From the NCBI GenBank assembly GCA_028698335.1, contig JAQVDP010000009.1:62001-126000 (forward strand): a stretch of DNA of 64,000 nucleotides, read 5' to 3'. This document shows, piece by piece, positions 1 to 64,000 of this stretch. A model generated the notes under the pieces. It saw nothing but the letters and a program-made list of their open reading frames with translations. It was not told where the DNA came from and did not search any database. The stretch is from Nevskiales bacterium. GTDB taxonomy: Bacteria; Pseudomonadota; Gammaproteobacteria; Nevskiales; Nevskiaceae. The translations under genes were made by a program, and so were the position numbers. Within the stretch, counting starts at the first letter, position 1; the number at the start of each line of letters is the position of its first letter.

Positions 1-12
1 GGAGAGCACCGC

Positions 13-1143
13 ATGTCGTTTCAAACCACCGCACCCGCCATGTCCCGTCAGCCGGCCTCGCCGCTGCGCCGCATCCTCGGCGCGCTGACCTGGCCCCTGA
101 CGCCGGACGCTTTCGTCGAATCCCTGCTGCCGCAGGCGCCGGTCGCCGCACGCGGCCGCGTCGAACGCATCGAGCCCAACGGGCCGGACGCGGCGACGAT
201 CACCATTCGCTGCCCGCGCGGCTGGCGCGGCCATCGCGCCGGGCAGTTCGTCAACGTCGGCGTCGACGTCGACGGCGTGCGGCATACCCGCTGCTATTCG
301 ATCAGCTCGGCGCCGGAACGCGGGGACGGACGTTTCACGATTACCGTCAAGGCCATCGCCAACGGACGGGTGTCGCGCCATCTGGTGCAGGCGCTGGAGG
401 TGGGCGACACGCTCAGCCTCGGCGAGCCGACCGGCGAGTTCGTGTTGCCTGCGGTGCTGCCGGAGCGGCTGTTGATGATCGCGGCCGGCAGCGGGATCAC
501 GCCGATCATGAGCATGCTCGAAAGCCTGCAGGCACAGGATCGCCTCGGCGACGTCGTGCTGATCCACAGTGCGCCGCTGCCGGGCACGATGATCTTCGGT
601 GCCGCGCTGGAGCGGATGGCACAGCGCCATTCCGGACTGACGCTGCAGCGTTACTACACACGCCACGGGGGTGACACGCATCAGCCCGGCGAGCACAACG
701 GCCGCTTCGATGCCGGGCAGCTCGATACGCTGTGCCCGGACTGGCGCGAGCGGGCAACCTGGGCCTGTGGGCCGGATGCGCTGCTGCAGAACCTGGAGCG
801 GCATTTCGAACGGGCGGGTGTCGCTGAGCATCTGCACGTGGAGCGGTTCCGGCCGAGACTGCGGCCGGGTGCCGCCGCCGACGCCGAAACCGCGCAGGTC
901 ACCTTCGGTCGCAGCGCGGTGCGGGCCTGTGGCAACGGCGCGCAGTCGCTGCTCGAACTGGCGGAAGCCTCCGGCCTGAATCCGGAGCATGGCTGTCGCA
1001 TGGGCATCTGCCACGGCTGCACCGCAACCCTGCAGTCAGGTCGCGTGCGCGATCTGCGCAGCGGCGAGATCCACGACGAGGCCGGTGACCTGGTGCAGGT
1101 CTGCGTCTGCGCGCCGGTCGGCGACGTCGAGATCGATCTCTGA
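13..1143 (+). CDS. ferredoxin--NAD(P) reductase with C-terminal 2Fe-2S domain (desaturase electron donor)
   Basis: A 376-residue flavin oxidoreductase that probably passes electrons from NAD(P)H through FAD to a [2Fe-2S] centre and on to the desaturase encoded next. The sequence shows an FAD-binding RCYSISSAP motif near residue 94, a nucleotide-binding AAGSGITPIMSM motif near residue 158, and a plant-type ferredoxin domain at the C-terminus with the cysteine pattern CRMGICHGC followed by a last cysteine in VCVCAP. This reductase-ferredoxin fusion is the usual partner of membrane acyl desaturases in mycobacteria and pseudomonads. The desaturase gene starts 93 bp downstream on the same strand, so the two are probably co-transcribed. 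The family and fusion are clear; the exact partner is inferred from context. Confidence 0.9.
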   Translation: MSFQTTAPAMSRQPASPLRRILGALTWPLTPDAFVESLLPQAPVAARGRVERIEPNGPDAATITIRCPRGWRGHRAGQFVNVGVDVDGVRHTRCYSISSAPERGDGRFTITVKAIANGRVSRHLVQALEVGDTLSLGEPTGEFVLPAVLPERLLMIAAGSGITPIMSMLESLQAQDRLGDVVLIHSAPLPGTMIFGAALERMAQRHSGLTLQRYYTRHGGDTHQPGEHNGRFDAGQLDTLCPDWRERATWACGPDALLQNLERHFERAGVAEHLHVERFRPRLRPGAAADAETAQVTFGRSAVRACGNGAQSLLELAEASGLNPEHGCRMGICHGCTATLQSGRVRDLRSGEIHDEAGDLVQVCVCAPVGDVEIDL

Positions 1144-1236
1144 CGCCCGGTCCCGCGCGCACCCCGAATTCCCCCTCCATCCGGCCCGCCCCGTCGCCAG
1201 GGCTGCGCGGCCGATGAACACCATGGAGCACATCCA

Positions 1237-2328
1237 ATGACACATGCCTTCTATCTGACCGACGAACAGGCCGAAGCCTTCGGCCGCGAACTCGATGCCA
1301 TCCGCGACGAGGTCCGCGCCAGTCTCGGCGAGAACGACGCCGCGTACATCCGCCGCATGATCCGCGTCCAGCGCGGTCTCGAGGTGGCCGGCCGTGCGAG
1401 TCTGTTCGCCGGCGTGCTGCCGCCGTTCTGGCTCGCGGGGACCGCGATGCTCAGCGTCGCCAAGATCCTCGAGAACATGGAAATCGGCCACAACGTCATG
1501 CACGGCCAGTGGGACTGGATGAAGGATCCCGGTATCCACTCGACCACCTGGGAGTGGGATACCGCGTGCCCGGCCGAGCAGTGGAAGCACTCCCACAATT
1601 ACATGCATCACACCTATACCAACATCGTCGGCATGGATCGCGACGTCGGCTACGGCATCCTGCGGATGAGCGCCTACCAGGAGTGGAAGGTCTGGAATCT
1701 CGGCCAGCCGGTCTACAACGCGCTGCTCGCCGGCCTGTTCCAGTACGGCGTCGCGCTGCACGACGTGGAGTTCGAGCAGGTCATCGAGCGCAAGAAGAGC
1801 TGGCGCGACGCGGTGAAGATGCTCAAGACGATCGGACGCAAGACCGGCCGCCAGTCGCTCAAGGACTACGTGCTGTTCCCGCTGCTGGCCGGGCCGTTCT
1901 TCCTGTATGTGTTCAGCGGCAATCTGGTTGCCAACTTCGTCCGCAACCTCTGGGCCTACGCAATCATCTTCTGCGGCCACTTCCCGGATGGTGCGCATAC
2001 GTTCAAGGCCGAGGATGTCGGCAACGAAACCCGTGGCCGCTGGTATCTGCGCCAGCTGCTCGGCTCCTGCAACATCGAAGGCGGCAGGCTGTTCCACATC
2101 ATGTCCGGCAATCTCAGTCACCAGATCGAACACCATCTGTATCCCGATCTGCCGAGCAACCGCTACGCGGAAATCGCCCCGCGCGTGCGCGCTGTCTGCG
2201 AACGCTATGGTCTGCCATACAACACCGGCTCCTTTGCGCGCCAGTTCGGCACCACCACCTGGCGTGTGCTGCGGCTGAGCCTGCCGGGCGGCGAGGGGTT
2301 GGAACCGAGATCGGCGATGGCTGCCTGA
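1237..2328 (+). CDS. membrane fatty acid (acyl) desaturase
   Basis: A 363-residue integral-membrane di-iron desaturase that inserts a double bond into an acyl chain. All three histidine boxes are visible: GHNVMH near residue 84, HSHNYMHH near residue 118 and HQIEHH near residue 295; these bind the two irons. Hydrophobic stretches around residues 60-80 and 210-250 fit membrane helices. The last box, HQIEHHLYPD, is typical of the DesA3/front-end-like desaturase group. The reductase gene directly upstream probably supplies electrons. Substrate (acyl-CoA or phospholipid) and regiospecificity cannot be read from the sequence. Confidence 0.92.
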   Translation: MTHAFYLTDEQAEAFGRELDAIRDEVRASLGENDAAYIRRMIRVQRGLEVAGRASLFAGVLPPFWLAGTAMLSVAKILENMEIGHNVMHGQWDWMKDPGIHSTTWEWDTACPAEQWKHSHNYMHHTYTNIVGMDRDVGYGILRMSAYQEWKVWNLGQPVYNALLAGLFQYGVALHDVEFEQVIERKKSWRDAVKMLKTIGRKTGRQSLKDYVLFPLLAGPFFLYVFSGNLVANFVRNLWAYAIIFCGHFPDGAHTFKAEDVGNETRGRWYLRQLLGSCNIEGGRLFHIMSGNLSHQIEHHLYPDLPSNRYAEIAPRVRAVCERYGLPYNTGSFARQFGTTTWRVLRLSLPGGEGLEPRSAMAA

Positions 2329-2601
2329 TCTGGCCGTTCAGTCATGTGTGTGCCAGCGTTCGTTGGCGGCAAACACGCCGGCTGGAAGCGCCTCGTCAGA
2401 CCGCGACAGGTACTTCGCGTCCTGATATGCGATCCATCTGGCAGGGGCCCTGCGTTTTTCGTGTGACTTGCTGAGAGTCGGAGGCTTGCGTCGGTCTGCC
2501 GGACGTGCGGGTGCCGTCGGATTGCGGCGAGTGTCGGTGGGTGGTGTCGGCGCTGGCTCATGCGTGTGTGGTTTTGGGCGTTGTTGAAATTGGGGGGATG
2601 T
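2329..2601. other. intergenic region without a recognisable gene
   Basis: Between the desaturase stop and the inverted repeat at 2602 I see no convincing gene, RNA or strong terminator. Open frames here lack ribosome-binding sites and family features. Confidence 0.5.
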
Positions 2602-2642
2602 CCCATCTAAAGTGCGTAGTACAAACCCGCACTTTAGATGGG
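2602..2642. promoter_or_regulatory. perfect 15-bp inverted repeat upstream of the first channel gene
   Basis: CCCATCTAAAGTGCG (2602-2616) and its exact reverse complement (2628-2642) flank an 11-nt loop. There is no T-run after it, so an operator or structured leader is more likely than a terminator. The right half (TACAAACCCGCACTTTAGAT) is recognisable in degenerate form at 4147-4175 upstream of the paralogous gene, which suggests that a functional upstream element was duplicated with the gene. Confidence 0.55.
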
Positions 2643-2816
2643 GACGATGCCGGTAGGGGTATGTTTATCATTGAGACGTGTGGTGCCCTGGGAGTCCCGC
2701 GGTGCGCGGTTGGGGTTCGCCGTTCCCGGAACGGCGTGGGCTGAATGACATGTGCTTGCGCGGTGCTATGGCCGTGGGCGAAGGCGCAGACGAGAACGAA
2801 AACGAGGAGTTGGCAA

Positions 2817-3773
2817 GTGCAGATTTCGAACGGTGGGCCGCGCACGCGCGGCTTTTTTGCGGGGCGCATGTCGCGGATGGTGGGCGGACTGGCGGTGGCG
2901 GCGGGGCTGGCCGCCTCGCCGGTGGCCAGCGCGGTTGAGGGCGGGGCCTTCGGCAACTTCGGCGTCGGTGCGCAGACGGTCGCTTCCGGCTTCGTTCCGC
3001 CCAAGGGCTCGACGATGTTCTACGGATACCTGCTGAACTACTCGGCGGACCGTTTCACCGACAGCAATGGCGACTCGGCGATTCCGGGCTTCAAGGCCAA
3101 TCTGTGGGTCGAGGCGCTGATGGTCCGTCGGACCTGGGACGTGGATCTGCCGTGGGGGCTGAGCTTCTCCAGCGGTTTCACCCAGGAATTCGTGCACGCG
3201 GATATCGAGGCCGGCGGCGTCAGTGACCAGTCGACCGGTCTGTTCGAGATCAGCGTGCAGCCGGTGGTGCTGTCGGGATCGACGGACACGTTGCATTACG
3301 TGATCGGTACGCACTTCCTGATGCCGTCGGGCGATTTCGAGCCGGACTCGCTGGCGAACAGCACGCTGAACTACTACACCTTTGCGCAGGAACTCTCGCT
3401 CACCTGGACGCCGAACGCGAACTGGATGCTGGACCTGTCGTCCAACATTTCGTTCAACACCCGGAACAACGATACCGACTACGCCTCCGGTGACACCGTG
3501 GGGTTCACCTGGGCCGCGAACTACCGGCCGACGGCATCGCCGAAGTGGCAGCTCGGCGTCAGCGGGTTGTACCAGCAGCAGATCGAGGACGACAAGCAGA
3601 ACGGCCAGACGGTTGGCGACGGCTTCCGCCTGAAGAAGGTCAACGCCGGGCCGCAGCTGACCTACTGGTTCTCGCCGGCGGTGGCGATGATGTTCAAGTG
3701 GCATCACGAGTTCGACGTCGAGAACGCGCCACAGGGTGATCTGCTGTGGCTGCAGTGCGTGTTCCCGCTGTAG
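2817..3773 (+). CDS. outer-membrane channel of the SphA / MetA-phenol-degradation transporter family, copy 1
   Basis: A 318-residue predicted outer-membrane beta-barrel. Alternating aromatic/hydrophobic strands run through the mature part (for example MFYGYLLNYSADRF and LNYYTFAQELSLTW), and it ends in an aromatic-rich strand, VFPL. Barrels of this family are associated with uptake of hydrophobic or aromatic compounds; the substrate here is unknown. The GTG start at 2817 is chosen because AGGAG lies 8 nt upstream and the same AGGAGTTG-CAA-GTG arrangement occurs in the neighbouring paralogue, giving equal lengths. A signal peptide follows (GLAVAAGLAASPVASA). An alternative start is ATG 2868; a terminator-like hairpin lies between the two candidate starts. 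No obvious functional partner is adjacent. Confidence 0.8.
   Translation: MQISNGGPRTRGFFAGRMSRMVGGLAVAAGLAASPVASAVEGGAFGNFGVGAQTVASGFVPPKGSTMFYGYLLNYSADRFTDSNGDSAIPGFKANLWVEALMVRRTWDVDLPWGLSFSSGFTQEFVHADIEAGGVSDQSTGLFEISVQPVVLSGSTDTLHYVIGTHFLMPSGDFEPDSLANSTLNYYTFAQELSLTWTPNANWMLDLSSNISFNTRNNDTDYASGDTVGFTWAANYRPTASPKWQLGVSGLYQQQIEDDKQNGQTVGDGFRLKKVNAGPQLTYWFSPAVAMMFKWHHEFDVENAPQGDLLWLQCVFPL
2837..2858 (+). terminator. terminator-like hairpin at the very start of channel gene copy 1
   Basis: GCCGCGC (2837-2843), a 2-nt loop, GCGCGGC (2846-2852) and six T residues have the form of an intrinsic terminator, yet they sit 20 nt inside the frame that begins at GTG 2817 and upstream of ATG 2868. The same structure occurs at the same place in the paralogue. 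It may act as an attenuator or may be coincidental coding for GPRTRGFF. Confidence 0.45.
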
Positions 3774-4040
3774 ACTCGGATCGAGGCGTCTGCGCCCGCG
3801 CGCTTGCGGAGCTGATCGACAGGGATTTCTGCTGTCTGCGCCGGATGGACATCGGTTCCTCTTGTCATCCGAAGCGTGTGACGTGACGGCGCATAGGCCC
3901 GGAGGGATGGAGGCGCTTCCCGCTGTTGTCCGCACCTGATGTCTCAGCCTCGGGTTCAGACAAGGCGTTGCTGATGTTCGGAGGAAGGCGAGGGTTCGCC
4001 CTCCACGTCCGAACCTCGGAAAGGCTCGCCTCGTCATTCC

Positions 4041-4080
4041 TGCCGTCCTGCCGTCCTGCCGTCCTGCCGTCCTGCCGTTC
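4041..4080 (+). repeat. five-unit 8-bp tandem repeat (TGCCGTCC)
   Basis: Four exact TGCCGTCC units and one TGCCGTTC unit lie head to tail in the intergenic region between the two channel genes. Slippage could change the copy number and the spacing to downstream sequences. Confidence 0.9.
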
Positions 4081-4146
4081 TGTCTACGGTGTTGGTGGCG
4101 GTCCTTCGGATTGAGCGAGCAGGAGGGGATGCATCGACTCATCGTA

Positions 4147-4175
4147 TGTATCGCAAACCTGTACTTAAGGTAGGG
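4147..4175 (+). promoter_or_regulatory. degenerate copy of the upstream element of channel gene copy 1
   Basis: GTATCGCAAACCTGTACTTAAGG aligns by eye with GTAGTACAAACCCGCACTTTAG at 2617-2638, and both are followed by a GCCGGT-rich stretch and lie about 170-180 nt before the GTG start. The left arm of the inverted repeat is not preserved here. Confidence 0.4.
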
Positions 4176-4342
4176 CCGGTGTCGGTGCCGGTATGACCAA
4201 CATCAGGTTGCGCGGAAGTTGGGGCGTTGGACTGACGCGGATTCGTGTACACCGCTTGCGCGGTGTGTGCCTGAAAGGCGTCACCTGCACGTTCAGCGTG
4301 GCGAGGTGGCGAGCGGAAGAAAATCATAAGAGGAGTTGCCAA

Positions 4343-5299
4343 GTGCAGAATCTGAGACGCGGGCCGCGCGAGCGCGGCTTTTTTGTGGGGCGCATGTTGA
4401 GCGTGTTGAGCGGGTTGGTGGTCGCCGCCGGCCTGCTGACCTCGCCAGTGGCCGGTGCGGTCGAGGGCGGTGCCTTCGGCAACTACGCGGTCGATGCGAC
4501 GACGCTCGGTGGGGCGATTTCGCCGCCAAAGGGCGCGACCGTGATGTACGGATATCTGCTGAACTATTCGGCGGATCGCTTCAACGACAGCAACGGTGAC
4601 TCGGCGATCCCTGGCTTCAAGGCGAACCTGTGGGTCGAAGGCGTGATGGTTCGGCGGGCGTGGGATGTTGATTTGCCCTGGGGCATGAAGTTCATCAGCG
4701 GCTTCACCCAGGAATTCATTCACGCCGACATCGAGGCCGGTGGCATCAGCGACCAGTCGACCGGCCTGTTTGAGGTCAGTGTGCAGCCCGTGGTGCTGTC
4801 CGGTTCGGTGGGCACGCTTCACTACCTCTACGGCATGCATTTTTTGATGCCGGCCGGTGACTATGAGCCGGAATCGTTGGCGAACAACACGCTGAACTAC
4901 TACACCCTGTCGCATGAGCTGTCGTTCACCTGGACGCCGACTCCGAACTGGATGCTGGATCTGAATTCCAACATTTCGTTCAATACCAAAAACAATGACA
5001 CCAAATACGCTTCCGGAGACACGGTGGGTCTGACATGGGGGGTGAACTACAGGCCCTCCGCAGCGCCAAAGTGGCATTTCGGGCTCAGCGGTCTGTATCA
5101 AGAACAGATCGAGGACGATGAGCAGAACGGTCAGACGGTCGGCGATGGGTTCCGCCTGAAGAAGGTCATTGTCGGGCCCCAGGCAACGTATTGGTTCTCG
5201 CAGGCGGTGGCGGTGATGCTGAAGGTGCATCGGGAAGTCGACGTCGAGAACGCACCCCAGGGCGATCTGATCTGGCTGCAGGCGGTGTTCCCGCTATAG
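4343..5299 (+). CDS. outer-membrane channel of the SphA / MetA-phenol-degradation transporter family, copy 2
   Basis: A 318-residue tandem paralogue of the gene at 2817, exactly the same length and collinear throughout (shared blocks include GYLLNYSADRF, DSNGDSAIPGFKANLWVE and FTQEF). It is a predicted outer-membrane barrel with a signal peptide ending near SPVAGAVEG. GTG 4343 is chosen for the AGGAG 8 nt upstream and conservation with copy 1. The differences are spread along the protein, with several in what would be extracellular loops, so the copies may differ in substrate or regulation. An inverted repeat at 5346-5383 ends the unit. Confidence 0.8.
   Translation: MQNLRRGPRERGFFVGRMLSVLSGLVVAAGLLTSPVAGAVEGGAFGNYAVDATTLGGAISPPKGATVMYGYLLNYSADRFNDSNGDSAIPGFKANLWVEGVMVRRAWDVDLPWGMKFISGFTQEFIHADIEAGGISDQSTGLFEVSVQPVVLSGSVGTLHYLYGMHFLMPAGDYEPESLANNTLNYYTLSHELSFTWTPTPNWMLDLNSNISFNTKNNDTKYASGDTVGLTWGVNYRPSAAPKWHFGLSGLYQEQIEDDEQNGQTVGDGFRLKKVIVGPQATYWFSQAVAVMLKVHREVDVENAPQGDLIWLQAVFPL
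4363..4384 (+). terminator. terminator-like hairpin at the start of channel gene copy 2
   Basis: GCCGCGC (4363-4369), a 2-nt loop, GCGCGGC (4372-4378) and T6. The stem and T-run are identical to those in copy 1 while the loop differs (AC against GA). Confidence 0.45.
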
Positions 5300-5345
5300 T
5301 CCGGATGCCGGGTTTTTTGCATCGCGGGATCTGCGGTGCGTCGAT

Positions 5346-5383
5346 GGAGAAGGGCCTTCCGTACGCTCGGAGGGCCCTTCTCC
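5346..5383. terminator. inverted repeat between convergent genes
   Basis: GGAGAAGGGCC (5346-5356) pairs with GGCCCTTCTCC (5373-5383) across 16 nt. It lies between channel copy 2 and the convergent LysR gene and is a probable bidirectional terminator, although a T-run is lacking. Confidence 0.5.
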
Positions 5384-5412
5384 GTTGTCGGAGGTCATGC
5401 GATGACGGAGCG

Positions 5413-6318
5413 CTATTCCGCAGTTTTATGGCGCTGTTCTCGCGCGGTGCCCAGCGTTTCCAGGAAGGCCTGCAGGGACGGGCCCGGCGATACATTGCGC
5501 AGGCACACGCGGTAGAGCGTCCGCTCGATCCGCATTTTCTTGACCGGCAGAACCACCAGACGCCCGGCCAGCACCTCGGTGCGCACCGCGAGCGAGGACA
5601 GGAAGGCCAGGCCGCCGCCCGCGGCGACCGTAAGCTTGATCGCCGAGCCGCTCGCCAGCCGCATCGCCGGCTTGATGTGCAGCTTCCTGCGGGCCAGTGC
5701 CAGCTCGGTGACCGCGCGGGTGCCCGAACCCTCCTCGTGCATCAGCAGTGACCAGCGGGTCAGATCGCCCGGCGCCAGCGGCGCGCAGTCGACGGCCGGG
5801 TGATCCGGCGCGGCGACCAGCACCAGTTCGTCCCGGGCGAATTCGGTGTATTCGAGCTGCTCGTTGGCGACGATACCCTCGGTGAAGCCGATGTCGATCT
5901 CGCCGGCGAGCAGGCCGCTTTCGACGGCGCGCGTGTTGGCGACCTGCAGCTGGATCTCCATGCCCGGATGACGCTGGTGGAAGGCTGCGAGGTGCTCGGG
6001 CAACAGGTAGCTGCCGGTGGTCCGGCTGGCGCCGATCCGCAGCTGTCCCCGTGCGTGGTCGCGCAGGTCGATCAGCGCGTGCTCGGCCTGTGCCTCGATC
6101 GCGAACAGGCGGTTGGCGTGGCCCAGCAGCAGTTGTCCCGCCTCGGTCAGGCGCACTCCCCTCGGCAGGCGGTCGAACAGGCGCAGCCCCAGCGACTGCT
6201 CGAACTCGATCAACTGCTTGGATGCGGCGGACTGGCTGATGTGCAGGCGCTGGGCGCCGCTGCTGACGCTGTTGCAGGTCGCAACCGCATGGAAGATCGC
6301 CAGATGGTTGAGGTTCAT
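5413..6318 (-). CDS. LysR-family transcriptional regulator
   Basis: A 301-residue LysR-type regulator. The N-terminal winged helix-turn-helix is clear (SQSAASKQLIEFEQSLGLRL, roughly residues 29-48), followed by a periplasmic-binding-protein-like effector domain (GQLRIGASRTTGSYLLPEHL). The start MNLNHLAIFHAV is preferred over an in-frame ATG 11 codons upstream, because LysR proteins start just before this helix. The gene diverges from cysC, and T-N11-A type sites lie in the gap, so it probably controls the sulfate-activation operon and itself. The effector is unknown; the overall look is CysL/CbbR-like rather than CysB. Confidence 0.92.
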   Translation of the reverse strand: MNLNHLAIFHAVATCNSVSSGAQRLHISQSAASKQLIEFEQSLGLRLFDRLPRGVRLTEAGQLLLGHANRLFAIEAQAEHALIDLRDHARGQLRIGASRTTGSYLLPEHLAAFHQRHPGMEIQLQVANTRAVESGLLAGEIDIGFTEGIVANEQLEYTEFARDELVLVAAPDHPAVDCAPLAPGDLTRWSLLMHEEGSGTRAVTELALARRKLHIKPAMRLASGSAIKLTVAAGGGLAFLSSLAVRTEVLAGRLVVLPVKKMRIERTLYRVCLRNVSPGPSLQAFLETLGTAREQRHKTAE

Positions 6319-6350
6319 CCCGTGCCCCTGCAAGGTATGAGTTTTATACA

Positions 6351-6372
6351 TGAATGGTATTCAGAATATCTG
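6351..6372. promoter_or_regulatory. LysR-type T-N11-A operator between lysR and cysC
   Basis: TGAATGGTATTCA (6351-6363) is an interrupted palindrome of the T-N11-A form, immediately followed by CAGAATATCTG (6362-6372), a second dyad. The position in the divergent intergenic region suits a LysR binding site. Confidence 0.5.
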
Positions 6373-6438
6373 TTTTATTTATGCGTTTCCGGTCCCTAGA
6401 CTGTGCGCCCTGATTCCTTCAACGACGAGGACCGTTCC

Positions 6439-7056
6439 TTGACCGAACAAAAAGCCACCAACGTCCACTGGCATGAGGGCGACGTGACGCGCGACGACCG
6501 GGCGGCGCTGCTGGGCCAGCGCGGCGCGACGATCTGGTTCACCGGGCTGTCGGGCTCCGGCAAGAGCACGGTGGCGGTGGCGCTGGAGAAGGCGCTGCAC
6601 GCGCAGGGCCGGCTGGTGTACCGCCTCGACGGCGACAACGTGCGCATGGGCATCAACAAGAACCTGGGCTTTTCGGCCGAGGATCGCGCCGAGAACATCC
6701 GCCGCATCGGTGAAGTCGCGAAGCTGTTCGTCGACGCCGGCGTGATCGTGCTGTCGAGCTTCGTCTCGCCGTACCGCGCCGATCGCGACAAGGTCCGCGA
6801 GCTGCACGAGACCGACGGCATGGACTTCGTCGAGGTCTATGTGGACGTGCCGCTGGAGGAGGCCGAGAAGCGCGACCCCAAGGGACTGTACAAGAAGGCG
6901 CGCGCGGGCGAGATCAAGAATTTCACCGGGATCGACGATCCCTACGAGGCGCCGAGCCAGCCCGAGCTGGTCCTGCCCAGCCATCAGATGACCCTGGAAG
7001 AGGAAGTCCAGGCGCTGATCGAGCTGCTGCAGACCCGCCAGATCCTGCCGGCCTGA
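6439..7056 (+). CDS. cysC: adenylyl-sulfate kinase
   Basis: CysC phosphorylates adenosine 5'-phosphosulfate to PAPS with ATP in the cytoplasm. The P-loop GLSGSGKST is present near residue 37, followed by the family blocks [34 protein letters not shown] and [12 protein letters not shown]. The TTG at 6439 is chosen because GAGGA lies 7 nt upstream, giving 205 residues; a GTG at 6403 without a ribosome-binding site is the alternative. sat follows after 35 bp, so the pair can make PAPS in two steps. The divergent LysR gene is the likely regulator. Confidence 0.95.
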
Positions 7057-7091
7057 GTCCGGCCTCACCACTTGCACAAGGGATATCCACG

Positions 7092-8279
7092 ATGATCGCT
7101 CCGCACGGTTCGGAAACGCTCAACCCCCGGTTCGTCTATGACACCACCAAGCACGAGGCGCTGTTGCACGAGGCACAGAGCCTGCCGTCGCTGCTGGTGA
7201 ATTCCGCCGCGGCCGCCAACGCGGTGATGCTCGGCGCCGGATACTTCAATCCCCTGGACGGTTACATGAACCTGGCCGACGCGCTGAGCGTGGCCGAGAA
7301 GCTGCACACCACCGACGGGCTGTTCTGGCCGGTTCCGGTCATCAACCTGACCCGGGAAAGCGGCATCGCCGCCGGCAGCCGCATCGCGCTGCGCGACCCC
7401 AACGTCGAAGGCAATCCGGTCCTGGCGGTGATGGATGTCGAGGCGGTCGAAACGGTCAGCGACGAGCAGATCCGCTTCATGGCCGAGAAGATCTTCGGCA
7501 CGCTCGATCCGGAGCACCCCGGCGTCGCCACCTTCACCGGTCTTGGCAATACGCTGCTGTCGGGCCCGATCCAGGTGCTGAACTTCAGCTACTTCCAGAG
7601 CGAGTTCCCGGACACCTTCCGCACCGCCGTCGAAATCCGCAACGAGATCGTCGAGCGTGGCTGGAAGACCGTCGTCGCGTTCCAGACCCGCAACCCGATG
7701 CACCGCGCGCACGAGGAACTGTGCCGCATGGCCAAGGAGCGGCTCGGCGCAGACGGCATCGTCATCCACATGCTGCTGGGCAAGCTGAAGAAGGGCGACA
7801 TCCCGGCCGACGTGCGCGATGCCTGCATCCGCAAGATGGTCGAGGTCTACTTCGAACCGAACACGGTGATGATCACCGGCTATGGCTTCGACATGCTCTA
7901 CGCCGGCCCGCGCGAGGCGGTGCTGCACGCGGTATTCCGCCAGAACATGGGCGCGACCCATCTGATCGTGGGCCGTGACCATGCCGGTGTCGGCGACTAC
8001 TACGGCCCGTTCGACGCGCAGACCATTTTCGACGAGCAGGTGCCGGAGGGTGCGCTGAAGATCGAGATATTCCGGGCCGACAACACCGCGTTCTCGAAGA
8101 AGCTCGGTCGCGTCGTGATGATGCGCGAGGCGCCGGACCACAGCAAGGAAGACTTCATCGCGCTGTCGGGCACCAAGGTGCGCGAGATGCTCGGCCAGGG
8201 CATCGCACCGCCGCCGGAGTTCTCGCGGCCGGAAGTCGCGCAGATCCTGATGGACTACTACCGCTCCACCGGGGGCTGA
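7092..8279 (+). CDS. sat: sulfate adenylyltransferase (single-subunit Sat type)
   Basis: ATP sulfurylase making adenosine 5'-phosphosulfate from sulfate and ATP. The 395-residue length and motifs identify the homo-oligomeric Sat family rather than CysDN: QTRNPMHRAHE near residue 198, GRDHAG near residue 294, and KKLGRVVMM near residue 337. It is adjacent to cysC, and no APS reductase gene (aprBA) is in the window, so an assimilatory or sulfation role (APS to PAPS) is favoured over sulfur oxidation. The DHH phosphoesterase gene starts 2 bp after the stop codon. Confidence 0.96.
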   Translation: MIAPHGSETLNPRFVYDTTKHEALLHEAQSLPSLLVNSAAAANAVMLGAGYFNPLDGYMNLADALSVAEKLHTTDGLFWPVPVINLTRESGIAAGSRIALRDPNVEGNPVLAVMDVEAVETVSDEQIRFMAEKIFGTLDPEHPGVATFTGLGNTLLSGPIQVLNFSYFQSEFPDTFRTAVEIRNEIVERGWKTVVAFQTRNPMHRAHEELCRMAKERLGADGIVIHMLLGKLKKGDIPADVRDACIRKMVEVYFEPNTVMITGYGFDMLYAGPREAVLHAVFRQNMGATHLIVGRDHAGVGDYYGPFDAQTIFDEQVPEGALKIEIFRADNTAFSKKLGRVVMMREAPDHSKEDFIALSGTKVREMLGQGIAPPPEFSRPEVAQILMDYYRSTGG

Positions 8280-8281
8280 GC

Positions 8282-9247
8282 ATGGCGTTCATCGACGTCT
8301 TCAACGGCGATGCCGACGGCATCTGCGCGCTGACGCAGCTGCATCTGGCGCAGCCGCGTGAGGCCCGTCTGGTCACCGGCGTCAAGCGCGACATCGCGCT
8401 GCTGGAGACGCTCGAGGCCGGAGCCGGCGACGAGCTCACGGTGCTGGACATCTCGCTCGACAAGAACCGCGCGGGATTGCAGCGCGTGCTCGACGCCGGT
8501 GCCCGCGTCCGCTATTTCGATCATCACTATGCGGGCGAGATTCCGCAGAGCGATCGGCTCGAGGTCCATATCAACGAGGCGCCGGACGTCTGCACCTCGC
8601 TGCTGGTCAACGGGCATCTGAAGAACCGCTACGCGGAATGGGCGGTCGTCGGTGCCTACGGCGACAACCTCAAGCAGAGTGCCGATGCCATCGCGCGTCC
8701 GCTGGGGCTGAGCGAGGCACAGCGCGGCCAGCTCGAGGCGCTGGGTACGTACATGAACTACAACGGTTACGGCGAGCGCGTCGAGGATCTGCACTTCGCG
8801 CCCGAGACGCTGTTCGGTCTCGTCAGCCGCCATGAGAGCCCGTTCGCCTTCATCCACGACGGCCGCGAGCATTTCGAGAAACTCGCGGATGGCTACCAGA
8901 CCGACATGGCGCAGGCGCAGTCGGCGAAGCCGATTGCCGGCTCGGTCGAGCATGCGGTGCTGTTCGTCCTGCCGGACGCCGCCTGGGCGCGCCGCGTCAG
9001 CGGCGTCTGGAGCAACGATCTGGTCAACCTCTACCCGGACCGCGCGCACGCGGTGCTGACCGAGAAGCGCAACGGCGGATACCTCGTCAGCGTGCGGGCG
9101 CCGCTGAACCGCAAGAAGGGGGCCGACGAGCTGTGCCGGCAGTTCCCCACCGGCGGCGGGCGTGCGGCCGCGGCCGGCATCAACGATCTGCCGGCCGATC
9201 GTCTCGGCGACTTCACCGCGCAGTTCACGCGTCAGTTCGCCCCCTGA
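8282..9247 (+). CDS. DHH-family phosphoesterase (possible pAp phosphatase)
   Basis: A 321-residue DHH phosphoesterase related to NrnA/RecJ. The metal-binding motifs FNGDADG (residues 7-13) and FDHH (residues 79-82) are present. The DHHA1-like C-terminal region reads TGGGRAAAAG near residue 295, with Arg where NrnA and RecJ usually have the His of GGGH. It starts 2 bp after sat and is surely translated with it. Because PAPS use releases 3'-phosphoadenosine 5'-phosphate, and NrnA-type DHH enzymes hydrolyse that compound, a pAp-clearing role in this operon is a reasonable inference. A small-oligonucleotide nuclease is the alternative. Confidence 0.88.
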   Translation: MAFIDVFNGDADGICALTQLHLAQPREARLVTGVKRDIALLETLEAGAGDELTVLDISLDKNRAGLQRVLDAGARVRYFDHHYAGEIPQSDRLEVHINEAPDVCTSLLVNGHLKNRYAEWAVVGAYGDNLKQSADAIARPLGLSEAQRGQLEALGTYMNYNGYGERVEDLHFAPETLFGLVSRHESPFAFIHDGREHFEKLADGYQTDMAQAQSAKPIAGSVEHAVLFVLPDAAWARRVSGVWSNDLVNLYPDRAHAVLTEKRNGGYLVSVRAPLNRKKGADELCRQFPTGGGRAAAAGINDLPADRLGDFTAQFTRQFAP

Positions 9248-9291
9248 GCCCGTCGCAGCCGGATGCCAGGCATCCGCAATGCCGTCGTGAT

Positions 9292-9325
9292 GCAAGGGCC
9301 TGCGCGCAGCAGGCCCTTTGCTTTT
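9292..9325 (+). terminator. Rho-independent terminator of the cysC-sat-DHH operon
   Basis: GGGCCTGC (9296-9303) pairs with GCAGGCCC (9309-9316), extended by GCAA/TTGC, and is followed by TTTT. It lies 45 bp after the DHH stop. Confidence 0.8.
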
Positions 9326-9364
9326 GCGGGGCAGCGGGGACGGCGCGTTTCTCGATACGGTTGG

Positions 9365-9799
9365 TCAGGTTCGGCTCACGCGGGGCGAGCTCGCCGGACG
9401 CGGGGTTCGTGCCGTGATTGATCTGGCCGTCGTCTTGCGTGCCTGCTCTGCGGCACTGGCTTCAAGACGCCTCTGCTCCCGCAGCAGGAGACGACTCATG
9501 GTCTGCAGCTCACGAATCTTGTCCTGTATGACGGCGCGCTTCTCGGCCATCAACTCGGCACCGTGGCCGCAGTCGATCCGGTTATCACGGATGGCGTCGA
9601 CGATTTCACGGATTTCCTGCAGCGAGAAGCCGAGCGCCTTGAGATCGCGAACCATGCGGATACGTTGCACGGCCAGTTCGGAGTAGTCGCGATAGTTGTT
9701 GATTCCGCGGCTGACCTCGAGCAGCAGGCCCTCCTTTTCGTAGTAGCGCAGGGTGTGCCGGCTGATGCCGGTGCGCTGTTCGAGTTCTGCGATCTGCAT
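9365..9799 (-). CDS. MerR-family transcriptional regulator
   Basis: A 144-residue MerR-type activator. The N-terminal winged helix is clear (MQIAELEQRTGISRHTLRYY, then EKEGLL and YRDYSELAVQRI), followed by a coiled-coil dimerisation helix (ELMAEKRAVIQDKIRELQTM) and a short low-complexity tail rich in Arg, Ser and Pro. No cysteine cluster for metal binding is seen, so it is closer to the small-molecule/stress branch with an SDR partner. It diverges from the SDR gene at 9889, with a MerR-style promoter between them. Confidence 0.92.
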   Translation of the reverse strand: MQIAELEQRTGISRHTLRYYEKEGLLLEVSRGINNYRDYSELAVQRIRMVRDLKALGFSLQEIREIVDAIRDNRIDCGHGAELMAEKRAVIQDKIRELQTMSRLLLREQRRLEASAAEQARKTTARSITARTPRPASSPRVSRT

Positions 9800-9819
9800 G
9801 GTGGATTCCGATAGCGGAC

Positions 9820-9851
9820 TTGACCTTAGAGTGAACTCTACACCTTAGGCT
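9820..9851 (+). promoter_or_regulatory. MerR-type promoter with long spacer and central dyad
   Basis: TTGACC (9820-9825) and TAGGCT (9846-9851) are separated by 20 bp, the over-long spacing that MerR proteins correct. The spacer contains the perfect dyad TAGAGT-GA-ACTCTA (9827-9840). It points towards the SDR gene at 9889. Confidence 0.7.
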
Positions 9852-9888
9852 GGGTGCCTTCGCAAGCCAGAGCAGGGAAAGGTGTCAA

Positions 9889-10965
9889 ATGAGCATTCTG
9901 ATCACCGGAGCGACGGGATTCATCGGCCGCCATCTATGTGCGGGGCTGACGGCACAGGGCCACGAGGTAATGGTGCTGATGCGCTCCCCGCAACGCTTTC
10001 CGATTCTGAGGCAGGCGGTCGATCGTCTCGGAGGGTCGGCAGAGCGTCTGACGATGGTGGCCGGTGATCTGGATCGCCCCGACCTCGATTTGCGCAGTCC
10101 GTTGCCGCGGCTGCGATCGATCGTGCATCTGGGCGCGCGCTTCGGTTGGCGGCTTGACCCGGATGCGGCCAGGAAGACCAACGTCGAAGGGAGTCGGGCG
10201 GTGCTTGAACTGGCCGCGAGGCAGGGCGCCCGACTGGTCTATGTCAGTGGGTTCATGCTGGACAATCGCGCACATCTGCAGCGTCTGGGACTCGATCCCG
10301 ACGACGTGGAACGTTGTGACTGGCGACGCGCCTATCGCCATGCCGGCGCCTATGAGGCGAGCAAGCTGGAGGGAGCATTGCGGGTCCGTGCATGGGCGCG
10401 GGCCTTGGGCGTGGAGTATGTCGAGGTGTTGCCGGCGACGGTGGCCGGGCACAGCATCACCGGGGAACTCGATCCGGCGCAGCCGTTGTGGAACCTGATC
10501 GACAATCTGGCTTCAGGCCGCCTGAGCATGGTGCCGGGGAGCCCTCAGCACTGGCTGCCTCTGGTGGCGGTGGATCACCTGGCGGCGGTGCTGGGACTCG
10601 CCGCGACGGTCGACGACGTTCCGGGCCGGCTGCTGTTGCGGGATGCGGCGACGCCGAATCTGCAGCCGATGCTCGCAGCGCTGGCCCGGGCGCTTGGGGT
10701 CACAGCGCCGAAGCGACATCTTCCGATCGGTGTGATGAGCGCGATCCTGAGGGTTCCGGGCGTCGCCAGGCTGATGCGTTCGGAGCCGGAGGCGCTGCAT
10801 TTCATCCAGGCGTATCGACCCGATGGCGAAGCGGCTGACCGCTTCGCCGAGTTGCATGGGCTGAGCCATCCACCGATCGACACGGTGCTCATGGCGATGG
10901 TGCGGCGTTACAGGGCAGGCGCGCTCGAGAGCGACGGGCTCCTGCACCGGCAGCAGGCAGTGTAG
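9889..10965 (+). CDS. NAD-dependent epimerase/dehydratase family protein (extended SDR)
   Basis: A 358-residue extended short-chain dehydrogenase/reductase. The Rossmann motif TGATGFIGRH is at residues 6-15, and the catalytic YxxxK appears as YEASK near residue 155. A SAM-like region near residues 268-290 holds ALARALGVTAPKRHLP, as in dihydroflavonol-4-reductase/steroid-dehydrogenase-like enzymes. The neighbouring divergent MerR regulator and MerR-style promoter indicate inducible expression. The substrate is unknown. Confidence 0.88.
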   Translation: MSILITGATGFIGRHLCAGLTAQGHEVMVLMRSPQRFPILRQAVDRLGGSAERLTMVAGDLDRPDLDLRSPLPRLRSIVHLGARFGWRLDPDAARKTNVEGSRAVLELAARQGARLVYVSGFMLDNRAHLQRLGLDPDDVERCDWRRAYRHAGAYEASKLEGALRVRAWARALGVEYVEVLPATVAGHSITGELDPAQPLWNLIDNLASGRLSMVPGSPQHWLPLVAVDHLAAVLGLAATVDDVPGRLLLRDAATPNLQPMLAALARALGVTAPKRHLPIGVMSAILRVPGVARLMRSEPEALHFIQAYRPDGEAADRFAELHGLSHPPIDTVLMAMVRRYRAGALESDGLLHRQQAV

Positions 10966-11109
10966 TTGCCGCGCCCGGACGGTGAGTATCGACCATTGCC
11001 CGCCTGGTCGGCGTGTCTGACCCCAATCCATTTGTGTGGCCCAGGGGAAGCGTTGCGCTGGGCCGGTTGGCGGTTCCGTCGCGGCCAGGGCCAGAGCCAG
11101 AGTTAGAGG

Positions 11110-11673
11110 CTAGAGGGTGGGGTTCGGTCGGGGTTCGGGCGGCGCGGTTTGCAGCACTTGCTTCAGAAAGCCCTCGATCGCGCGCTCGAAGTGCGCCAGC
11201 TCAGGCAGTGTCGCGCGATGGCGCGACACTGCCCTGACGTCGTCGCGTTGCGACGCCGGCATCAGCTCGCAGACCGGCAGTTCCTCGACCGCGATCGCGG
11301 GCTGGCCGGTCAGTGCCTGCAGTTGCGCCTCGATTGCGGCACGCTGGTCGGGACGGTGGTAGCCACAGAGGGTGATGAACGCATATCGGCGCAGGCTCGG
11401 TGCCGCCTGGCGCAGCAGGGTCTGCATCGGGTGGGCGACGTGCGCGGCCCACAGCGGTGCCACGCAGATCACGCAGTCGAATGCCGTCCAGTCGATGTCC
11501 AGCGGCACGATACGGGGCCTGCGGCCGAACGCCATGTCGAGGAAGATCGTCAGCAGCGTGCGCCGCTTCGGCTCGGTGACGGCGAGACTGTCGCAGCCGA
11601 GGCGGCGTGCCAGCACCGAGGCAAGCAGACGGTTGTTGCCGCTGTGCGAAAAGTGGATGACGAGCGTGCGCAC
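11110..11673 (-). CDS. flavodoxin-like protein
   Basis: A 187-residue protein beginning with a flavodoxin-type FMN phosphate-binding loop, VIHFSHSGNNR at residues 5-15, followed by a Rossmann-like alternation (FDCVICVAPLWAAHVAHPMQ near residue 62). Members of this group carry FMN and act in electron transfer or NAD(P)H:quinone-type reactions. The start is the GTG at 11673, chosen because GGAGAA precedes it by a suitable distance; longer readings upstream are low-complexity shadow. The gene stands alone on the minus strand, 59 bp downstream of a small OB-fold-like gene. Confidence 0.78.
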   Translation of the reverse strand: MRTLVIHFSHSGNNRLLASVLARRLGCDSLAVTEPKRRTLLTIFLDMAFGRRPRIVPLDIDWTAFDCVICVAPLWAAHVAHPMQTLLRQAAPSLRRYAFITLCGYHRPDQRAAIEAQLQALTGQPAIAVEELPVCELMPASQRDDVRAVSRHRATLPELAHFERAIEGFLKQVLQTAPPEPRPNPTL

Positions 11674-11732
11674 GGATCTTCTCCGGAACCAATGGCGTGG
11701 CGGCCTGCAGTGTACGCGCGCGTCGAGGATGT

Positions 11733-11990
11733 CTACGGCAACACGCCCATGAACAGACGGACACTGCTGCGGCTGACCATATGGCTGCGAATCAGCACGT
11801 CCATGGACTTGCGGGTGCCGAGATTGACGAAGGGCTGCAGGCCCAGCTCGAGATCGCTGTCCCACTGGACCTCGTCGCCGACCTTCACATCGAACGGTCC
11901 CTGCAACTCGACGATGGTGAAGCCGTGCAGTTCGGTTTCGATGGCGACGATGCGTTCTTGCGGGTTGATGGCGTAGATGCGACCTTCCAT
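11733..11990 (-). CDS. small conserved-looking protein, possible OB/S1-like fold
   Basis: An 85-residue acidic protein with an N-terminal beta-rich pattern (GRIYAINPQERIVAIETELHG, then VKVGDEVQWDSD) that resembles a small nucleic-acid-binding or membrane-protease-regulatory barrel. It has no signal peptide. A GGAG sits 8 nt upstream of the ATG. I do not recognise a named family; the function is unknown. It precedes the flavodoxin-like gene on the same strand. Confidence 0.65.
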   Translation of the reverse strand: MEGRIYAINPQERIVAIETELHGFTIVELQGPFDVKVGDEVQWDSDLELGLQPFVNLGTRKSMDVLIRSHMVSRSSVRLFMGVLP

Positions 11991-12051
11991 GTGTCGATCT
12001 CCGGTGCATGCGTCGCCACTGTGCAGTGACTTGACTGTCGATATCAGGCGC

Positions 12052-12495
12052 TCAATGCGTCGGAATCGGACGCTCGCTGATGACGATCTTCTGACCGTTG
12101 GCGTCCAGGCGGATCAACTCCTGTCGTCCGTTCCGACATCTGACGAAGACGGGATTGACGACGCCGCCGGATTCTTCCAAGCATGCCGCCTTGGATTTCG
12201 GGTCGATGGTGACCCATCGCGGCTGCAGGCGGTTCAGACTTTCCGCCATCCCCTGGCCGACCGCCTCTCCGACGCCGGTTCCGAACTCCCCCACGGCTTT
12301 ACCGGCAGAGTGTGCGGCGGACTCGGCATAAGCGGGGAGCATGGCCGCCAGGCAGGCGGCCAGCAGCGCGCCGGCGGCTTGCCTCGAAACCTGCCTTGCG
12401 TGTCGTCGTCGCGGGTTCGGCGGGGCACTGGCTGCTGTATGGATTCGGCGTCCAGCATGCTCCCAGAGCGCATGGAGCGATCGGCGTGTCTGCAT
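12052..12495 (-). CDS. exported hypothetical protein
   Basis: A 147-residue protein of unknown function. A basic, Arg-rich N-terminus is followed by a hydrophobic export segment (AAGALLAACLAAMLPAYA) with an AYA-like cleavage site, then a Gly/Ala-rich stretch (AGKAVGEFGTGVGEAVGQG) and a small C-terminal domain with two cysteines (AACLEES, FVRCRNG) that could form a disulfide. The ATG at 12495 follows a GGGAGG ribosome-binding site. It probably acts in the periplasm. Confidence 0.65.
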   Translation of the reverse strand: MQTRRSLHALWEHAGRRIHTAASAPPNPRRRHARQVSRQAAGALLAACLAAMLPAYAESAAHSAGKAVGEFGTGVGEAVGQGMAESLNRLQPRWVTIDPKSKAACLEESGGVVNPVFVRCRNGRQELIRLDANGQKIVISERPIPTH

Positions 12496-12683
12496 GTTTC
12501 CCTCCCGTTTGACCGTTCCGGAACGCTCGCTAGCTGTTCCGGCTCGATATATCGGTTTATGTATTGCGTCCATTTAAGCGCTGTCCGTGGCGGCGGGCAA
12601 GCAAGTTGGTCGGAGATCGAATGGTGCTCCAGAGCGTTTAGACTCCGGTCTTTCAAGCATGCAATAGAGTCGGGGAGTTCAAG

Positions 12684-13247
12684 ATGAGTCTGGTGCTGCG
12701 CAAGGGTGATGCGATGCCGATCGCACGTGACCCCGAGTCGGGGGCGGTGCGCGTGATCATGGGGCTGGGCTGGGATCCGGTTGCGGAGCCGATCGGCCCG
12801 GTGGATCTCGACGGGTCGTGCCTGCTGTTCGACGATGCGCGGAACTGGGTGGACACGGTCTGGTTCGACCAGCTGCGCAGCCAGTGCGGCAGCGTCGTGC
12901 ATACCGGGGACAATCTCACCGGCGAGGGGCACAGCGATGACGAGCAGATCCTGATCGATCTGTCGCTGCTGCCGGATTCGGTGACGTCACTGGTGTTCGT
13001 CATCAACAGCTTTTCGGGACACGATTTCCGCGGCATCGACAACGCCGCCTGCCGTCTGATCGACGTCGTCGCGGACCGGGAGATCGCGCGCTATTGCCTG
13101 GGCTGCCAGGGGGCGCATACCGGACAGGTGATGACGCGTCTCGCGCGCGGGTCGGCAACAGGCGACTGGCATATGCATGCCATCGGCGAGGCCTGCAACG
13201 GCCGTTCGTTCGAGGATCTTCTGCCGACGGTGCGTCTGCACCTCTAG
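12684..13247 (+). CDS. TerD-family protein
   Basis: A 187-residue TerD-type protein. The hallmark acidic calcium-binding block GDNLTGEGHSDDEQI lies near residues 75-89, preceded by the conserved GLGWDP and LDGSCLLFD segments and followed by FVINSFSGHDF. TerD proteins bind calcium and belong to the tellurite/stress-response modules, often as several paralogues; here it is a single copy without terZABCE genes nearby, so a stand-alone calcium-responsive role is likely. GGGGAG lies 6 nt before the ATG. Confidence 0.92.
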   Translation: MSLVLRKGDAMPIARDPESGAVRVIMGLGWDPVAEPIGPVDLDGSCLLFDDARNWVDTVWFDQLRSQCGSVVHTGDNLTGEGHSDDEQILIDLSLLPDSVTSLVFVINSFSGHDFRGIDNAACRLIDVVADREIARYCLGCQGAHTGQVMTRLARGSATGDWHMHAIGEACNGRSFEDLLPTVRLHL

Positions 13248-13318
13248 CGCACCATCGGCGTCCGTCTCCGGGCGTTGCATGTCATAAGGTGGCACGCGGC
13301 CGCGGCGTCGGATCCGGC

Positions 13319-13636
13319 CTACATCGGCATCGGCGTCGTGGCGATCTGCCAGGGGCGGCGCACGCGCTGCGCGAGGATGCGCAGGGCCTGAATCAGCTGT
13401 TCGGCGCCTTCCGGATCACGATAGGTATCGAGCCATTCGCTGGCGGACAGGGACGCCAGAGGCTCGCAGTTGAGGCCGAAGTCGACGAGGACTTCGCAGG
13501 CACCGGCGGCCGTGGCGCCGGATTCGGGACGGCCGATGATCCGACACGGCTGCAGGGCCAGACGCTGCAACGCATCCTGGACCTGGGCAATGTTGGGAAC
13601 GCTCTGGGCGTCCGTGATCAGCGGGCGATTCGGCAT
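13319..13636 (-). CDS. hypothetical protein
   Basis: A possible 105-residue soluble protein (start MPNRPLITDAQSVPN) without recognisable domain. It contains an ALxxLALxPCRIIGRPESGATAAG segment and a C-terminal helical part (EGAEQLIQALRILAQRVRRP). No good ribosome-binding site is seen, and a TTG start further upstream would give 138 residues. It is convergent with the TerD gene. Kept as a low-confidence call because the protein composition is ordinary rather than shadow-like. Confidence 0.45.
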   Translation of the reverse strand: MPNRPLITDAQSVPNIAQVQDALQRLALQPCRIIGRPESGATAAGACEVLVDFGLNCEPLASLSASEWLDTYRDPEGAEQLIQALRILAQRVRRPWQIATTPMPM

Positions 13637-13735
13637 CGGGTCATGCAGTTCGAGAGCAAGAGAGGCGGCGCTCGTTGCGTGGCCGCGGAAGGTTCCGGGC
13701 GATCGGTGGTTGAGCGGCGCGGGCCTTTGGCTCAA

Positions 13736-14049
13736 AGCATGGCCTGTGCCAACAGTGTAAGAAAATCGCTTGACGTTGCCGTGACACCGTCAGCACGGCC
13801 GAATTTCAAGAAATCCACCGGGCTGTTCACTGATCGCCGGAACATTGTGCCCAGCGTTCGCCGTGGATCGCCTTAGTAAATCGAGCCCCATCGGCAGACC
13901 CCTGAATCGGTCGCGGTCACGCGTCATCGATCCGTCATGCATCGTTCGTAAGGTGCCCGCCCTTCGGTATCCGGACGCCTGATGCGGATGGCGCCGATCG
14001 TCCACCTCACGCCGTCGTGCGGCGTGCACCGACGCGGGAGAGCGACTCG
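13736..14049. other. intergenic region without a recognisable gene
   Basis: About 310 bp between the divergent hypothetical gene and the PHP lipoprotein gene. I see no RNA gene or strong dyad. It probably holds the promoters of both flanking genes. Confidence 0.5.
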
Positions 14050-15360
14050 ATGTGCGAAAGCCAAACACCCGAGATGCCGCAGAGGCTCCGGCTGGGCGCC
14101 GGGCTGCTGGCATTGGCGCTGGCCGGATGTGGGGGCTCGGGCGAGGTGCCGCCGGAACAACCGCCGGGGCCGGCACCGGCGCTCGCCAAATGCGCGCCGT
14201 ACCAGGGGCCGGCTGCGGAGACGCTGAGCCACTACGAAGGCGCCATGCACGAGCACAGCAGCTACTCGGACGGTGACATCCACACGACCCCGGGCGGTTA
14301 CTACCAGACGATCCGCGAGGCCGGTTACGACTATGCCGCCGGCAGCGAGCATTCCGACACCCTCGATGCCGGTGTGTTCATCTCGGTGGGCTCGGATTGC
14401 TTCAACACGCCGGACGGATTTCTGACCTGTCTGACGCCGACCGCCGACGAGCTGGTCAAGTGGCAGAGCACCGCCGAGCAGGCCGCCACGCACAGCGCGG
14501 ACGGCTTCCTGGCGATTCGCGGTTTCGAGTGGACGTCGGATCGCTTCGGCCACATCAACGTCTATTTTTCGAAGAACTTCTCCAACGCGAAGACCGATCT
14601 CGGCTATCTGGTGACGATGCAGACGTTCTGGGACTGGTTCACGCGGGCGCCGGACAGCGTCGGGCTCGGCGGCAGCCTGACCGCGCCGGTGCCCTTTGGC
14701 GGGGGTGGCGACGGCCTCGCGCATTTCAATCATCCGTCCGACAAGTGCCTGTTCGCCGACGCCGGCGACACCGGCTGTAACTGGAACGACTTCGAGCTGG
14801 TCCCGGATGCGGTGGAGCGCATGTTCGGTATCGAGCTCTACAACGACGGCAACGGCAGCGACCGCTATCTCGACGACTACGTGCGCGCGCTCGACAAGGG
14901 CTGGTATCTGGCTCCGGTGGGCGCGGAAGACGAACATGAGCTGAAGTTCGGTTCGGACGAGCGGCCGAAGACGGTGACGATCGCAACGGCACTGACCGCG
15001 GACGGGTTTCGCGAGGCGTGGCTGGCGCGGCGGACCTATGCGCTGTCGCCGGGGCGCCATCTGCGCGCGGAACTGCGCGTCGATCAGCAGGCGCCGATGG
15101 GTGCGCGCCTGGAGTGCCCGGCCGCGGCGGGCGATGTCGCACTCAGCGTGCAGCTGACCGAGCGCGACGGCACGCCCTTCGTCGGTACCTATCGGGTATT
15201 CGCGACCGGCGGTGAAGAGCTGGCGTCGAGCTTCGGGACCGAGGCACGCTTCGATCTGCCCGTCGTCGCCGGCGAGCAGCGTTGGTACTTCGTGCGCGTC
15301 GACGACGCCAGCGGTGTGTCGGCGGCGTATCTGGCGCCGGTATGGATCAGCGGGATCTGA
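14050..15360 (+). CDS. lipoprotein with PHP-type metallohydrolase domain (CehA/McbA-like)
   Basis: A 436-residue lipoprotein. The signal peptide ends in the lipobox LALAGC near residue 28, so it should be lipid-anchored. The PHP metal-binding pattern starts with HEHSSYSDGD near residue 68, continues with GSEHSD near residue 99 and ends with AEDEHE near residue 298, consistent with a polymerase-histidinol-phosphatase-like metallohydrolase of the CehA/McbA group. A beta-rich C-terminal domain follows. The ATG at 14050 is chosen for GGGAG about 11 nt upstream. Two more lipoprotein genes follow in the same direction; phosphoester hydrolysis in the envelope is a likely shared theme. Confidence 0.82.
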   Translation: MCESQTPEMPQRLRLGAGLLALALAGCGGSGEVPPEQPPGPAPALAKCAPYQGPAAETLSHYEGAMHEHSSYSDGDIHTTPGGYYQTIREAGYDYAAGSEHSDTLDAGVFISVGSDCFNTPDGFLTCLTPTADELVKWQSTAEQAATHSADGFLAIRGFEWTSDRFGHINVYFSKNFSNAKTDLGYLVTMQTFWDWFTRAPDSVGLGGSLTAPVPFGGGGDGLAHFNHPSDKCLFADAGDTGCNWNDFELVPDAVERMFGIELYNDGNGSDRYLDDYVRALDKGWYLAPVGAEDEHELKFGSDERPKTVTIATALTADGFREAWLARRTYALSPGRHLRAELRVDQQAPMGARLECPAAAGDVALSVQLTERDGTPFVGTYRVFATGGEELASSFGTEARFDLPVVAGEQRWYFVRVDDASGVSAAYLAPVWISGI

Positions 15361-15411
15361 GCACTGCGGTTCGAACGATTTCGGATGCCTGGGGGCAGGA
15401 AGGGGAAGCGG

Positions 15412-16425
15412 ATGGACAAGGGGAGCAAGGGGAGGCGCGCCGGGAGGCGGTGTCCATGGCGGGGACTGCTGCCGGCGCTGGTGACGGTCGTCGTCACCGG
15501 CTGCGGCAGCTCGGTGCGGGTCGAGGACGGCGTGGGCGGCGATGCCGCGCCGCCTCGCGCGTCGTTCACCGCCGTGCCGTTCGTGTCGGCGCACCGCGGT
15601 GGCGCCGCGTATGCGCCGGAGAACACGATGCTGGCGTACCGCAATGCCGCGAGGCTGGGCGTCGACGACTTCGAGACCGACATGCTGCTGACGGCGGACG
15701 CCGTGCCGGTGCTGATGCACGACGACACGCTGGACCGGACGACCGATTGCAGTGGCACCGTTGCCAGCAAGACCTATGCGGAGATCCTGCAGTGCGACGC
15801 CGCCTACTGGTGGTCGCCGGGTCAGTCGACGACGTCGCCGGACGATGCGCGCGAACATCCGCTGCGCGGCGCCGGGGTACAGGTGCCGACGGCGCAGGAT
15901 CTGTTCGCGTTCGCTGCCAGCTTTCAGGGCGTCTATGCGCCGACGGTCACGATCGAAATCAAGCTGTCGGCCGGCGACCTGTTCGGTACGCAGGCGGCGC
16001 AGGTACTGGTCGACGCGATCCAGGCCAGCGGCATCGCGGACCGGATCATCGTGCAGTCCTTCAATCCGGCGGCGATCGACGCGGTGAAACGGCTCGACGC
16101 GTCGGTCAGGACCCTGTACCTGACGTCCGGCAGCGCGACGCTGGGGCTCGGGTACGCAACGCTGATGGGGCACGAGTACGTCGCGCCATCCCATGACTCG
16201 CCAGACCTGGATGCCGCCATGGTCGATGCGGCGCATGCCGCCGGCAAGCTCGTGGTGCCGTGGACGGCGGATCGTGAAGGCGATATCCAGGCGCTGGTCG
16301 ATATCGGCGTCGACGGCATCATCACCAACTCGCCGGGCTGCCTGCTGGCCTTGCAGGAGCGGCTGCATACGGCGCAGCTCGCGCCCGACGCGGTGGCCAC
16401 GGCGGACGTCTCGCTATGCAAGTAG
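15412..16425 (+). CDS. glycerophosphodiester phosphodiesterase family lipoprotein
   Basis: A 337-residue lipoprotein with a GDPD TIM-barrel domain, hydrolysing glycerophosphodiesters to glycerol 3-phosphate and an alcohol. Catalytic motifs are visible: AHRGGAAYAPENT near residue 61, ETDMLLT near residue 88 and the catalytic His in VLMHDDTLDR near residue 103; a late block reads TNSPGCLL. The lipobox VVVTGCG is near residue 30. ATG 15412 follows a GGAAGGGGA ribosome-binding site. It lies 51 bp after the PHP lipoprotein gene, and its end overlaps the next gene by 10 bp, so the three are probably one operon for scavenging phosphodiesters. Confidence 0.9.
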   Translation: MDKGSKGRRAGRRCPWRGLLPALVTVVVTGCGSSVRVEDGVGGDAAPPRASFTAVPFVSAHRGGAAYAPENTMLAYRNAARLGVDDFETDMLLTADAVPVLMHDDTLDRTTDCSGTVASKTYAEILQCDAAYWWSPGQSTTSPDDAREHPLRGAGVQVPTAQDLFAFAASFQGVYAPTVTIEIKLSAGDLFGTQAAQVLVDAIQASGIADRIIVQSFNPAAIDAVKRLDASVRTLYLTSGSATLGLGYATLMGHEYVAPSHDSPDLDAAMVDAAHAAGKLVVPWTADREGDIQALVDIGVDGIITNSPGCLLALQERLHTAQLAPDAVATADVSLCK

Positions 16426-17327
16426 GGCTGCGGGGGCTGGCGGGGGTCCTGCTCGGCGCGGCACTGGCCGGATGCGACGGTTCGGAGCCGGCCGCGGACG
16501 CCGGCGCGGCGGCGAAGGTCGATGCCTACGCGGTCGATACCGATCTGATCGACGAGTCGTCCGGTCTGGCGCGCTCGCAGCGTGCGCCGGATCTGTTGTG
16601 GACCCACAACGACAGCGGCGGTGCGGCGACGGCGTACGCGGTGGATGTGCAGGGGCATTACCAGGGCAGCGTATCGGTGTCGTTGGCGGTGAACCTCGAC
16701 TGGGAGGACATGAGTTCCTTCGTCGAGGACGGACAGCCCCGACTGCTGCTGGCCGATGTCGGTGACAACGGCGCGTTCCGGCCGCTCGTCACCTTGTATG
16801 TCGTCGACGAACCGGATGTCGCCACACGCCCGCGGCCGTTCGAGGTGTCCGTGCCGATCGTGCGCACGATCAGCCTGATCTACCCGGACGGCGCGCGCGA
16901 TGTCGAGAGCGTGGCGGTGGATGCGGGCGAGGGCTGGATCTACCTTTTGTCCAAACGTGACGAGGTGCCGCAGCTGTATCGCGTGCCCCTGGTGCCGGTG
17001 TTGCCGCTGGTGATCGCCGAGGCGCTGGGCCCGACTACCGTTCCTCGCGCGCCGGCGGATACGGAGAATCCGGAACGGATCAACTGGACGACGTCGATGG
17101 ATTTCGACGCGGATGCAATGCGGCTGGCCGTGGTCACGCTGAGCCAGCTGCACGTTTACCGGCGCGCCCCGGGGCAGAGCTGGGCGGATGCGCTGTCGGC
17201 GATGCCGCAGACGGTTGCGTTGCCGGACTATCCGCAGGTCGAGGCGGTGGCGTGGTCCGGCGCGGGCGATGCGATCTGGATCACCTCCGAGGGGACCCCG
17301 GCGCCGCTGGTCCGCCTGGGATTCTGA
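16416..17327 (+). CDS. lipoprotein with beta-propeller-like repeats
   Basis: A 303-residue lipoprotein (lipobox GAALAGC at residues 14-20). The mature part has repeated beta-sheet blocks of the kind found in propellers: LLWTHNDSGG, RLLLADVGDNG, GWIYLLSKRDEVPQLYRV and DAIWITSEG. Such proteins are often annotated as esterase-like or SdiA-regulated/phytase-like propellers; no catalytic motif is certain. The ATG lies within the last codons of the GDPD gene (ATGCAAGTAG), showing translational coupling. An envelope role alongside the phosphodiesterase is inferred. Confidence 0.75.
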   Translation: MQVGLRGLAGVLLGAALAGCDGSEPAADAGAAAKVDAYAVDTDLIDESSGLARSQRAPDLLWTHNDSGGAATAYAVDVQGHYQGSVSVSLAVNLDWEDMSSFVEDGQPRLLLADVGDNGAFRPLVTLYVVDEPDVATRPRPFEVSVPIVRTISLIYPDGARDVESVAVDAGEGWIYLLSKRDEVPQLYRVPLVPVLPLVIAEALGPTTVPRAPADTENPERINWTTSMDFDADAMRLAVVTLSQLHVYRRAPGQSWADALSAMPQTVALPDYPQVEAVAWSGAGDAIWITSEGTPAPLVRLGF

Positions 17328-17362
17328 GGGCTCCGGTCCGAGGCGCGCGGTGCGCAAACGCA

Positions 17363-17390
17363 ATCGGGCGACGCGTGAGCGCCGCCCGAT
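17363..17390. terminator. hairpin between convergent genes
   Basis: ATCGGGCG (17363-17370) pairs with CGCCCGAT (17383-17390) across 12 nt, between the convergent lipoprotein gene and a small membrane-peptide gene. It is a plausible bidirectional terminator. Confidence 0.55.
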
Positions 17391-17411
17391 CGGATCGAAA
17401 CAGGTCTTGAA

Positions 17412-17519
17412 TCAGAGCGTCACGGCGTAGACGCAGAGAACCGCGACGGTCAGGCTGCCGAGCAGGAAGGCGATGCCTGGAACCATGTGCGTGGCGGCTG
17501 CGGTGTTGCGTGCGTTCAT
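17412..17519 (-). CDS. 35-residue single-pass membrane peptide
   Basis: A very short gene encoding MNARNTAAATHMVPGIAFLL and 15 more residues, with one hydrophobic helix (GIAFLLGSLTVAVLCVYAV). AAGGAG lies 8 nt before the ATG, which is strong for such a short frame. The function is unknown; small membrane peptides of this size often bind and tune larger membrane proteins. It stands alone between hairpins, with no obvious partner adjacent. Confidence 0.6.
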   Translation of the reverse strand: MNARNTAAATHMVPGIAFLLGSLTVAVLCVYAVTL

Positions 17520-17785
17520 ATCGGTCTCCTTGAGCGCGGGTAGAGAGTTCATGTCCACGGCTTGATCATGCGGGCGCCGGGGGAGTGCTGCGCGCGCCGG
17601 CGGATCAGCGGGCGTTGTGTCCGGATGTGAGGCAACGCCGGGGCGGGTGAAGTTCCTTCGACGGGGCTCATGGATCTGAAGCCCCGCTGAATGACCGTTT
17701 AAGCGGAGCTTCAGGCGCCCCGCGCAGACTGATGCGGCATCCCCGTGTACCGACGGGGGGAGACCTGACTGCATAGGAGATCGTC

Positions 17786-18280
17786 ATGCACGAGCTGAAT
17801 CTGCAGGAATTGCATCGAGAAGATGGCGCCGGTCAACGGCGTGCGAAGGGCTTGCGCGCGATCGCGCTGACCGCGGCGATCGTGGCCGGCCTCGGGCCGC
17901 TGGCCGTGTGTGCGGCGCAGGAGCTGCCACCGGCTCAGTACTCGGGAACGGTGGAGTTCCGGGTCGGCGGTTTCGGGGAAACCGAGGCCGACGCGATGAA
18001 GGCGGCGACGCCGCGCTATCCGCTGGCGCTGAACTTCGTCGAGCGCGGTAGCGATGGCCGCAGCATGTATACCTCGGACGTCGGCGTCCGCATCACCGAC
18101 ACGGTCGGGACCACGCGTCTGGATACGGTCGCCAACGGCCCGATCATGTTGATCAAGCTGCCGGCCGGGACGTATACGATCACCGCGACCCTGGAAGGGC
18201 GCAGCAAGACGCAGAAGGTGAACATCGGCCAGTCGGGCCACGAACGCATCGTGTTCAGTTGGCCGGAGATGTCGTCCTAG
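17786..18280 (+). CDS. exported hypothetical protein
   Basis: A 164-residue protein with a long basic N-terminus and a hydrophobic export helix (IALTAAIVAGLGPLAVCAA), then a periplasmic domain with beta-sheet character similar to carboxypeptidase-regulatory or prealbumin-like folds (VGVRITDTVGTT, LPAGTYTITATLEGRSKTQK). Such domains in small secreted proteins are usually structural or binding modules. TAGGAG precedes the ATG. I cannot name a family. It is convergent with the HugZ operon. Confidence 0.68.
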   Translation: MHELNLQELHREDGAGQRRAKGLRAIALTAAIVAGLGPLAVCAAQELPPAQYSGTVEFRVGGFGETEADAMKAATPRYPLALNFVERGSDGRSMYTSDVGVRITDTVGTTRLDTVANGPIMLIKLPAGTYTITATLEGRSKTQKVNIGQSGHERIVFSWPEMSS

Positions 18281-18309
18281 GCAATCGCCGGGCCGCGGTG
18301 GTGCGGTGT

Positions 18310-18459
18310 TCAGTTGATCTGGACGCCGCACCACACGGTCAGCGTCGGCACGATGATCCACAGCAGCCCCTTGATCAGGAAGAACCAGAACCCGACTTGA
18401 GCGAAGCGCGCCAGCCGGGTCTGGCGCGATCTTCCGGTGCCGGCTCGGGGCTGCGCCAT
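18310..18459 (-). CDS. 49-residue membrane protein at the end of the heme operon
   Basis: A small basic protein with a single hydrophobic helix (VGFWFFLIKGLLWIIVPTLT). Its ATG lies 2 bp after the stop codon of the HugZ gene, so the two are translated together. It may help the heme-degradation enzyme or have an unrelated membrane role; the sequence alone does not tell. Confidence 0.65.
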   Translation of the reverse strand: MAQPRAGTGRSRQTRLARFAQVGFWFFLIKGLLWIIVPTLTVWCGVQIN

Positions 18460-18461
18460 GT

Positions 18462-19202
18462 TCACGACTGCTCCGCCGGGCTGCGGCTGCGGCGGACCAG
18501 CGCGACCATCGCCTGACGCACTTCGGTTGCGGTCGTCACCGGCTGGTCGAAGTCGATGCGCAGCAGGCGTTTGCCCAGCATCAGATCGAAACCCTCGCCG
18601 TCGATGGCCGACATTCTCGGCGTCTCGCCGCCGGCGTCGATGCCGTACAGCCGGCAGTAGTCGCGCATCGCCTCGACATGGTCGGCATTCATGTGCGCGA
18701 TCATCCCGGCTTCGACGTCCTCTCCGAAGGGATTGGTGCGGCACAACGCGTCCGGGGCGACCCAGTGGATGCGGCCGAAACCGCCGATGTAACGCACGCG
18801 GACCGGTTCGATCCGGTAGAACGCGAAGTCGTGGGCCTGGTGATAGGCCGTCGCATGCGGGAAGCGTCGATAGAAGCGTGCCGCCACGGCGTCGATATCC
18901 GTCGCCGGCAGCGGTCGCGCATCGCCGACGAGTGTCACGCGCCCGCTGGACTGCACGTCGTCGCCACCCTCGGTGAGCGTGATCGACACGCGCGGGTCGG
19001 CGTGGATGTTCCGGGTGTGTTCGGCGATGTCGCTGATCAGGACCACAGGATGGCCATTGCGGTCGGGTACGAAGGTGATCACGGATCCGAACGGATAGCC
19101 GGGCACCTCCAGGGACAGGGTCGACAGGATGCCCTGGTGATTGCGCGCGTAGAGTTCGCGCGCATTGCGTGCAACTTCGTCGTGTTCGGACGTCATGGTC
19201 AA
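18462..19202 (-). CDS. HugZ/HutZ-family heme-utilisation (heme oxygenase-like) protein
   Basis: A 246-residue split-barrel protein of the pyridoxamine-phosphate-oxidase superfamily, HugZ branch, which binds and degrades heme to release iron. Visible features are the N-terminal barrel (GILSTLSLEVPGYPFGSVI), the family signature YIGGFGRIHWV near residue 138 and a C-terminal DUF2470-like domain (MIAHMNADHVEAMRDYCRLYG, near residues 166-186). It lies downstream of the TonB receptor and HmuY lipoprotein genes on the same strand, fitting a cytoplasmic end of heme uptake. Regulation by iron is expected through the Fur box upstream of the receptor gene. Confidence 0.92.
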   Translation of the reverse strand: MTMTSEHDEVARNARELYARNHQGILSTLSLEVPGYPFGSVITFVPDRNGHPVVLISDIAEHTRNIHADPRVSITLTEGGDDVQSSGRVTLVGDARPLPATDIDAVAARFYRRFPHATAYHQAHDFAFYRIEPVRVRYIGGFGRIHWVAPDALCRTNPFGEDVEAGMIAHMNADHVEAMRDYCRLYGIDAGGETPRMSAIDGEGFDLMLGKRLLRIDFDQPVTTATEVRQAMVALVRRSRSPAEQS

Positions 19203-19250
19203 AATCCTCGCATGGGGGTGACGATGGGCTGCCGGCAGGGCGCCGGGCGG

Positions 19251-20591
19251 TCAGGGTGAGTCGGCGACCGGTGCGTACTCGATGCTGAATTGCGCGGCCG
19301 TGCCGTCGTCGCCGTAGTAGTCGACGATCCGCAGTTTCCAGACATTGGCATCGCGCCCGCGCAGCAGATAGACGACGTCGCGCGGCGAGATATGGTGGTT
19401 GCCGTCGCCCTTGTCGCAGAAGCCCGAGTAGTAGTACCAGCCGTAGTCGCCGTCGGCGTCGAATGCACACTCGCCGCCGGTTTCACGCGGCGGGTAGGTG
19501 ACGAAGGCCAGCGCGCCGGCGGTGTCGGAGTGCCATTCGGCGTCCGCCGGAACGGTGCTGCGCCCGTCCCAGTCGTCGCGCAGGCCGTCGTGCAGTTCGA
19601 CGCCGGCGCTGCCGGATGTGCCGCCGTTGAGTTTGATGTCGGCACGTCTCAGGGCGATATCCCAGGTCGGGTCATCGGACGGCTGGGTCGGGGCGACCTG
19701 CAATCCGTTGCTGAGATCCAGATGCACCCACAGCTCCTCGTCGCCGGCGTCGACCTCGATCCGGGTGACGCCTCCGTCCGCGCTGAAGCTGGCGCGGCCG
19801 AGCGGGGCGACGCCGTCGTCGCCGGCGGACGCCGTTTCGCACGCCGGGCCGGGAATCTCCAACAGGTCGAAGCTGGGATGGCCGGCGGCTCCGGTCGCGT
19901 CGCTGTAGCCGGTCATGCGCAGCTTGAGGTAGCGGCACTCGACCGTGCGCAGGATGTAGCCGGCGTTGACGCGCGCGCTCACGGTACTGCCGTCGTCGTG
20001 ATACCAGCCGTGATCGCCGACGCCGGTGATCAGGTTCGGCGCTTCGTCGGCATCCGGATACGTGGTCATCGCATAGTCCGGCTCGCCCAGGCCGAACAGG
20101 CCGCCGGCCGCGTCGGTGACGTAGTCGACCTGGCCATTCGGCGGCGCGGCGACGACGTCCTCGAACGGATAGGCTGAGCCGGGATCGACCTTGTCGGCGT
20201 AGACCGCGACGGCGTGGCCGGTCGGCGGTGCACCGGAGACGCCCCCGTTGAGCTTGATCCGGGGGCCGAGCAGGGCGATATCCCAGGCATCGCTGCCGGC
20301 GGGGTCGTCCGGCTGGACCTGGGTCTGGGTGTCGAGGTCCAGATAGATCCAGGCCTCGCCGGCGGCATCGACCTCGGCCTGATAGTAGCCGTCGCGATGC
20401 TGGCTGAAGACGGTCTGTGCGCCGCCCGGTCCCGGCAGGCTGCGGGTGCCGGGCGAATCGGAGCCGTCGCCAGCGGTGTCGTCGGATGGCGGGGAGATGT
20501 CGCCGGCACAGGCGCCAAGGACCAGGCCGAGCGCAAGCAGGGGATACAGGCGCAGTCGGGAAGAAGGGGCGTGCTCGGAGAGGGCGCGCAT
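19251..20591 (-). CDS. HmuY-family heme-binding lipoprotein with two tandem domains
   Basis: A 446-residue lipoprotein (lipobox VLGACAG near residue 27) made of two copies of a HmuY-like module. The repeats align clearly: WIYLDLDTQTQVQPDDPAGS then DAWDIALLGPRIKLNGGVSG in the first, and VHLDLSNGLQVAPTQPSDD then PTWDIALRRADIKLNGGTSG in the second. HmuY proteins capture heme at the cell surface and hand it to a TonB receptor. Candidate heme-ligating histidines include HDD in copy 1 and HHIS in copy 2. Normal HmuY proteins are about half this length, so this is an internal duplication. It sits 15 bp after the TonB receptor gene. Confidence 0.88.
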   Translation of the reverse strand: MRALSEHAPSSRLRLYPLLALGLVLGACAGDISPPSDDTAGDGSDSPGTRSLPGPGGAQTVFSQHRDGYYQAEVDAAGEAWIYLDLDTQTQVQPDDPAGSDAWDIALLGPRIKLNGGVSGAPPTGHAVAVYADKVDPGSAYPFEDVVAAPPNGQVDYVTDAAGGLFGLGEPDYAMTTYPDADEAPNLITGVGDHGWYHDDGSTVSARVNAGYILRTVECRYLKLRMTGYSDATGAAGHPSFDLLEIPGPACETASAGDDGVAPLGRASFSADGGVTRIEVDAGDEELWVHLDLSNGLQVAPTQPSDDPTWDIALRRADIKLNGGTSGSAGVELHDGLRDDWDGRSTVPADAEWHSDTAGALAFVTYPPRETGGECAFDADGDYGWYYYSGFCDKGDGNHHISPRDVVYLLRGRDANVWKLRIVDYYGDDGTAAQFSIEYAPVADSP

Positions 20592-20606
20592 TGATCGGGC
20601 TCCTGG

Positions 20607-22670
20607 TTATGGCAGCCGCCACTGCAGTTCGAGATAGGCGGTGCGCGGTTGGATCGGGAGGTATCGGGAGTCGCCGGCATCGAACAGGTTCTCGATGCCC
20701 GCCGCGAAACGCCATGGCGCCCAGCGGTTCCATTCGGCGCGCAGGTCGTAGAGCGCATAGCCGTCGGCACTGCCGGCACCCAGTGGGGCGCCGCCGGTAT
20801 CGAGTTCGAGCGCAAAGCGGCGCTCGCCGATCCATACGCCACGCAGCGCCAGCGCGTAGGCCGGTTGCTCGAAGCGCAGGGCGAGATTGCCGCGATGCTC
20901 CGCGCGTCCGCTCAGTGGCTCGCCGGTGTCGGCGTCCTCGCTGTCGAGCCAGCCGTATCCGAGGCGGATTTCGAGCGGATGCCACGGCCGGAACTGGCTC
21001 TGCAGGTCGAACCCGGTCAGCCGAGCCGAGGCGACGTTGCGATAGCTGAAGACGATCGGCGGACCGTCCTCGATCTGGACGATTTCGATCAGGTCGCGGA
21101 CCCGGTGGTGATAGGCGCTCAGCGCAAGGTTGGCGCGAGGACTGGCGAACCAGGTCACGCCGAGGTTGTAGCCGGTGCTGTATTCCGGTCGCAGTTCCGG
21201 ATTGCCGTCGACGCGATAGCCGACGCCGGCATTCTCGAAGCGCAGCAGCAATTGCTTGAAGTCCGGCGCGCGATAGCCCCTGCCGAAGCCGGCGCGCAGG
21301 ATCCAGTCTTCGCCCAGGTCGTATCGCAGCGCCAGCTTCGGCGAGACCTGTTCGTCGAACTGCGAGTCGCGGTCGTAGCGCAGACCGGGCACGATCCTGA
21401 GCCGTCCGCCCACCGCGTCGATCTGATCCTGCAGGTAGACCGACTGGCGATCCCGTTCGCCGACGTGGTCGAGGCGGTCCGCGTCGAGGCGCTCGAACTG
21501 GGTTTCGGCCCCGAGGCTCAGCAGGTGCCGGCCGACACGGTGATCGAGCTGCCCGCCGGCGACATACAGATCGGCCACGGTTTCCTCGTCGAGCCCGATG
21601 TCGCGGCTGTCGGCATTGCGTTGCAGCAGTTGGTCGAAGTAGCGGTGGTAATAGGCGTCGAGCCTGAGTTCGGTCGCCGCGCCCCATTCGAACCGAGGCG
21701 CCAGTCCCGCCCGGATCTCCTCGATGCGCTTGTGGGTGGCGTCGGTCGAGGTTCCGCCGCCGGGGTCGAGGCGACGGCTGTCGTCGAGCGAGTAGGCCGC
21801 GCTGAGGCCGAGGCCGGCGGCGTCGGACCAGCGCCAGTACGCCTCGGTGCCGGCGTACCCGGCATCGCTGTCCGGGCCGTCCTCGGCAGCGGTCGACGCA
21901 TCGAGATCGAAGGATTCGATATGCGTGTAGCCGCCGCTGCTGCTGCCGGTGAACGGGCCGAGGGTCCAGTCGTGGTGACCGTGGACCTCACCGTTGGCAT
22001 CGAGGTCGCCGCGGACCGTCATGCTCCGGCTGGCCGGCCCTTTGCGACGACCGCCCTTGCGGGTGATGACGTTGACGACGCCGCCGAGGGCGTCGGCGCC
22101 GTAGAGCGCGGAGTTCGGTCCCTTGACGATTTCGACGCGCTCGATGTTGCCGATGCGCAGGCGCGCCAGATCGATCGCGCCGTTGATATGGCCGGTCATG
22201 CGCCGGCCGTCGACGAGGATCAGGACGTGCTCCGAAGACAATCCCTGGATCTCGATGCGGGTGCCGCGTGCGGCGACGCGGGAGACGTGGATGCCACCCT
22301 CGCGTTCGAGCAATTCCGCCAGATCGCGTGCCCCGCTGGCGGCGATGTCGTCGGCGCTGATCAGTTGCACGTCGACGGGACTGTCGCCGATACGGTGTTC
22401 GGTGCGCGTGCCGGTGACGACGAGCGTCTCCAGCGGCGTCGCCGGCGCCGGAGGGGCGGCGTCGGGCGTGTCTTGCGTGTCGGTGGCGGCGGTGACCGGA
22501 ATCGAATGGGGGTAGGGCGACACCGGCGCGGTTCCCGGCTCACTTCCGCCGGCCGCGGTCGCCGCCAGTGCCATCGCCAGCGTGCCCGCCATCGCCCGCG
22601 GGGCCGCAATCAACCGTCTGCGCACGGGAGCGGCGATGCGGCTTGAGTCGTACCGGGATGAGAGCGCCAT
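20607..22670 (-). CDS. TonB-dependent heme receptor (HmuR-like)
   Basis: A 687-residue outer-membrane receptor. It has a signal peptide, a TonB-box-like ETLVVTGTR segment, a plug domain (IEIQGLSSEHVLILVDGRR, VEIVKGPNSALYGADALGG) and a 22-strand-type barrel ending in LQWRLP. Its position before the HmuY lipoprotein and HugZ genes and behind a Fur box indicates heme or hemoprotein import, although ligand specificity cannot be proved from motifs alone. TonB, ExbB and ExbD genes are not in the window. Confidence 0.92.
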   Translation of the reverse strand: MALSSRYDSSRIAAPVRRRLIAAPRAMAGTLAMALAATAAGGSEPGTAPVSPYPHSIPVTAATDTQDTPDAAPPAPATPLETLVVTGTRTEHRIGDSPVDVQLISADDIAASGARDLAELLEREGGIHVSRVAARGTRIEIQGLSSEHVLILVDGRRMTGHINGAIDLARLRIGNIERVEIVKGPNSALYGADALGGVVNVITRKGGRRKGPASRSMTVRGDLDANGEVHGHHDWTLGPFTGSSSGGYTHIESFDLDASTAAEDGPDSDAGYAGTEAYWRWSDAAGLGLSAAYSLDDSRRLDPGGGTSTDATHKRIEEIRAGLAPRFEWGAATELRLDAYYHRYFDQLLQRNADSRDIGLDEETVADLYVAGGQLDHRVGRHLLSLGAETQFERLDADRLDHVGERDRQSVYLQDQIDAVGGRLRIVPGLRYDRDSQFDEQVSPKLALRYDLGEDWILRAGFGRGYRAPDFKQLLLRFENAGVGYRVDGNPELRPEYSTGYNLGVTWFASPRANLALSAYHHRVRDLIEIVQIEDGPPIVFSYRNVASARLTGFDLQSQFRPWHPLEIRLGYGWLDSEDADTGEPLSGRAEHRGNLALRFEQPAYALALRGVWIGERRFALELDTGGAPLGAGSADGYALYDLRAEWNRWAPWRFAAGIENLFDAGDSRYLPIQPRTAYLELQWRLP

Positions 22671-22766
22671 GAAAGTCTGATCGATCGGATCGTGTGTGAG
22701 TCATGCCCCGCGGCTGCGCGACCGTGCGCGCGTGCCTGCATCGGGATCAGGTGCGGCCAACATAAC

Positions 22767-22785
22767 GCGAATGAGAATGAGTCGC
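22767..22785 (-). promoter_or_regulatory. Fur box upstream of the heme-uptake operon
   Basis: GCGAATGAGAATGAGTCGC is a 19-bp site of the Fur type (NNNAATGAGAATNATTNNN) with GCGA/TCGC outer arms. It lies about 97-115 bp upstream of the receptor start, within an AT-richer stretch that can hold the promoter. Confidence 0.75.
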
Positions 22786-23052
22786 AATAACAAAACTAAC
22801 CCAACGCAGCGTCGCCCGGAGCAGGGTGGGTGAAGCCGGCCGCAGGCCCGGCGCGCCCGGCATGGCACTTGCGTTCGCCCCGGGGGTGCTGCTGCAATTC
22901 GCGTGGATGCCGTTGAGTGTGTTGAAACCGATGGGGGCTCAAGCTGTTGGCGGGCCATATCCGCGTTGTGCTCGGGGGAGCGTGCGACGCGGCGTGACCA
23001 CTGTCCGGGTCGATGGGCGCAGGCTCAGCGGCCGGATGCGGGTGCCCGCGCC

Positions 23053-23817
23053 GTGACCGCTGCGGAGCTGCGCAGGTTGCTGTCGAAAGGGGACCTGATC
23101 GCGGTCCTGGATCTCATCGATCATGCCCAGTCGGTCGGCACCGAGGAACAGTTCCACGGGCTGATGAAGATGGCGGCGCAGCTCGTACCGATCGAGAAGA
23201 CGCATGTCAGCGTCGCGCGCCTTGATGCGGGCAACGCCATCGTCGGCACCAGCCGACGGATCAGCATCGACTACCCCGACGCGTGGTTGACGCATTATCG
23301 CGAGCAGGGACTGATCCGCGTCGACCCCGCGGCGCGACTGCTGTTCCGGGCCGAACGGCCGTTGATCTGGGCGGATCTGCGCAAGCGGTACCGCAAGGCC
23401 TCGGAGCAGGCCTTCTACAACTCAGCCCATGACTTCGGACTGGATCAGGGGTTCTCCTTCGGCGCCCGCTTCATGCGGTCGGCCTCGGCGAGTTTCTTCT
23501 CCTGCGCCGGGCAGGAGCTGACCTCGCACCAGCGGCATGTGCTGGTCATCCGTTATCTGCTGCCGCACCTGCATGCATCCCTGTCGAAGGTGCATCTGGG
23601 GCTGCTCAAGCAGGTTCCGGCCCTGACCCCGCGCGAGATCGAGGTGCTGAACTGGCTCAAGTTCGGCAAGACCAACTGGGAAGTCTCGATCCAGCTCAAC
23701 GTCAGCGAACGCGCGGTCAAGTTCCATGTCGAGAACGCGATGCGCAAGCTCAACGCCAGCAACCGCCTGCAGGCGGTTGCGATCGCCCTCTCCCAAGGCC
23801 TCATCGAATGGGGGTGA
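23053..23817 (+). CDS. LuxR-family quorum-sensing regulator with autoinducer-binding domain
   Basis: A 254-residue regulator with an N-terminal autoinducer-binding domain and a C-terminal LuxR helix-turn-helix. The acyl-homoserine-lactone pocket signature is recognisable (DYPDAWLTHYREQGLIRVDP, then PLIWADL), matching the conserved W-x3-Y-x8-DP...W pattern. The DNA-binding part is LTPREIEVLNWLKFGKTNWE followed by SIQLNVSERAVKFHVENAMR. The GTG at 23053 gives the usual LuxR length. A perfect lux box lies 289 bp after the stop, in front of an operon containing a LuxI-like acyltransferase, so this is most likely its activator. Confidence 0.92.
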   Translation: MTAAELRRLLSKGDLIAVLDLIDHAQSVGTEEQFHGLMKMAAQLVPIEKTHVSVARLDAGNAIVGTSRRISIDYPDAWLTHYREQGLIRVDPAARLLFRAERPLIWADLRKRYRKASEQAFYNSAHDFGLDQGFSFGARFMRSASASFFSCAGQELTSHQRHVLVIRYLLPHLHASLSKVHLGLLKQVPALTPREIEVLNWLKFGKTNWEVSIQLNVSERAVKFHVENAMRKLNASNRLQAVAIALSQGLIEWG

Positions 23818-23834
23818 GCACGCGCTGCTGACAC

Positions 23835-23978
23835 GCGTCCAGTGGACGCATGTGCGCGTGCGAACGCCCCGGCAGGGGGCGGAACAACACGACCTCGCGG
23901 TCCACATCCAGCAGGTGTGCGCGTGGCCTGACGGCTGATGCCCCCCGGGACGGCCAGCTGGTGTCCACTGCGGTGGAC
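23835..23978. promoter_or_regulatory. two related inverted repeats downstream of luxR
   Basis: GCGTCCA-G-TGGACGC (23835-23849) and GTCCAC-TGCG-GTGGAC (23963-23978) share the half-site GTCCA/TGGAC. The first could end luxR transcription; together they could be paired operators for the operon downstream. Confidence 0.35.
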
Positions 23979-24105
23979 TCATGCTGATCGCAATCGCTGC
24001 GCGCCCGGTGCGGATCGGGAGTTTTCTGACTTCATTTTTCATGAAATCCGACAACGACGCCCAGGGCGAAATCCCACAGTAAGCCCCGGACCGCCATGCG
24101 CGCGC

Positions 24106-24125
24106 ACCTGTCCGACCGGACAGGT
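24106..24125 (+). promoter_or_regulatory. lux box
   Basis: ACCTGTCCGACCGGACAGGT is a perfect 20-bp palindrome of the lux/las-box type (consensus ACCTGT-N8-ACAGGT). It lies 84 bp upstream of the start codon of the first operon gene, at a distance that would place it around position -42 of a promoter with a leader of roughly 50 nt. Confidence 0.85.
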
Positions 24126-24209
24126 CCGGCTCCGCTTGTGTCACGCCACCATGTCTCCAGCGCCGGTTCCGCCCCGGCCTGTCGGTTTCGAATGGCAATG
24201 GAGAGCATC

Positions 24210-24908
24210 ATGGGAGTCTACGCACAACTGATCGACGCGACGCGTGAGGACTACGCGCGGCACATCGTCGACAACCCGCTGCTGCGCATGCTGGCCGAGG
24301 GTCGCGTGACGCAGGCGCATTACGTGGCCTATCTGATCCAGACCTACCACCTGGTCCGTCACACCTCACGCACGCTGGCGCTGGCGGCGTCGCGCTGCGA
24401 CGACGATCGTCGCGGCCTGCGCGCCTGGTTCATCGAGCAGGCGGGCGAGGAGCACGGTCACGAGCTGTTCTGCCTGAAGGACCTGCGTCATATGGGCGTC
24501 GACGTCAGTCGCGGTGTGCGCCGCCCGCCGGGCCCGGGCGCGTCGGGCCTGTTCGCGCAGAACTACTTCCTCGCGAGCCATGGCAATCCCGCGGCGATTC
24601 TCGGGGTCGCCTCCGCGACCGAGGGCATGGGGGCGCAGATCGCCGGTTCCATGGCGCAGGTGCTGGTCCAGCGTTACGGCATTCCGGAGCAGGCGGTCAC
24701 CTTCCTGCGCAGCCATGCCGGATTCGACCAGCGTCATCTCGAGGACGCCCGGCGCGCGATCGACAGCTGGGGTGGGGGCGAGAACTTCGACGACGTGGTT
24801 CAGGCCCGGCGGTTGACCTTCCACCATTACGGCCAGATGTTTCGCGACGTCGCGGCCGGTGACGGCGCCGACGGCTCGCCGCGGCGCGACGTCGCGCGGG
24901 CGGCCTGA
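24210..24908 (+). CDS. heme-oxygenase-like di-iron oxygenase family protein (iron-containing redox enzyme)
   Basis: A 232-residue all-helical protein of the heme-oxygenase-like/TenA-like fold. Candidate iron ligands follow the pattern of di-iron members: YHLVRH (His47, His51), EEHGHE (residues 80-85), HAGFDQRHLEDA (His169, His176) and a later FHHY. Known enzymes of this superfamily cleave, desaturate or N-oxygenate fatty acids and amino acids (UndA, SznF, BesC). ATG 24210 is chosen for GGAG 6 nt upstream. It is the first gene after the lux box, with the next gene 10 bp downstream. Substrate unknown; a fatty-acyl compound is suggested by its neighbours. Confidence 0.82.
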   Translation: MGVYAQLIDATREDYARHIVDNPLLRMLAEGRVTQAHYVAYLIQTYHLVRHTSRTLALAASRCDDDRRGLRAWFIEQAGEEHGHELFCLKDLRHMGVDVSRGVRRPPGPGASGLFAQNYFLASHGNPAAILGVASATEGMGAQIAGSMAQVLVQRYGIPEQAVTFLRSHAGFDQRHLEDARRAIDSWGGGENFDDVVQARRLTFHHYGQMFRDVAAGDGADGSPRRDVARAA

Positions 24909-24918
24909 GGGCGCGGCT

Positions 24919-25602
24919 ATGGTCGTTCCGGTTTCAGCCGGCGCCGGTCCGGTTGCGGGCACCGACGCCTGGCAGGTCCAGGCCTACAGCCTGCGCGCGA
25001 TTGACGGGCAACTGGATCGCCAGCGCTACGAGGCGCTGCTGGCCCAGGTCTACGAACCCCTCGGCTTCATGACCGATGGGGTCCTGCCGGGGCGGCAATC
25101 GCGCTGCTTCGTGATCGAATACCGCGCTGCGATTGTCGCGATCTACCGTCTGACCGAGGTGGATGATCCGCGCAGTCCCTATCACGACCTGCTGCCGGGC
25201 GATGGCGGTCACGCGCGCGACCTGCGCCTGCTCGAGGTCAATAACGTCGTGATCACCAGACCGATGCGCTCGACGATCCTCCTGGGACTGATGCTGCACG
25301 CCGCGGCGAGCTGGGCGCACGCCGCGGGCTACGACCGCATCGTCGGCATGACGCGCTACCAGACGCTGCGTTTTTTCGTCGAGTTCGGGGTGGTGCCGAT
25401 CGATCATGCGCCGCTGCATCTGCTCGGGCGACCGGAGCTGAAGGATTTCGCGATCTACTACGACACCCGCGATCCGGAATCGATCGCGTACATGCATGAA
25501 CGCGCGCGGCGGTGGTTCCATCAAAAGGCGGTGATGCGCGCGATCGAATGCAAGTACATCGGCCGCGCCGGCGCCGACCTTGACCGCAGGCAGGCGGCAT
25601 AG
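24919..25602 (+). CDS. LuxI/FeeM-like GNAT acyltransferase
   Basis: A 227-residue protein of the acyl-homoserine-lactone-synthase-like branch of the GNAT fold. The central part can be laid over LuxI: IYRLTEVDDPRSPYHDLLPG resembles the RLLPTTGPYML block (Arg77 at the place of a conserved Arg) and RLLEVNNVVI resembles the WELSRFAV block (Glu106 at the place of the catalytic-region Glu). The N-terminal W/F/D landmarks of true LuxI are not clear, so it may make an N-acyl amino acid or another acyl signal. It ends 2 bp before the AlkB-like gene in the lux-box operon. PEP-CTERM-associated acyltransferase is another possible label. Confidence 0.7.
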   Translation: MVVPVSAGAGPVAGTDAWQVQAYSLRAIDGQLDRQRYEALLAQVYEPLGFMTDGVLPGRQSRCFVIEYRAAIVAIYRLTEVDDPRSPYHDLLPGDGGHARDLRLLEVNNVVITRPMRSTILLGLMLHAAASWAHAAGYDRIVGMTRYQTLRFFVEFGVVPIDHAPLHLLGRPELKDFAIYYDTRDPESIAYMHERARRWFHQKAVMRAIECKYIGRAGADLDRRQAA

Positions 25603-25604
25603 AC

Positions 25605-26672
25605 ATGCCGGCACTGATCTATCCGCTCATGGTGGGCTTGAGTCTGGTGCTTGGCGGTGCGTGGATGTGGCTGCCGCTGGCGTTCAATCTGTTACTGGTT
25701 CCCCTGGCCGACGCCGGCATGCGCAAGTGGTGGCCGGATTGGCAGCCGTCGGTCCGCCTCCAGCGCCGGCTGTTCGCGCCATGGAGCTTCGTGCTGTACG
25801 CGGTGATGCAGACCACCGTTCTGGCGACGGCGTTGTGCAAGGCCAGCCAGGGTCTGTCGGGTGCGGAATGGTTCGCGTGGGTGTCGGCCGTCGGCATCAT
25901 GACCGGGACCGCCGGGATCACCGCAGCGCATGAGCTGGTCCACCGTGGATCGTCCGCGATGCGCGCGCTCGGCCTGAGTCTGCTGGCGATGGTCGGATAC
26001 ATGCATTTCCGGATCGAGCACGTCTACGGCCATCATCGTCACGTGGCCACGGCCGACGATCCCGGCAGTGCGCCACTCGGCCAGAGTTTTCCGCAGTTCT
26101 TTGCACACATGCTGGTCGCAGGACCCGCCGCGGCCTGGCGGATCGAGACGCGGCGGCTGCGGCGGCGAGGGCTGCCGTGGTGGAGCGCGCGTAATCGTAT
26201 GCTGCATTACCTGGCGATCCAGTCCGGCCTGATCGCCGCGATTGCCGTCGTGCTCGGTCCGGCAGCGGTGCTGTTCTTCGTGCTGCAGAGTCTGATGGCT
26301 GTCCATCTGCTCGAGGCGGTCAATTACGTCCAGCACTACGGCCTGCGTCGCCGCCGCCGGGTCGCGGGCTGGCAGTCGGTCGGGCCAGAGCACGCCTGGG
26401 ATTCGATCGATCCGGTTTCGGGACTGCTGGTGTTCAACCTGAGCCGGCACGCCGACCATCACGCCGACGTCCGCCGCACGGCGGCCGATCTGCGCGTGCA
26501 CGCGCAGAGCCCCAGGCTGCCGCTGAGTTTCTACACCATGGTGTTCGTGGCCCTGATCCCGCCGTTGTGGCACGCGCTGATGGATGCACGAGCGCGCCGG
26601 GTCGCGGCTGCGGATCGCGCATCCACGACGATCGCCGGGTGCGGGTTCGGTGGGCAGGAGATCAAGGCATGA
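25605..26672 (+). CDS. AlkB-like membrane di-iron hydroxylase
   Basis: A 355-residue membrane protein with all histidine motifs of the alkane-hydroxylase family: HELVHR near residue 109, EHVYGHHRHV near residue 138, NYVQHYGL near residue 240 and LSRHADHH near residue 279. Six hydrophobic stretches fit the membrane helices. AlkB enzymes use O2 and rubredoxin-derived electrons to hydroxylate terminal carbons of alkanes or alkyl chains; no rubredoxin gene is next to it. Placement between a LuxI-like acyltransferase and an alpha/beta hydrolase in a lux-box operon suggests it tailors an acyl product rather than serving alkane growth. Confidence 0.88.
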   Translation: MPALIYPLMVGLSLVLGGAWMWLPLAFNLLLVPLADAGMRKWWPDWQPSVRLQRRLFAPWSFVLYAVMQTTVLATALCKASQGLSGAEWFAWVSAVGIMTGTAGITAAHELVHRGSSAMRALGLSLLAMVGYMHFRIEHVYGHHRHVATADDPGSAPLGQSFPQFFAHMLVAGPAAAWRIETRRLRRRGLPWWSARNRMLHYLAIQSGLIAAIAVVLGPAAVLFFVLQSLMAVHLLEAVNYVQHYGLRRRRRVAGWQSVGPEHAWDSIDPVSGLLVFNLSRHADHHADVRRTAADLRVHAQSPRLPLSFYTMVFVALIPPLWHALMDARARRVAAADRASTTIAGCGFGGQEIKA

Positions 26673-27619
26673 AAGAGTCTGTTCGGGAGTGGGCAGCTGC
26701 GGTACCGGCTGTGGCATCCGGAGCCGCGCGCGGTCGGTCGGTCCCCAGCGCCGTGCGGCATGCGCCGTGGCCGGTCCGCGGTTTCTTCCAGGTCATCGGG
26801 CGGGTGATGCCCGGGACAGTCGGTCGGTGGACGGCCCGACGCATGATCACGCCGCAGCGTCGCCGCGCGTCCGGCGTCGAGTCCGAGGTTCCGGATGCGG
26901 GCGCGGCACGGGAGCTGGTCCTGGACTGCGGCGGTCTGCAGTTGCGCGGGCGGCAGTGGGGCCCGGTCGGCCGACCGCCGGTGTTGCTGGCTCACGGCTG
27001 GGAGGGGCGGGCCGAGGATCTGTCCCGTTTCGTCGGTCCGCTGCTGCGCCACGGGTTTCAGGTGGTGGCGATGGATGCGCCGGCACATGGCCGCTCGGCC
27101 GGGACACGCACCGACGTGCAGCACTATGCCCGCGCGCTGGCCTGCATCGCGGATCGTCTGGGGCCGTTGCATGCGATCGTCGCGCATTCGATCGGTGCTG
27201 CCGCGGCGTCGGTCTATCTCGGTGAACTGGATGGCCGGGCGAGGGCACTGGCGCTGATCGCGCCGGGCGGCGACCTGCTCGACGAAACCCGCCGCGTCGC
27301 CGCGGCGATCGGGCTGCCGCCGGCCGCCCTGGCACGCCTTCAGGCATTCCTGTCCGGGCATTTCGGCCGACCGCTCGCAGCCTGCTCGACGCGCCGGGCG
27401 GTCCGCGCCATCGCGGTGCCGGCACTGGTGCTGCATGACGAGGACGATCGCGTCGTCCCCGTCGCCGACGGTCGCGCCGTCGCGCAGGCATTGCCGGCCG
27501 CGCGCTTTGTCCCGACCCGTGGCCTGGGGCATCGGCGCATCCTGCGGGATCCGGCCGTCATCGACGCCGTCGTCGGGTTCTGCGTTCAGGCGCTGCCCGC
27601 ATCAGAACGGGATATGTGA
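26669..27619 (+). CDS. alpha/beta hydrolase
   Basis: A 316-residue alpha/beta-hydrolase. Oxyanion region LLAHGWEGRAED near residue 108, nucleophile elbow AHSIGAA near residue 171 (first Gly of GxSxG replaced by Ala), acid in HDEDDRVVP near residue 255 and catalytic His in GLGHRRIL near residue 288. Its ATG overlaps the AlkB-like stop by 4 nt, so it belongs to the lux-box operon. It may release or hydrolyse an acyl or ester product, or act as a thioesterase. An N-terminal extension of about 85 residues precedes the hydrolase core. Confidence 0.85.
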   Translation: MKESVREWAAAVPAVASGAARGRSVPSAVRHAPWPVRGFFQVIGRVMPGTVGRWTARRMITPQRRRASGVESEVPDAGAARELVLDCGGLQLRGRQWGPVGRPPVLLAHGWEGRAEDLSRFVGPLLRHGFQVVAMDAPAHGRSAGTRTDVQHYARALACIADRLGPLHAIVAHSIGAAAASVYLGELDGRARALALIAPGGDLLDETRRVAAAIGLPPAALARLQAFLSGHFGRPLAACSTRRAVRAIAVPALVLHDEDDRVVPVADGRAVAQALPAARFVPTRGLGHRRILRDPAVIDAVVGFCVQALPASERDM

Positions 27620-27724
27620 TCCCCGCCAACGCATCCGCGGCGGCGGAGCCGGTAGCGGCGAAACCGGTCTCTGGATACCGGGCACGGCTCGGATTACGAT
27701 GCCGCACCTGCCCCGGATATCACC

Positions 27725-28210
27725 ATGGATAGGCTTATCGACGCGGCTACCGCCTCCTTCATGCTGGGAGGGCTGTCTCTGAATCTGGCATCCTGCGACC
27801 CGCGCCTGCAGCCTTCGCTCGCGCGCGCCTGCGGGTGTGATCTGGATGCCGACGGCGGACGCCTGAGTATCTGCGTTGGCCGGGTGCAGGGGGCCCAGGT
27901 GCTGGGAGACATCGTTGCCGGTGCCGCCGTCGCGGCGGTGTTCTCCGAGGTCGTCAGCCACCGGACGCTGCAGATCAAGGCCAGCAGCGCGGTGGTGAGG
28001 GCGCCGACGCGCGCCGATCACGCCGCGGTGGACCGCTATCTGGAGCGCTTTGCGACACGCCTCGATGCGATCGGTTTCACGCCGCGCTTCGTGTCCGCCC
28101 TGTTCAGCTTCGACGCGGGCGACTTCATGGTGGTCGAAATGCGGCCGGAGGAGATCTATTCGCAGACGCCCGGCCCCGGTGCCGGGCAGCGTTTGCAGGC
28201 CGCGGCGTGA
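27725..28210 (+). CDS. pyridoxamine-phosphate-oxidase-like split-barrel protein
   Basis: A 161-residue protein with a flavin split-barrel look (LSICVGRVQGAQVLGDIVAG, TLQIKASSAVVRAP) and a C-terminal block SFDAGDFMVVEMRPEEIYSQTPGPGAG. I cannot see a definite cofactor motif, so flavin or F420 binding is unproven. Its end overlaps the start of the next gene by 4 nt, which itself begins with a related barrel, so the two probably act together. It begins 105 bp after the lux-box operon and may or may not be read through from it. Confidence 0.65.
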   Translation: MDRLIDAATASFMLGGLSLNLASCDPRLQPSLARACGCDLDADGGRLSICVGRVQGAQVLGDIVAGAAVAAVFSEVVSHRTLQIKASSAVVRAPTRADHAAVDRYLERFATRLDAIGFTPRFVSALFSFDAGDFMVVEMRPEEIYSQTPGPGAGQRLQAAA

Positions 28211-29553
28211 AGCTGGGGCTTGATAACATCCGCCCGTGCCTGGAAGGCGGGATCCCCGGCGTGCTGGCGACCTGCTCGCCGGACGGTGTTCCCAACGTCA
28301 CGCTGGTTTCGCAGGTCTATCGGGCCGACGCCGAGCACGTCGCCCTGTCGTTCCAGTTCTTCAACAAGACCCGGGAGAACATCCTCGCCAACCCCAGGGC
28401 CACCGTGCAGCTGATCCATCCGGTTACCGCGGCGCGCTTCCGCATGAGCCTGCACTATGAGCGCACCGAGTCCGCCGGACCGCTGTTCGAGCGCATGAAG
28501 GCACAGCTGTCGGGCATCGCCTCGCATACCGGCATGAACGGCATCTTTCATCTGCGGGGCGCCGACATCTATCGGGTCGTCTCGATCGAGGCGCTGCCGG
28601 GCCCGGTGATCGACCAGCCGGCCTGCGCCGGGACCCCGGTGCCCGGTCTGCGCGCGATCTGCCAGCAGATCGTGGCGATCACCGACCTCGATCATCTGCT
28701 CGAGGTGTTGCTGGCGGAGCTGGAACGGCACATGGATTTCCGCCACTCGATGGTGCTGCTGGCCGATGCCGCCGACCGCAAGCTGTACACGGTCGCGACG
28801 CGGGGGTTTTCCAGCTCCGGCGTCGGTGCCGAGATTCCGCTGGGCGCGGGCGTCATCGGTGTTGCCGCCGAGCAGCGCACGCCGATCCGGGTTTCGCATG
28901 CGACCGCCGAGTACGCCTACAGCCGTGCCGTGCGCGACGCGCTGCTCGCGCAGGGGCAGGTCGAGTCGCTGGAGACCGAGATTCCGTTTCCCGGGTTGCC
29001 GTCGCCGCGCAGCCAGCTGGCGGTGCCGATCGTTGCGGCCGATGCCTTGCTCGGTGTGCTCTATGTCGAGTCGCCGGTGGATCAGCGCTTCAGTTACGAC
29101 GACGAGGATGCCCTGCTGGTCATCGCCAGCCTGCTGGCGGTCAAGCTGCCCGGACTGTCCGAAGCCGACGACGATGCCGCCGACGATCGCGGTGGCGCCG
29201 AGCCGGCGGCGACCGGTGAAGATCCCTCGGCGCCGGTGACGGTGCGGTGCTTCACGCACGATCACAGTGTCTTCATCGACAACGATTATCTGATCAAGGG
29301 CGTCGCCGGCGCCGTGTTGTGGAAGCTGCTGAGCGTGTATCAACAGGACCAGCGCGTCGATTTCAGCAATCGTGAACTGCGGCGTGACGGTTCATTGCGG
29401 TTGCCGGACATCGTCGACAATCTCGAGGCGCGCCTGATCCTGCTCAAGCGCCGGCTCGACGAGCGCTGCCCGTTCATCCGGATCGAGAAGACCGGCCGCG
29501 GGCGCTTCCGGCTGGTGGTCACGCGCCGCCTGGTGCTGGACGGGCAGGGCTGA
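28207..29553 (+). CDS. split-barrel / GAF / winged-helix fusion protein
   Basis: A 448-residue protein with three parts. Residues about 10-130 are a pyridoxamine-phosphate-oxidase-like barrel (GIPGVLATCSPDGVPNVTLV). Residues about 150-315 are a GAF domain (DLDHLLEVLLAELERHMDF ... QLAVPIVAADALLGVLYVE). Residues about 350-440 resemble an OmpR-like winged helix (FSNRELRRDGSLRLPDIVDN ... FIRIEKTGRGRFRLV). It uses a GTG start overlapping the previous gene. The arrangement suggests a flavin- or heme-sensing transcription regulator, which is inference; known split-barrel domains also bind F420 or heme. Confidence 0.72.
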   Translation: MKLGLDNIRPCLEGGIPGVLATCSPDGVPNVTLVSQVYRADAEHVALSFQFFNKTRENILANPRATVQLIHPVTAARFRMSLHYERTESAGPLFERMKAQLSGIASHTGMNGIFHLRGADIYRVVSIEALPGPVIDQPACAGTPVPGLRAICQQIVAITDLDHLLEVLLAELERHMDFRHSMVLLADAADRKLYTVATRGFSSSGVGAEIPLGAGVIGVAAEQRTPIRVSHATAEYAYSRAVRDALLAQGQVESLETEIPFPGLPSPRSQLAVPIVAADALLGVLYVESPVDQRFSYDDEDALLVIASLLAVKLPGLSEADDDAADDRGGAEPAATGEDPSAPVTVRCFTHDHSVFIDNDYLIKGVAGAVLWKLLSVYQQDQRVDFSNRELRRDGSLRLPDIVDNLEARLILLKRRLDERCPFIRIEKTGRGRFRLVVTRRLVLDGQG

Positions 29554-29627
29554 GCCGTCGCGGAGCGTCGGGGCAATCGGCGGCGCGCCGCCGGGACCGG
29601 CGCACCGCGGTTCCGACGTCGGGAGGT

Positions 29628-30329
29628 TCAGGCCAGTGCGGCGGCGAGGCGCTCGCGGTCGGCGGCCGGGATCTGCGGCAGCAGTCCCGTCAGCAGGCCG
29701 GTGAAGGCTTCGGCGGGCATCGCCTGCCGCAGATGGCTGAGCAGTTCGAGCCGTTCCGGCTGGCCGATGGCCGGCACCATGTGCCGGATCACGGCCGCCT
29801 TTTCGTGGTCGGGAATCGAACCGGTGAGAGCGGACTCGATCGCGATGATCTCGGCGTCGGAGTAGCAGTCCCACAACACGGCGTTGTTGTAGGACTCCTC
29901 GACCAGCATGTGTTCGAAGTTCTCGGCGACGAAGCTGCTGAGGTTCAGATACAGCGCATCGAGCAACCGCGCCCGGCATGCGCCGGAGCTGGCGCGCACG
30001 CGCGCCACGTCGCGCCCGAGCGCTTCGATGCTGCGCAGATGCTGGTCGTGGTCGGCCGCGGTCTTGTGGGCGGAGCCGGGTCGCCGGGCCTCCATCGCGG
30101 CATGGATGAAGTCGTTCTCGTGTTCAAGATGGCCGTTGCACATCTCGAGCAGGTCGATGGTCGCATCGAGCGTGACGTCCACCGTGCCGGCATCGTCCGG
30201 ATCGACCCGGCCCAGCTCGACCAGGGTCTGGGCCATCGCCGCACGCAGCGCGCGATGGATGCGGCGATAGGTGTCGTAGCGCGTCGGTTCGACCGTGCGG
30301 GCGGCTGCGGAGGTCGGTTCGTGCTGCAT
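29628..30329 (-). CDS. hemerythrin-domain protein
   Basis: A 233-residue helical protein with a hemerythrin-like N-terminal domain: HRALRAAMAQTL near residue 25, NGHLEHENDFIHAAME near residue 64, then DHDQHL near residue 93, and E-H pairs further on (FEHMLVEE). Such proteins bind a di-iron centre for oxygen or nitric-oxide sensing and storage. A C-terminal extension (YSDAEIIAIESALTGSIPDH) is seen in a common soluble subgroup. ATG 30329 follows CAGGAG. It diverges from msrA with a phased operator in between, which suggests a shared redox or nitrosative stress theme. Confidence 0.8.
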   Translation of the reverse strand: MQHEPTSAAARTVEPTRYDTYRRIHRALRAAMAQTLVELGRVDPDDAGTVDVTLDATIDLLEMCNGHLEHENDFIHAAMEARRPGSAHKTAADHDQHLRSIEALGRDVARVRASSGACRARLLDALYLNLSSFVAENFEHMLVEESYNNAVLWDCYSDAEIIAIESALTGSIPDHEKAAVIRHMVPAIGQPERLELLSHLRQAMPAEAFTGLLTGLLPQIPAADRERLAAALA

Positions 30330-30407
30330 CGGTGGCTCCTGTCGGTGGTGCCCGAAGCCGGGCAGAATGGATGCCGCAGATGCTAGGCGGCGCACTCGGA
30401 GCGGGTT

Positions 30408-30451
30408 GCTAAATCATCCCTAACCGGATGCTAAATATTCGCTAAGCTGTG
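30408..30451. promoter_or_regulatory. four 11-bp-phased CTAA direct repeats between hemerythrin gene and msrA
   Basis: GCTAAAT (30408), CCTAACC (30419), GCTAAAT (30430) and GCTAAGC (30441) recur every 11 bp, one helical turn. This is the layout used by OmpR/PhoB-type response regulators such as PhoB or PmrA. No two-component gene lies next to it. Confidence 0.55.
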
Positions 30452-30571
30452 AAGGCCCAGCCGCTGCGAGCGTGCATCCGTGGAAGAGAGGCGCCGGAAC
30501 GGCGGCCGGATGCGCGGGCGGATCCGGGTTCACCCACGAGAACGATCAACATGCTGTTGCCGGAGGCGGTC

Positions 30572-31210
30572 ATGAATCTGTTCAGTCGCAGCAGGGGCCA
30601 GGACCACGGTCTGACGCCCGCGGACTTTCCCGGGCCCGATCTCGACGTGGCCGACGGGGGCGCGCCGCAGCGGGCGATTCTCGGAGGCGGTTGTTTCTGG
30701 TGCGTGGAAGCGGTTTTCACCGCGCTCGACGGGGTGCTCGAAGTGACATCGGGTTATGCCGGCGACAGCGCTGCGAAAGCCGACTACGAGACCGTCTGCA
30801 CCGGCGGGACCAATCACGCCGAAGTCGTGGAAGTGCGTTTCGATCCCGGCCGCATCAGTTTCGGGCAGTTGCTCAAGGTGTTCTTCTCGGTCGCGCACGA
30901 CCCGACCCAGCTCGACCGCCAGGGCAACGACCGCGGGCGCCAGTACCGGTCGGTGATCTTCTGCGTCGACGACGAACAGAAGACCGTGGCCGAGGCCTAT
31001 ATCCGCAAGCTCGACGCCGCGCACTACTTCGCGGATCCGATCGTGACCGCGGTCGAGCCGTTGCCGGCGTTCTACGCCGCCGAGGCCTATCACCAGAACT
31101 ACGCCGCGCTGCATCCGGATCAGCCGTACATCCAGGCGGTCGCGTTGCCCAAGGTGGACAAGCTGGAGACGTACTACGCGGACCGGCTCAAGCCGCCCTC
31201 GGATCGATGA
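30572..31210 (+). CDS. msrA: peptide-methionine (S)-S-oxide reductase
   Basis: MsrA reduces methionine S-sulfoxide in proteins. The active-site motif GGCFWCVEAVF lies near residue 38, followed by SGYAGG-like SGYAGDS, the NHAEVVEV block and YRSVIF. The length of 212 residues is typical, and no signal peptide is seen, so it should be cytoplasmic. ATG 30572 follows GGAGG at 5 nt. Its stop codon overlaps the start of a thioredoxin-like gene (ATGA), which may supply reducing power or work on the periplasmic side. Four phased CTAA repeats upstream suggest response-regulator control. Confidence 0.95.
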   Translation: MNLFSRSRGQDHGLTPADFPGPDLDVADGGAPQRAILGGGCFWCVEAVFTALDGVLEVTSGYAGDSAAKADYETVCTGGTNHAEVVEVRFDPGRISFGQLLKVFFSVAHDPTQLDRQGNDRGRQYRSVIFCVDDEQKTVAEAYIRKLDAAHYFADPIVTAVEPLPAFYAAEAYHQNYAALHPDQPYIQAVALPKVDKLETYYADRLKPPSDR

Positions 31211-31782
31211 CCGGCGTTCCGCGCCGTGCGGCGCGGGGCATCGTCGTGGCGGTCCTGATGGCTGCGGCGCTGCAGGTTGCTGGCGTGCACGCGGCGTCCG
31301 TTCGGCCTCTGTCTCCGGCCGACGCCGCCCGGCCGGCACCCGCCTTCGGGGGCGCCGCGGAGGACTGGATCGGATCGGCGCCGCTGCGCTGGGATGCGCT
31401 TGAGGGCAAGGTCGTCCTGCTCGATTTCTGGACCTTTGCGTGCTTCAACTGTTTCCGTTCGTTTCCCTGGCTCAATGCGCTGGAGCGGGCCTATGGTCCG
31501 TGTGGCCTGCAGGTCATCGGCATCCACACGCCCGAGTTCGATTTCGAGCAGCGGCGCGAGAACGTCGAAGCCAAGATGGCCGAGTACGGGCTGCATCATC
31601 CGGTCATGCAGGACAACGCGCACCGGTACTGGAATGCGATCGGCAACCGCTACTGGCCGGCGTTCTATCTGATCGACAAGCAGGGTCGCATCCGCGCGCT
31701 GTACGTCGGGGAGACCCATGTCGGCGATGCGCAGGCCCAGGCCATCGCCCGCGATGTGGAAGCCTTGCTGGCGGAGCCCTGA
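31207..31782 (+). CDS. TlpA/DsbE-like thioredoxin-fold protein
   Basis: A 191-residue exported thioredoxin-like protein. An N-terminal export helix (IVVAVLMAAALQVAGVHA) leads to a thioredoxin fold with the active-site FACFNCF (Cys-Phe-Asn-Cys) near residue 80, the cis-Pro block YWPAFYLIDKQGRI and a C-terminal helix. The C-F-N-C centre differs from the usual CPxC of TlpA. Its ATG overlaps the msrA stop by 4 nt, so both are made together; it could relay thiol reduction in the envelope during oxidative stress. Confidence 0.85.
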   Translation: MTGVPRRAARGIVVAVLMAAALQVAGVHAASVRPLSPADAARPAPAFGGAAEDWIGSAPLRWDALEGKVVLLDFWTFACFNCFRSFPWLNALERAYGPCGLQVIGIHTPEFDFEQRRENVEAKMAEYGLHHPVMQDNAHRYWNAIGNRYWPAFYLIDKQGRIRALYVGETHVGDAQAQAIARDVEALLAEP

Positions 31783-31821
31783 TTCCGCCTGTCGTTCCGG
31801 GGTCGGCCGAGTGAGCACCAA

Positions 31822-31851
31822 AAAGGGCGCGACCCGGCGGGCGCGCCCTTT
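31822..31851. terminator. bidirectional terminator
   Basis: AAAGGGCGCG (31822-31831) pairs exactly with CGCGCCCTTT (31842-31851) across 10 nt, with A-runs and T-runs on both sides, between two convergent genes. Confidence 0.8.
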
Positions 31852-31896
31852 GCGGTTGCAGTACGGCGCGATCGCGCCGTCGGCCGTCGGCAGGCC

Positions 31897-32736
31897 CTAG
31901 TTGCCGAACAGTTTCTTGAACGCCTTGTCGAGGGCCTTGTCGACGACGGTGTCGGTTGCCTCGTCGACCTCCTGGTCGGCGCGCTGTTCGACGCGGTCCT
32001 GCTGGCGGTCAGCCTTCTTGCCGAGCACTGCGCCCAGGTCGAAGCCGGCGCCACCCTGGGCGCTGGCGCCGCCCATGGCGCCGAGGTTCGGAAGCGTCTG
32101 CGGCGCCGACGGCAACTCGAATCGCGACGACGACGGGTTCTTGCCGCTCAGGCTCACGACGGTCATCTGCGAGCCGTAGCGCAGGACGCCGGCACGCTTG
32201 CCGTCGAGCTGTTTCCAGAGTTCGGTTTCGCCGGGGCGCTTGTCGACGCCGGCGGAGGCCGAGAACGTGCGCGCCATGCGCTCCATCGCCTGCGTCAGCT
32301 CCCAGGCGCGCGCGTTGTTCGACAGCACGACCTCCTCGGTGCGCTTCTTGCCCTTGGCGTCGACGTACTCGAGCACATGGACCTCGCCGCGCAGGCCGGC
32401 GACGGTCTCGGTACGGCCCGTGGCATGCAGACCGATCAGACGCTCGACGTCCGATCCCATTTCACCGGGATTCGCGGCGGCCTGCTGGCCGAACATCTGC
32501 GCCATCCCGGACATGTCGATCACGGTCTGGCCGGTCACGGCGTACATCTTGCCGTCACGCATGACCATGTGGGTCTGCGCTTCGCCGTCGACGTCGAAAC
32601 GCAGTTTGTCGCCGAGGTAATCGACACGCATGGTCTGTGAACGACCGTCGGCGTCCGACTTGAGTACGGCGGTGCCGCCGGCCCAGGCCGACAGCGACAT
32701 CATCGAAAGAGCTACTGCACTGAGCAGGGTGCGCAT
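31897..32736 (-). CDS. exported hypothetical protein (DUF4412-like)
   Basis: A 279-residue periplasmic protein with a clear signal peptide (LLSAVALSMMSLSAWA). The mature part has beta-strand-rich segments (MRVDYLGDKLRFDVDGEAQT, HMVMRDGKMYAVTGQTVIDM, RGEVHVLEYVDAKGKKRTEE) like the DUF4412 lipoprotein-carrier-like group, followed by a Gly/Ala linker and a charged helical tail (DRQQDRVEQRADQEVDEATD). No enzyme motif is visible. It diverges from the ECF sigma factor gene and may be one of its targets. Confidence 0.7.
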   Translation of the reverse strand: MRTLLSAVALSMMSLSAWAGGTAVLKSDADGRSQTMRVDYLGDKLRFDVDGEAQTHMVMRDGKMYAVTGQTVIDMSGMAQMFGQQAAANPGEMGSDVERLIGLHATGRTETVAGLRGEVHVLEYVDAKGKKRTEEVVLSNNARAWELTQAMERMARTFSASAGVDKRPGETELWKQLDGKRAGVLRYGSQMTVVSLSGKNPSSSRFELPSAPQTLPNLGAMGGASAQGGAGFDLGAVLGKKADRQQDRVEQRADQEVDEATDTVVDKALDKAFKKLFGN

Positions 32737-32847
32737 GACATTTCTCCGTTGCGGTTATCGCTCGCCGCGGAGTCTGGACGATTCGTGCCGGACCGACTGC
32801 GAGCTGCTTCACTCTTCCTGAAACGGGAAACCCGCCATAATTGCGAC

Positions 32848-33387
32848 ATGCCCGATCTTCCGAAACGAACCGATGCCGCAGCGGCGGCCGATCTGGTGCC
32901 GCTGTACTACGCAGACCTGCATCGTCTCGCGCGCCGTGTCCGCTACGGCAGTTCCAGAAACGAGACGCTGCAGACCACGGCGCTGATCCACGAGGCCTAT
33001 CTGAAGCTGTGCCGGACCCCGACCTGGAACGACCGCGCCCATTTCCTGCGGGCCTCGGCGCTGGCGATGCGGCAGGTGCTGGTCGACGACGTGCGTGCCC
33101 GGCTCACGCAGCGCCGCGGCGAGGGGGTGACGCCATTGCCGTACGAGGAGATGGAGTCGGAGGCTGCGATCGATACCGACGACACCCTGCTGGCGCTGGA
33201 CGAGGCGCTGGGGCGTCTGGCGCAGATCGACGCGCGCCTGGCGCAGGTGGTCGAATGCCGCTACTTCGCCGGGTATACCGACGCGGAAACCGCCGAGGCC
33301 CTCGGGGTGACGGCGCGCACGGTGCAGCGCGACTGGTTGCGGGCGCGCGCCTGGCTGCATCAGCAGCTGGACGGCGCGCCGGTCTGA
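32848..33387 (+). CDS. ECF-family RNA polymerase sigma factor
   Basis: A 179-residue sigma factor with region 2 (DLVPLYYADLHRLARRVRYG) and region 4 (VVECRYFAGYTDAETAEALG, then VTARTVQRDWLRARAWL). The sequence belongs to the proteobacterial group that is paired with Ser/Thr protein kinases instead of anti-sigma factors. The start MPDLPKRTD at 32848 is chosen for length. The kinase gene is convergent and ends 19 bp downstream. Activity control by phosphorylation is inferred from known partners of this group. Confidence 0.92.
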   Translation: MPDLPKRTDAAAAADLVPLYYADLHRLARRVRYGSSRNETLQTTALIHEAYLKLCRTPTWNDRAHFLRASALAMRQVLVDDVRARLTQRRGEGVTPLPYEEMESEAAIDTDDTLLALDEALGRLAQIDARLAQVVECRYFAGYTDAETAEALGVTARTVQRDWLRARAWLHQQLDGAPV

Positions 33388-33406
33388 ACGGCAGCCGCGC
33401 CCGCCG

Positions 33407-35860
33407 TCAGAGCCTGAGTTCGCGGCGGATCTTGTCGACCTGTGACCGGTAGGCCTGCCCGGCGGGTCCCATCGCGGCGAAGGCCTGCTCGGCCGCGTCG
33501 AGACGCAGTGCCGCCGCTTCCGGTCGTCCGCTGGCCGCGTCCCAGCGTGCGCGCGACAGGCCGACCATGACCGCCAGCGGATGGGTCGGCCCGGTGGCTT
33601 CGAGCGCCAGGTGCTCGGCCTGTGTCAGGACGCCGTCGGCCGCGTCGGTCTGGCCGCGTGCGGTGTGCGCGTCGGCAAGGCCCAGCATCGCCGCGATCAT
33701 GTGCGGGCTGCGCGGACCGGCGTATTCGCGTGCCAGGTCGACGGCTTCGGCCAGCAGGGGCAGGGCCGCGTCGGGGTCCCCCTTCTGCAACATGAGCTTG
33801 CCGTAGTTGCTGAGCAGGGCGGCCAGTGCCGCCGACGGCGCGAACAGCTCGCGCCGCAGTTTCAGCGCCTGCCGGTAGAGCGTCTCGGCCTGCTCGAGCG
33901 CGCCGCGCCGACTCGCGACGGCCGCCCAGTTGTTGAGGGTGTTGACCGCGTCGCCGCCGCGGGTGCTGTGGCGCGCCTCCCAGACCGACCATGCACGGGA
34001 GAATGCGCGGTCGGCTTCGTCGAGGCGGCCGGCGTGGAAGTACAGCAGGCCCAGATTGTTGTGAACGACGCCGGTGTCGAGATGGGTCGGCCCGAACACC
34101 GCGTCCGCCTCGGAGCGCGCCTGTTCGAGGGTCGCGATCGCGGCTTCGATATCGCCGGACGCCCGCTGCAGCTGGGCCTTGAGGATCAGGCTGGACGCAA
34201 GCTCGGCGCGGTAGCGCGGCGGGTCCAGGTTCCAGAATGCCTGGGCCTGCTCCAGCTGCGGGGCGGCGTCGTCCGGACGGCCGGAACGGTAGTACATCTG
34301 CCCGAGGTCGAAGCGGGCACGCGCGAGGATGGCGGGTTCGGCCGGCGTGCCCGGCAGTTGCAGCAGGCCTTCGAGCAGCGGAATGCCGCCCTCGTAGTCG
34401 TTCATCAGGAAATACAGCTCGCCGAGTGCCTGCATCATCTGCGCGGCGCGTTGCGGCGCCGTCGCGTACTCGTCCTGCAGGCGCAGCGCGGCTTCGTCGA
34501 GGACCGCCTTGGCGGTGACCGGTTCGCCGCTGCGCAGCTCGCCGGCGGTGCGGAACAGGTAGACCAGATACTGGCGGACGGCGTCGGTGCGGTCCGCCTC
34601 CTGGCGTGCGATGTCGCGTTCGATCCTGGCCTGGTGCGCCTGCCAGGCGGTGCCGGCGAGGCCGAGCGCCAGACTCGCGAACATCGCCGCGCCGGCCGCG
34701 AACCACCAGCGGTGTCGGCGCAGCGTGCGCCCGGCGACGTAGGCCCGGGTGCCGTCGCGTGCCCGGACCGGTCGGTCCTCGAGATGGCGGCGCAGGTCGT
34801 CGGCGAGCGCCTCGACGCTCGCGTAGCGCTCCGATGCGCGCGGGCGCAAGGCCTTCAGCACGATCGCGTCGAGGTCGCCCTGCAGCGCATGCCGGCGCGA
34901 ACGGTCGACGACGCGACTCGGCTGCGTCACATCGGGATGCATCAGCCGGTCGATCGCCCGCGTCATCGCGCCGCCGCTGCCTTGCCATGGGCGCTGCCCG
35001 GTCAGCAGTTCGAACAGCATCACGCCGAGGGCGTAGACGTCGGTCGCCGTGGTGATGACGCCGTTCTCGAGCTGTTCCGGCGCGCAGTAGTCGGGCGACA
35101 GGGCGACGACCTGGGTGGCGTCGGCGCCGCCGCCGTCGGCGGCCATCAGCTTGGCGATGCCGAAATCGAGCAGCTTGACCTGCCCGTCCTTGCGGACCAG
35201 CACGTTGCCCGGCTTGAGGTCGCGATGGACGACGAAGCGGTGATGCGCGGCGGTCACCGCCTCGCAGACCTTGAGCATCAGTTCGATGCAGCCCCGCAGA
35301 TCGCCCTTGCAGCCGCATTCGGTGATCGGCCGGCCCTCGACATATTCGAGGACCGCGTACGGGCGCTGGTCGTGGATGCCGCCGTCGAGCAGGCGCGCGA
35401 TGCCGGGATGGTCGAGCGCGGCCAGGATCTGGCGTTCCCGCTCGAAGCGCCGCGTGTCGTCGCGGTCCTGGATGCGGGCCAGCAGCTTCAGCGCGGCACG
35501 CTGGGAATAGGTGCCGTCGTCACGCTGGACCTCGTAGACCTCGCCCATGCCGCCGCTGCCGATCAGGCGCACGATGCGCCAGGCGCCGACGATCCGTCCC
35601 GGGGCCAGCAGCGGCGTCGATGGGTCGGCGTCCGGCTGCGACGGGCGGGACTGGGCCCGCAGTTCGGCGGCGGTGTGGGCCTGCAGCAGCGACAGCACCT
35701 GCTCACGGGCATCCGCCTCCGTCGCCTGCGCTTCCAGCCATGCCTGTCGCTGCGCCTCCGGCAGCTCGACGGCCGCGTCGAACAGACGCCAGATCAGGGT
35801 CCAGTCCTGGCGCGGGTCAGTGTCGGCGGAATTCGGGGCGTCGCGGTCGGCATCCGTCAT
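33407..35860 (-). CDS. Ser/Thr protein kinase with TPR-like C-terminal half
   Basis: An 817-residue kinase. An N-terminal linker (about 100 residues) leads to the kinase domain: glycine loop IGSGGMGEVYEV near residue 104, Lys in AALKLL, catalytic HRDLKPGN and DFGIAKL, then CAPEQLENG. One membrane helix follows (WWFAAGAAMFASLALGLAGTAW near residue 400), and then a large tetratricopeptide-like solenoid, probably periplasmic (ALGELYFLMNDYEGGIPLLE, NNLGLLYFHAGRLDEADRAF). Its neighbour is an ECF sigma gene of the kinase-linked group; the pair likely forms a signal-transduction unit. Confidence 0.92.
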   Translation of the reverse strand: MTDADRDAPNSADTDPRQDWTLIWRLFDAAVELPEAQRQAWLEAQATEADAREQVLSLLQAHTAAELRAQSRPSQPDADPSTPLLAPGRIVGAWRIVRLIGSGGMGEVYEVQRDDGTYSQRAALKLLARIQDRDDTRRFERERQILAALDHPGIARLLDGGIHDQRPYAVLEYVEGRPITECGCKGDLRGCIELMLKVCEAVTAAHHRFVVHRDLKPGNVLVRKDGQVKLLDFGIAKLMAADGGGADATQVVALSPDYCAPEQLENGVITTATDVYALGVMLFELLTGQRPWQGSGGAMTRAIDRLMHPDVTQPSRVVDRSRRHALQGDLDAIVLKALRPRASERYASVEALADDLRRHLEDRPVRARDGTRAYVAGRTLRRHRWWFAAGAAMFASLALGLAGTAWQAHQARIERDIARQEADRTDAVRQYLVYLFRTAGELRSGEPVTAKAVLDEAALRLQDEYATAPQRAAQMMQALGELYFLMNDYEGGIPLLEGLLQLPGTPAEPAILARARFDLGQMYYRSGRPDDAAPQLEQAQAFWNLDPPRYRAELASSLILKAQLQRASGDIEAAIATLEQARSEADAVFGPTHLDTGVVHNNLGLLYFHAGRLDEADRAFSRAWSVWEARHSTRGGDAVNTLNNWAAVASRRGALEQAETLYRQALKLRRELFAPSAALAALLSNYGKLMLQKGDPDAALPLLAEAVDLAREYAGPRSPHMIAAMLGLADAHTARGQTDAADGVLTQAEHLALEATGPTHPLAVMVGLSRARWDAASGRPEAAALRLDAAEQAFAAMGPAGQAYRSQVDKIRRELRL

Positions 35861-35897
35861 GGCGGCGGGGAGTGCGGGTCTCCGGGACGAGTGTATG

Positions 35898-39551
<3,654 letters not shown>

Positions 39552-39835
39552 GGGGGTCCGGGAGCTGTGGGGCGGCGTGCAGTCCCGCAGTGAGAACGGT
39601 CGCGAAGCTGCGCGTATCAGCCGCCATTTTGCCGTGAACGTGGTTTCAGTGCTCAATCCCGGCGCGACGTTGACACAGCGTTTACGGCCGGCTTCCTAAG
39701 GTCTTGGGCATCGGGGGGAGCCGATAGAGCAACTTGGAGGAGATGCGTGGCCGTGGCGACCCCGACGGTCCATAGGCTCGTAATGGGCCGATTGCCTGCG
39801 TGTGCCCGGGCGTCCGTGGCGCGGGCGCTGCCGTG

Positions 39836-41140
39836 ATGGATACGGATCTCCTCGCCTGGCTGATCTACGGCGTTCCGGCGGCGCTGCTGCTGCTGGCGTT
39901 CCGCGCCCATTCCCGCCGTCGCGACCGGCGCAACCTCGATGCGCTCGACAAGGCTGTGGGCGCCGGGATGACCGAACCCGCGTCCCTGCACCCGGTGATC
40001 GATCCGGGCAAGTGCGGGGGCTGCGGGGCCTGCGTGTCCGCCTGCCCCGAAGGCGAGATTCTCGGCATCATCGGCGGCCGTGCGCACCTGATCGCGCCGA
40101 CCAAGTGCATCGGCCACGGCGCCTGTCGCACCGCCTGTCCCTACGACGCGATCACGCTGGTGTTCGGGACCGAAAAGCGCGGTGTCGACATCCCCTTCGT
40201 CAGTCCCGATTTCGAGACCAACGTCCCCGGGCTGTACATCGCCGGCGAGCTGGGTGGGATGGGGCTGATCCGCAACGCCGTCACCCAGGGCGTCCAGGCG
40301 ATGCAGGCGATCAGGAAGTCCCTGGTGCAGCACCCGCATGCACTCGACGTGCTGATCGTCGGCGCCGGGCCGGCCGGCATCGCGGCCGCGCTGTTCGCGA
40401 AGGCATCGGGCCTGCGCTTCCGCCTGATCGAGCAGGACTCGCTGGGCGGAACCGTTGCGCACTTCCCGCGCGGCAAGATCGTGATGACCGCGCCGGTACA
40501 GCTGCCGATCGTCGGCAAGGTCAGCTTTCGCGAGACCACCAAGGAGCGGCTGCTGCAATTCTGGATCGACGCCTGCAACACCGCGGGGCTGCAGATCGAG
40601 GAGGGCATCCGCGCCGAGGCGGTCGTCCCGAATGGGGACGGCTTCACCGTCACGACGTCGGGTGAGACCTTCCAGGCCGCGCGCGTGCTGCTGGCGATCG
40701 GGCGACGGGGCACCCCCCGCAAGCTGGGCGTTGCCGGTGAAGAGCTGCCGAAGGTGGTGTACCGGCTGGTGGACCCCGCGCAGTACGCCGGCCAGCGGGT
40801 GCTGGTCGTCGGCGGCGGCGACGCAGCGCTCGAGGCCGCGGTGGCGGTGGCCGAGCAGCCGGAAACGGAGGTGACGCTGTCGTACCGCAGCGACGCCTTC
40901 GGCCGTGCCAAGGAAAAGAACCGGATGCGTGTGGAGCAGTTGCGCGCCGCAGGCCGGATCGAGGTGCTGCTGCGCTCGCAGCCGCGTGCAATCGAGGTCG
41001 ACGCGGTGCAGCTCGAAACCGACGACGGCCCTCGCACGCTGGGCAACGACGCCGTCATCGTCTGCGCTGGCGGGGTGTTGCCGACGCCGTTTCTGCGGCA
41101 GGCCGGGATCGAGGTGGAGACCAAGCATGGCACGGCCTGA
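39836..41140 (+). CDS. membrane-anchored FAD/NAD(P) oxidoreductase with two [4Fe-4S] motifs
   Basis: A 434-residue protein with an N-terminal helix (LLAWLIYGVPAALLLLAFRA), a ferredoxin domain, and a thioredoxin-reductase-like flavoprotein domain with two dinucleotide motifs (IVGAGPAGIAAALFA near residue 180, VVGGGDAALEAA near residue 323). Cluster 1 is CGGCGACVSACP (residues 60-71). Cluster 2 reads CIGHGACRTACP (residues 91-102), with His94 where the second Cys is usual. It starts a six-gene operon with multiheme cytochromes, so it probably exchanges electrons between NAD(P)H and the b-type cytochrome. The start is ATG 39836; GTG 39833 is adjacent. Confidence 0.85.
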   Translation: MDTDLLAWLIYGVPAALLLLAFRAHSRRRDRRNLDALDKAVGAGMTEPASLHPVIDPGKCGGCGACVSACPEGEILGIIGGRAHLIAPTKCIGHGACRTACPYDAITLVFGTEKRGVDIPFVSPDFETNVPGLYIAGELGGMGLIRNAVTQGVQAMQAIRKSLVQHPHALDVLIVGAGPAGIAAALFAKASGLRFRLIEQDSLGGTVAHFPRGKIVMTAPVQLPIVGKVSFRETTKERLLQFWIDACNTAGLQIEEGIRAEAVVPNGDGFTVTTSGETFQAARVLLAIGRRGTPRKLGVAGEELPKVVYRLVDPAQYAGQRVLVVGGGDAALEAAVAVAEQPETEVTLSYRSDAFGRAKEKNRMRVEQLRAAGRIEVLLRSQPRAIEVDAVQLETDDGPRTLGNDAVIVCAGGVLPTPFLRQAGIEVETKHGTA

Positions 41141-43139
41141 CGGGACGGCGCGGCAGCCGCTGGCTGCTTGCGGGCGCCGCGTCGTACCGCTGCTGCTGCT
41201 GCTGGCGATCCCGGCGACGGCGATGGCTGCGGACGTCGACGCGCAGCTGGAACAGGCCCGGCAGGCGATCGTGCAGCGCGAGCCGCAACGGGCGCTCGCG
41301 ATCTGGACGCCTCTGGCGGAGGCCGGCAATGCCGAGGCGCAGTATCAGCTCGGGGTGCAGCTGGCCACCGGGCGCTGGATCGAGCGCGATCTGGTGGCGG
41401 CGCGGCGCTGGTTGCAGCGCGCCGCCGAGCAGGGCCATGCCCGCGCCCAGTACAACCTCGGGCGCCTGTATGCCGACGGCGACGGCGGACCGGTCGATCC
41501 GGGCGCCGCGCGGCGTTGGTACCAGGCGGCGGCGGAGCAGGGCTACCGGCCGGCGCAGCGGCAGCTTGAGGCCGGCGACGGCGATCGCGTGGAGACACCC
41601 CGGAACCTGATCAGTCTGGTCCGTCGCGGCGACGTCGCGGCGGTCCGGGTGGCGGTGCGGGGCGGTGATGCCGACGTCAACGCCGCTCGCGACGATGCGG
41701 GGCGGACGGCGCTGATGCTCGCGGCGGAAGCCGGCGAGGTGGAGTTGGTGGATGTCCTGCTGGAGGCCGGCGCCGATCCGGCGCCGACCGATCCGCATGG
41801 CAACTCGGCGCTGCTGCTGGCGGTGCGGGGTGGTCACGTCGGCGTGGCGCGGCGCCTGCTCGCGCGCAAGGCGCCCGTCGATCAGGCCGACGACCAAGGC
41901 AACACGCCGCTGCTGCTGGCAGTGCGGCGCCGGGACCGGGACATGGTCGGCGAGCTGTTGCGCCATCACGCCGATCCCAACCACGCCAATCGTGCCGGTG
42001 CGGTGCCGTTGCAGGTGGCGCAGGACGCGGGCGATGAAGCCATTGCCGGACAGCTTCGGGCCGCAGGCGGCCGGGTCGCGCGCGATCGGGTTCTGAGCGC
42101 GGCCCAGCGCGTCGATCCGAATCGGGCGGTGGCGTCGGATGCGGCGACCCGCGGCTGGCCGCCGTTGGTTGCGGCAGCCTGGCGGGGCCAGTCCGACCTG
42201 CTCAGGACACTGCTTGATCGCGGGGCGACGGTTGATGCCACCGATCCGGACGGTCATACCGCACTGACACGGGCGGCGCTGCGCGGTGAGACCGAACTCG
42301 TCGGTCTGCTGCTCGAACGCGGTGCGGATATCGCGCATCGCAGTCGCGACGGCCGCACCGCAGTCCTGCACGCCGCCGCCGCCGGCCATCGGGCGACGCT
42401 GGCGCTGCTCGCGCGCAACGGCGCCGACCTGCGGGTGCGGGCGGCGGACGGCCGCAACGCGCTGGCCCTGGCCGTCGATGGCGGACAGGAGGAGATGGCC
42501 GTCGATCTGCTGCAGCGGGCGCCTGAGCTGGTCGGCGAGCAGTCGACGCTGCTGGCGCGCGCGATCGACGGCGGCATGACGCGACTGGCGTCCGCGGTGT
42601 TGTCCCGTGGAGAGGTCGACCCCCGCATTCTGGGGCCGGCGCTGCCGGTGGCGGTGCGCCATGGCGACGCCGGTCTGACGCGGCAACTGCTCGATGCCGG
42701 CGCGAAATTCAGCGCGGCGGATGGCGCGGAGATGCTGGCGTCGGCGATCGCCCAGCATCGCGTCGATCTGGTCGAACTGCTGATCGGCGCTGGCGTCGAT
42801 CTCGACGGTCGCGGTGGACCACCGGCGCTGGTGCTGGCCGCCGGCGGCGGTGACACCGCCATCGTCCAGCGGTTGCTCGACGCCGGCGTCGATGTCGATG
42901 CGCGGGATGCGCACAACAAGACCGCGCTGATGCTGGCGGCCCAGAACGGGCATCCGGAGGTGGTCGATCTGCTGCTGCGCCACCGGGCCGATCCCAACAT
43001 TCGCAACCGTGACGGCGATACCGCGCTGGATCTGGCGCGCCGCGGCGGTCACGCGACGGTCGTCACCCGCATCGAGCAGACGCGCAGGTCGCTGCTCGAT
43101 GTCTTCAGGGGCGATCGAACCGGCGGAGATGCGCGATGA
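41127..43139 (+). CDS. exported Sel1/ankyrin-repeat protein
   Basis: A 670-residue protein with a signal peptide (VVPLLLLLAIPATAMAA), Sel1-like repeats (AQYQLGVQLATGRWIERDLV, AQYNLGRLYADGDGGPVDPG, near residues 70-150) and then about ten ankyrin-type repeats (DAGRTALMLAAEAGEVELVD, LLLERGADIAHRSRDGRTAV, NKTALMLAAQNGHPEVVDLL). The export signal puts the repeats in the periplasm. It starts 14 bp before the upstream stop and overlaps the cytochrome b gene by 4 bp, so it is a core member of the electron-transfer operon. It may scaffold cytochromes; that is inference. Confidence 0.88.
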   Translation: MARPDGTARQPLAACGRRVVPLLLLLAIPATAMAADVDAQLEQARQAIVQREPQRALAIWTPLAEAGNAEAQYQLGVQLATGRWIERDLVAARRWLQRAAEQGHARAQYNLGRLYADGDGGPVDPGAARRWYQAAAEQGYRPAQRQLEAGDGDRVETPRNLISLVRRGDVAAVRVAVRGGDADVNAARDDAGRTALMLAAEAGEVELVDVLLEAGADPAPTDPHGNSALLLAVRGGHVGVARRLLARKAPVDQADDQGNTPLLLAVRRRDRDMVGELLRHHADPNHANRAGAVPLQVAQDAGDEAIAGQLRAAGGRVARDRVLSAAQRVDPNRAVASDAATRGWPPLVAAAWRGQSDLLRTLLDRGATVDATDPDGHTALTRAALRGETELVGLLLERGADIAHRSRDGRTAVLHAAAAGHRATLALLARNGADLRVRAADGRNALALAVDGGQEEMAVDLLQRAPELVGEQSTLLARAIDGGMTRLASAVLSRGEVDPRILGPALPVAVRHGDAGLTRQLLDAGAKFSAADGAEMLASAIAQHRVDLVELLIGAGVDLDGRGGPPALVLAAGGGDTAIVQRLLDAGVDVDARDAHNKTALMLAAQNGHPEVVDLLLRHRADPNIRNRDGDTALDLARRGGHATVVTRIEQTRRSLLDVFRGDRTGGDAR

Positions 43140-43984
43140 GGGATGTCGTCGAGGTCCAGGGCTGGAGCTACCGTCCCGCGGTGACGCGGGTGACGTCGCT
43201 GCTGTCGTTCGGTTTCGCCGCGGCGCTGCTGTACTGGGGCTGGAGCCATCGTGACCGGTACTACATCAATGCCGAAGACGGGCTCGGCTACATGCTCGGC
43301 ATCGTCGGCGGTTCGCTGATGCTGCTGCTGGGACTGTATCCGCTGCGCAAGCATCTGCGCTGGATGCGCAACTGGGGCGCCGTCCGTCACTGGTTCCGCA
43401 TGCACATGGTGTTCGGCATCGCCGGGCCGGTTGCGATCCTGCTGCACTGCAACTTCAGGACCGGCGCGACCAACAGCAACATCGCGCTGTGGTCGATGCT
43501 CGTGGTCGCGTCGAGCGGACTGATCGGCCGCTATCTGTATTCGCGCATTCACGAGGGGCTTTACGGGCGCCATCTGGAACTCGGCGAGTTGCGCGGGGCG
43601 TGGCTGCAGGCCCGCGGCAAGCTCGATCTGCATGCGCATCACCTCGATGCGATCGGCGCCGCCGTGGAGACCTTCGAGAAGCCGCTGGCGGCGCGGGATG
43701 CCGGAATCGGCGCCAGCCTGTTCGGTCTGCCGGTATCGAGCTGGCGCCGGCACCGCATCGCCCGCCGTGGGCGCCGCATTCTGCGCGGGCTTGCGGATGT
43801 GCCGCACGCGGACCGCGATGCGACCCTCGCCTTGCTGGGGCAGCGTCTGGCCGCGGCCGGCGCGGTGTATCGCTACCACGCCTTCGACCAGCTCTTCAGT
43901 CTCTGGCACCTGCTGCATCTGCCTCTCTACTTCATGTTGATCGTCACCGGAGTCGTGCATGTGCTCGCCGTTCACATGTACTGA
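43136..43984 (+). CDS. membrane b-type cytochrome-like protein
   Basis: A 282-residue inner-membrane protein with four hydrophobic helices (SLLSFGFAAALLYWGW, MLGIVGGSLMLLLGLY, FGIAGPVAILLHCNF with WSMLVVASSGLIGRYLY, and HLPLYFMLIVTGVVHVLAVH). Candidate heme-ligating His pairs lie in WFRMHMVFGIAGPVAILLHC and LWHLLHLPLYFMLIVTGVVH. This fits a cytochrome b561 or ferric-reductase-like quinol/NAD(P)H-linked electron carrier. It overlaps its neighbours on both sides and probably links the cytoplasmic oxidoreductase or the quinone pool to the periplasmic 21-heme cytochrome. Confidence 0.8.
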   Translation: MRDVVEVQGWSYRPAVTRVTSLLSFGFAAALLYWGWSHRDRYYINAEDGLGYMLGIVGGSLMLLLGLYPLRKHLRWMRNWGAVRHWFRMHMVFGIAGPVAILLHCNFRTGATNSNIALWSMLVVASSGLIGRYLYSRIHEGLYGRHLELGELRGAWLQARGKLDLHAHHLDAIGAAVETFEKPLAARDAGIGASLFGLPVSSWRRHRIARRGRRILRGLADVPHADRDATLALLGQRLAAAGAVYRYHAFDQLFSLWHLLHLPLYFMLIVTGVVHVLAVHMY

Positions 43985-45614
43985 CGGACGTCCCCCGCGG
44001 ACGCCGGTGTGGCATCTGATGGCGGTGCTGCTGCTGGGGCTGTGCGCGACGGGTTCGGCCTGGTCGGCGCCGCTGGAGCGTCTGCTGATGCCCGGCAAGC
44101 TGACCCGCGCGCACGCCGATCTCGAAGATGACTGTTCCGAGTGCCATACCTCGTTCAGCCAGACCGCGCAGCAGAAGCTGTGTCGGGACTGTCACGACAA
44201 GGTCGACCGCGACATGCTCGACAAGCGCGGCTTTCATGGCCTGTCGCCGGCGGTGGCGGGCACCGAGTGCACGCAGTGCCACAGCGAGCACAAGGGACGC
44301 GACGCCGACATCGTCGGGCTGGTGCCGACCCTGTTCGATCACGCGCATACCGATTTCGCCCTCGAAGGCGCACACGGCAAGTTGCCGTGCAAGGACTGTC
44401 ATGCCGACGGCAAGCCGATGCGGGACGCGCCCGGCGCCTGTTTCGACTGTCACCGCAAGGACGACGTGCATGAGGGCCAGATGGGCAAGACCTGTCAGGA
44501 CTGTCATGGCACGCAGACCTGGCGCAAGAGCGAGTTCGACCACGACACCACCGACTTTCCGTTGACCGGCGCGCACGGGGAGGTCGCATGCGCCAGCTGC
44601 CACGCCGACCGCCGCTACGAGAACACGCCGACCGACTGCGCGGCCTGCCATGGTCTGCAGGATCGCCACGGCGGACTGTTCGGACAACGCTGCGACGACT
44701 GTCATGTGACCAAGGCCTGGACCAAGGCGCGCTTCGATCACGCCAAGACCGACTTTCCGCTCAAGGGGCGGCATCGCGATGCCGATTGTCACGCCTGCCA
44801 CACCGAGCGCACACGCGATCGCGAGCTGCCGACGGCCTGCGTGGACTGCCACCGCGGCAGCGATTTCCATCAGGGCCGCTTCGGTGGACAGTGCGCCGAC
44901 TGCCATTCCGAGCAGGGATGGGCCACGAGCGGTTTCGATCATGATCGCGACACCACCTTCCCGCTGCGCGGTGCCCATCGCGGTCGCAGCTGTACCAGTT
45001 GCCACAGCGGTGAGCTGCCCAGGCCACGCGGCAAGGGAACAAAGCTGGTGGCGCGTGCCTGTGTCGATTGCCACCGGGTGGACGACGTGCACCGCGGCGC
45101 ACAGGGGGACCGTTGCGACGCCTGTCACCGGCAGGAGGCGTGGCCTGACAGCCTGCGCTTCGATCACGATCTGACCCGCTTCCCGCTGGTCGGCATGCAT
45201 GCGACCGCATCCTGCGCCGAATGCCACATGGACGAGGCCTACCGGGCGACGCCGCAGGCATGCCGGAGCTGTCACGAATCCGACGACGCGCATGACGGCG
45301 CACTCGGTCCGGATTGCGCCGCCTGCCACAACCCCGGCGGCTGGACCCGCTGGGTGTTCGACCACGACCGGCAGACCGACTTTCCGCTCGAGGGCAGCCA
45401 CGCGCAGCTGCACTGCAAGGCCTGCCATCGCGAGCCGGTGGAGCGGATGTCCGCGATCGAGCTCGGCAGCGGCTGCTATGCCTGCCACGCCAACGACGAC
45501 CCGCATCGGGGTGGCTTCGGCCAGAACTGCGAACGCTGCCATCAGGCCAGCGCGTTCAGCGACATCCGCATCAGCAGTCAGGTGCGGGGTGCATCTTCCA
45601 AGGAGGCTCGGTAG
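43959..45614 (+). CDS. 21-heme c-type cytochrome with seven three-heme modules
   Basis: A 551-residue exported multiheme cytochrome c. There are exactly 21 CxxCH motifs, grouped in seven modules of three, six of which begin with the phrase FDHxxTDFPLxGxH. The signal peptide (MAVLLLGLCATGSAWSA) is preceded by a 20-residue extension; the ATG at 43959 has GGAG 6 nt upstream and overlaps the previous gene by 26 bp, while GTG 44007 and ATG 44019 are later options. The protein probably sits in the periplasm and carries electrons between the membrane cytochrome and the larger cytochrome encoded 3 bp downstream. Confidence 0.93.
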   Translation: MCSPFTCTDGRPPRTPVWHLMAVLLLGLCATGSAWSAPLERLLMPGKLTRAHADLEDDCSECHTSFSQTAQQKLCRDCHDKVDRDMLDKRGFHGLSPAVAGTECTQCHSEHKGRDADIVGLVPTLFDHAHTDFALEGAHGKLPCKDCHADGKPMRDAPGACFDCHRKDDVHEGQMGKTCQDCHGTQTWRKSEFDHDTTDFPLTGAHGEVACASCHADRRYENTPTDCAACHGLQDRHGGLFGQRCDDCHVTKAWTKARFDHAKTDFPLKGRHRDADCHACHTERTRDRELPTACVDCHRGSDFHQGRFGGQCADCHSEQGWATSGFDHDRDTTFPLRGAHRGRSCTSCHSGELPRPRGKGTKLVARACVDCHRVDDVHRGAQGDRCDACHRQEAWPDSLRFDHDLTRFPLVGMHATASCAECHMDEAYRATPQACRSCHESDDAHDGALGPDCAACHNPGGWTRWVFDHDRQTDFPLEGSHAQLHCKACHREPVERMSAIELGSGCYACHANDDPHRGGFGQNCERCHQASAFSDIRISSQVRGASSKEAR

Positions 45615-45617
45615 CTC

Positions 45618-48356
45618 ATGCGAAACAATCGAACCGATGGGCAAGGGAGGCGCTTCGGCGCCGGCCGAATCCTGTGCGTTTGCGTGATGCTCCTGATGCA
45701 GCTGGGCGCATCGGCGCATGCCCAGTCGGCGGCGGTACGCAGCGACTTCGACCACGATCAGACCGGCTTCGAACTGCGCGGGCGGCATCGCACCGTGGCC
45801 TGCGAGAGCTGCCATGTCAACGGCATCTTCGTCGGCACCCCGACGCGCTGCGAGGCCTGCCACAACGGCAGCACCGCCCTGGGCAAGCCCGCCGGGCATT
45901 TTCCGACTTCCGACCGCTGCGAGAGCTGCCATAGCGACAACGCCTGGATGCATGTGCCGCGGATGGAGCACATGGACGTCGTCGGCAACTGCGAGAACTG
46001 CCACAACGGCGGCATCGCCACCGGCAAGCCGTTGCATCACATCCAGTCCGGAAACGACTGCGCCAGTTGCCACAGCACCGGCCTGTGGACGGGAGCGCGA
46101 TTCGACCATGCCAATGCCGGCGACAACTGCGCGAGCTGTCACAACGGCGCGACGGCGACCGGCAAGTCGCCCCGGCACATCCTAAGCTCGACCCAGTGCG
46201 CGGCCTGCCACGGCACGCAGCGCTGGCGTCCCGCGAGCCGCGTTGACCATCTCGAGGTCACCGGCACCTGTTCGAGCTGCCACAATGGCAGCGTTGCCTC
46301 CGGCAAGTCGCCGACGCACATCCCGTCGGGCAACGACTGCGAAAGCTGCCACGTCACGCAGACCTGGAGCGGTGCGCGCTTCGATCACAGCAACGTCACC
46401 GGCAATTGCGCGAGCTGCCACAACGGCAGCACGGCCACCGGCAAGCATCCGCGGCACATCGCCAGCGGCAACGACTGCGAAACCTGCCACTCCACCGTGG
46501 CGTGGACGCCGGCCAACTTCAATCACGCCAACGTCAGCGGCGACTGCGCGAGCTGTCACAACGGCACGACCGCGACCGGCAAGAACCCGCAGCACATCGC
46601 CAGCTCCAGCCGCTGCGAGGCCTGCCACAGTCCGGTGGCGTGGTCGCCGGTGACGCGGGTCGATCATGTCGAGGTCACCGGGACCTGTTCGAGCTGCCAC
46701 AACGGCAGCACCGCGACCGGCAAGAACCCGCAGCACATCCAGAGTTCGGCCCGCTGCGAAGCCTGTCATGGCACCACGGCCTGGTCGCCGGTGACGCAGG
46801 TCGATCACAACGACGTCGTCGGCAATTGCTCGAACTGCCACAACGGCAGCATCGCGACCGGCAAGCATCCTGGGCACATCGCCAGCGGCAACGATTGCGA
46901 AACCTGCCATTCGACCGTGGCATGGACACCGGCCAACTTCGATCACGCCAACGTCAGCGGCGACTGCGCGAGCTGCCACAACGGCTCGACCGCGACCGGC
47001 AAGAACCCGCAGCACATCGCCAGCTCCAGCCGCTGCGAGGCCTGCCACTCGACCGTGGCGTGGTCGCCGGTCACGCGGGTCGATCATGTCGAGGTCACCG
47101 GGACCTGCGCGAGCTGTCATAACGGCACGACCGCGACCGGAAAGTCGCCGAGTCACATTCCCAGCGGCAACGACTGCGAGAGCTGCCACACGACGCGGAC
47201 GTGGTCGGATGCGACCTTCGATCACAGCGGCGTGACCACCAGCTGCGTGACCTGCCACAACGGCAGTACCGCGACTGGAAAGTCGCCGACGCACATTCCG
47301 TCGGGCAACGACTGCGAAAGCTGCCACTCGACCAATACCTGGGCCGGTGCGCGCTTCGATCACAGCAACGTTACCGGCAACTGCCAGAGCTGCCACAACG
47401 GCAGCACCGCCACCGGCAAGCCGCCGGGGCACGTGGCGACGACCAGTGACTGCGCCGCCTGCCATTCGACCGTGGCGTGGACGCCGGCCAACTTCGATCA
47501 CGCCAACGTCAGCGGCGACTGCGCGAGCTGTCACAACGGCACGACCGCGACCGGCAAGAACCCGCAGCACATCGCCAGTTCCAGCCGCTGCGAGGCCTGC
47601 CACTCGACCGTGGCCTGGTCGCCGGTGACGCGCGTCGACCACGTCGAGGTCACCGGATCCTGTTCGAGCTGCCACAACGGCAGCACTGCGACCGGCAAGC
47701 CGCCGAATCACATCCCCTCCGGAGACGACTGCGAGAGCTGCCACACGACCAATACCTGGTCGGGTGCGGTGTTCGATCACAGCAGCGTCACCGGCAACTG
47801 CCAGAGCTGTCACAACGGCAGCACCGCCACCGGCAAGCCGCCGGGGCACGTGGCGACGACCAGCGACTGCAACGCCTGCCACTCGACCGTGGCGTGGACG
47901 CCGGCGAGCTTCGATCACGCCAACGTGACCGGCAACTGCCAGAGCTGCCACAACGGCAGCGCGGCCACCGGCAAGCCGCCCGGGCACTTCGTCACGACCG
48001 AGGACTGCGCCGTCTGCCACAACAGCAACGCCTGGACGCCGATCAGCTTCCGTCACAGCTCGCCGAACTACCCCGGCGATCACCGGCGCAATCTGAGCTG
48101 CAATGCCTGTCACACCAGCAACGCCCAGACCGTGCCGTGGCCGAACGCGGCGTATGCGCCCGACTGCGCGGCGTGCCATGCCAACGACTTCCGGGCCGGC
48201 GAGCACACCAAGACCAACTCGCCGCCGATCAACTACACCGCGAGCGAGCTGCGCGACTGCAGCGGGGCCTGCCACGAATACACCGACAGCTCGTTCACGA
48301 CGATCCGGCGCAGCCGCTCGGGCGAGCATCGCGTGTCCGATTCGAGCTGGGACTGA
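45618..48356 (+). CDS. giant repetitive multiheme c-type cytochrome (35 CxxCH plus one CxxxCH)
   Basis: A 912-residue exported cytochrome with a signal peptide ending near GASAHAQS. I count 35 CxxCH motifs and one CxxxCH (CSGACH, near residue 882). After one module like those in the upstream cytochrome, the protein becomes an array of about 32 one-heme units of 23-24 residues in alternating types, CxxCHNGSTATGKxPxHI and CxxCHSTVAWTPxxFDHANV. Each unit has a second His 12-13 residues after the heme-binding His, a likely sixth ligand. The last hemes (CNACH, CAACH, CSGACH) form a different C-terminal domain. Such a regular bis-His heme solenoid suggests a long electron conductor reaching to or beyond the outer membrane. 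Confidence 0.94.
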   Translation: MRNNRTDGQGRRFGAGRILCVCVMLLMQLGASAHAQSAAVRSDFDHDQTGFELRGRHRTVACESCHVNGIFVGTPTRCEACHNGSTALGKPAGHFPTSDRCESCHSDNAWMHVPRMEHMDVVGNCENCHNGGIATGKPLHHIQSGNDCASCHSTGLWTGARFDHANAGDNCASCHNGATATGKSPRHILSSTQCAACHGTQRWRPASRVDHLEVTGTCSSCHNGSVASGKSPTHIPSGNDCESCHVTQTWSGARFDHSNVTGNCASCHNGSTATGKHPRHIASGNDCETCHSTVAWTPANFNHANVSGDCASCHNGTTATGKNPQHIASSSRCEACHSPVAWSPVTRVDHVEVTGTCSSCHNGSTATGKNPQHIQSSARCEACHGTTAWSPVTQVDHNDVVGNCSNCHNGSIATGKHPGHIASGNDCETCHSTVAWTPANFDHANVSGDCASCHNGSTATGKNPQHIASSSRCEACHSTVAWSPVTRVDHVEVTGTCASCHNGTTATGKSPSHIPSGNDCESCHTTRTWSDATFDHSGVTTSCVTCHNGSTATGKSPTHIPSGNDCESCHSTNTWAGARFDHSNVTGNCQSCHNGSTATGKPPGHVATTSDCAACHSTVAWTPANFDHANVSGDCASCHNGTTATGKNPQHIASSSRCEACHSTVAWSPVTRVDHVEVTGSCSSCHNGSTATGKPPNHIPSGDDCESCHTTNTWSGAVFDHSSVTGNCQSCHNGSTATGKPPGHVATTSDCNACHSTVAWTPASFDHANVTGNCQSCHNGSAATGKPPGHFVTTEDCAVCHNSNAWTPISFRHSSPNYPGDHRRNLSCNACHTSNAQTVPWPNAAYAPDCAACHANDFRAGEHTKTNSPPINYTASELRDCSGACHEYTDSSFTTIRRSRSGEHRVSDSSWD

Positions 48357-48360
48357 TCCG

Positions 48361-50820
48361 ATGACGCCAGGAATCGACGCAGGTTCGTCCGGCATCGGCG
48401 CGTTGCGGCGCGGCGGGATCCGGCTGCTGGCGCTCTGCCTGTTGTTTGCGGCGACGCGACTGCTGGCGGCGCCGATCGACGATCGGCTGCTGACGCGGGT
48501 CGACGCCTACCGCAGCGCGGACCGGATCGATGTCGTGATCGGCCTGACCACCGGGCTGCGCTACGTCAGCCACGCGATGGACGCGTCCGGCACCGTGTTG
48601 CAGGTGCGCCTGCGCGACGAGCCGACCGCCAATGGCGATCTCGGCGCGGTCGATGGCGTCAGCAGTCTGCGCGGGCCGACGCTGGCCGATCTGGCGATCG
48701 AGGAGATCAGCAGCGATCTGAGTGGCACGATCCCGTCCGTGATCCTGCGCTTTGGCGCGCCGACGCAAGTGCTCAGGGTCACTGCGAGTCCGGATGACCG
48801 GACGCTGACGGTCTCGCTGCCGGCGCCACGGGCGACGCAGGCGCCGGTTGTTCCTCCGGCCGTTCCGGCGGGAAGCGGGATCTTCGTCGTCAACCTGACA
48901 TCGACCGCCGAGCCGGGCCCGCTCGACTCGAAGCTGGTGGCGCGGATCACTGGCGACGCCGGCGAACCGCTGCGATTGTACGAAGTGCGTTCGAAGATCC
49001 GTGACGTCCTGCGTTACCGGCAGCGGCTCGGCTTTTTTGCCAGTGCCCAGGCGGCGCAGGCGGTGTTGCTGCAGCTCGGCGGCGACTATCCCGGTGCCTG
49101 GGTCGGTGAAGTCACCGACCGCGAGCGCGACGCGGTGCGGGCGGGCGCGGAACACGTCGACCTGGCGCAGATCCGCATCGCGGGTGCGCCCGGCAGCGGC
49201 GTGCCCGATATCACCCTGGAGCGGCTGACCGAGCTGTTCGAACAGGCCCGGACGCTGGCCGCGACGGCAGAGCTGACGCGCGCGGCGACCTTCTATGAAC
49301 GCATCGCCGCCTATCCGGTGACCCCGATGCAGCAGGACGCGGCCGAACTGCTCGGCGTCGTACGCGAGAAGGCAGGGCAGGAAGCGCAGGCCAAGGCGGC
49401 CTACCAGGCCTATCTGCAGCAGTATCCGATGGGGCCCGGCGCGGATCGCGTCAGGCAGCGGCTGGCGGCGCTGCTGATGCCGCCGGAGCAGGAGCGCGCG
49501 CGGATCGAAGGGCCTCGGCCACGCACCGCCGAGTCGCAGTGGGATGTGTTCGGCAGCGTCTATCAGTTCTATCGCTACGATCAGTTCCAGGTCAACGACG
49601 AAGCGACGCAGACGACGCGCTCACTGCTCAGTACCGATCTCGACGCCAATGCCCGCCGGCGTTCCGACACCGTCGATCTGCGTTTCCGCGTCACCGGCAG
49701 CTACGACCATGATTTCCTCGACAGTGCCGAAAGCGAGTTCCGCGCGTCGATGGCCTACGTGGACCTGGCGACACGCGACCAGCATCACAGCGCGCGGCTC
49801 GGGCGGCAGACCCGCACCTCCGGCGGCGCGCTGGGCCGCTTCGACGGGCTGTACTACGCCTACCGGCTCGGCGAGCGCTACCGGGCCAACGTCATCGGCG
49901 GCACGCCGGTGTACTCGACGGCGGACGGTTTCGACAGCACCCGCGTGTTCTACGGCGGTGGGCTTGAGATCGGCCCGCTGGCCCGGCACTGGAACATGCA
50001 CCTGTACGGCGTCAACCAGACGGTGGACGGCATGGTCGACCGGCGCGCGGTGGGCACCGAGCTGCGCTACTTCAACGATGGCGTGTCGCTGTTCGGACTG
50101 GCCGATTACGACGTCTATTTCAGTGAGCCGAACATCCTCTATCTGATCGGCAGCGGCACCGTCGGCAAGACCACGACCTTCAGCGTCATCGCCGACCGTC
50201 GCCACAGTCCGCTGTTGAGCCTGAGCAATGCCTTGATCGGGCAGACCGTGACGTCGATCAGCGAGCTCAGCCAGACCTACAGCGAATCCGAACTCAAGCA
50301 GATCGCGCTCGACCGCAGTCCGATCAGCACGAGCTATACGGTGTCCCTGTCGCAGGGCATCAACTCGCGGTTCCGGATCTCGGGGGACGTGACCTCTTCG
50401 AAGATCGCGTCGATGCCGGCATCGGGTGGCATCGACGCCATCGACGGCAGCGGCCCGGACTGGTTCTACAACCTGCAGCTGATCGGGACCGATCTGTTCG
50501 CGACGAGCGACCTGGCGATCTTCGGCGTCAGGGTGACCGATACCACCCGCTACAGCGGCCTTGCCGGAACGCTGAACTATCGGGTCCGGGCAGTCGGCAA
50601 GCTCGATCTGAATCCACGCCTGCGCGTCGACCGGCGCCGTACCGACGACGGCCGGACCCAGTGGATCTATGCGCCCGGAGTGCGGGCGGTCTGGCACGCG
50701 CGGCGCCGATGGACGCTGGAATTCGAGCTGGCGGCCGAGCTGTCGGACCAGCAGTTCGCCGACACCACCGACAAGACCAGGCTCTACTTCGCCTATGCGG
50801 GGTACCGCTACGATTTCTGA
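48361..50820 (+). CDS. outer-membrane beta-barrel with AMIN/SPOR-like and TPR-like N-terminal part
   Basis: An 819-residue exported protein. After the signal peptide (LLALCLLFAATRLLAAP) come an AMIN-like segment (DVVIGLTTGLRYVSHAMDAS), a SPOR-like segment (LGFFASAQAAQAVLLQLGGD) and a short TPR-like helical stretch (AAELLGVVREKAGQEAQAKA). The rest (about residues 390-819) is strand-rich with alternating aromatics and ends in YAGYRYDF, with the C-terminal Phe of outer-membrane barrels. It is the last gene of the cytochrome operon, 4 bp after the giant cytochrome, and may act as the porin or anchor through which the cytochrome passes. It does not resemble MtrB by eye. Confidence 0.85.
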   Translation: MTPGIDAGSSGIGALRRGGIRLLALCLLFAATRLLAAPIDDRLLTRVDAYRSADRIDVVIGLTTGLRYVSHAMDASGTVLQVRLRDEPTANGDLGAVDGVSSLRGPTLADLAIEEISSDLSGTIPSVILRFGAPTQVLRVTASPDDRTLTVSLPAPRATQAPVVPPAVPAGSGIFVVNLTSTAEPGPLDSKLVARITGDAGEPLRLYEVRSKIRDVLRYRQRLGFFASAQAAQAVLLQLGGDYPGAWVGEVTDRERDAVRAGAEHVDLAQIRIAGAPGSGVPDITLERLTELFEQARTLAATAELTRAATFYERIAAYPVTPMQQDAAELLGVVREKAGQEAQAKAAYQAYLQQYPMGPGADRVRQRLAALLMPPEQERARIEGPRPRTAESQWDVFGSVYQFYRYDQFQVNDEATQTTRSLLSTDLDANARRRSDTVDLRFRVTGSYDHDFLDSAESEFRASMAYVDLATRDQHHSARLGRQTRTSGGALGRFDGLYYAYRLGERYRANVIGGTPVYSTADGFDSTRVFYGGGLEIGPLARHWNMHLYGVNQTVDGMVDRRAVGTELRYFNDGVSLFGLADYDVYFSEPNILYLIGSGTVGKTTTFSVIADRRHSPLLSLSNALIGQTVTSISELSQTYSESELKQIALDRSPISTSYTVSLSQGINSRFRISGDVTSSKIASMPASGGIDAIDGSGPDWFYNLQLIGTDLFATSDLAIFGVRVTDTTRYSGLAGTLNYRVRAVGKLDLNPRLRVDRRRTDDGRTQWIYAPGVRAVWHARRRWTLEFELAAELSDQQFADTTDKTRLYFAYAGYRYDF

Positions 50821-50885
50821 AGGCGGCCGCGGGACGCGGGGGCTGCAGTATCATCGGCGACCTCTTCTTCCTTGAGGCGGCGACG

Positions 50886-51707
50886 ATGTCAGGTGCGCCC
50901 CGTATCCGCGAATCCGCGGCGCCCGCCGCCGCCCCCGTCGGTGGCGTGCTGGAGATCAGCGTGCGGCGCCGGCAGCGCATTTCGCGGGTGTATTTCGCCG
51001 ATCCGAGCCTGATCCGGGTCGATTCCGGAACCAAGATTCTCGAGCATGCCGCCGGGCGCGTCGTCGCCAACAGCAGCGATTTCGTCTTCGTCAACGCCGG
51101 TCAGACCGTCGATCTGCTCAATGTGCCCGGCGCCGACGAGGGCGTGTATCGCGCCACCTGCATGAGTTTCGATCGGCAACTGGTGCGCAGCGTGGCGATG
51201 CCTGGTCCGGGGTGCGGGGCTGCCGCCGTGATCCCCTGCGCGCGCCTGGACTGCGGGCAGGGTCTGGCCGAGGCGTTCGAGCATGCCGCGCGCGGACTCA
51301 TCGCCTCGGCGGGATATGCACAGCGGCTGTTGCGGCATCGCCTCGCGGAGGTGCTGATCGCGGTGGACGGCCAGGGCTTCCGCGTGCGCGTGCCGCCGGA
51401 GGCGGACACGGCCGAGCGCCTGCGCCGCCTGCTGCGCACCGCACCCGGAGCGTCCTGGACGGCGCCGGAGGCGGCGCGGCGGCTCCACCTGAGCGAAGCC
51501 ACGCTGCGGCGGCGGCTGCGCGAATCCGGCAGTGGCTTTCGCCAGATCCTCGACGCGGTGCGTCTGGAACTGGCGCTGGCGCGCGTGCAGGGCAGCCGTG
51601 ACCCGATCGCGATCATTGCGCTGGATTGCGGCTACGCGTCGGCCTCGAAGTTCAGTGCGCGGTTCCGGCGCCACTACGGGATTGCGCCGAACGATCTGCG
51701 CGGCTGA
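50886..51707 (+). CDS. AraC-family transcriptional regulator
   Basis: A 273-residue regulator with a C-terminal pair of helix-turn-helix motifs of the AraC type (AARRLHLSEATLRRRLRESG, then IAIIALDCGYASASKFSARF) and an N-terminal sensing domain of the cupin-poor type (LEHAAGRVVANSSDFVFVNA). It starts 65 bp after the cytochrome operon in the same direction with GAGGCGG before the ATG, so it may regulate that operon. The effector is unknown. Confidence 0.9.
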   Translation: MSGAPRIRESAAPAAAPVGGVLEISVRRRQRISRVYFADPSLIRVDSGTKILEHAAGRVVANSSDFVFVNAGQTVDLLNVPGADEGVYRATCMSFDRQLVRSVAMPGPGCGAAAVIPCARLDCGQGLAEAFEHAARGLIASAGYAQRLLRHRLAEVLIAVDGQGFRVRVPPEADTAERLRRLLRTAPGASWTAPEAARRLHLSEATLRRRLRESGSGFRQILDAVRLELALARVQGSRDPIAIIALDCGYASASKFSARFRRHYGIAPNDLRG

Positions 51708-51798
51708 CCGGAACGGGACCGAATCTGATCGGTACGGGCGCTCCGTCCGGAAAGTGTTCGGGCACACTGGCCGCGTCCCATTCACGACGGAGTGCATC

Positions 51799-52359
51799 AT
51801 GCGCAACACGAGCTTGCTGATCGGAACGCTGCTGGGCGGTGCCATGCTGCTGCAGCCGGCCGTGGCCGGCGCGTTCGAAGTGCAGAGCCCCGACGTCGAT
51901 CCCGCGCAGCCGTTGCCGTCGACCTTCGTGTTCCGGGGCTTCGGTTGCGAAGGCGGCAATCAGTCGCCGGCGCTGCAGTGGAGCGGGGTTCCGGACGGTA
52001 CGCGCAGCCTGGCGTTGACGGTCTACGACCCGGACGCCCCCACCGGCAGTGGCTGGTGGCACTGGGTCGTCGTCAACCTGCCGGCCGATCTGCGGGCGCT
52101 GCCGCGCGGTGCCGGCAGCCCCGACGGCGCCGGCTTGCCCGCGTCGGCCCACCAGGTGCGGACGGACTTCGGCGCGCCGGGATACGGCGGGCCGTGTCCG
52201 CCCGCCGGCGATCCGCCGCACCGCTATGTCGTGACGGTGTACGCGCTGGACGCGGCGCAGCTGGACCTGCCGGAGGGGGCGACCGCCGCGCTGGCCGGAT
52301 TCCAGATCCATGCGCATGCGATCGCTTCGGCGCGCTTCGAATTCCGCTATGGCCGCTAG
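51799..52359 (+). CDS. YbhB/YbcL-family (PEBP) protein, exported
   Basis: A 186-residue phosphatidylethanolamine-binding-protein homologue with a signal peptide (SLLIGTLLGGAMLLQPAVAGA). The PEBP ligand-site motifs are clear: QSPALQWSGVPDGTRSLALT, VYDPDAP and PPHRYVVTVYALD. Bacterial members are soluble periplasmic proteins of mostly unknown role. GGAG precedes the ATG. It lies 91 bp after the AraC gene in the same direction and may be its target. Confidence 0.92.
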   Translation: MRNTSLLIGTLLGGAMLLQPAVAGAFEVQSPDVDPAQPLPSTFVFRGFGCEGGNQSPALQWSGVPDGTRSLALTVYDPDAPTGSGWWHWVVVNLPADLRALPRGAGSPDGAGLPASAHQVRTDFGAPGYGGPCPPAGDPPHRYVVTVYALDAAQLDLPEGATAALAGFQIHAHAIASARFEFRYGR

Positions 52360-52423
52360 GGCCGCTAGGGCCTGTTAACGCTGGGGCCTGACGACGCCAC
52401 TGCGGTCGAGGCTTCAACCGGTC

Positions 52424-53563
52424 CTAGGCGAACGCGACCGAGCGCCGGAAACGGACGACGGCGGCGAAGAAGAATACGCTGCCGATCGCCAGCAGCGCCG
52501 CGAAGCGGGGCCAGATCGTGTCCCAGCCCGCAGCCCGGTAGAGGATGGACTGGGCCAGGCTGACGAAATGGGTGGTCGGAGCCGCGAGCATGATGGTCTG
52601 GACGATGTCCGGCATGCTCTCGCGCGGGGTGATGCCGCCGGACAGCAGCTGCAGCGGCAGGATCGTCAGGATCAGCAGCAACCCCATCTGCGGCATCGAG
52701 CGGGCCACGGTGCCGAGAAAGATCCCCATCGAGGTGGCGGCGAACAGATGCAGCGCGGCGCCGACGAGGAACAAGGGCACCGAGCCGTGGATCGGAACCG
52801 CGAGCACGCCCTTGACCATCAGTTCCAGCGACAGCCCCGCGGCCAGCAGGACCGTCAGGCCGCTGGCCAGCACCTTCGCGGTGACGATCTCGGTGGGGCG
52901 CACCGGCATCACCAGCAGGTGTTCGAGCGTGCCGTGCTCGCGCTCGCGGATCACCGCCGCGCCGGTGAGGATGATCGCCAGCATCGTCACGTTGCTGATG
53001 ATCTCCATGATGCTGCCGAACCAGTGGCTTTCGAGGTTGGGGTTGTACTTGTTGCGCGTGACCAGTTCGATCGGCAGTTCGCTGACCGGCAGCTGGCCGC
53101 TCACGAACTGGTTGAGCTCGCCGGACACGATGTTCCGGATGTAGCCGTCGCCGATGCCGGCCTGGCTCATGCGGGTCGCGTCGATGTTGATCTGCAGCGC
53201 CGGCTGCTTGCCGGCCAGCACGTCGCGTTCGAAGCCGTCCGGGATGACCAGCACGAAGGTGTAGCGTCCCGCGTACAGGACCGGATCGACCTGGTCGAAG
53301 TCGATCAGCTCCGGCGTCTTGAAGTAGGGGCCGTAGAACGCGTCCCGGATCTGCTGCGACAGCGGCGAGTGATCGTTGTCGACGATCGCGATCGGTGCAT
53401 TGTGCAGCTCCTGTGACGTCGCCGTCGCCGCGCTGTAGATGCCGCCGCTGAAGACCCAGACGATCAGCGCCAGCAGGACCTTGTCGTGCCACAGGCTGCG
53501 CAGTTCCTTGGTCGTCAGCAGCACGACATGCGACAGGCTGGTACGCAGGGACGCGCCGATCAT
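52424..53563 (-). CDS. ABC-2 transporter permease (YhhJ-like)
   Basis: A 379-residue permease with an N-terminal membrane helix, a large periplasmic loop (residues about 50-180), and five C-terminal helices including VTMLAIILTGAAVIREREHG, the ABC-2 signature region. The ATG at 53563 overlaps the upstream fused transporter gene by 4 bp. Together with that gene and the HlyD-type gene it forms an export system of the YhiI-RbbA-YhhJ type; the substrate is unknown. Confidence 0.92.
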   Translation of the reverse strand: MIGASLRTSLSHVVLLTTKELRSLWHDKVLLALIVWVFSGGIYSAATATSQELHNAPIAIVDNDHSPLSQQIRDAFYGPYFKTPELIDFDQVDPVLYAGRYTFVLVIPDGFERDVLAGKQPALQINIDATRMSQAGIGDGYIRNIVSGELNQFVSGQLPVSELPIELVTRNKYNPNLESHWFGSIMEIISNVTMLAIILTGAAVIREREHGTLEHLLVMPVRPTEIVTAKVLASGLTVLLAAGLSLELMVKGVLAVPIHGSVPLFLVGAALHLFAATSMGIFLGTVARSMPQMGLLLILTILPLQLLSGGITPRESMPDIVQTIMLAAPTTHFVSLAQSILYRAAGWDTIWPRFAALLAIGSVFFFAAVVRFRRSVAFA

Positions 53564-56295
53564 CTGCCCTGCCTCCGCAGCAGCAGGATGCTGGCGACGG
53601 TGAGGACCGGCGGGAACAGGAGCAGGCGGCGGAAGTCGCCGCTCAGATCGCCCAGGTCCAGGCCCTTGGTGAAGATGCCGCGGACGATGTTGATGTAGTA
53701 CGTCGCCGGCCAGTTGTCGCCGATGATCCGGCCCGGCCCTTCGAGCGAGCTGACCGGATCGGTCAGGCCGGAGAAGCTGACGGTGGCCAGCATGGTGAGG
53801 ATCGCGGCCGCGGCCAGGGCGGTGATCTGGGTGCTGGTGAAGGCGGACACCAGCAGGCCGAGGCCGGTCGAAGTCACCACGTAGATCAGCGTGGCGAAGA
53901 ACAGCGCGAACAGATCGCCCTTGATCGGGACGTCGAACACGTACACGGTGACGAGCAGCAGGGTGACGAAGCTGACCATGCTGACGGCGATGTACGGCAA
54001 CTGCTTGCCGATCAGGAACTCGACCCGAGTGGCCGGACTCACGTACAGGTTGACGATCGACCCGAGTTCCTTCTCGCGCACCACCGACAGGGCGGTCAGG
54101 ATCGCGGGAATGAACATCAGCAGCAGCGGAATGACCGCCGGCGCCATTGCATAGATGCTGCGAAAGTCCTGGTTGAAGCGGTAGCGGGATTCCAGATCCG
54201 CCGGCGTGAGCGTCGGCACGTCGCCCAGCGTGCGGATCGCCAGGTCGGTCAGATACTGCAGGTGCAGGCCCTGCAGGTAGCCGCCCACGGTTTCGGCACG
54301 GAACGGCATCGAGCCGTCGATCCACATCGCAACCTCGGGGCTGCGGCCGCGTTTGAGATCGGCCCCGAAGCCGGGCGGGATCTCGATCGCGAGGCTCAGT
54401 TCGCCGCTGCGCATGCGCCGGTCGAGTTCGACGCTGTCGACGATCGGCGGCTGTTCGACGAAGTAGCGCGAACTGGCGATGTTCTGGACGTAGTCGCGAC
54501 TGGCCGGGGTGCCGTCGCGGTCCAGTGCGGCGAACGCCAGATCCTCGACATCCATCGAGATGCCGTAACCGAGCACCAGCATCAGCAGCGCGGAGCCGAG
54601 CAGGGCGAAGGTCAGCCGGATCGGATCGCGGATGACCTCGAGCGCTTCGCGGAAGCTGTAACCGAGCAGGCGATGCAGGCTGAAGGGCGCACCGGCGTCG
54701 GGTGTGCCGGCATCGCCGTCGATGGCGCTCAGGGCCCGGTCGGTGTCGGCCGCGGGCGTTCCGGCGACGGCCTTGAGATGTTCGACGAAGGCGTCCTCCA
54801 GCGACACGCCCCCGGCGGCGTCCCGGATCGCCTGCGGCCGGTCGGTCACGAGGATGCGCCCGGCGTGCATCAGCGAAATGCGGTCGCAGCGTTCCGCCTC
54901 GTTCATGAAGTGGGTCGAGACGAAGATCGTCACGCCCGTCTGCCGCGACAGCTCGATCAGCAGCTCCCAGAAGCCGTCGCGCGCAATCGGATCGACGCCC
55001 GAGGTCGGTTCGTCGAGGATCAGCAATTCGGGTTCGTGCACGATCGCGACCGCCAGCGACAGGCGCTGGCGGATGCCGAGCGGCAGCTGCCCGGCCTGGA
55101 CGTCGCGATAGTCCGAGAGTCCGAAGCGCGCGAGCAACCGGTCGATGCGCTCGGGGATGCGCGTCTCCGGCAGGTGGAAGAGACGGGCGTGCAGTTCCAG
55201 GTTCTGCAGGACGGTGAGCTCGGCGTAGAGTGAAAATGCCTGCGACATGTAGCCGACGCGGCGGCGCACTGCCATCGACCCGGCGTCGACCGGCTGACCG
55301 AACAGCTGCGCCCGTCCGGCGCTGATCGGCAGCAGCCCCGTCAGCATCTTCATCGTCGTGGTCTTGCCGCAGCCGTTGGAGCCGAGGAAGCCGAAGATCT
55401 CGCCGCGCCGGATGTCGAGATCGACGCTGTCGACCGCGGTGAAGTCGCCGAAACGCTTGGTCAGCCCCTGCGCCGAGATTGCGAGGTCATGCGTCGCCGA
55501 CGCCAGCGGCGGAATCGTCAGGGCATGGTGTTCGCCGCGCAGCTCGGGGGGCAGCAGGCTGATGAATGCCGCTTCCAGCGAGTCGCTGCCGCTGTCCTGC
55601 TTGAGCGCCTCCGGACTGCCGGTGGCCAGGATGCGGCCGGCGTTCATCGGCACCAGCCAGTCGAAGCGTTCGGCTTCCTCCATGTAGGCGGTCGAGACGA
55701 TCACGCTCATGCCCGCGCGGCGTCCCCGGATGCGGTCGACCAGCTCCCAGAACTGGCGCCGCGACAGCGGGTCGATGCCGGTGGTCGGCTCGTCCAGGAT
55801 CAGCAGATCCGGTGCGTGGATCAGCGCGCAACACAGGCCCAGCTTCTGCTTCATGCCGCCCGAGAGCTTGCCCGCGGAGCGGTTGCGGAAGGGTGCCAGC
55901 GCGGTGGCTTCGAGCAGTTCGTCGATCTGACGATGGCGCTGGCTGCGTTCGATGCCGAACAGCCGGCCGAAGAAGTCCACGTTCTCGAATACCGACAGGC
56001 TGGCGTAGAGGTTCTTGCCGAGCCCTTGCGGCATGTACGCGATCCGGGGCGCGATGCGGTCGCGGTAGCGCTGATCGCCGATATCGCCACCGAAGACCTC
56101 GATGCGTCCGCTCTGAACCTTGCGCGCGCCGGCGATCAGGTCGAGCAGCGTGGACTTGCCGACTCCGTCCGGCCCGATCAGTCCGACCATGACGCCGGCG
56201 GGAATGTCGACATCGATGTCGCGCAGCGCCGGGATGTCGCGGTAGCGATGGGCAACCCCCGTCACCCGGACGACGGGCGTGGCGGCGGTGTTCAT
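53560..56295 (-). CDS. fused ABC transporter: two ATPase domains plus ABC-2 permease (RbbA-like)
   Basis: A 911-residue protein. The first ATPase domain carries IGPDGVGKSTLLDL (residues 39-52) and a signature GKLSGGMKQKLGL near residue 138; the second carries GSNGCGKTTTMKM near residue 308 with GQLPLGIRQRLSLA. A C-terminal permease (from about residue 535) has an ABC-2 arrangement with a long periplasmic loop and six helices. The GPDGVGKST and RbbA-like fusion match the ribosome-associated/exporter RbbA family. The ATG at 56295 overlaps the HlyD gene by 4 bp. It should work with the HlyD adapter and the permease downstream. Confidence 0.93.
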   Translation of the reverse strand: MNTAATPVVRVTGVAHRYRDIPALRDIDVDIPAGVMVGLIGPDGVGKSTLLDLIAGARKVQSGRIEVFGGDIGDQRYRDRIAPRIAYMPQGLGKNLYASLSVFENVDFFGRLFGIERSQRHRQIDELLEATALAPFRNRSAGKLSGGMKQKLGLCCALIHAPDLLILDEPTTGIDPLSRRQFWELVDRIRGRRAGMSVIVSTAYMEEAERFDWLVPMNAGRILATGSPEALKQDSGSDSLEAAFISLLPPELRGEHHALTIPPLASATHDLAISAQGLTKRFGDFTAVDSVDLDIRRGEIFGFLGSNGCGKTTTMKMLTGLLPISAGRAQLFGQPVDAGSMAVRRRVGYMSQAFSLYAELTVLQNLELHARLFHLPETRIPERIDRLLARFGLSDYRDVQAGQLPLGIRQRLSLAVAIVHEPELLILDEPTSGVDPIARDGFWELLIELSRQTGVTIFVSTHFMNEAERCDRISLMHAGRILVTDRPQAIRDAAGGVSLEDAFVEHLKAVAGTPAADTDRALSAIDGDAGTPDAGAPFSLHRLLGYSFREALEVIRDPIRLTFALLGSALLMLVLGYGISMDVEDLAFAALDRDGTPASRDYVQNIASSRYFVEQPPIVDSVELDRRMRSGELSLAIEIPPGFGADLKRGRSPEVAMWIDGSMPFRAETVGGYLQGLHLQYLTDLAIRTLGDVPTLTPADLESRYRFNQDFRSIYAMAPAVIPLLLMFIPAILTALSVVREKELGSIVNLYVSPATRVEFLIGKQLPYIAVSMVSFVTLLLVTVYVFDVPIKGDLFALFFATLIYVVTSTGLGLLVSAFTSTQITALAAAAILTMLATVSFSGLTDPVSSLEGPGRIIGDNWPATYYINIVRGIFTKGLDLGDLSGDFRRLLLFPPVLTVASILLLRRQGR

Positions 56296-57287
56296 CCCGG
56301 CAGGTTCACCTTGAGCGCGTCCGGCCATTCCTGCGCCGGCGGCAGCAGGATGTAGGCTTCGCCGGGGACGCCGGTCTTGACGGCCTCGATATGGTCCTTG
56401 AGCAGTTGCGGGTCGATGTGGACCTTGACGCGGAACATCAGCTTCTCGCGCTCGGTCCGGGTCTCGACCGCCTTCGGCGTGAACTGCGTGCGTGGCGCGA
56501 CGAAGGACACCTTGGCCGGAATCACGTACTGCGGGACCGCATCGAGGATGATGCGGGCTTCACCGCCGATGTGAACCTTGCCCGCCTGTTCGGTGGGCAG
56601 AAAGATGGTCATGTAGACGTCGCTGAGATCCAGCATCGTCATCACCTTACCGCCGGCGCCGAGCACCTCGCCGGTCTGGGCCAGCTTGTACAGCACGCGA
56701 CCGCGGATCGGCGCCGTCAGCCGGCTTTCGTCGATCTGGGTCTGCAGGCGCGAGATGCGCGCCTCTGCGGCCTCGATCCCGGACTCGGCCTGGGTGACCT
56801 GGATGCGGGCGGCCTTGAGCGCGGCGGTCGCGGTTTCCAGATTGGTGTTGGACTGGTCCAGCTGCTCCTGCGAGATGTGCCCGGACTTGGCCAGCTTGCG
56901 CGAGCGCTCGACCTCGCGCTGTGCATAGCGCAGCTCGCTTTCCCGGACCGAGACGATCGCCTGGGCGTATTCGCGGGTGTCGCGGGCCTCGCGCAGCCCG
57001 GCGTTGGCTTCACGCAGCTCGGCGTCCAGGCTTTCGGTATCGATCCGGGCGAGGACCTGGTCCTTGTCGACCATCTGGCCTTCCTCGGCGAGCACCTGCT
57101 GCAGGCGTCCGGCGTAGATCGTCGCGATGTCGTACTCGGTGGCCTCGATCCGGCCGTTGCCGCTGGCCACGGAAGGCGGCAGCTTCAGGCCGTCGTCGCG
57201 CTGATAGACATGCCACGCGACCGCGGCCACGGCGGCAACGAGGAGGACGGGGACGACGAGCTGGCCGAGGCGTTGCTGGAAGCGCAT
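56292..57287 (-). CDS. HlyD-family membrane fusion protein (YhiI-like)
   Basis: A 331-residue periplasmic adapter. One N-terminal membrane helix (LVVPVLLVAAVAAVAWHVY), a lipoyl/barrel-sandwich half (SGNGRIEATEYDIATIYAGR), a long alpha-hairpin (residues about 85-190, AELREANAGLREARDTREYA) and a beta-barrel domain (PIRGRVLYKLAQTGEVLGAG). It precedes and overlaps the fused ABC transporter gene. An outer-membrane TolC partner is not in the window. Proteins of this kind link an inner-membrane exporter to TolC. Confidence 0.93.
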   Translation of the reverse strand: MRFQQRLGQLVVPVLLVAAVAAVAWHVYQRDDGLKLPPSVASGNGRIEATEYDIATIYAGRLQQVLAEEGQMVDKDQVLARIDTESLDAELREANAGLREARDTREYAQAIVSVRESELRYAQREVERSRKLAKSGHISQEQLDQSNTNLETATAALKAARIQVTQAESGIEAAEARISRLQTQIDESRLTAPIRGRVLYKLAQTGEVLGAGGKVMTMLDLSDVYMTIFLPTEQAGKVHIGGEARIILDAVPQYVIPAKVSFVAPRTQFTPKAVETRTEREKLMFRVKVHIDPQLLKDHIEAVKTGVPGEAYILLPPAQEWPDALKVNLPG

Positions 57288-57358
57288 GAATGCAGCCTTC
57301 GATCGGGGGAGTTCCGGCGAATGCTAGGCCGCTAGCCGCGATGCGTCGATGACACCGG

Positions 57359-58033
57359 TCAACGGTGGGGTGTCGGCGATTTGCGCATCCCGCGGATGGC
57401 CGCCGCGGCATCGCGCAGGGCCGCCAGGTCCGCGCCCATGATCTGCGGCAGATGCTGCGTGATCCGCTCGACCGGCCAGTTCCACCACGTGATGTCGAGC
57501 AGCGCCGCAACCGTGGCGTCGTCGAAGCGCCGCCGCAGCACGCGTGCCGGATTGCCCGCAACGATCGCGTACGGCGGCACGTCGGCCGCCACCACCGACC
57601 GTGCCGCGACGATCGCGCCGTCACCGATCGTGACGCCCGGCATGATCATGCTGTCGTAACCGATCCAGACGTCGTTGCCGACGGTCGTGTCCCCCTTGTT
57701 CGGAAAGGCCTGCGGCGGCGGTGCGGCATGTTCCCAGCCGTTGCCGAAGATCTGGAACGGATAGGTCGAAAAGCCCGACATCAGATGATTGGCGCCATTC
57801 ATGATGAAGGTCGCGCCGTGGGCGATGGCGCAGAAGCGGCCGATGATCAGGCGGTCGCCGACGAAGGGATAGTGGTAGCGCACATTGCGTTCGAAGTCCG
57901 CCGAATCGTCCGGATCGTCGTAGTAGCTGTATTCGCCGACGATGATGTTCGGATTGCGGATCGTGTTCCTGATGAAGCAGACGCGTGCGAAGCCCGGCAT
58001 CGGGTGCGCGTCGTCGGGGCGGGGGCCGTGCAT
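57359..58033 (-). CDS. CatB/Vat-like xenobiotic O-acetyltransferase
   Basis: A 224-residue left-handed beta-helix acetyltransferase. Hexapeptide repeats are clear (GNDVWIGYDSMIMPGVTIGD, GAIVAARSVVAADVPPYAIV), and the catalytic-His block NGANHLM is near residue 78, as in chloramphenicol and streptogramin acetyltransferases of this family (XAT group). The substrate is unknown, and family membership alone does not show antibiotic resistance. AGGA lies before the ATG at 58033. It is followed at 71 bp by the HlyD-ABC exporter genes on the same strand. Confidence 0.9.
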   Translation of the reverse strand: MHGPRPDDAHPMPGFARVCFIRNTIRNPNIIVGEYSYYDDPDDSADFERNVRYHYPFVGDRLIIGRFCAIAHGATFIMNGANHLMSGFSTYPFQIFGNGWEHAAPPPQAFPNKGDTTVGNDVWIGYDSMIMPGVTIGDGAIVAARSVVAADVPPYAIVAGNPARVLRRRFDDATVAALLDITWWNWPVERITQHLPQIMGADLAALRDAAAAIRGMRKSPTPHR

Positions 58034-58211
58034 GAGAGGTCCTGTTCGAGCATGGGATCGGGACCCGCGTGGCATCGACGGACGACGTCGGCCAACGCGG
58101 GCGATCAGATCGCGAAATACACTCGAACCGTTCTCACACGGCGGTCGGGCTCCCGGAAAAAGTGGCGGCAGGATCGCAGACCGCTGCCGCCGGGGCAATC
58201 GGCGGCGGGGA

Positions 58212-59060
58212 TCAGCGTGCGGTCAGGCCGTCGAGGACTTCGATGAATGCGTCGGGCTCGGGGCGGATGCGGTAGTTCTCGGTCAGGTCCGAATAGACCA
58301 CGATGCCGGCGGCGTCGGTGATCAGCACCGTCGGCAGCGGTACGTCGCTGTCATAGCCGAGTGCCTGCAGTCCGGAGGGCAGCCCGTTCTCGGCCAGAAT
58401 GCCGAGTGCGCGCGCCGCACGGTTGTCGCGGTCGGTGAGGAAGCGCATCGGCGCATCGAAGCGGGTGGCCAGATCGCGACTGTGCCCCGCCGGCTGGGGA
58501 CTGATCAGCAGGACCTCGGCGCCGCGCGCGGCCAACTCGCGGTACTGGTCGGCCACCTCGCGGATCTGCGCCATGCACAGCGGGCACCAGTTGCCGCGGT
58601 AGAAGATCCACAGGGTGGGGCGGCCCTCGAAGCCGGCGGCCGGCAGCGGCTGCCCCTGTTCGTCCTCGAGCTCGAAGGCCGGCAGCCGCTGGCCCTTGCG
58701 GACATTGGCCGAGGCGCGGTTCCCGAAGCGCGAATACCAGAAGATATAGAGCAGACTGCCGATCACGCCGACACCGAAGGCCGTCCACGCTGCCGGGTGC
58801 GGGCCGGCGGCGAGAAACAGCGCCAGCACGGTGCCGGCGACGCCGAAGCTGGGCATCCACCACAGGTTCGGACTCGTCCGCGCCGTCGGCGCCACATACA
58901 GCCGTGCAAAGAACAGGGCTGCCGGCAGGCAGGCCAGGAGGGCGCCGATCCACGCGGCGGAGCCCTCGGGCGACGTCACCAGGAACACGACCGAAGCGAT
59001 CGATCCCGCGACTGCCGCGGTAATGAAAGCCGACACATACAGCGACTTCAGCAGATTCAT
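58212..59060 (-). CDS. membrane-anchored peroxiredoxin/thiol-redoxin family protein
   Basis: A 282-residue protein with four N-terminal membrane helices (VSAFITAAVAGSIASVVFLV, AAWIGALLACLPAALFFARL, FGVAGTVLALFLAAGPHPAA, AFGVGVIGSLLYIFWY) and a C-terminal AhpC/TSA-type domain with the motif FYRGNWCPLCMAQIREVADQ (active-site Cys-Pro-Leu-Cys) near residue 157. This is the RedoxinII-like group that may reduce thiols or peroxides at the membrane. ATG 59060 follows GGGGAG. It lies alone on the minus strand, before the tRNA locus. Confidence 0.85.
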   Translation of the reverse strand: MNLLKSLYVSAFITAAVAGSIASVVFLVTSPEGSAAWIGALLACLPAALFFARLYVAPTARTSPNLWWMPSFGVAGTVLALFLAAGPHPAAWTAFGVGVIGSLLYIFWYSRFGNRASANVRKGQRLPAFELEDEQGQPLPAAGFEGRPTLWIFYRGNWCPLCMAQIREVADQYRELAARGAEVLLISPQPAGHSRDLATRFDAPMRFLTDRDNRAARALGILAENGLPSGLQALGYDSDVPLPTVLITDAAGIVVYSDLTENYRIRPEPDAFIEVLDGLTAR

Positions 59061-59219
59061 GCAATAACTCCCCTCACGCGGCCCCGGGGGGCTCACTGTT
59101 CTGGTTCAAGGCCGCATAGCCTAGTGCCCGCCGATTCGGTCCGCTGCCGCTCCGGGTCTGCGAAATATGCCCGATCGTCGCGTCCGATATTCGCGCCGTG
59201 CAATTTCCCCGGGCTTGGG

Positions 59220-59225
59220 TATAAT
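59220..59225 (+). promoter_or_regulatory. putative tRNA-Arg promoter -10 box
   Basis: TATAAT followed by the G/C-rich discriminator GCGCGCC lies 89 bp upstream of the tRNA. The -35 region is weak. The position and GC-rich discriminator fit a stable-RNA promoter. Confidence 0.5.
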
Positions 59226-59313
59226 GCGCGCCCGCTCCGGGCCGATGCCGGCCTGGCACAGCACCGACCTGACCATGATCGGCCGGTACGTGATCCAGCG
59301 GATTGGTCTCGAT

Positions 59314-59390
59314 GCGCCCGTAGCTCAGCTGGATAGAGCACCAGGCTACGAACTTGGGGGTCGGAGGTTCGAATCCTTCCGGGCGCACCA
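59314..59390 (+). tRNA. tRNA-Arg (anticodon ACG)
   Basis: A 77-nt cloverleaf with acceptor stem GCGCCCG/CGGGCGC, D-arm AGCTCAGCTGGATAGAGC, anticodon stem CCAGG/CTTGG with loop CTACGAA (anticodon ACG), T-arm GGAGG-TTCGAAT-CCTTC and an encoded CCA end. The A34 is expected to be read as inosine, decoding CGU, CGC and CGA. Confidence 0.95.
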
Positions 59391-59716
59391 TTCCTTCATG
59401 TCAGACCGCTGTCGACATGGCCGCCGTGCCCGTTCGGAGATCGCATTCGAACCTCCGACCGACCATGGTCGGTTCGACAATCCGGCGCCAGCCGGATTGA
59501 ACGTCGCCGCAGGCGACGGCCCGCAGGGCGAGCGCAGCGAGTCATCCTTGAAGGGCGCACCATTCCTTCATGTCAGACCGCTGTCGACATGGCTGCCGTG
59601 CGCGTTCGGAGACCGCATGCGAACCTCCGACCGACCATGGTCGGTTCGACAACCCGGCGCGGCCGGGTTGAACGTCGCCGCAGGCGACGGCCCGCAGGGC
59701 GAGCGCAGCGCGTGAT
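59381..59716 (+). repeat. 172-bp tandem repeat starting in the tRNA 3' end
   Basis: Two copies start at 59381 (inside the tRNA, GGGCGCACCATTCCTTCATG) and 59553 (same 20-mer). Each copy contains a reverse-complement tRNA T-arm segment, a palindrome ACCGACCATGGTCGGT, a hairpin of the form AAyCCGGC/GCCGGrTT, the hairpin GTCGCC-GCA-GGCGAC and a GCGAGCGCAGCG end. The copies differ at several positions, including one compensatory pair. Confidence 0.85.
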
Positions 59717-59814
59717 GCGTGATCCCTGACGAGCGCAGCATTCCTGACCAGTCACATCGTCATCGGCGCGTGTCGAAACGGGTCACCACGTGCTTGCGAC
59801 CGTGCCATGCGTGC

Positions 59815-59844
59815 AAAAAAAAAGCCGCCCGGGGAGAGGCGGCT
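59815..59844 (-). terminator. Rho-independent terminator reading on the minus strand
   Basis: Stem AGCCGCC/GGCGGCT (59838-59844 with 59823-59829) and a run of nine T on the minus strand. No coding gene lies upstream of it on that strand, which points to a non-coding RNA. Confidence 0.75.
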
Positions 59845-59923
59845 GAGCATCGATCCACGTTGGATCGGGAGGAGAGTTCACGTTCAACTTGGGGAGCCGC
59901 CGCTGCGTCCGGCGACCCGATGA
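59815..59923 (-). ncRNA. candidate small RNA with FNR-type promoter and Rho-independent terminator
   Basis: On the minus strand an FNR/Dnr-like box TTGACCCACGTCAA (59970-59957) precedes a -10-like TTAAT about 30 nt further on. The predicted transcript, about 105 nt, contains the unpaired C-rich stretch CTCTCCTCCC (an anti-ribosome-binding-site type seed) and ends in AGCCGCC/GGCGGCT with a 9-nt T-run on that strand (59815-59823). No protein gene explains these signals. The layout resembles anaerobic small RNAs such as FnrS, but sequence homology is not claimed. Confidence 0.5.
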
Positions 59924-59956
59924 AAGACAGATTAAGGATCGGCCGCTGCCCCGGCA

Positions 59957-59970
59957 TTGACGTGGGTCAA
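59957..59970. promoter_or_regulatory. FNR/Dnr-like binding site
   Basis: TTGACGTGGGTCAA is a 14-bp dyad of the Crp/Fnr type (TTGAY-N4-RTCAA). Its centre lies about 41-42 bp from the inferred start of the minus-strand small RNA and about 130 bp upstream of the glutamate dehydrogenase start. Confidence 0.5.
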
Positions 59971-60043
59971 TGGGGCATCGCGGTGGTCTGCAAGGCGCAG
60001 CATGGCATGCGGTCGGGTGCGCGAATCGGTCAGGGGCGGGGCG

Positions 60044-60049
60044 TATACT
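60044..60049 (+). promoter_or_regulatory. putative -10 box of the glutamate dehydrogenase gene
   Basis: TATACT lies 52 bp upstream of the ATG at 60101; no convincing -35 box is seen. Confidence 0.4.
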
Positions 60050-60100
60050 CGGTCTCCAGTTGCGCCCAACAGACGATCGCGCGTAAGAGGAGAAGTGCCC

Positions 60101-63100
60101 ATGCCGTCGAGTCCGGGACAGGAGCATGAGTTGCTGATGGCGCAGCTCGATGCTCTGGTGGATGCGGAGGTTCCGGAACATCATCGCCAGCCGTTTCGCA
60201 GTTTCCAGCGGCGCTATTTCGAGATGTCGTCGCTGGATGCCTTGCGCCTGCGCGCGCCCGACGAGCTGCTGGACCTGTGTTTCGCACACTGGATGTTGAT
60301 GCAGCGGCGCCGGCCGGGTGAACTCCTGATGCAACTGACGCCGCCGGGCGACGGCGACCCGCGCGGTCTGTCGCGCCTCGATACCGTGGTCGAGGACATG
60401 CCGTTTCTGGTCGACTCGGTGGTCATGGCGATCCGTGCCGCCGGCAGCTCGATCGACTGGACCGCACACCCCGTCATCGGCGTGCGCAGGGACGCCGAGG
60501 GCAAGCTGATGCAGCTCGCCGGGACCGATGCCGCCGACGGTACGGCGGAGTCGCTGATCCATGTCGAGTTCGAGCCGCTGGCCAGCGCGGAACGATGCCA
60601 CGCGCTGGAACGCGATCTGCAGCAGGTGGTCCGGGACATCCGCACGATCGTGGTCGACTTCCCGGCGATGCGCGCGCGCGTGCAGGAGCTGGCCGACGCG
60701 CTGGAACAGCCGGTGCCTGGCGTCGAGCAGGAGGAGTTTGCCGAGTCGCGCGCGTTTCTGCAGTGGCTGGATGAAGGCCATTTCAGTTTTCTCGGCGTGG
60801 CCGAAACCGAAGCGGTCGCCGCAGGCGACGGTCAGCAGTTCCGCATCGTGCCGGACCGGTCGCTGGGGCTCGCGCGGGAAGGCGCGCGGTTCGCCGACCC
60901 CGATCAGCTGATTGCGCCGCCGGAGGAACTGAACAAGTACACCGAATCGATGCGGGTCGTGGTGGTGACCAAGGCCAATCACCGATCCACGGTGCATCAC
61001 CCCGAGTACATCGACGTGGTGTCGGTGCGCCGCTTCAATCCGGACGGCAGCGTGCGCGGCATCTGCCGTTTCATCGGGCTGTTCTCGTCGGATGCGTACA
61101 TCGAGCGGCCGCGCAACATCCCGTTGATCCGTCGCAAGGCCGAACAGGTGATGCGACGCTCGCATCTGCGTGAGGACTCGCATTCCGGCAAGAACCTCCG
61201 CGAGATTCTGTACCAGCTGCCGCGCGACGAACTGTTCCAGTCGAGTGCCGACGAGCTGTTTCAGACCTGCATGGGCATTCGTGCGCTGCGCGACCGCCAC
61301 CAGTTGCGCCTGTTCATGCGCCGTGACCGCTACGGTCGCTTCTTCTCCTGCCTGGTCTATCTGCCGCGCGACCGCTACTCCCGCGAGCTGCGCGATCGCA
61401 TCGGCCATGAGCTGATGTCGGTCTGCAACGGCCTGACGCAGGATCGCAATACCGAGTTCCTGCGCGAGGGTCTGGCCCGGATCCATTTCATCGTGCGGAC
61501 CGCACCGGGAACGACGATCCCCCTGACCCCGCGTGAGGTCGAGTCGCGCCTGCTCGCGGTGACGCGATCCTGGCGCGACCAGCTGCGCGACGTGCTGCGC
61601 AGCGGCGGCGTCGCCGACAGCGCCGCGCTGCAGTATCTGGACGGGTTTCCGTTGTCGTACCAGGAGACCGTGGCGCCGATCGACGCGGCCGCCGATACGC
61701 AGTATCTGGCGCAGCTGAGTGACGATCATCCGGTCCTGCCGCGGCTGCTGGTCGACTTCGAGGCCGTCGGCAGCACCTGTCCGACCTCGCTGAAGCTGTA
61801 TTGCCTGCACCGCCCGGTGCCGCTGTCCGATGTGTTGCCGATTCTGGAGAACTTCGGGCTGCGGGTGATCTGGCAGGATCCGACCGAAGTCCATGGCGGT
61901 GGCGGCAGCTCCGGCTGGATCCAGGAGTTCCAGATCCAGGTCTATGGCGACTGCACGCTCGGGCCCGAGCAGCAGCGCGAGTATTTCGAGAGCGCCTTCC
62001 TCTCGGTCTGGAACGGGAACAGCGAGAACGACAGTCTCAACGGGCTGGTGCTGGGTGCCGGCCTGGATGCGCGTCAGGTCGTGGTGCTCCGGACCGTGAC
62101 CAAGTACCTGATCCAGACCGGGCTGCCCTACAGCAAGGCCTACATGGCGCGCCTGCTCAGGGAGCACGCCCCGATCGCGGGCCTGATCGTGCGGCTGTTC
62201 GAGCTGCGCTTCGATCCGCAGCTCGACGATGTCGCCCGCGGCGACCGGGTCGCCGCGATCGAGCGCGAGCTCGAGGAGCGGCTCGATCAGGTCGCGACGC
62301 TCGATGGCGATCGCGTGCTGCGCGCATTCGCGGCGGTGGTCTGGGCGACGCTGCGCACCAACTATTTCCAGCCCGCCGCGAACGGGGGATACAAGCCGTA
62401 CGTCAGCCTGAAGATCGATCCGCACAAGGTGCCGGAGCTGCCGGCGCCGCGGCCGATGTTCGAGATTTTCGTCTACGCGCCGGAGGTCGAGGGGATTCAC
62501 CTGCGTGGCGGCAAGGTCGCGCGCGGCGGCTTGCGCTGGTCCGACCGGTTGCAGGATTTCCGGACCGAGGTGCTGGGCCTGATGAAGGCGCAGATGGTCA
62601 AGAACGCGGTCATCGTGCCGGTCGGCGCCAAGGGCGGTTTCGTGGTCAAGACCGGCGATTCGAGCAACCGCGAACGCTGGCTCGCACATGGCATCGAGTG
62701 CTACCGGACCTTCCTGCGCGGGCTGCTCGACATCACCGACAACCGCGTCGGCGACGACATCGTCCCGCCGCCGGCGGTCATGCGCTACGACGGCGACGAT
62801 CCCTATCTCGTCGTGGCGGCGGACAAGGGCACCGCGACGTTTTCGGACATCGCCAACAAGATGGCGGCCGAATACGGGTTCTGGCTCGGCGACGCCTTCG
62901 CTTCGGGCGGCTCGGCCGGTTACGACCACAAGAAGATGGGGATCACCGCGCGTGGCGCGTGGGAGAGCGTCAAGCGCCATTTCCGCGAACAGACCCGCAC
63001 CGAAGCCGACGGCAGCGTGCGCGGCGGGATCGATATCCAGAGCGAGTCGATCAGCGTCGTCGGCATCGGCGACATGAGCGGCGACGTCTTCGGCAACGGC

Positions 63101-64000
63101 ATGCTGCTGTCGCGCCGGCTCAAGCTGGTCGCGGCCTTCGACCACCGGCACATCTTCATCGATCCGGACCCGGACCCGGAACGGGCGTTCCAGGAACGCG
63201 AGCGCCTGTTCGGCCTGCCGCGGTCGTCCTGGGCCGACTACGACACCGCGGTGCTGTCACCCGGCGGCGGGATCTATCCGCGCTCGGCGAAGTCGATCCA
63301 GCTCTCAGAGGAGGCCCGCAAGGTACTGGACATCCGCCAGGAACAGCTCACCCCGACGGCGCTGATCAGGGCCCTGCTCAAGGCGCCGGTGGATCTGCTG
63401 TGGAACGGGGGCATCGGCACCTACGTCAAGGGACAGCACGAGTCCAACCAGGATTGCGGTGACCGCGCCAACGACGCGGTGCGGATCAATGGCCGCGAGC
63501 TGCGCTGCGCGGTGGTCGGCGAGGGGGGCAACCTCGGGCTGACCCAGCTCGGGCGCATCGAGTACGCGCTCGAGGGTTGCGAGGGGCGTGGCGGCCGCGT
63601 CAACGCCGACTTCATCGACAATGCCGGCGGGGTCCACAGCTCGGATCTCGAGGTCAACATCAAGATCGTGCTGAACCGGTTGCTGGCCGAGCAGGGCCTG
63701 ACCCGGGAGGTCCGCGATCCGTTCCTGGCGCAGATGACCGAGAACGTCGTGACCATGGTGCTCGACGACAACTACGTGCAGTCGCTTGCGATCAGCCTGA
63801 TGCAGCGCGAGGCGCTGGAGCGTCTCGACGAGCACGGCAACCTGATGCGCACGCTGGAGCGCGACGGCCTGCTGGTGCGCGCGGTCGAATACCTGCCGGA
63901 CGAGGAAGGCCTCGCGGACCGCCGCGCCGCCGGCGCCGGCCTGACCCGGCCCGAGCTGTCGGTGATGCTGTCCTACGCCAAGATCTCCCTGTTCGACGCC
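60101..64000 (+). CDS. gdhB: NAD-specific glutamate dehydrogenase, large form (partial, cut by window end)
   Basis: The first 1300 codons of a large NAD-dependent glutamate dehydrogenase, which oxidises glutamate to 2-oxoglutarate. Its normal length is about 1600 residues, so the last part lies beyond the window. Visible landmarks are FLVDSVVMAIRAAGSSIDW, RFIGLFSSDAYIERPRNIPL, GGLRWSDRLQDFRTEVLGLM, the substrate-binding Lys region VGAKGGFVVK near residue 848, and SIQLSEEARKVLDI near residue 1065. ATG 60101 has AGGAG 8 nt upstream; an in-frame GTG at 60095 is too close to it. A long open frame on the other strand here is a shadow. Confidence 0.93.
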   Translation, partial: MPSSPGQEHELLMAQLDALVDAEVPEHHRQPFRSFQRRYFEMSSLDALRLRAPDELLDLCFAHWMLMQRRRPGELLMQLTPPGDGDPRGLSRLDTVVEDMPFLVDSVVMAIRAAGSSIDWTAHPVIGVRRDAEGKLMQLAGTDAADGTAESLIHVEFEPLASAERCHALERDLQQVVRDIRTIVVDFPAMRARVQELADALEQPVPGVEQEEFAESRAFLQWLDEGHFSFLGVAETEAVAAGDGQQFRIVPDRSLGLAREGARFADPDQLIAPPEELNKYTESMRVVVVTKANHRSTVHHPEYIDVVSVRRFNPDGSVRGICRFIGLFSSDAYIERPRNIPLIRRKAEQVMRRSHLREDSHSGKNLREILYQLPRDELFQSSADELFQTCMGIRALRDRHQLRLFMRRDRYGRFFSCLVYLPRDRYSRELRDRIGHELMSVCNGLTQDRNTEFLREGLARIHFIVRTAPGTTIPLTPREVESRLLAVTRSWRDQLRDVLRSGGVADSAALQYLDGFPLSYQETVAPIDAAADTQYLAQLSDDHPVLPRLLVDFEAVGSTCPTSLKLYCLHRPVPLSDVLPILENFGLRVIWQDPTEVHGGGGSSGWIQEFQIQVYGDCTLGPEQQREYFESAFLSVWNGNSENDSLNGLVLGAGLDARQVVVLRTVTKYLIQTGLPYSKAYMARLLREHAPIAGLIVRLFELRFDPQLDDVARGDRVAAIERELEERLDQVATLDGDRVLRAFAAVVWATLRTNYFQPAANGGYKPYVSLKIDPHKVPELPAPRPMFEIFVYAPEVEGIHLRGGKVARGGLRWSDRLQDFRTEVLGLMKAQMVKNAVIVPVGAKGGFVVKTGDSSNRERWLAHGIECYRTFLRGLLDITDNRVGDDIVPPPAVMRYDGDDPYLVVAADKGTATFSDIANKMAAEYGFWLGDAFASGGSAGYDHKKMGITARGAWESVKRHFREQTRTEADGSVRGGIDIQSESISVVGIGDMSGDVFGNGMLLSRRLKLVAAFDHRHIFIDPDPDPERAFQERERLFGLPRSSWADYDTAVLSPGGGIYPRSAKSIQLSEEARKVLDIRQEQLTPTALIRALLKAPVDLLWNGGIGTYVKGQHESNQDCGDRANDAVRINGRELRCAVVGEGGNLGLTQLGRIEYALEGCEGRGGRVNADFIDNAGGVHSSDLEVNIKIVLNRLLAEQGLTREVRDPFLAQMTENVVTMVLDDNYVQSLAISLMQREALERLDEHGNLMRTLERDGLLVRAVEYLPDEEGLADRRAAGAGLTRPELSVMLSYAKISLFDA

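Follow-up and report, generated by a model that had tools for sequence, protein, structure and literature searches.

The window analysed here, a stretch of 64,000 nucleotides from a Nevskiales bacterium, contains a gene whose product is probably the large cytochrome, predicted to be extracellular, of a PCC3-type conduit, a modular rod that changes its length by pairs of hemes. What the analysis adds is a simple, falsifiable rule for the length change of such a wire, which proceeds in two-heme modules.

Results

The open reading frame at 45618..48356 (forward strand), the coordinates of which we confirmed, encodes 912 amino acids. It carries 35 CxxCH motifs and one CxxxCH (residue 881), exactly as the initial annotation had counted, which gives 36 predicted hemes at 25.3 residues per heme; cysteines number 74 and histidines 78. 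A Pfam search detected Cytochrome_C7 (13 stretches) together with related c-type families. The parts of the gene are as follows.

45618..48356, + strand: repetitive multiheme cytochrome c, 36 predicted hemes (motif count, Pfam Cytochrome_C7)
45618..45725, + strand: signal-peptide-like N-terminus ending in ...ASAHAQ, without lipobox (judged by eye)
45726..45848, + strand: N-terminal cap, heme 1 and the 16-residue gap to heme 2 (motif spacing)
45849..48098, + strand: array of 16 A+B pairs, hemes 2-33 (repeat typing)
48099..48353, + strand: C-terminal cap, hemes 34-35 and the expanded CxxxCH of heme 36, ending in GEHRVSDSSWD (motifs)

Successive CxxCH motifs are 23 or 24 residues apart in 31 of 34 intervals, and all 32 hemes from 2 to 33 are followed by a second histidine at +16/+17 from the first cysteine (x11/x12 after the CxxCH). 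Both the strict CxxCH-x11/12-His register and the roughly 32 repeats of 23-24 residues, each with a second His, that had been described beforehand are therefore real, and in regular arrays of relatives (open-ended ones included) the second His is present in 1738 of 1739 repeats of 23/24 residues. Chance origin of the register is ruled out by shuffling: 2000 shuffles of the whole protein gave on average 0.5 CxxCH (at most 4) and no more than one interval of 23/24, and 500 shuffles of the inter-motif residues only gave on average 3.8 second histidines (at most 11), as against 32 observed.

Within the array two repeat types alternate, A (approximately CxSCHNGxxATGKxxxHIxT) and B (approximately CxxCHxTxxWxPxxFDHxxVTG, 23 or 24 residues). 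The register does not extend to heme 1 or to hemes 34-36, which make up the two ends, and these ends recur in relatives; towards the C-terminus, the gaps among hemes 34-36 are 31 and 22, and the CxxxCH follows. Since the genome encodes CcmF, heme attachment is possible.

Relatives were collected in two batches. A scan of species genomes with peptide patterns from the window protein yielded 66 loci, and a similarity search of 369 genomes of the class yielded 43 genomes with a match at 1e-20 (the window's own included), from which 40 regions of 35 of the 42 other matching genomes were added. Matches in G011, G018, G086, G098, G275, G280 and G312 were left out, as were further matches in sampled genomes (e.g. 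G043:C92, G096:C1, G121:C17, G188:C20). We call an array regular if at least 90% of its core intervals are regular, less regular at 30-90%, and capped if its first gap is 16 and it has a CX3/CX4CH tail, so that in the set of 50 capped arrays described below both features are present by definition. The parity count drops open-ended ORFs, ORFs with N-derived X, repeat copies of identical proteins and loci L001-L014 (these duplicate or adjoin the window gene or come from G006, the protein of which is identical to that of L015); near-identical proteins across the two batches were retained. The arrays are not independent, as the 42 partner cytochromes treated below fall into 26 clusters at 60% identity, and many relatives are draft metagenome bins in which repeat numbers may be wrong.

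The number of CxxCH motifs is odd in 50 of 52 complete regular arrays (12-69 motifs) and in all 50 arrays that are complete, regular and capped (13-69 motifs; window included). Evidently, length changes by whole A+B pairs. Of the two exceptions, L039 is a piece apparently truncated at a run of N, and L098 is apparently one heme short in its C-terminal cap. Among less regular arrays the count is odd in 6 of 14, and an even count, 48, was obtained for L047, in which both caps flank an irregular middle. Every capped regular array can be written as 1 + 2n + 2 CxxCH plus one expanded motif, n being 5-33 pairs (16 in the window). Counted in this way across relatives, the repeat number is not fixed; a fixed number is part of what the initial annotation had named as evidence against itself.

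The ends are conserved. All complete regular arrays but one, the L039 piece, begin with a gap of 16 residues (51 of 52), and CX3CH or CX4CH follows the last CxxCH in 52 of 52 (in the 50 capped arrays, CX3CH 37 times and CX4CH 13 times). The idea of a protein built to length holds up only in the sense of a variable length between conserved ends. These ends also bear on the view that the hemes are an electron store, a capacitor in which heme number sets capacity and not reach. This possibility is named for PCC3 in the available text of PMC10734462; the low number of residues per heme (25.3) would suit it, and capacity could be tuned by length variation equally well. We consider it rather unlikely, as it leaves both the conserved ends and the two-heme register shared across species unexplained.

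The alternation of A and B was preserved in 1426 of 1430 adjacent typed repeats (122 of 1739 repeats remained untyped). Repeats A of the window protein share on average 55% identity with A repeats of other species, sampled at no more than four per array, and 29% with B repeats of the same protein. Being closer to a foreign A than to its own B, A must have been paired with B since ancient times, and that the alternation has been kept in different species speaks for the pair as a structural unit too.

Comparison of relatives with partners 65-98% identical allowed us to examine the length changes directly. The indels are in frame and measure exactly one, two or four pairs (138, 141, 279, 282 and 558 bp). 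L085 and L106, the partners of which are 97.8% identical, differ by a 279-bp indel and have 23 and 19 CxxCH; L026 and L027 (41 and 47 CxxCH) differ by indels of 282 and 141 bp, and L018 and L019 (49 and 61) by indels of 558 and 279 bp. L026 and L050 both have 41 CxxCH and differ by two compensating 282-bp indels. The window gene (35 CxxCH) is distinguished from L015 (31) by two indels of 138 bp each. Between L019 and L020 and between L034 and L035 no indel was found within the array. Other gaps are situated at the start, where they reflect start-codon choice, or at the end; the only further one is a 3-bp gap in the window/L015 array, which is expected because B repeats have 23 or 24 residues. 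Parity and pair-sized indels together rule out the single-heme unit as the evolving module.

The partner cytochrome, sought among complete cytochromes of 17-27 hemes, follows a different rule. Of the 42 partners, one per locus, 38 have 21 hemes, two have 24 and two have 18, always a multiple of three, and that of the window is built of three-heme modules with a spacing of about 16/18/32. Two adjoining cytochromes thus differ in their building rule, the partner being near-fixed and made in threes and the rod being variable in twos.

The whole-pair indels between relatives bear out the proposal that copy number evolves by recombination, with recombination as the cause that we infer. The 138-bp units themselves had been described as close to identical, which overstates their likeness: the mean pairwise DNA identity of the 15 double units is 73% (62-94%), 5 of 105 pairs are at 90% or above, and no exact repeat is longer than 82 bp. 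Tandem Repeats Finder reported periods of 138, 279 and 417 bp, and the greatest similarity is between double units at a distance of three or four units, which looks like the joint copying of multi-unit blocks.

DNA identity in the window gene is 75% between A repeats, 71% between B repeats and 63.5% between A and B, compared with 59.4% for shuffled B. With A-B similarity this near to background, unequal recombination of like with like alone would yield even steps. It is quite possible, with the chances somewhat below even, that the two-heme rule is purely mutational, A and B being too unlike in DNA to recombine, and has no structural meaning. The alternation in 1426 of 1430 cases and the same A/B difference in other species would, however, need selection on the pair, and the mutational and structural accounts can hold together.

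Modelling with hemes had been suggested as a check on the heme stack; the models here were run without hemes. The full-length AlphaFold2 model is not usable as a structure (pLDDT 46.2, pTM 0.22). A 12-heme fragment of 285 residues reached pLDDT 75.7 and pTM 0.43. Its alignment, made with 130 of the 133 fragments selected, spans 616 columns for the 285 residues and loses register in places. In this fragment each CxxCH forms a short helical turn, and a second helical turn appears at the distal His in 6 of 6 B repeats and 0 of 6 A repeats, an alternation that would fit a structural period of two hemes. In multiheme chains, parallel and T-shaped heme contacts alternate, and by analogy the A+B pair may correspond to one such alternation. 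Searches of the PDB with the fragment model by Foldseek and VIA gave no match, which means little since such heme proteins have little secondary structure.

At the sequence level the best PDB match is 6r2q_A (E 3.5e-5), a chain listed there as cystathionine beta-synthase and which we take to be MtrA. The entry 6R2Q was deposited as an Mtr complex (PMC7198977). The window cytochrome contains stretches matching TIGR03508 (DmsE/MtrA) at 124.3 bits, below the cut-off of 192.2, and MtrA has 10 hemes compared with the 36 predicted here; identity with MtrA/DmsE was rejected on this score, and that with OmcA/MtrC on the score for TIGR03507 (48.5 bits, cut-off 209.3).

OmcS, OmcE and OmcZ resemble the window protein as multiheme chains proposed to be extracellular wires. 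They are short polymerising subunits, whereas the window protein, as known here from its sequence, is a single long chain of regular repeats. It might nevertheless be imagined that the rods themselves are subunits polymerising end to end into a nanowire of this type, with the caps as polymer contacts. A variable middle flanked by two conserved ends would agree with that, as would the scarcity of lipobox-like motifs, a loose form of which occurs in 6 of the 50 complete capped arrays and is missing from the other 44, the window included. The four PDB chains with a sequence match at E <= 1 include no filament cytochrome, and with up to 70 hemes already joined covalently in one chain there would be less need for polymerisation, so that we find this explanation very improbable. 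For the non-polymerising extracellular rod that we favour, the same rarity of the lipobox leaves surface anchoring without an explanation. Very many hemes in one chain are also known from MHCs with 113 hemes in Methanoperedenaceae (PMC7082337) and 112 in a Paludibaculum MAG (PMC11495043); these accounts, in their available parts, describe neither a PCC3 context nor a two-heme register.

Next, we consider the genes around the cytochrome. Their order is that of the putative porin-cytochrome cluster PCC3 (He et al. 2017, PMC5566968), a b-heme-like inner-membrane protein being followed by the 21-heme cytochrome, the window cytochrome and a barrel-like protein.

39800..41140, + strand: oxidoreductase of Fe-S and FAD/NAD(P) type, hydrophobic over one N-terminal stretch as judged by eye (Pfam Fer4, Pyr_redox)
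40905..43139, + strand: Sel1 and ankyrin repeat protein (Pfam)
43136..43984, + strand: membrane protein of 282 residues, predicted di-heme b protein of PCC3 (WX3HX13H, SGLIG)
43959..45614, + strand: 21-heme cytochrome, the partner (21 CxxCH)
48361..50820, + strand: putative outer-membrane barrel (porin) protein of 819 residues, ending in F (position, homologs)

For the inner-membrane protein we used the motif definition of PMC5566968 (about 300 residues, two WX3HX13H, one SGXXG), with which the 282-residue protein agrees: it has two WX3HX13H (residues 86 and 257) and one SGXXG (SGLIG, residue 127). The 21 CxxCH of the partner correspond to the MHC of about 21 hemes in such clusters, and the window cytochrome, with 36 motifs and its 25.3 residues per heme, lies within the range of 22-39 residues that defines their very heme-rich repetitive MHC. 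Of the 46 other loci with a complete capped array, 39 encode a homolog of the putative barrel protein. This protein matched no Pfam family, and its CpoB/BamD-like stretches are weak and far below cut-off. The true start of the Sel1/ankyrin ORF is perhaps near 41148, judging from its 663-residue homolog in L015.

The oxidoreductase gave matches of YpdA/thioredoxin-reductase type, below cut-offs. A homolog (at least 45% identity, at most 4.3 kb from the inner-membrane protein) accompanies 56 of 76 loci having that membrane protein, and in 44 of these 56 it lies on the opposite strand. By record title, the 56 loci include Bacteroidetes, Saprospiraceae and Flavobacteriales.

Discussion

According to the available text of He et al. 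(PMC5566968), PCC3 comprises an inner-membrane protein, a periplasmic cytochrome with a median of 21 hemes, an extracellular cytochrome with a median of 34 and up to 85 hemes, and a porin. Repeats, a low ratio of residues per heme and the wire hypothesis were already put forward there. In the window, the inner-membrane protein and the two cytochromes agree with this cluster in their motifs, and the 819-residue protein is the candidate porin; variable heme numbers were known for PCC3. Gallionellaceae PCC3 cytochromes have 10-18 and 26-35 hemes, expanded motifs included, and were modelled as long and mostly linear (PMC10734462, in the part available). Unlike the odd CxxCH counts of the capped regular A/B arrays, these heme numbers are of both parities, so the odd-count rule may fail there. 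Because our sample was drawn by peptide patterns of, or similarity to, the window protein, the rule covers regular A/B arrays and not all PCC3 cytochromes. The A/B pair, the odd-count rule, the caps ending in CX3/CX4CH, the pair-sized indels and the Fe-S flavoprotein neighbour are absent from the available parts of both PCC3 accounts (PMC5566968, PMC10734462); a literature search, with supplements and most subscription journals and preprints outside its scope, likewise found no pair-wise length steps, capped architecture or flavoprotein neighbour.

On these grounds the product is most likely an extracellular electron-transfer rod of evolvable length, and the heme-wire mechanism proposed at the outset is plausible. 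We infer that the hemes are loaded, bis-His-ligated and stacked, and that the protein lies at the surface and conducts. A cytoplasmic pool would exchange electrons, via the Fe-S/flavin protein and/or quinones, with the inner-membrane di-heme b protein. The 21-heme cytochrome would then span the periplasm and link this b protein to the barrel, which would connect to the 36-heme rod; overall, electrons could flow in either direction. The rod itself would consist of the conserved N-cap, 16 A+B pairs and the conserved C-cap with its expanded last motif. As A differs from B, like repeats would recombine with like, giving gains and losses of two hemes or multiples thereof. Two-heme steps of this kind would let the reach of the rod evolve quickly while its ends and its partner stay constant.

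The placement of the rod might also be different. It could be periplasmic and bridge the membranes, with the 21-heme protein inside or outside the barrel; its signal-peptide-like start without a lipobox is compatible with this, and the published extracellular location of such proteins is itself a prediction. He et al. do predict an extracellular product (available text of PMC5566968), and length variation up to 70 hemes would be easier to reconcile with an open-ended space than with a gap of fixed width, for which the constant 21-heme partner would be the better candidate. We therefore hold a periplasmic rod to be decidedly unlikely and keep to the extracellular one.

PCC3 is present in many bacteria, and its proposed functions rest on prediction. 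In Sideroxydans ES-1 both PCC3 clusters are down on Fe(II), which counts against a role as Fe(II) oxidase (PMC8788666, available part), and in strain CL21 both are expressed above the mean (PMC12442390, available part). The PCC3 model of He et al. is quinone-based, and in the main text of that paper (PMC5566968) neither "ferredoxin" nor "FAD" occurs and Fe-S is found only under PCC4. The frequent Fe-S flavoprotein neighbour is thus a candidate electron entry point outside that model. By analogy with ferric-reductase-type systems, electrons may enter or leave at the level of NAD(P)H.

Conserved ends together with a near-constant partner offer a natural series for studying electron transfer as a function of wire length, and let one ask what selection sets the length of the rod. 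A more far-reaching idea, which we put forward with considerable doubt, is that of a length-coded series of natural wires. Each would be a rigid rod with fixed docking ends, growing in two-heme steps of one parallel and one T-shaped contact, from 14 to 70 hemes (a linear rod with the MtrCAB spacing of 9.3 A per heme would measure roughly 13-65 nm). Its length would be tuned to the distance of the electron partner, and a membrane-bound Fe-S flavoprotein would link it directly with the NAD(P)H pool of the cytoplasm.

The genome of the window encodes RuBisCO and is one of 4 among the 11 genomes of the genus that do so, namely both of those with the rod and 2 of the 9 devoid of it. Being found with and without the rod, RuBisCO decides nothing on electron direction. 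Within the window's genus (family Nevskiaceae) the gene occurs in only one of ten other genomes, an observation that speaks against the conduit reading; the protein there is identical to that of L015 (Sinimarinibacterium sp. CAU 1509).

Neighbouring genes and variant loci

Upstream of the heme-repeat array, the window encodes a protein with similar ones at other loci.

40905-43139: protein with Sel1 and ankyrin repeats that overlaps the adjacent genes

Of the 76 loci having the inner-membrane protein (a predicted di-heme b protein), 27 also carry ankyrin proteins with 29-54% identity, and in 25 of these 27 the two lie within 3 kb of each other. Elsewhere in the window, a short tandem repeat was detected.

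4038-4082: octamer repeat TCCTGCCG, 5.6 copies, 97% matches

The repeat falls within a long ORF on the minus strand whose coding value is doubtful.

Several loci with relatives of the array gene carry more than one array. At L083, whose genome is a single contig, a short array adjoins a long one (6657-13680; 23 and 69 CxxCH); L094 has the same arrangement (23 and 47), and three arrays stand together at L096 (23, 33 and at least 46). Motif spacing in the L107 and L112 arrays switches in turn between about 24 and about 19 residues; their CxxCH counts, 21 and 23, are still odd, and both terminal caps are kept.

Cousin clusters occur in Bacteroidota and one other bacterium (L056, L058, L060, L071, L072). 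Here, a 20-23-heme cytochrome adjoins a long one with 34-46 CxxCH, whose heme spacing repeats in threes (about 15/25/32 residues).

Finally, one ORF at L113 (5022-17237; G223:C17), adjoined by a 24-heme cytochrome, encodes 4071 aa with irregular heme-motif spacing (27/28/33/51) in recurring blocks. By motif count, its 133 CxxCH plus a terminal CX3CH exceed the 113 and 112 hemes given for single large multiheme cytochromes in PMC7082337 and PMC11495043, respectively.
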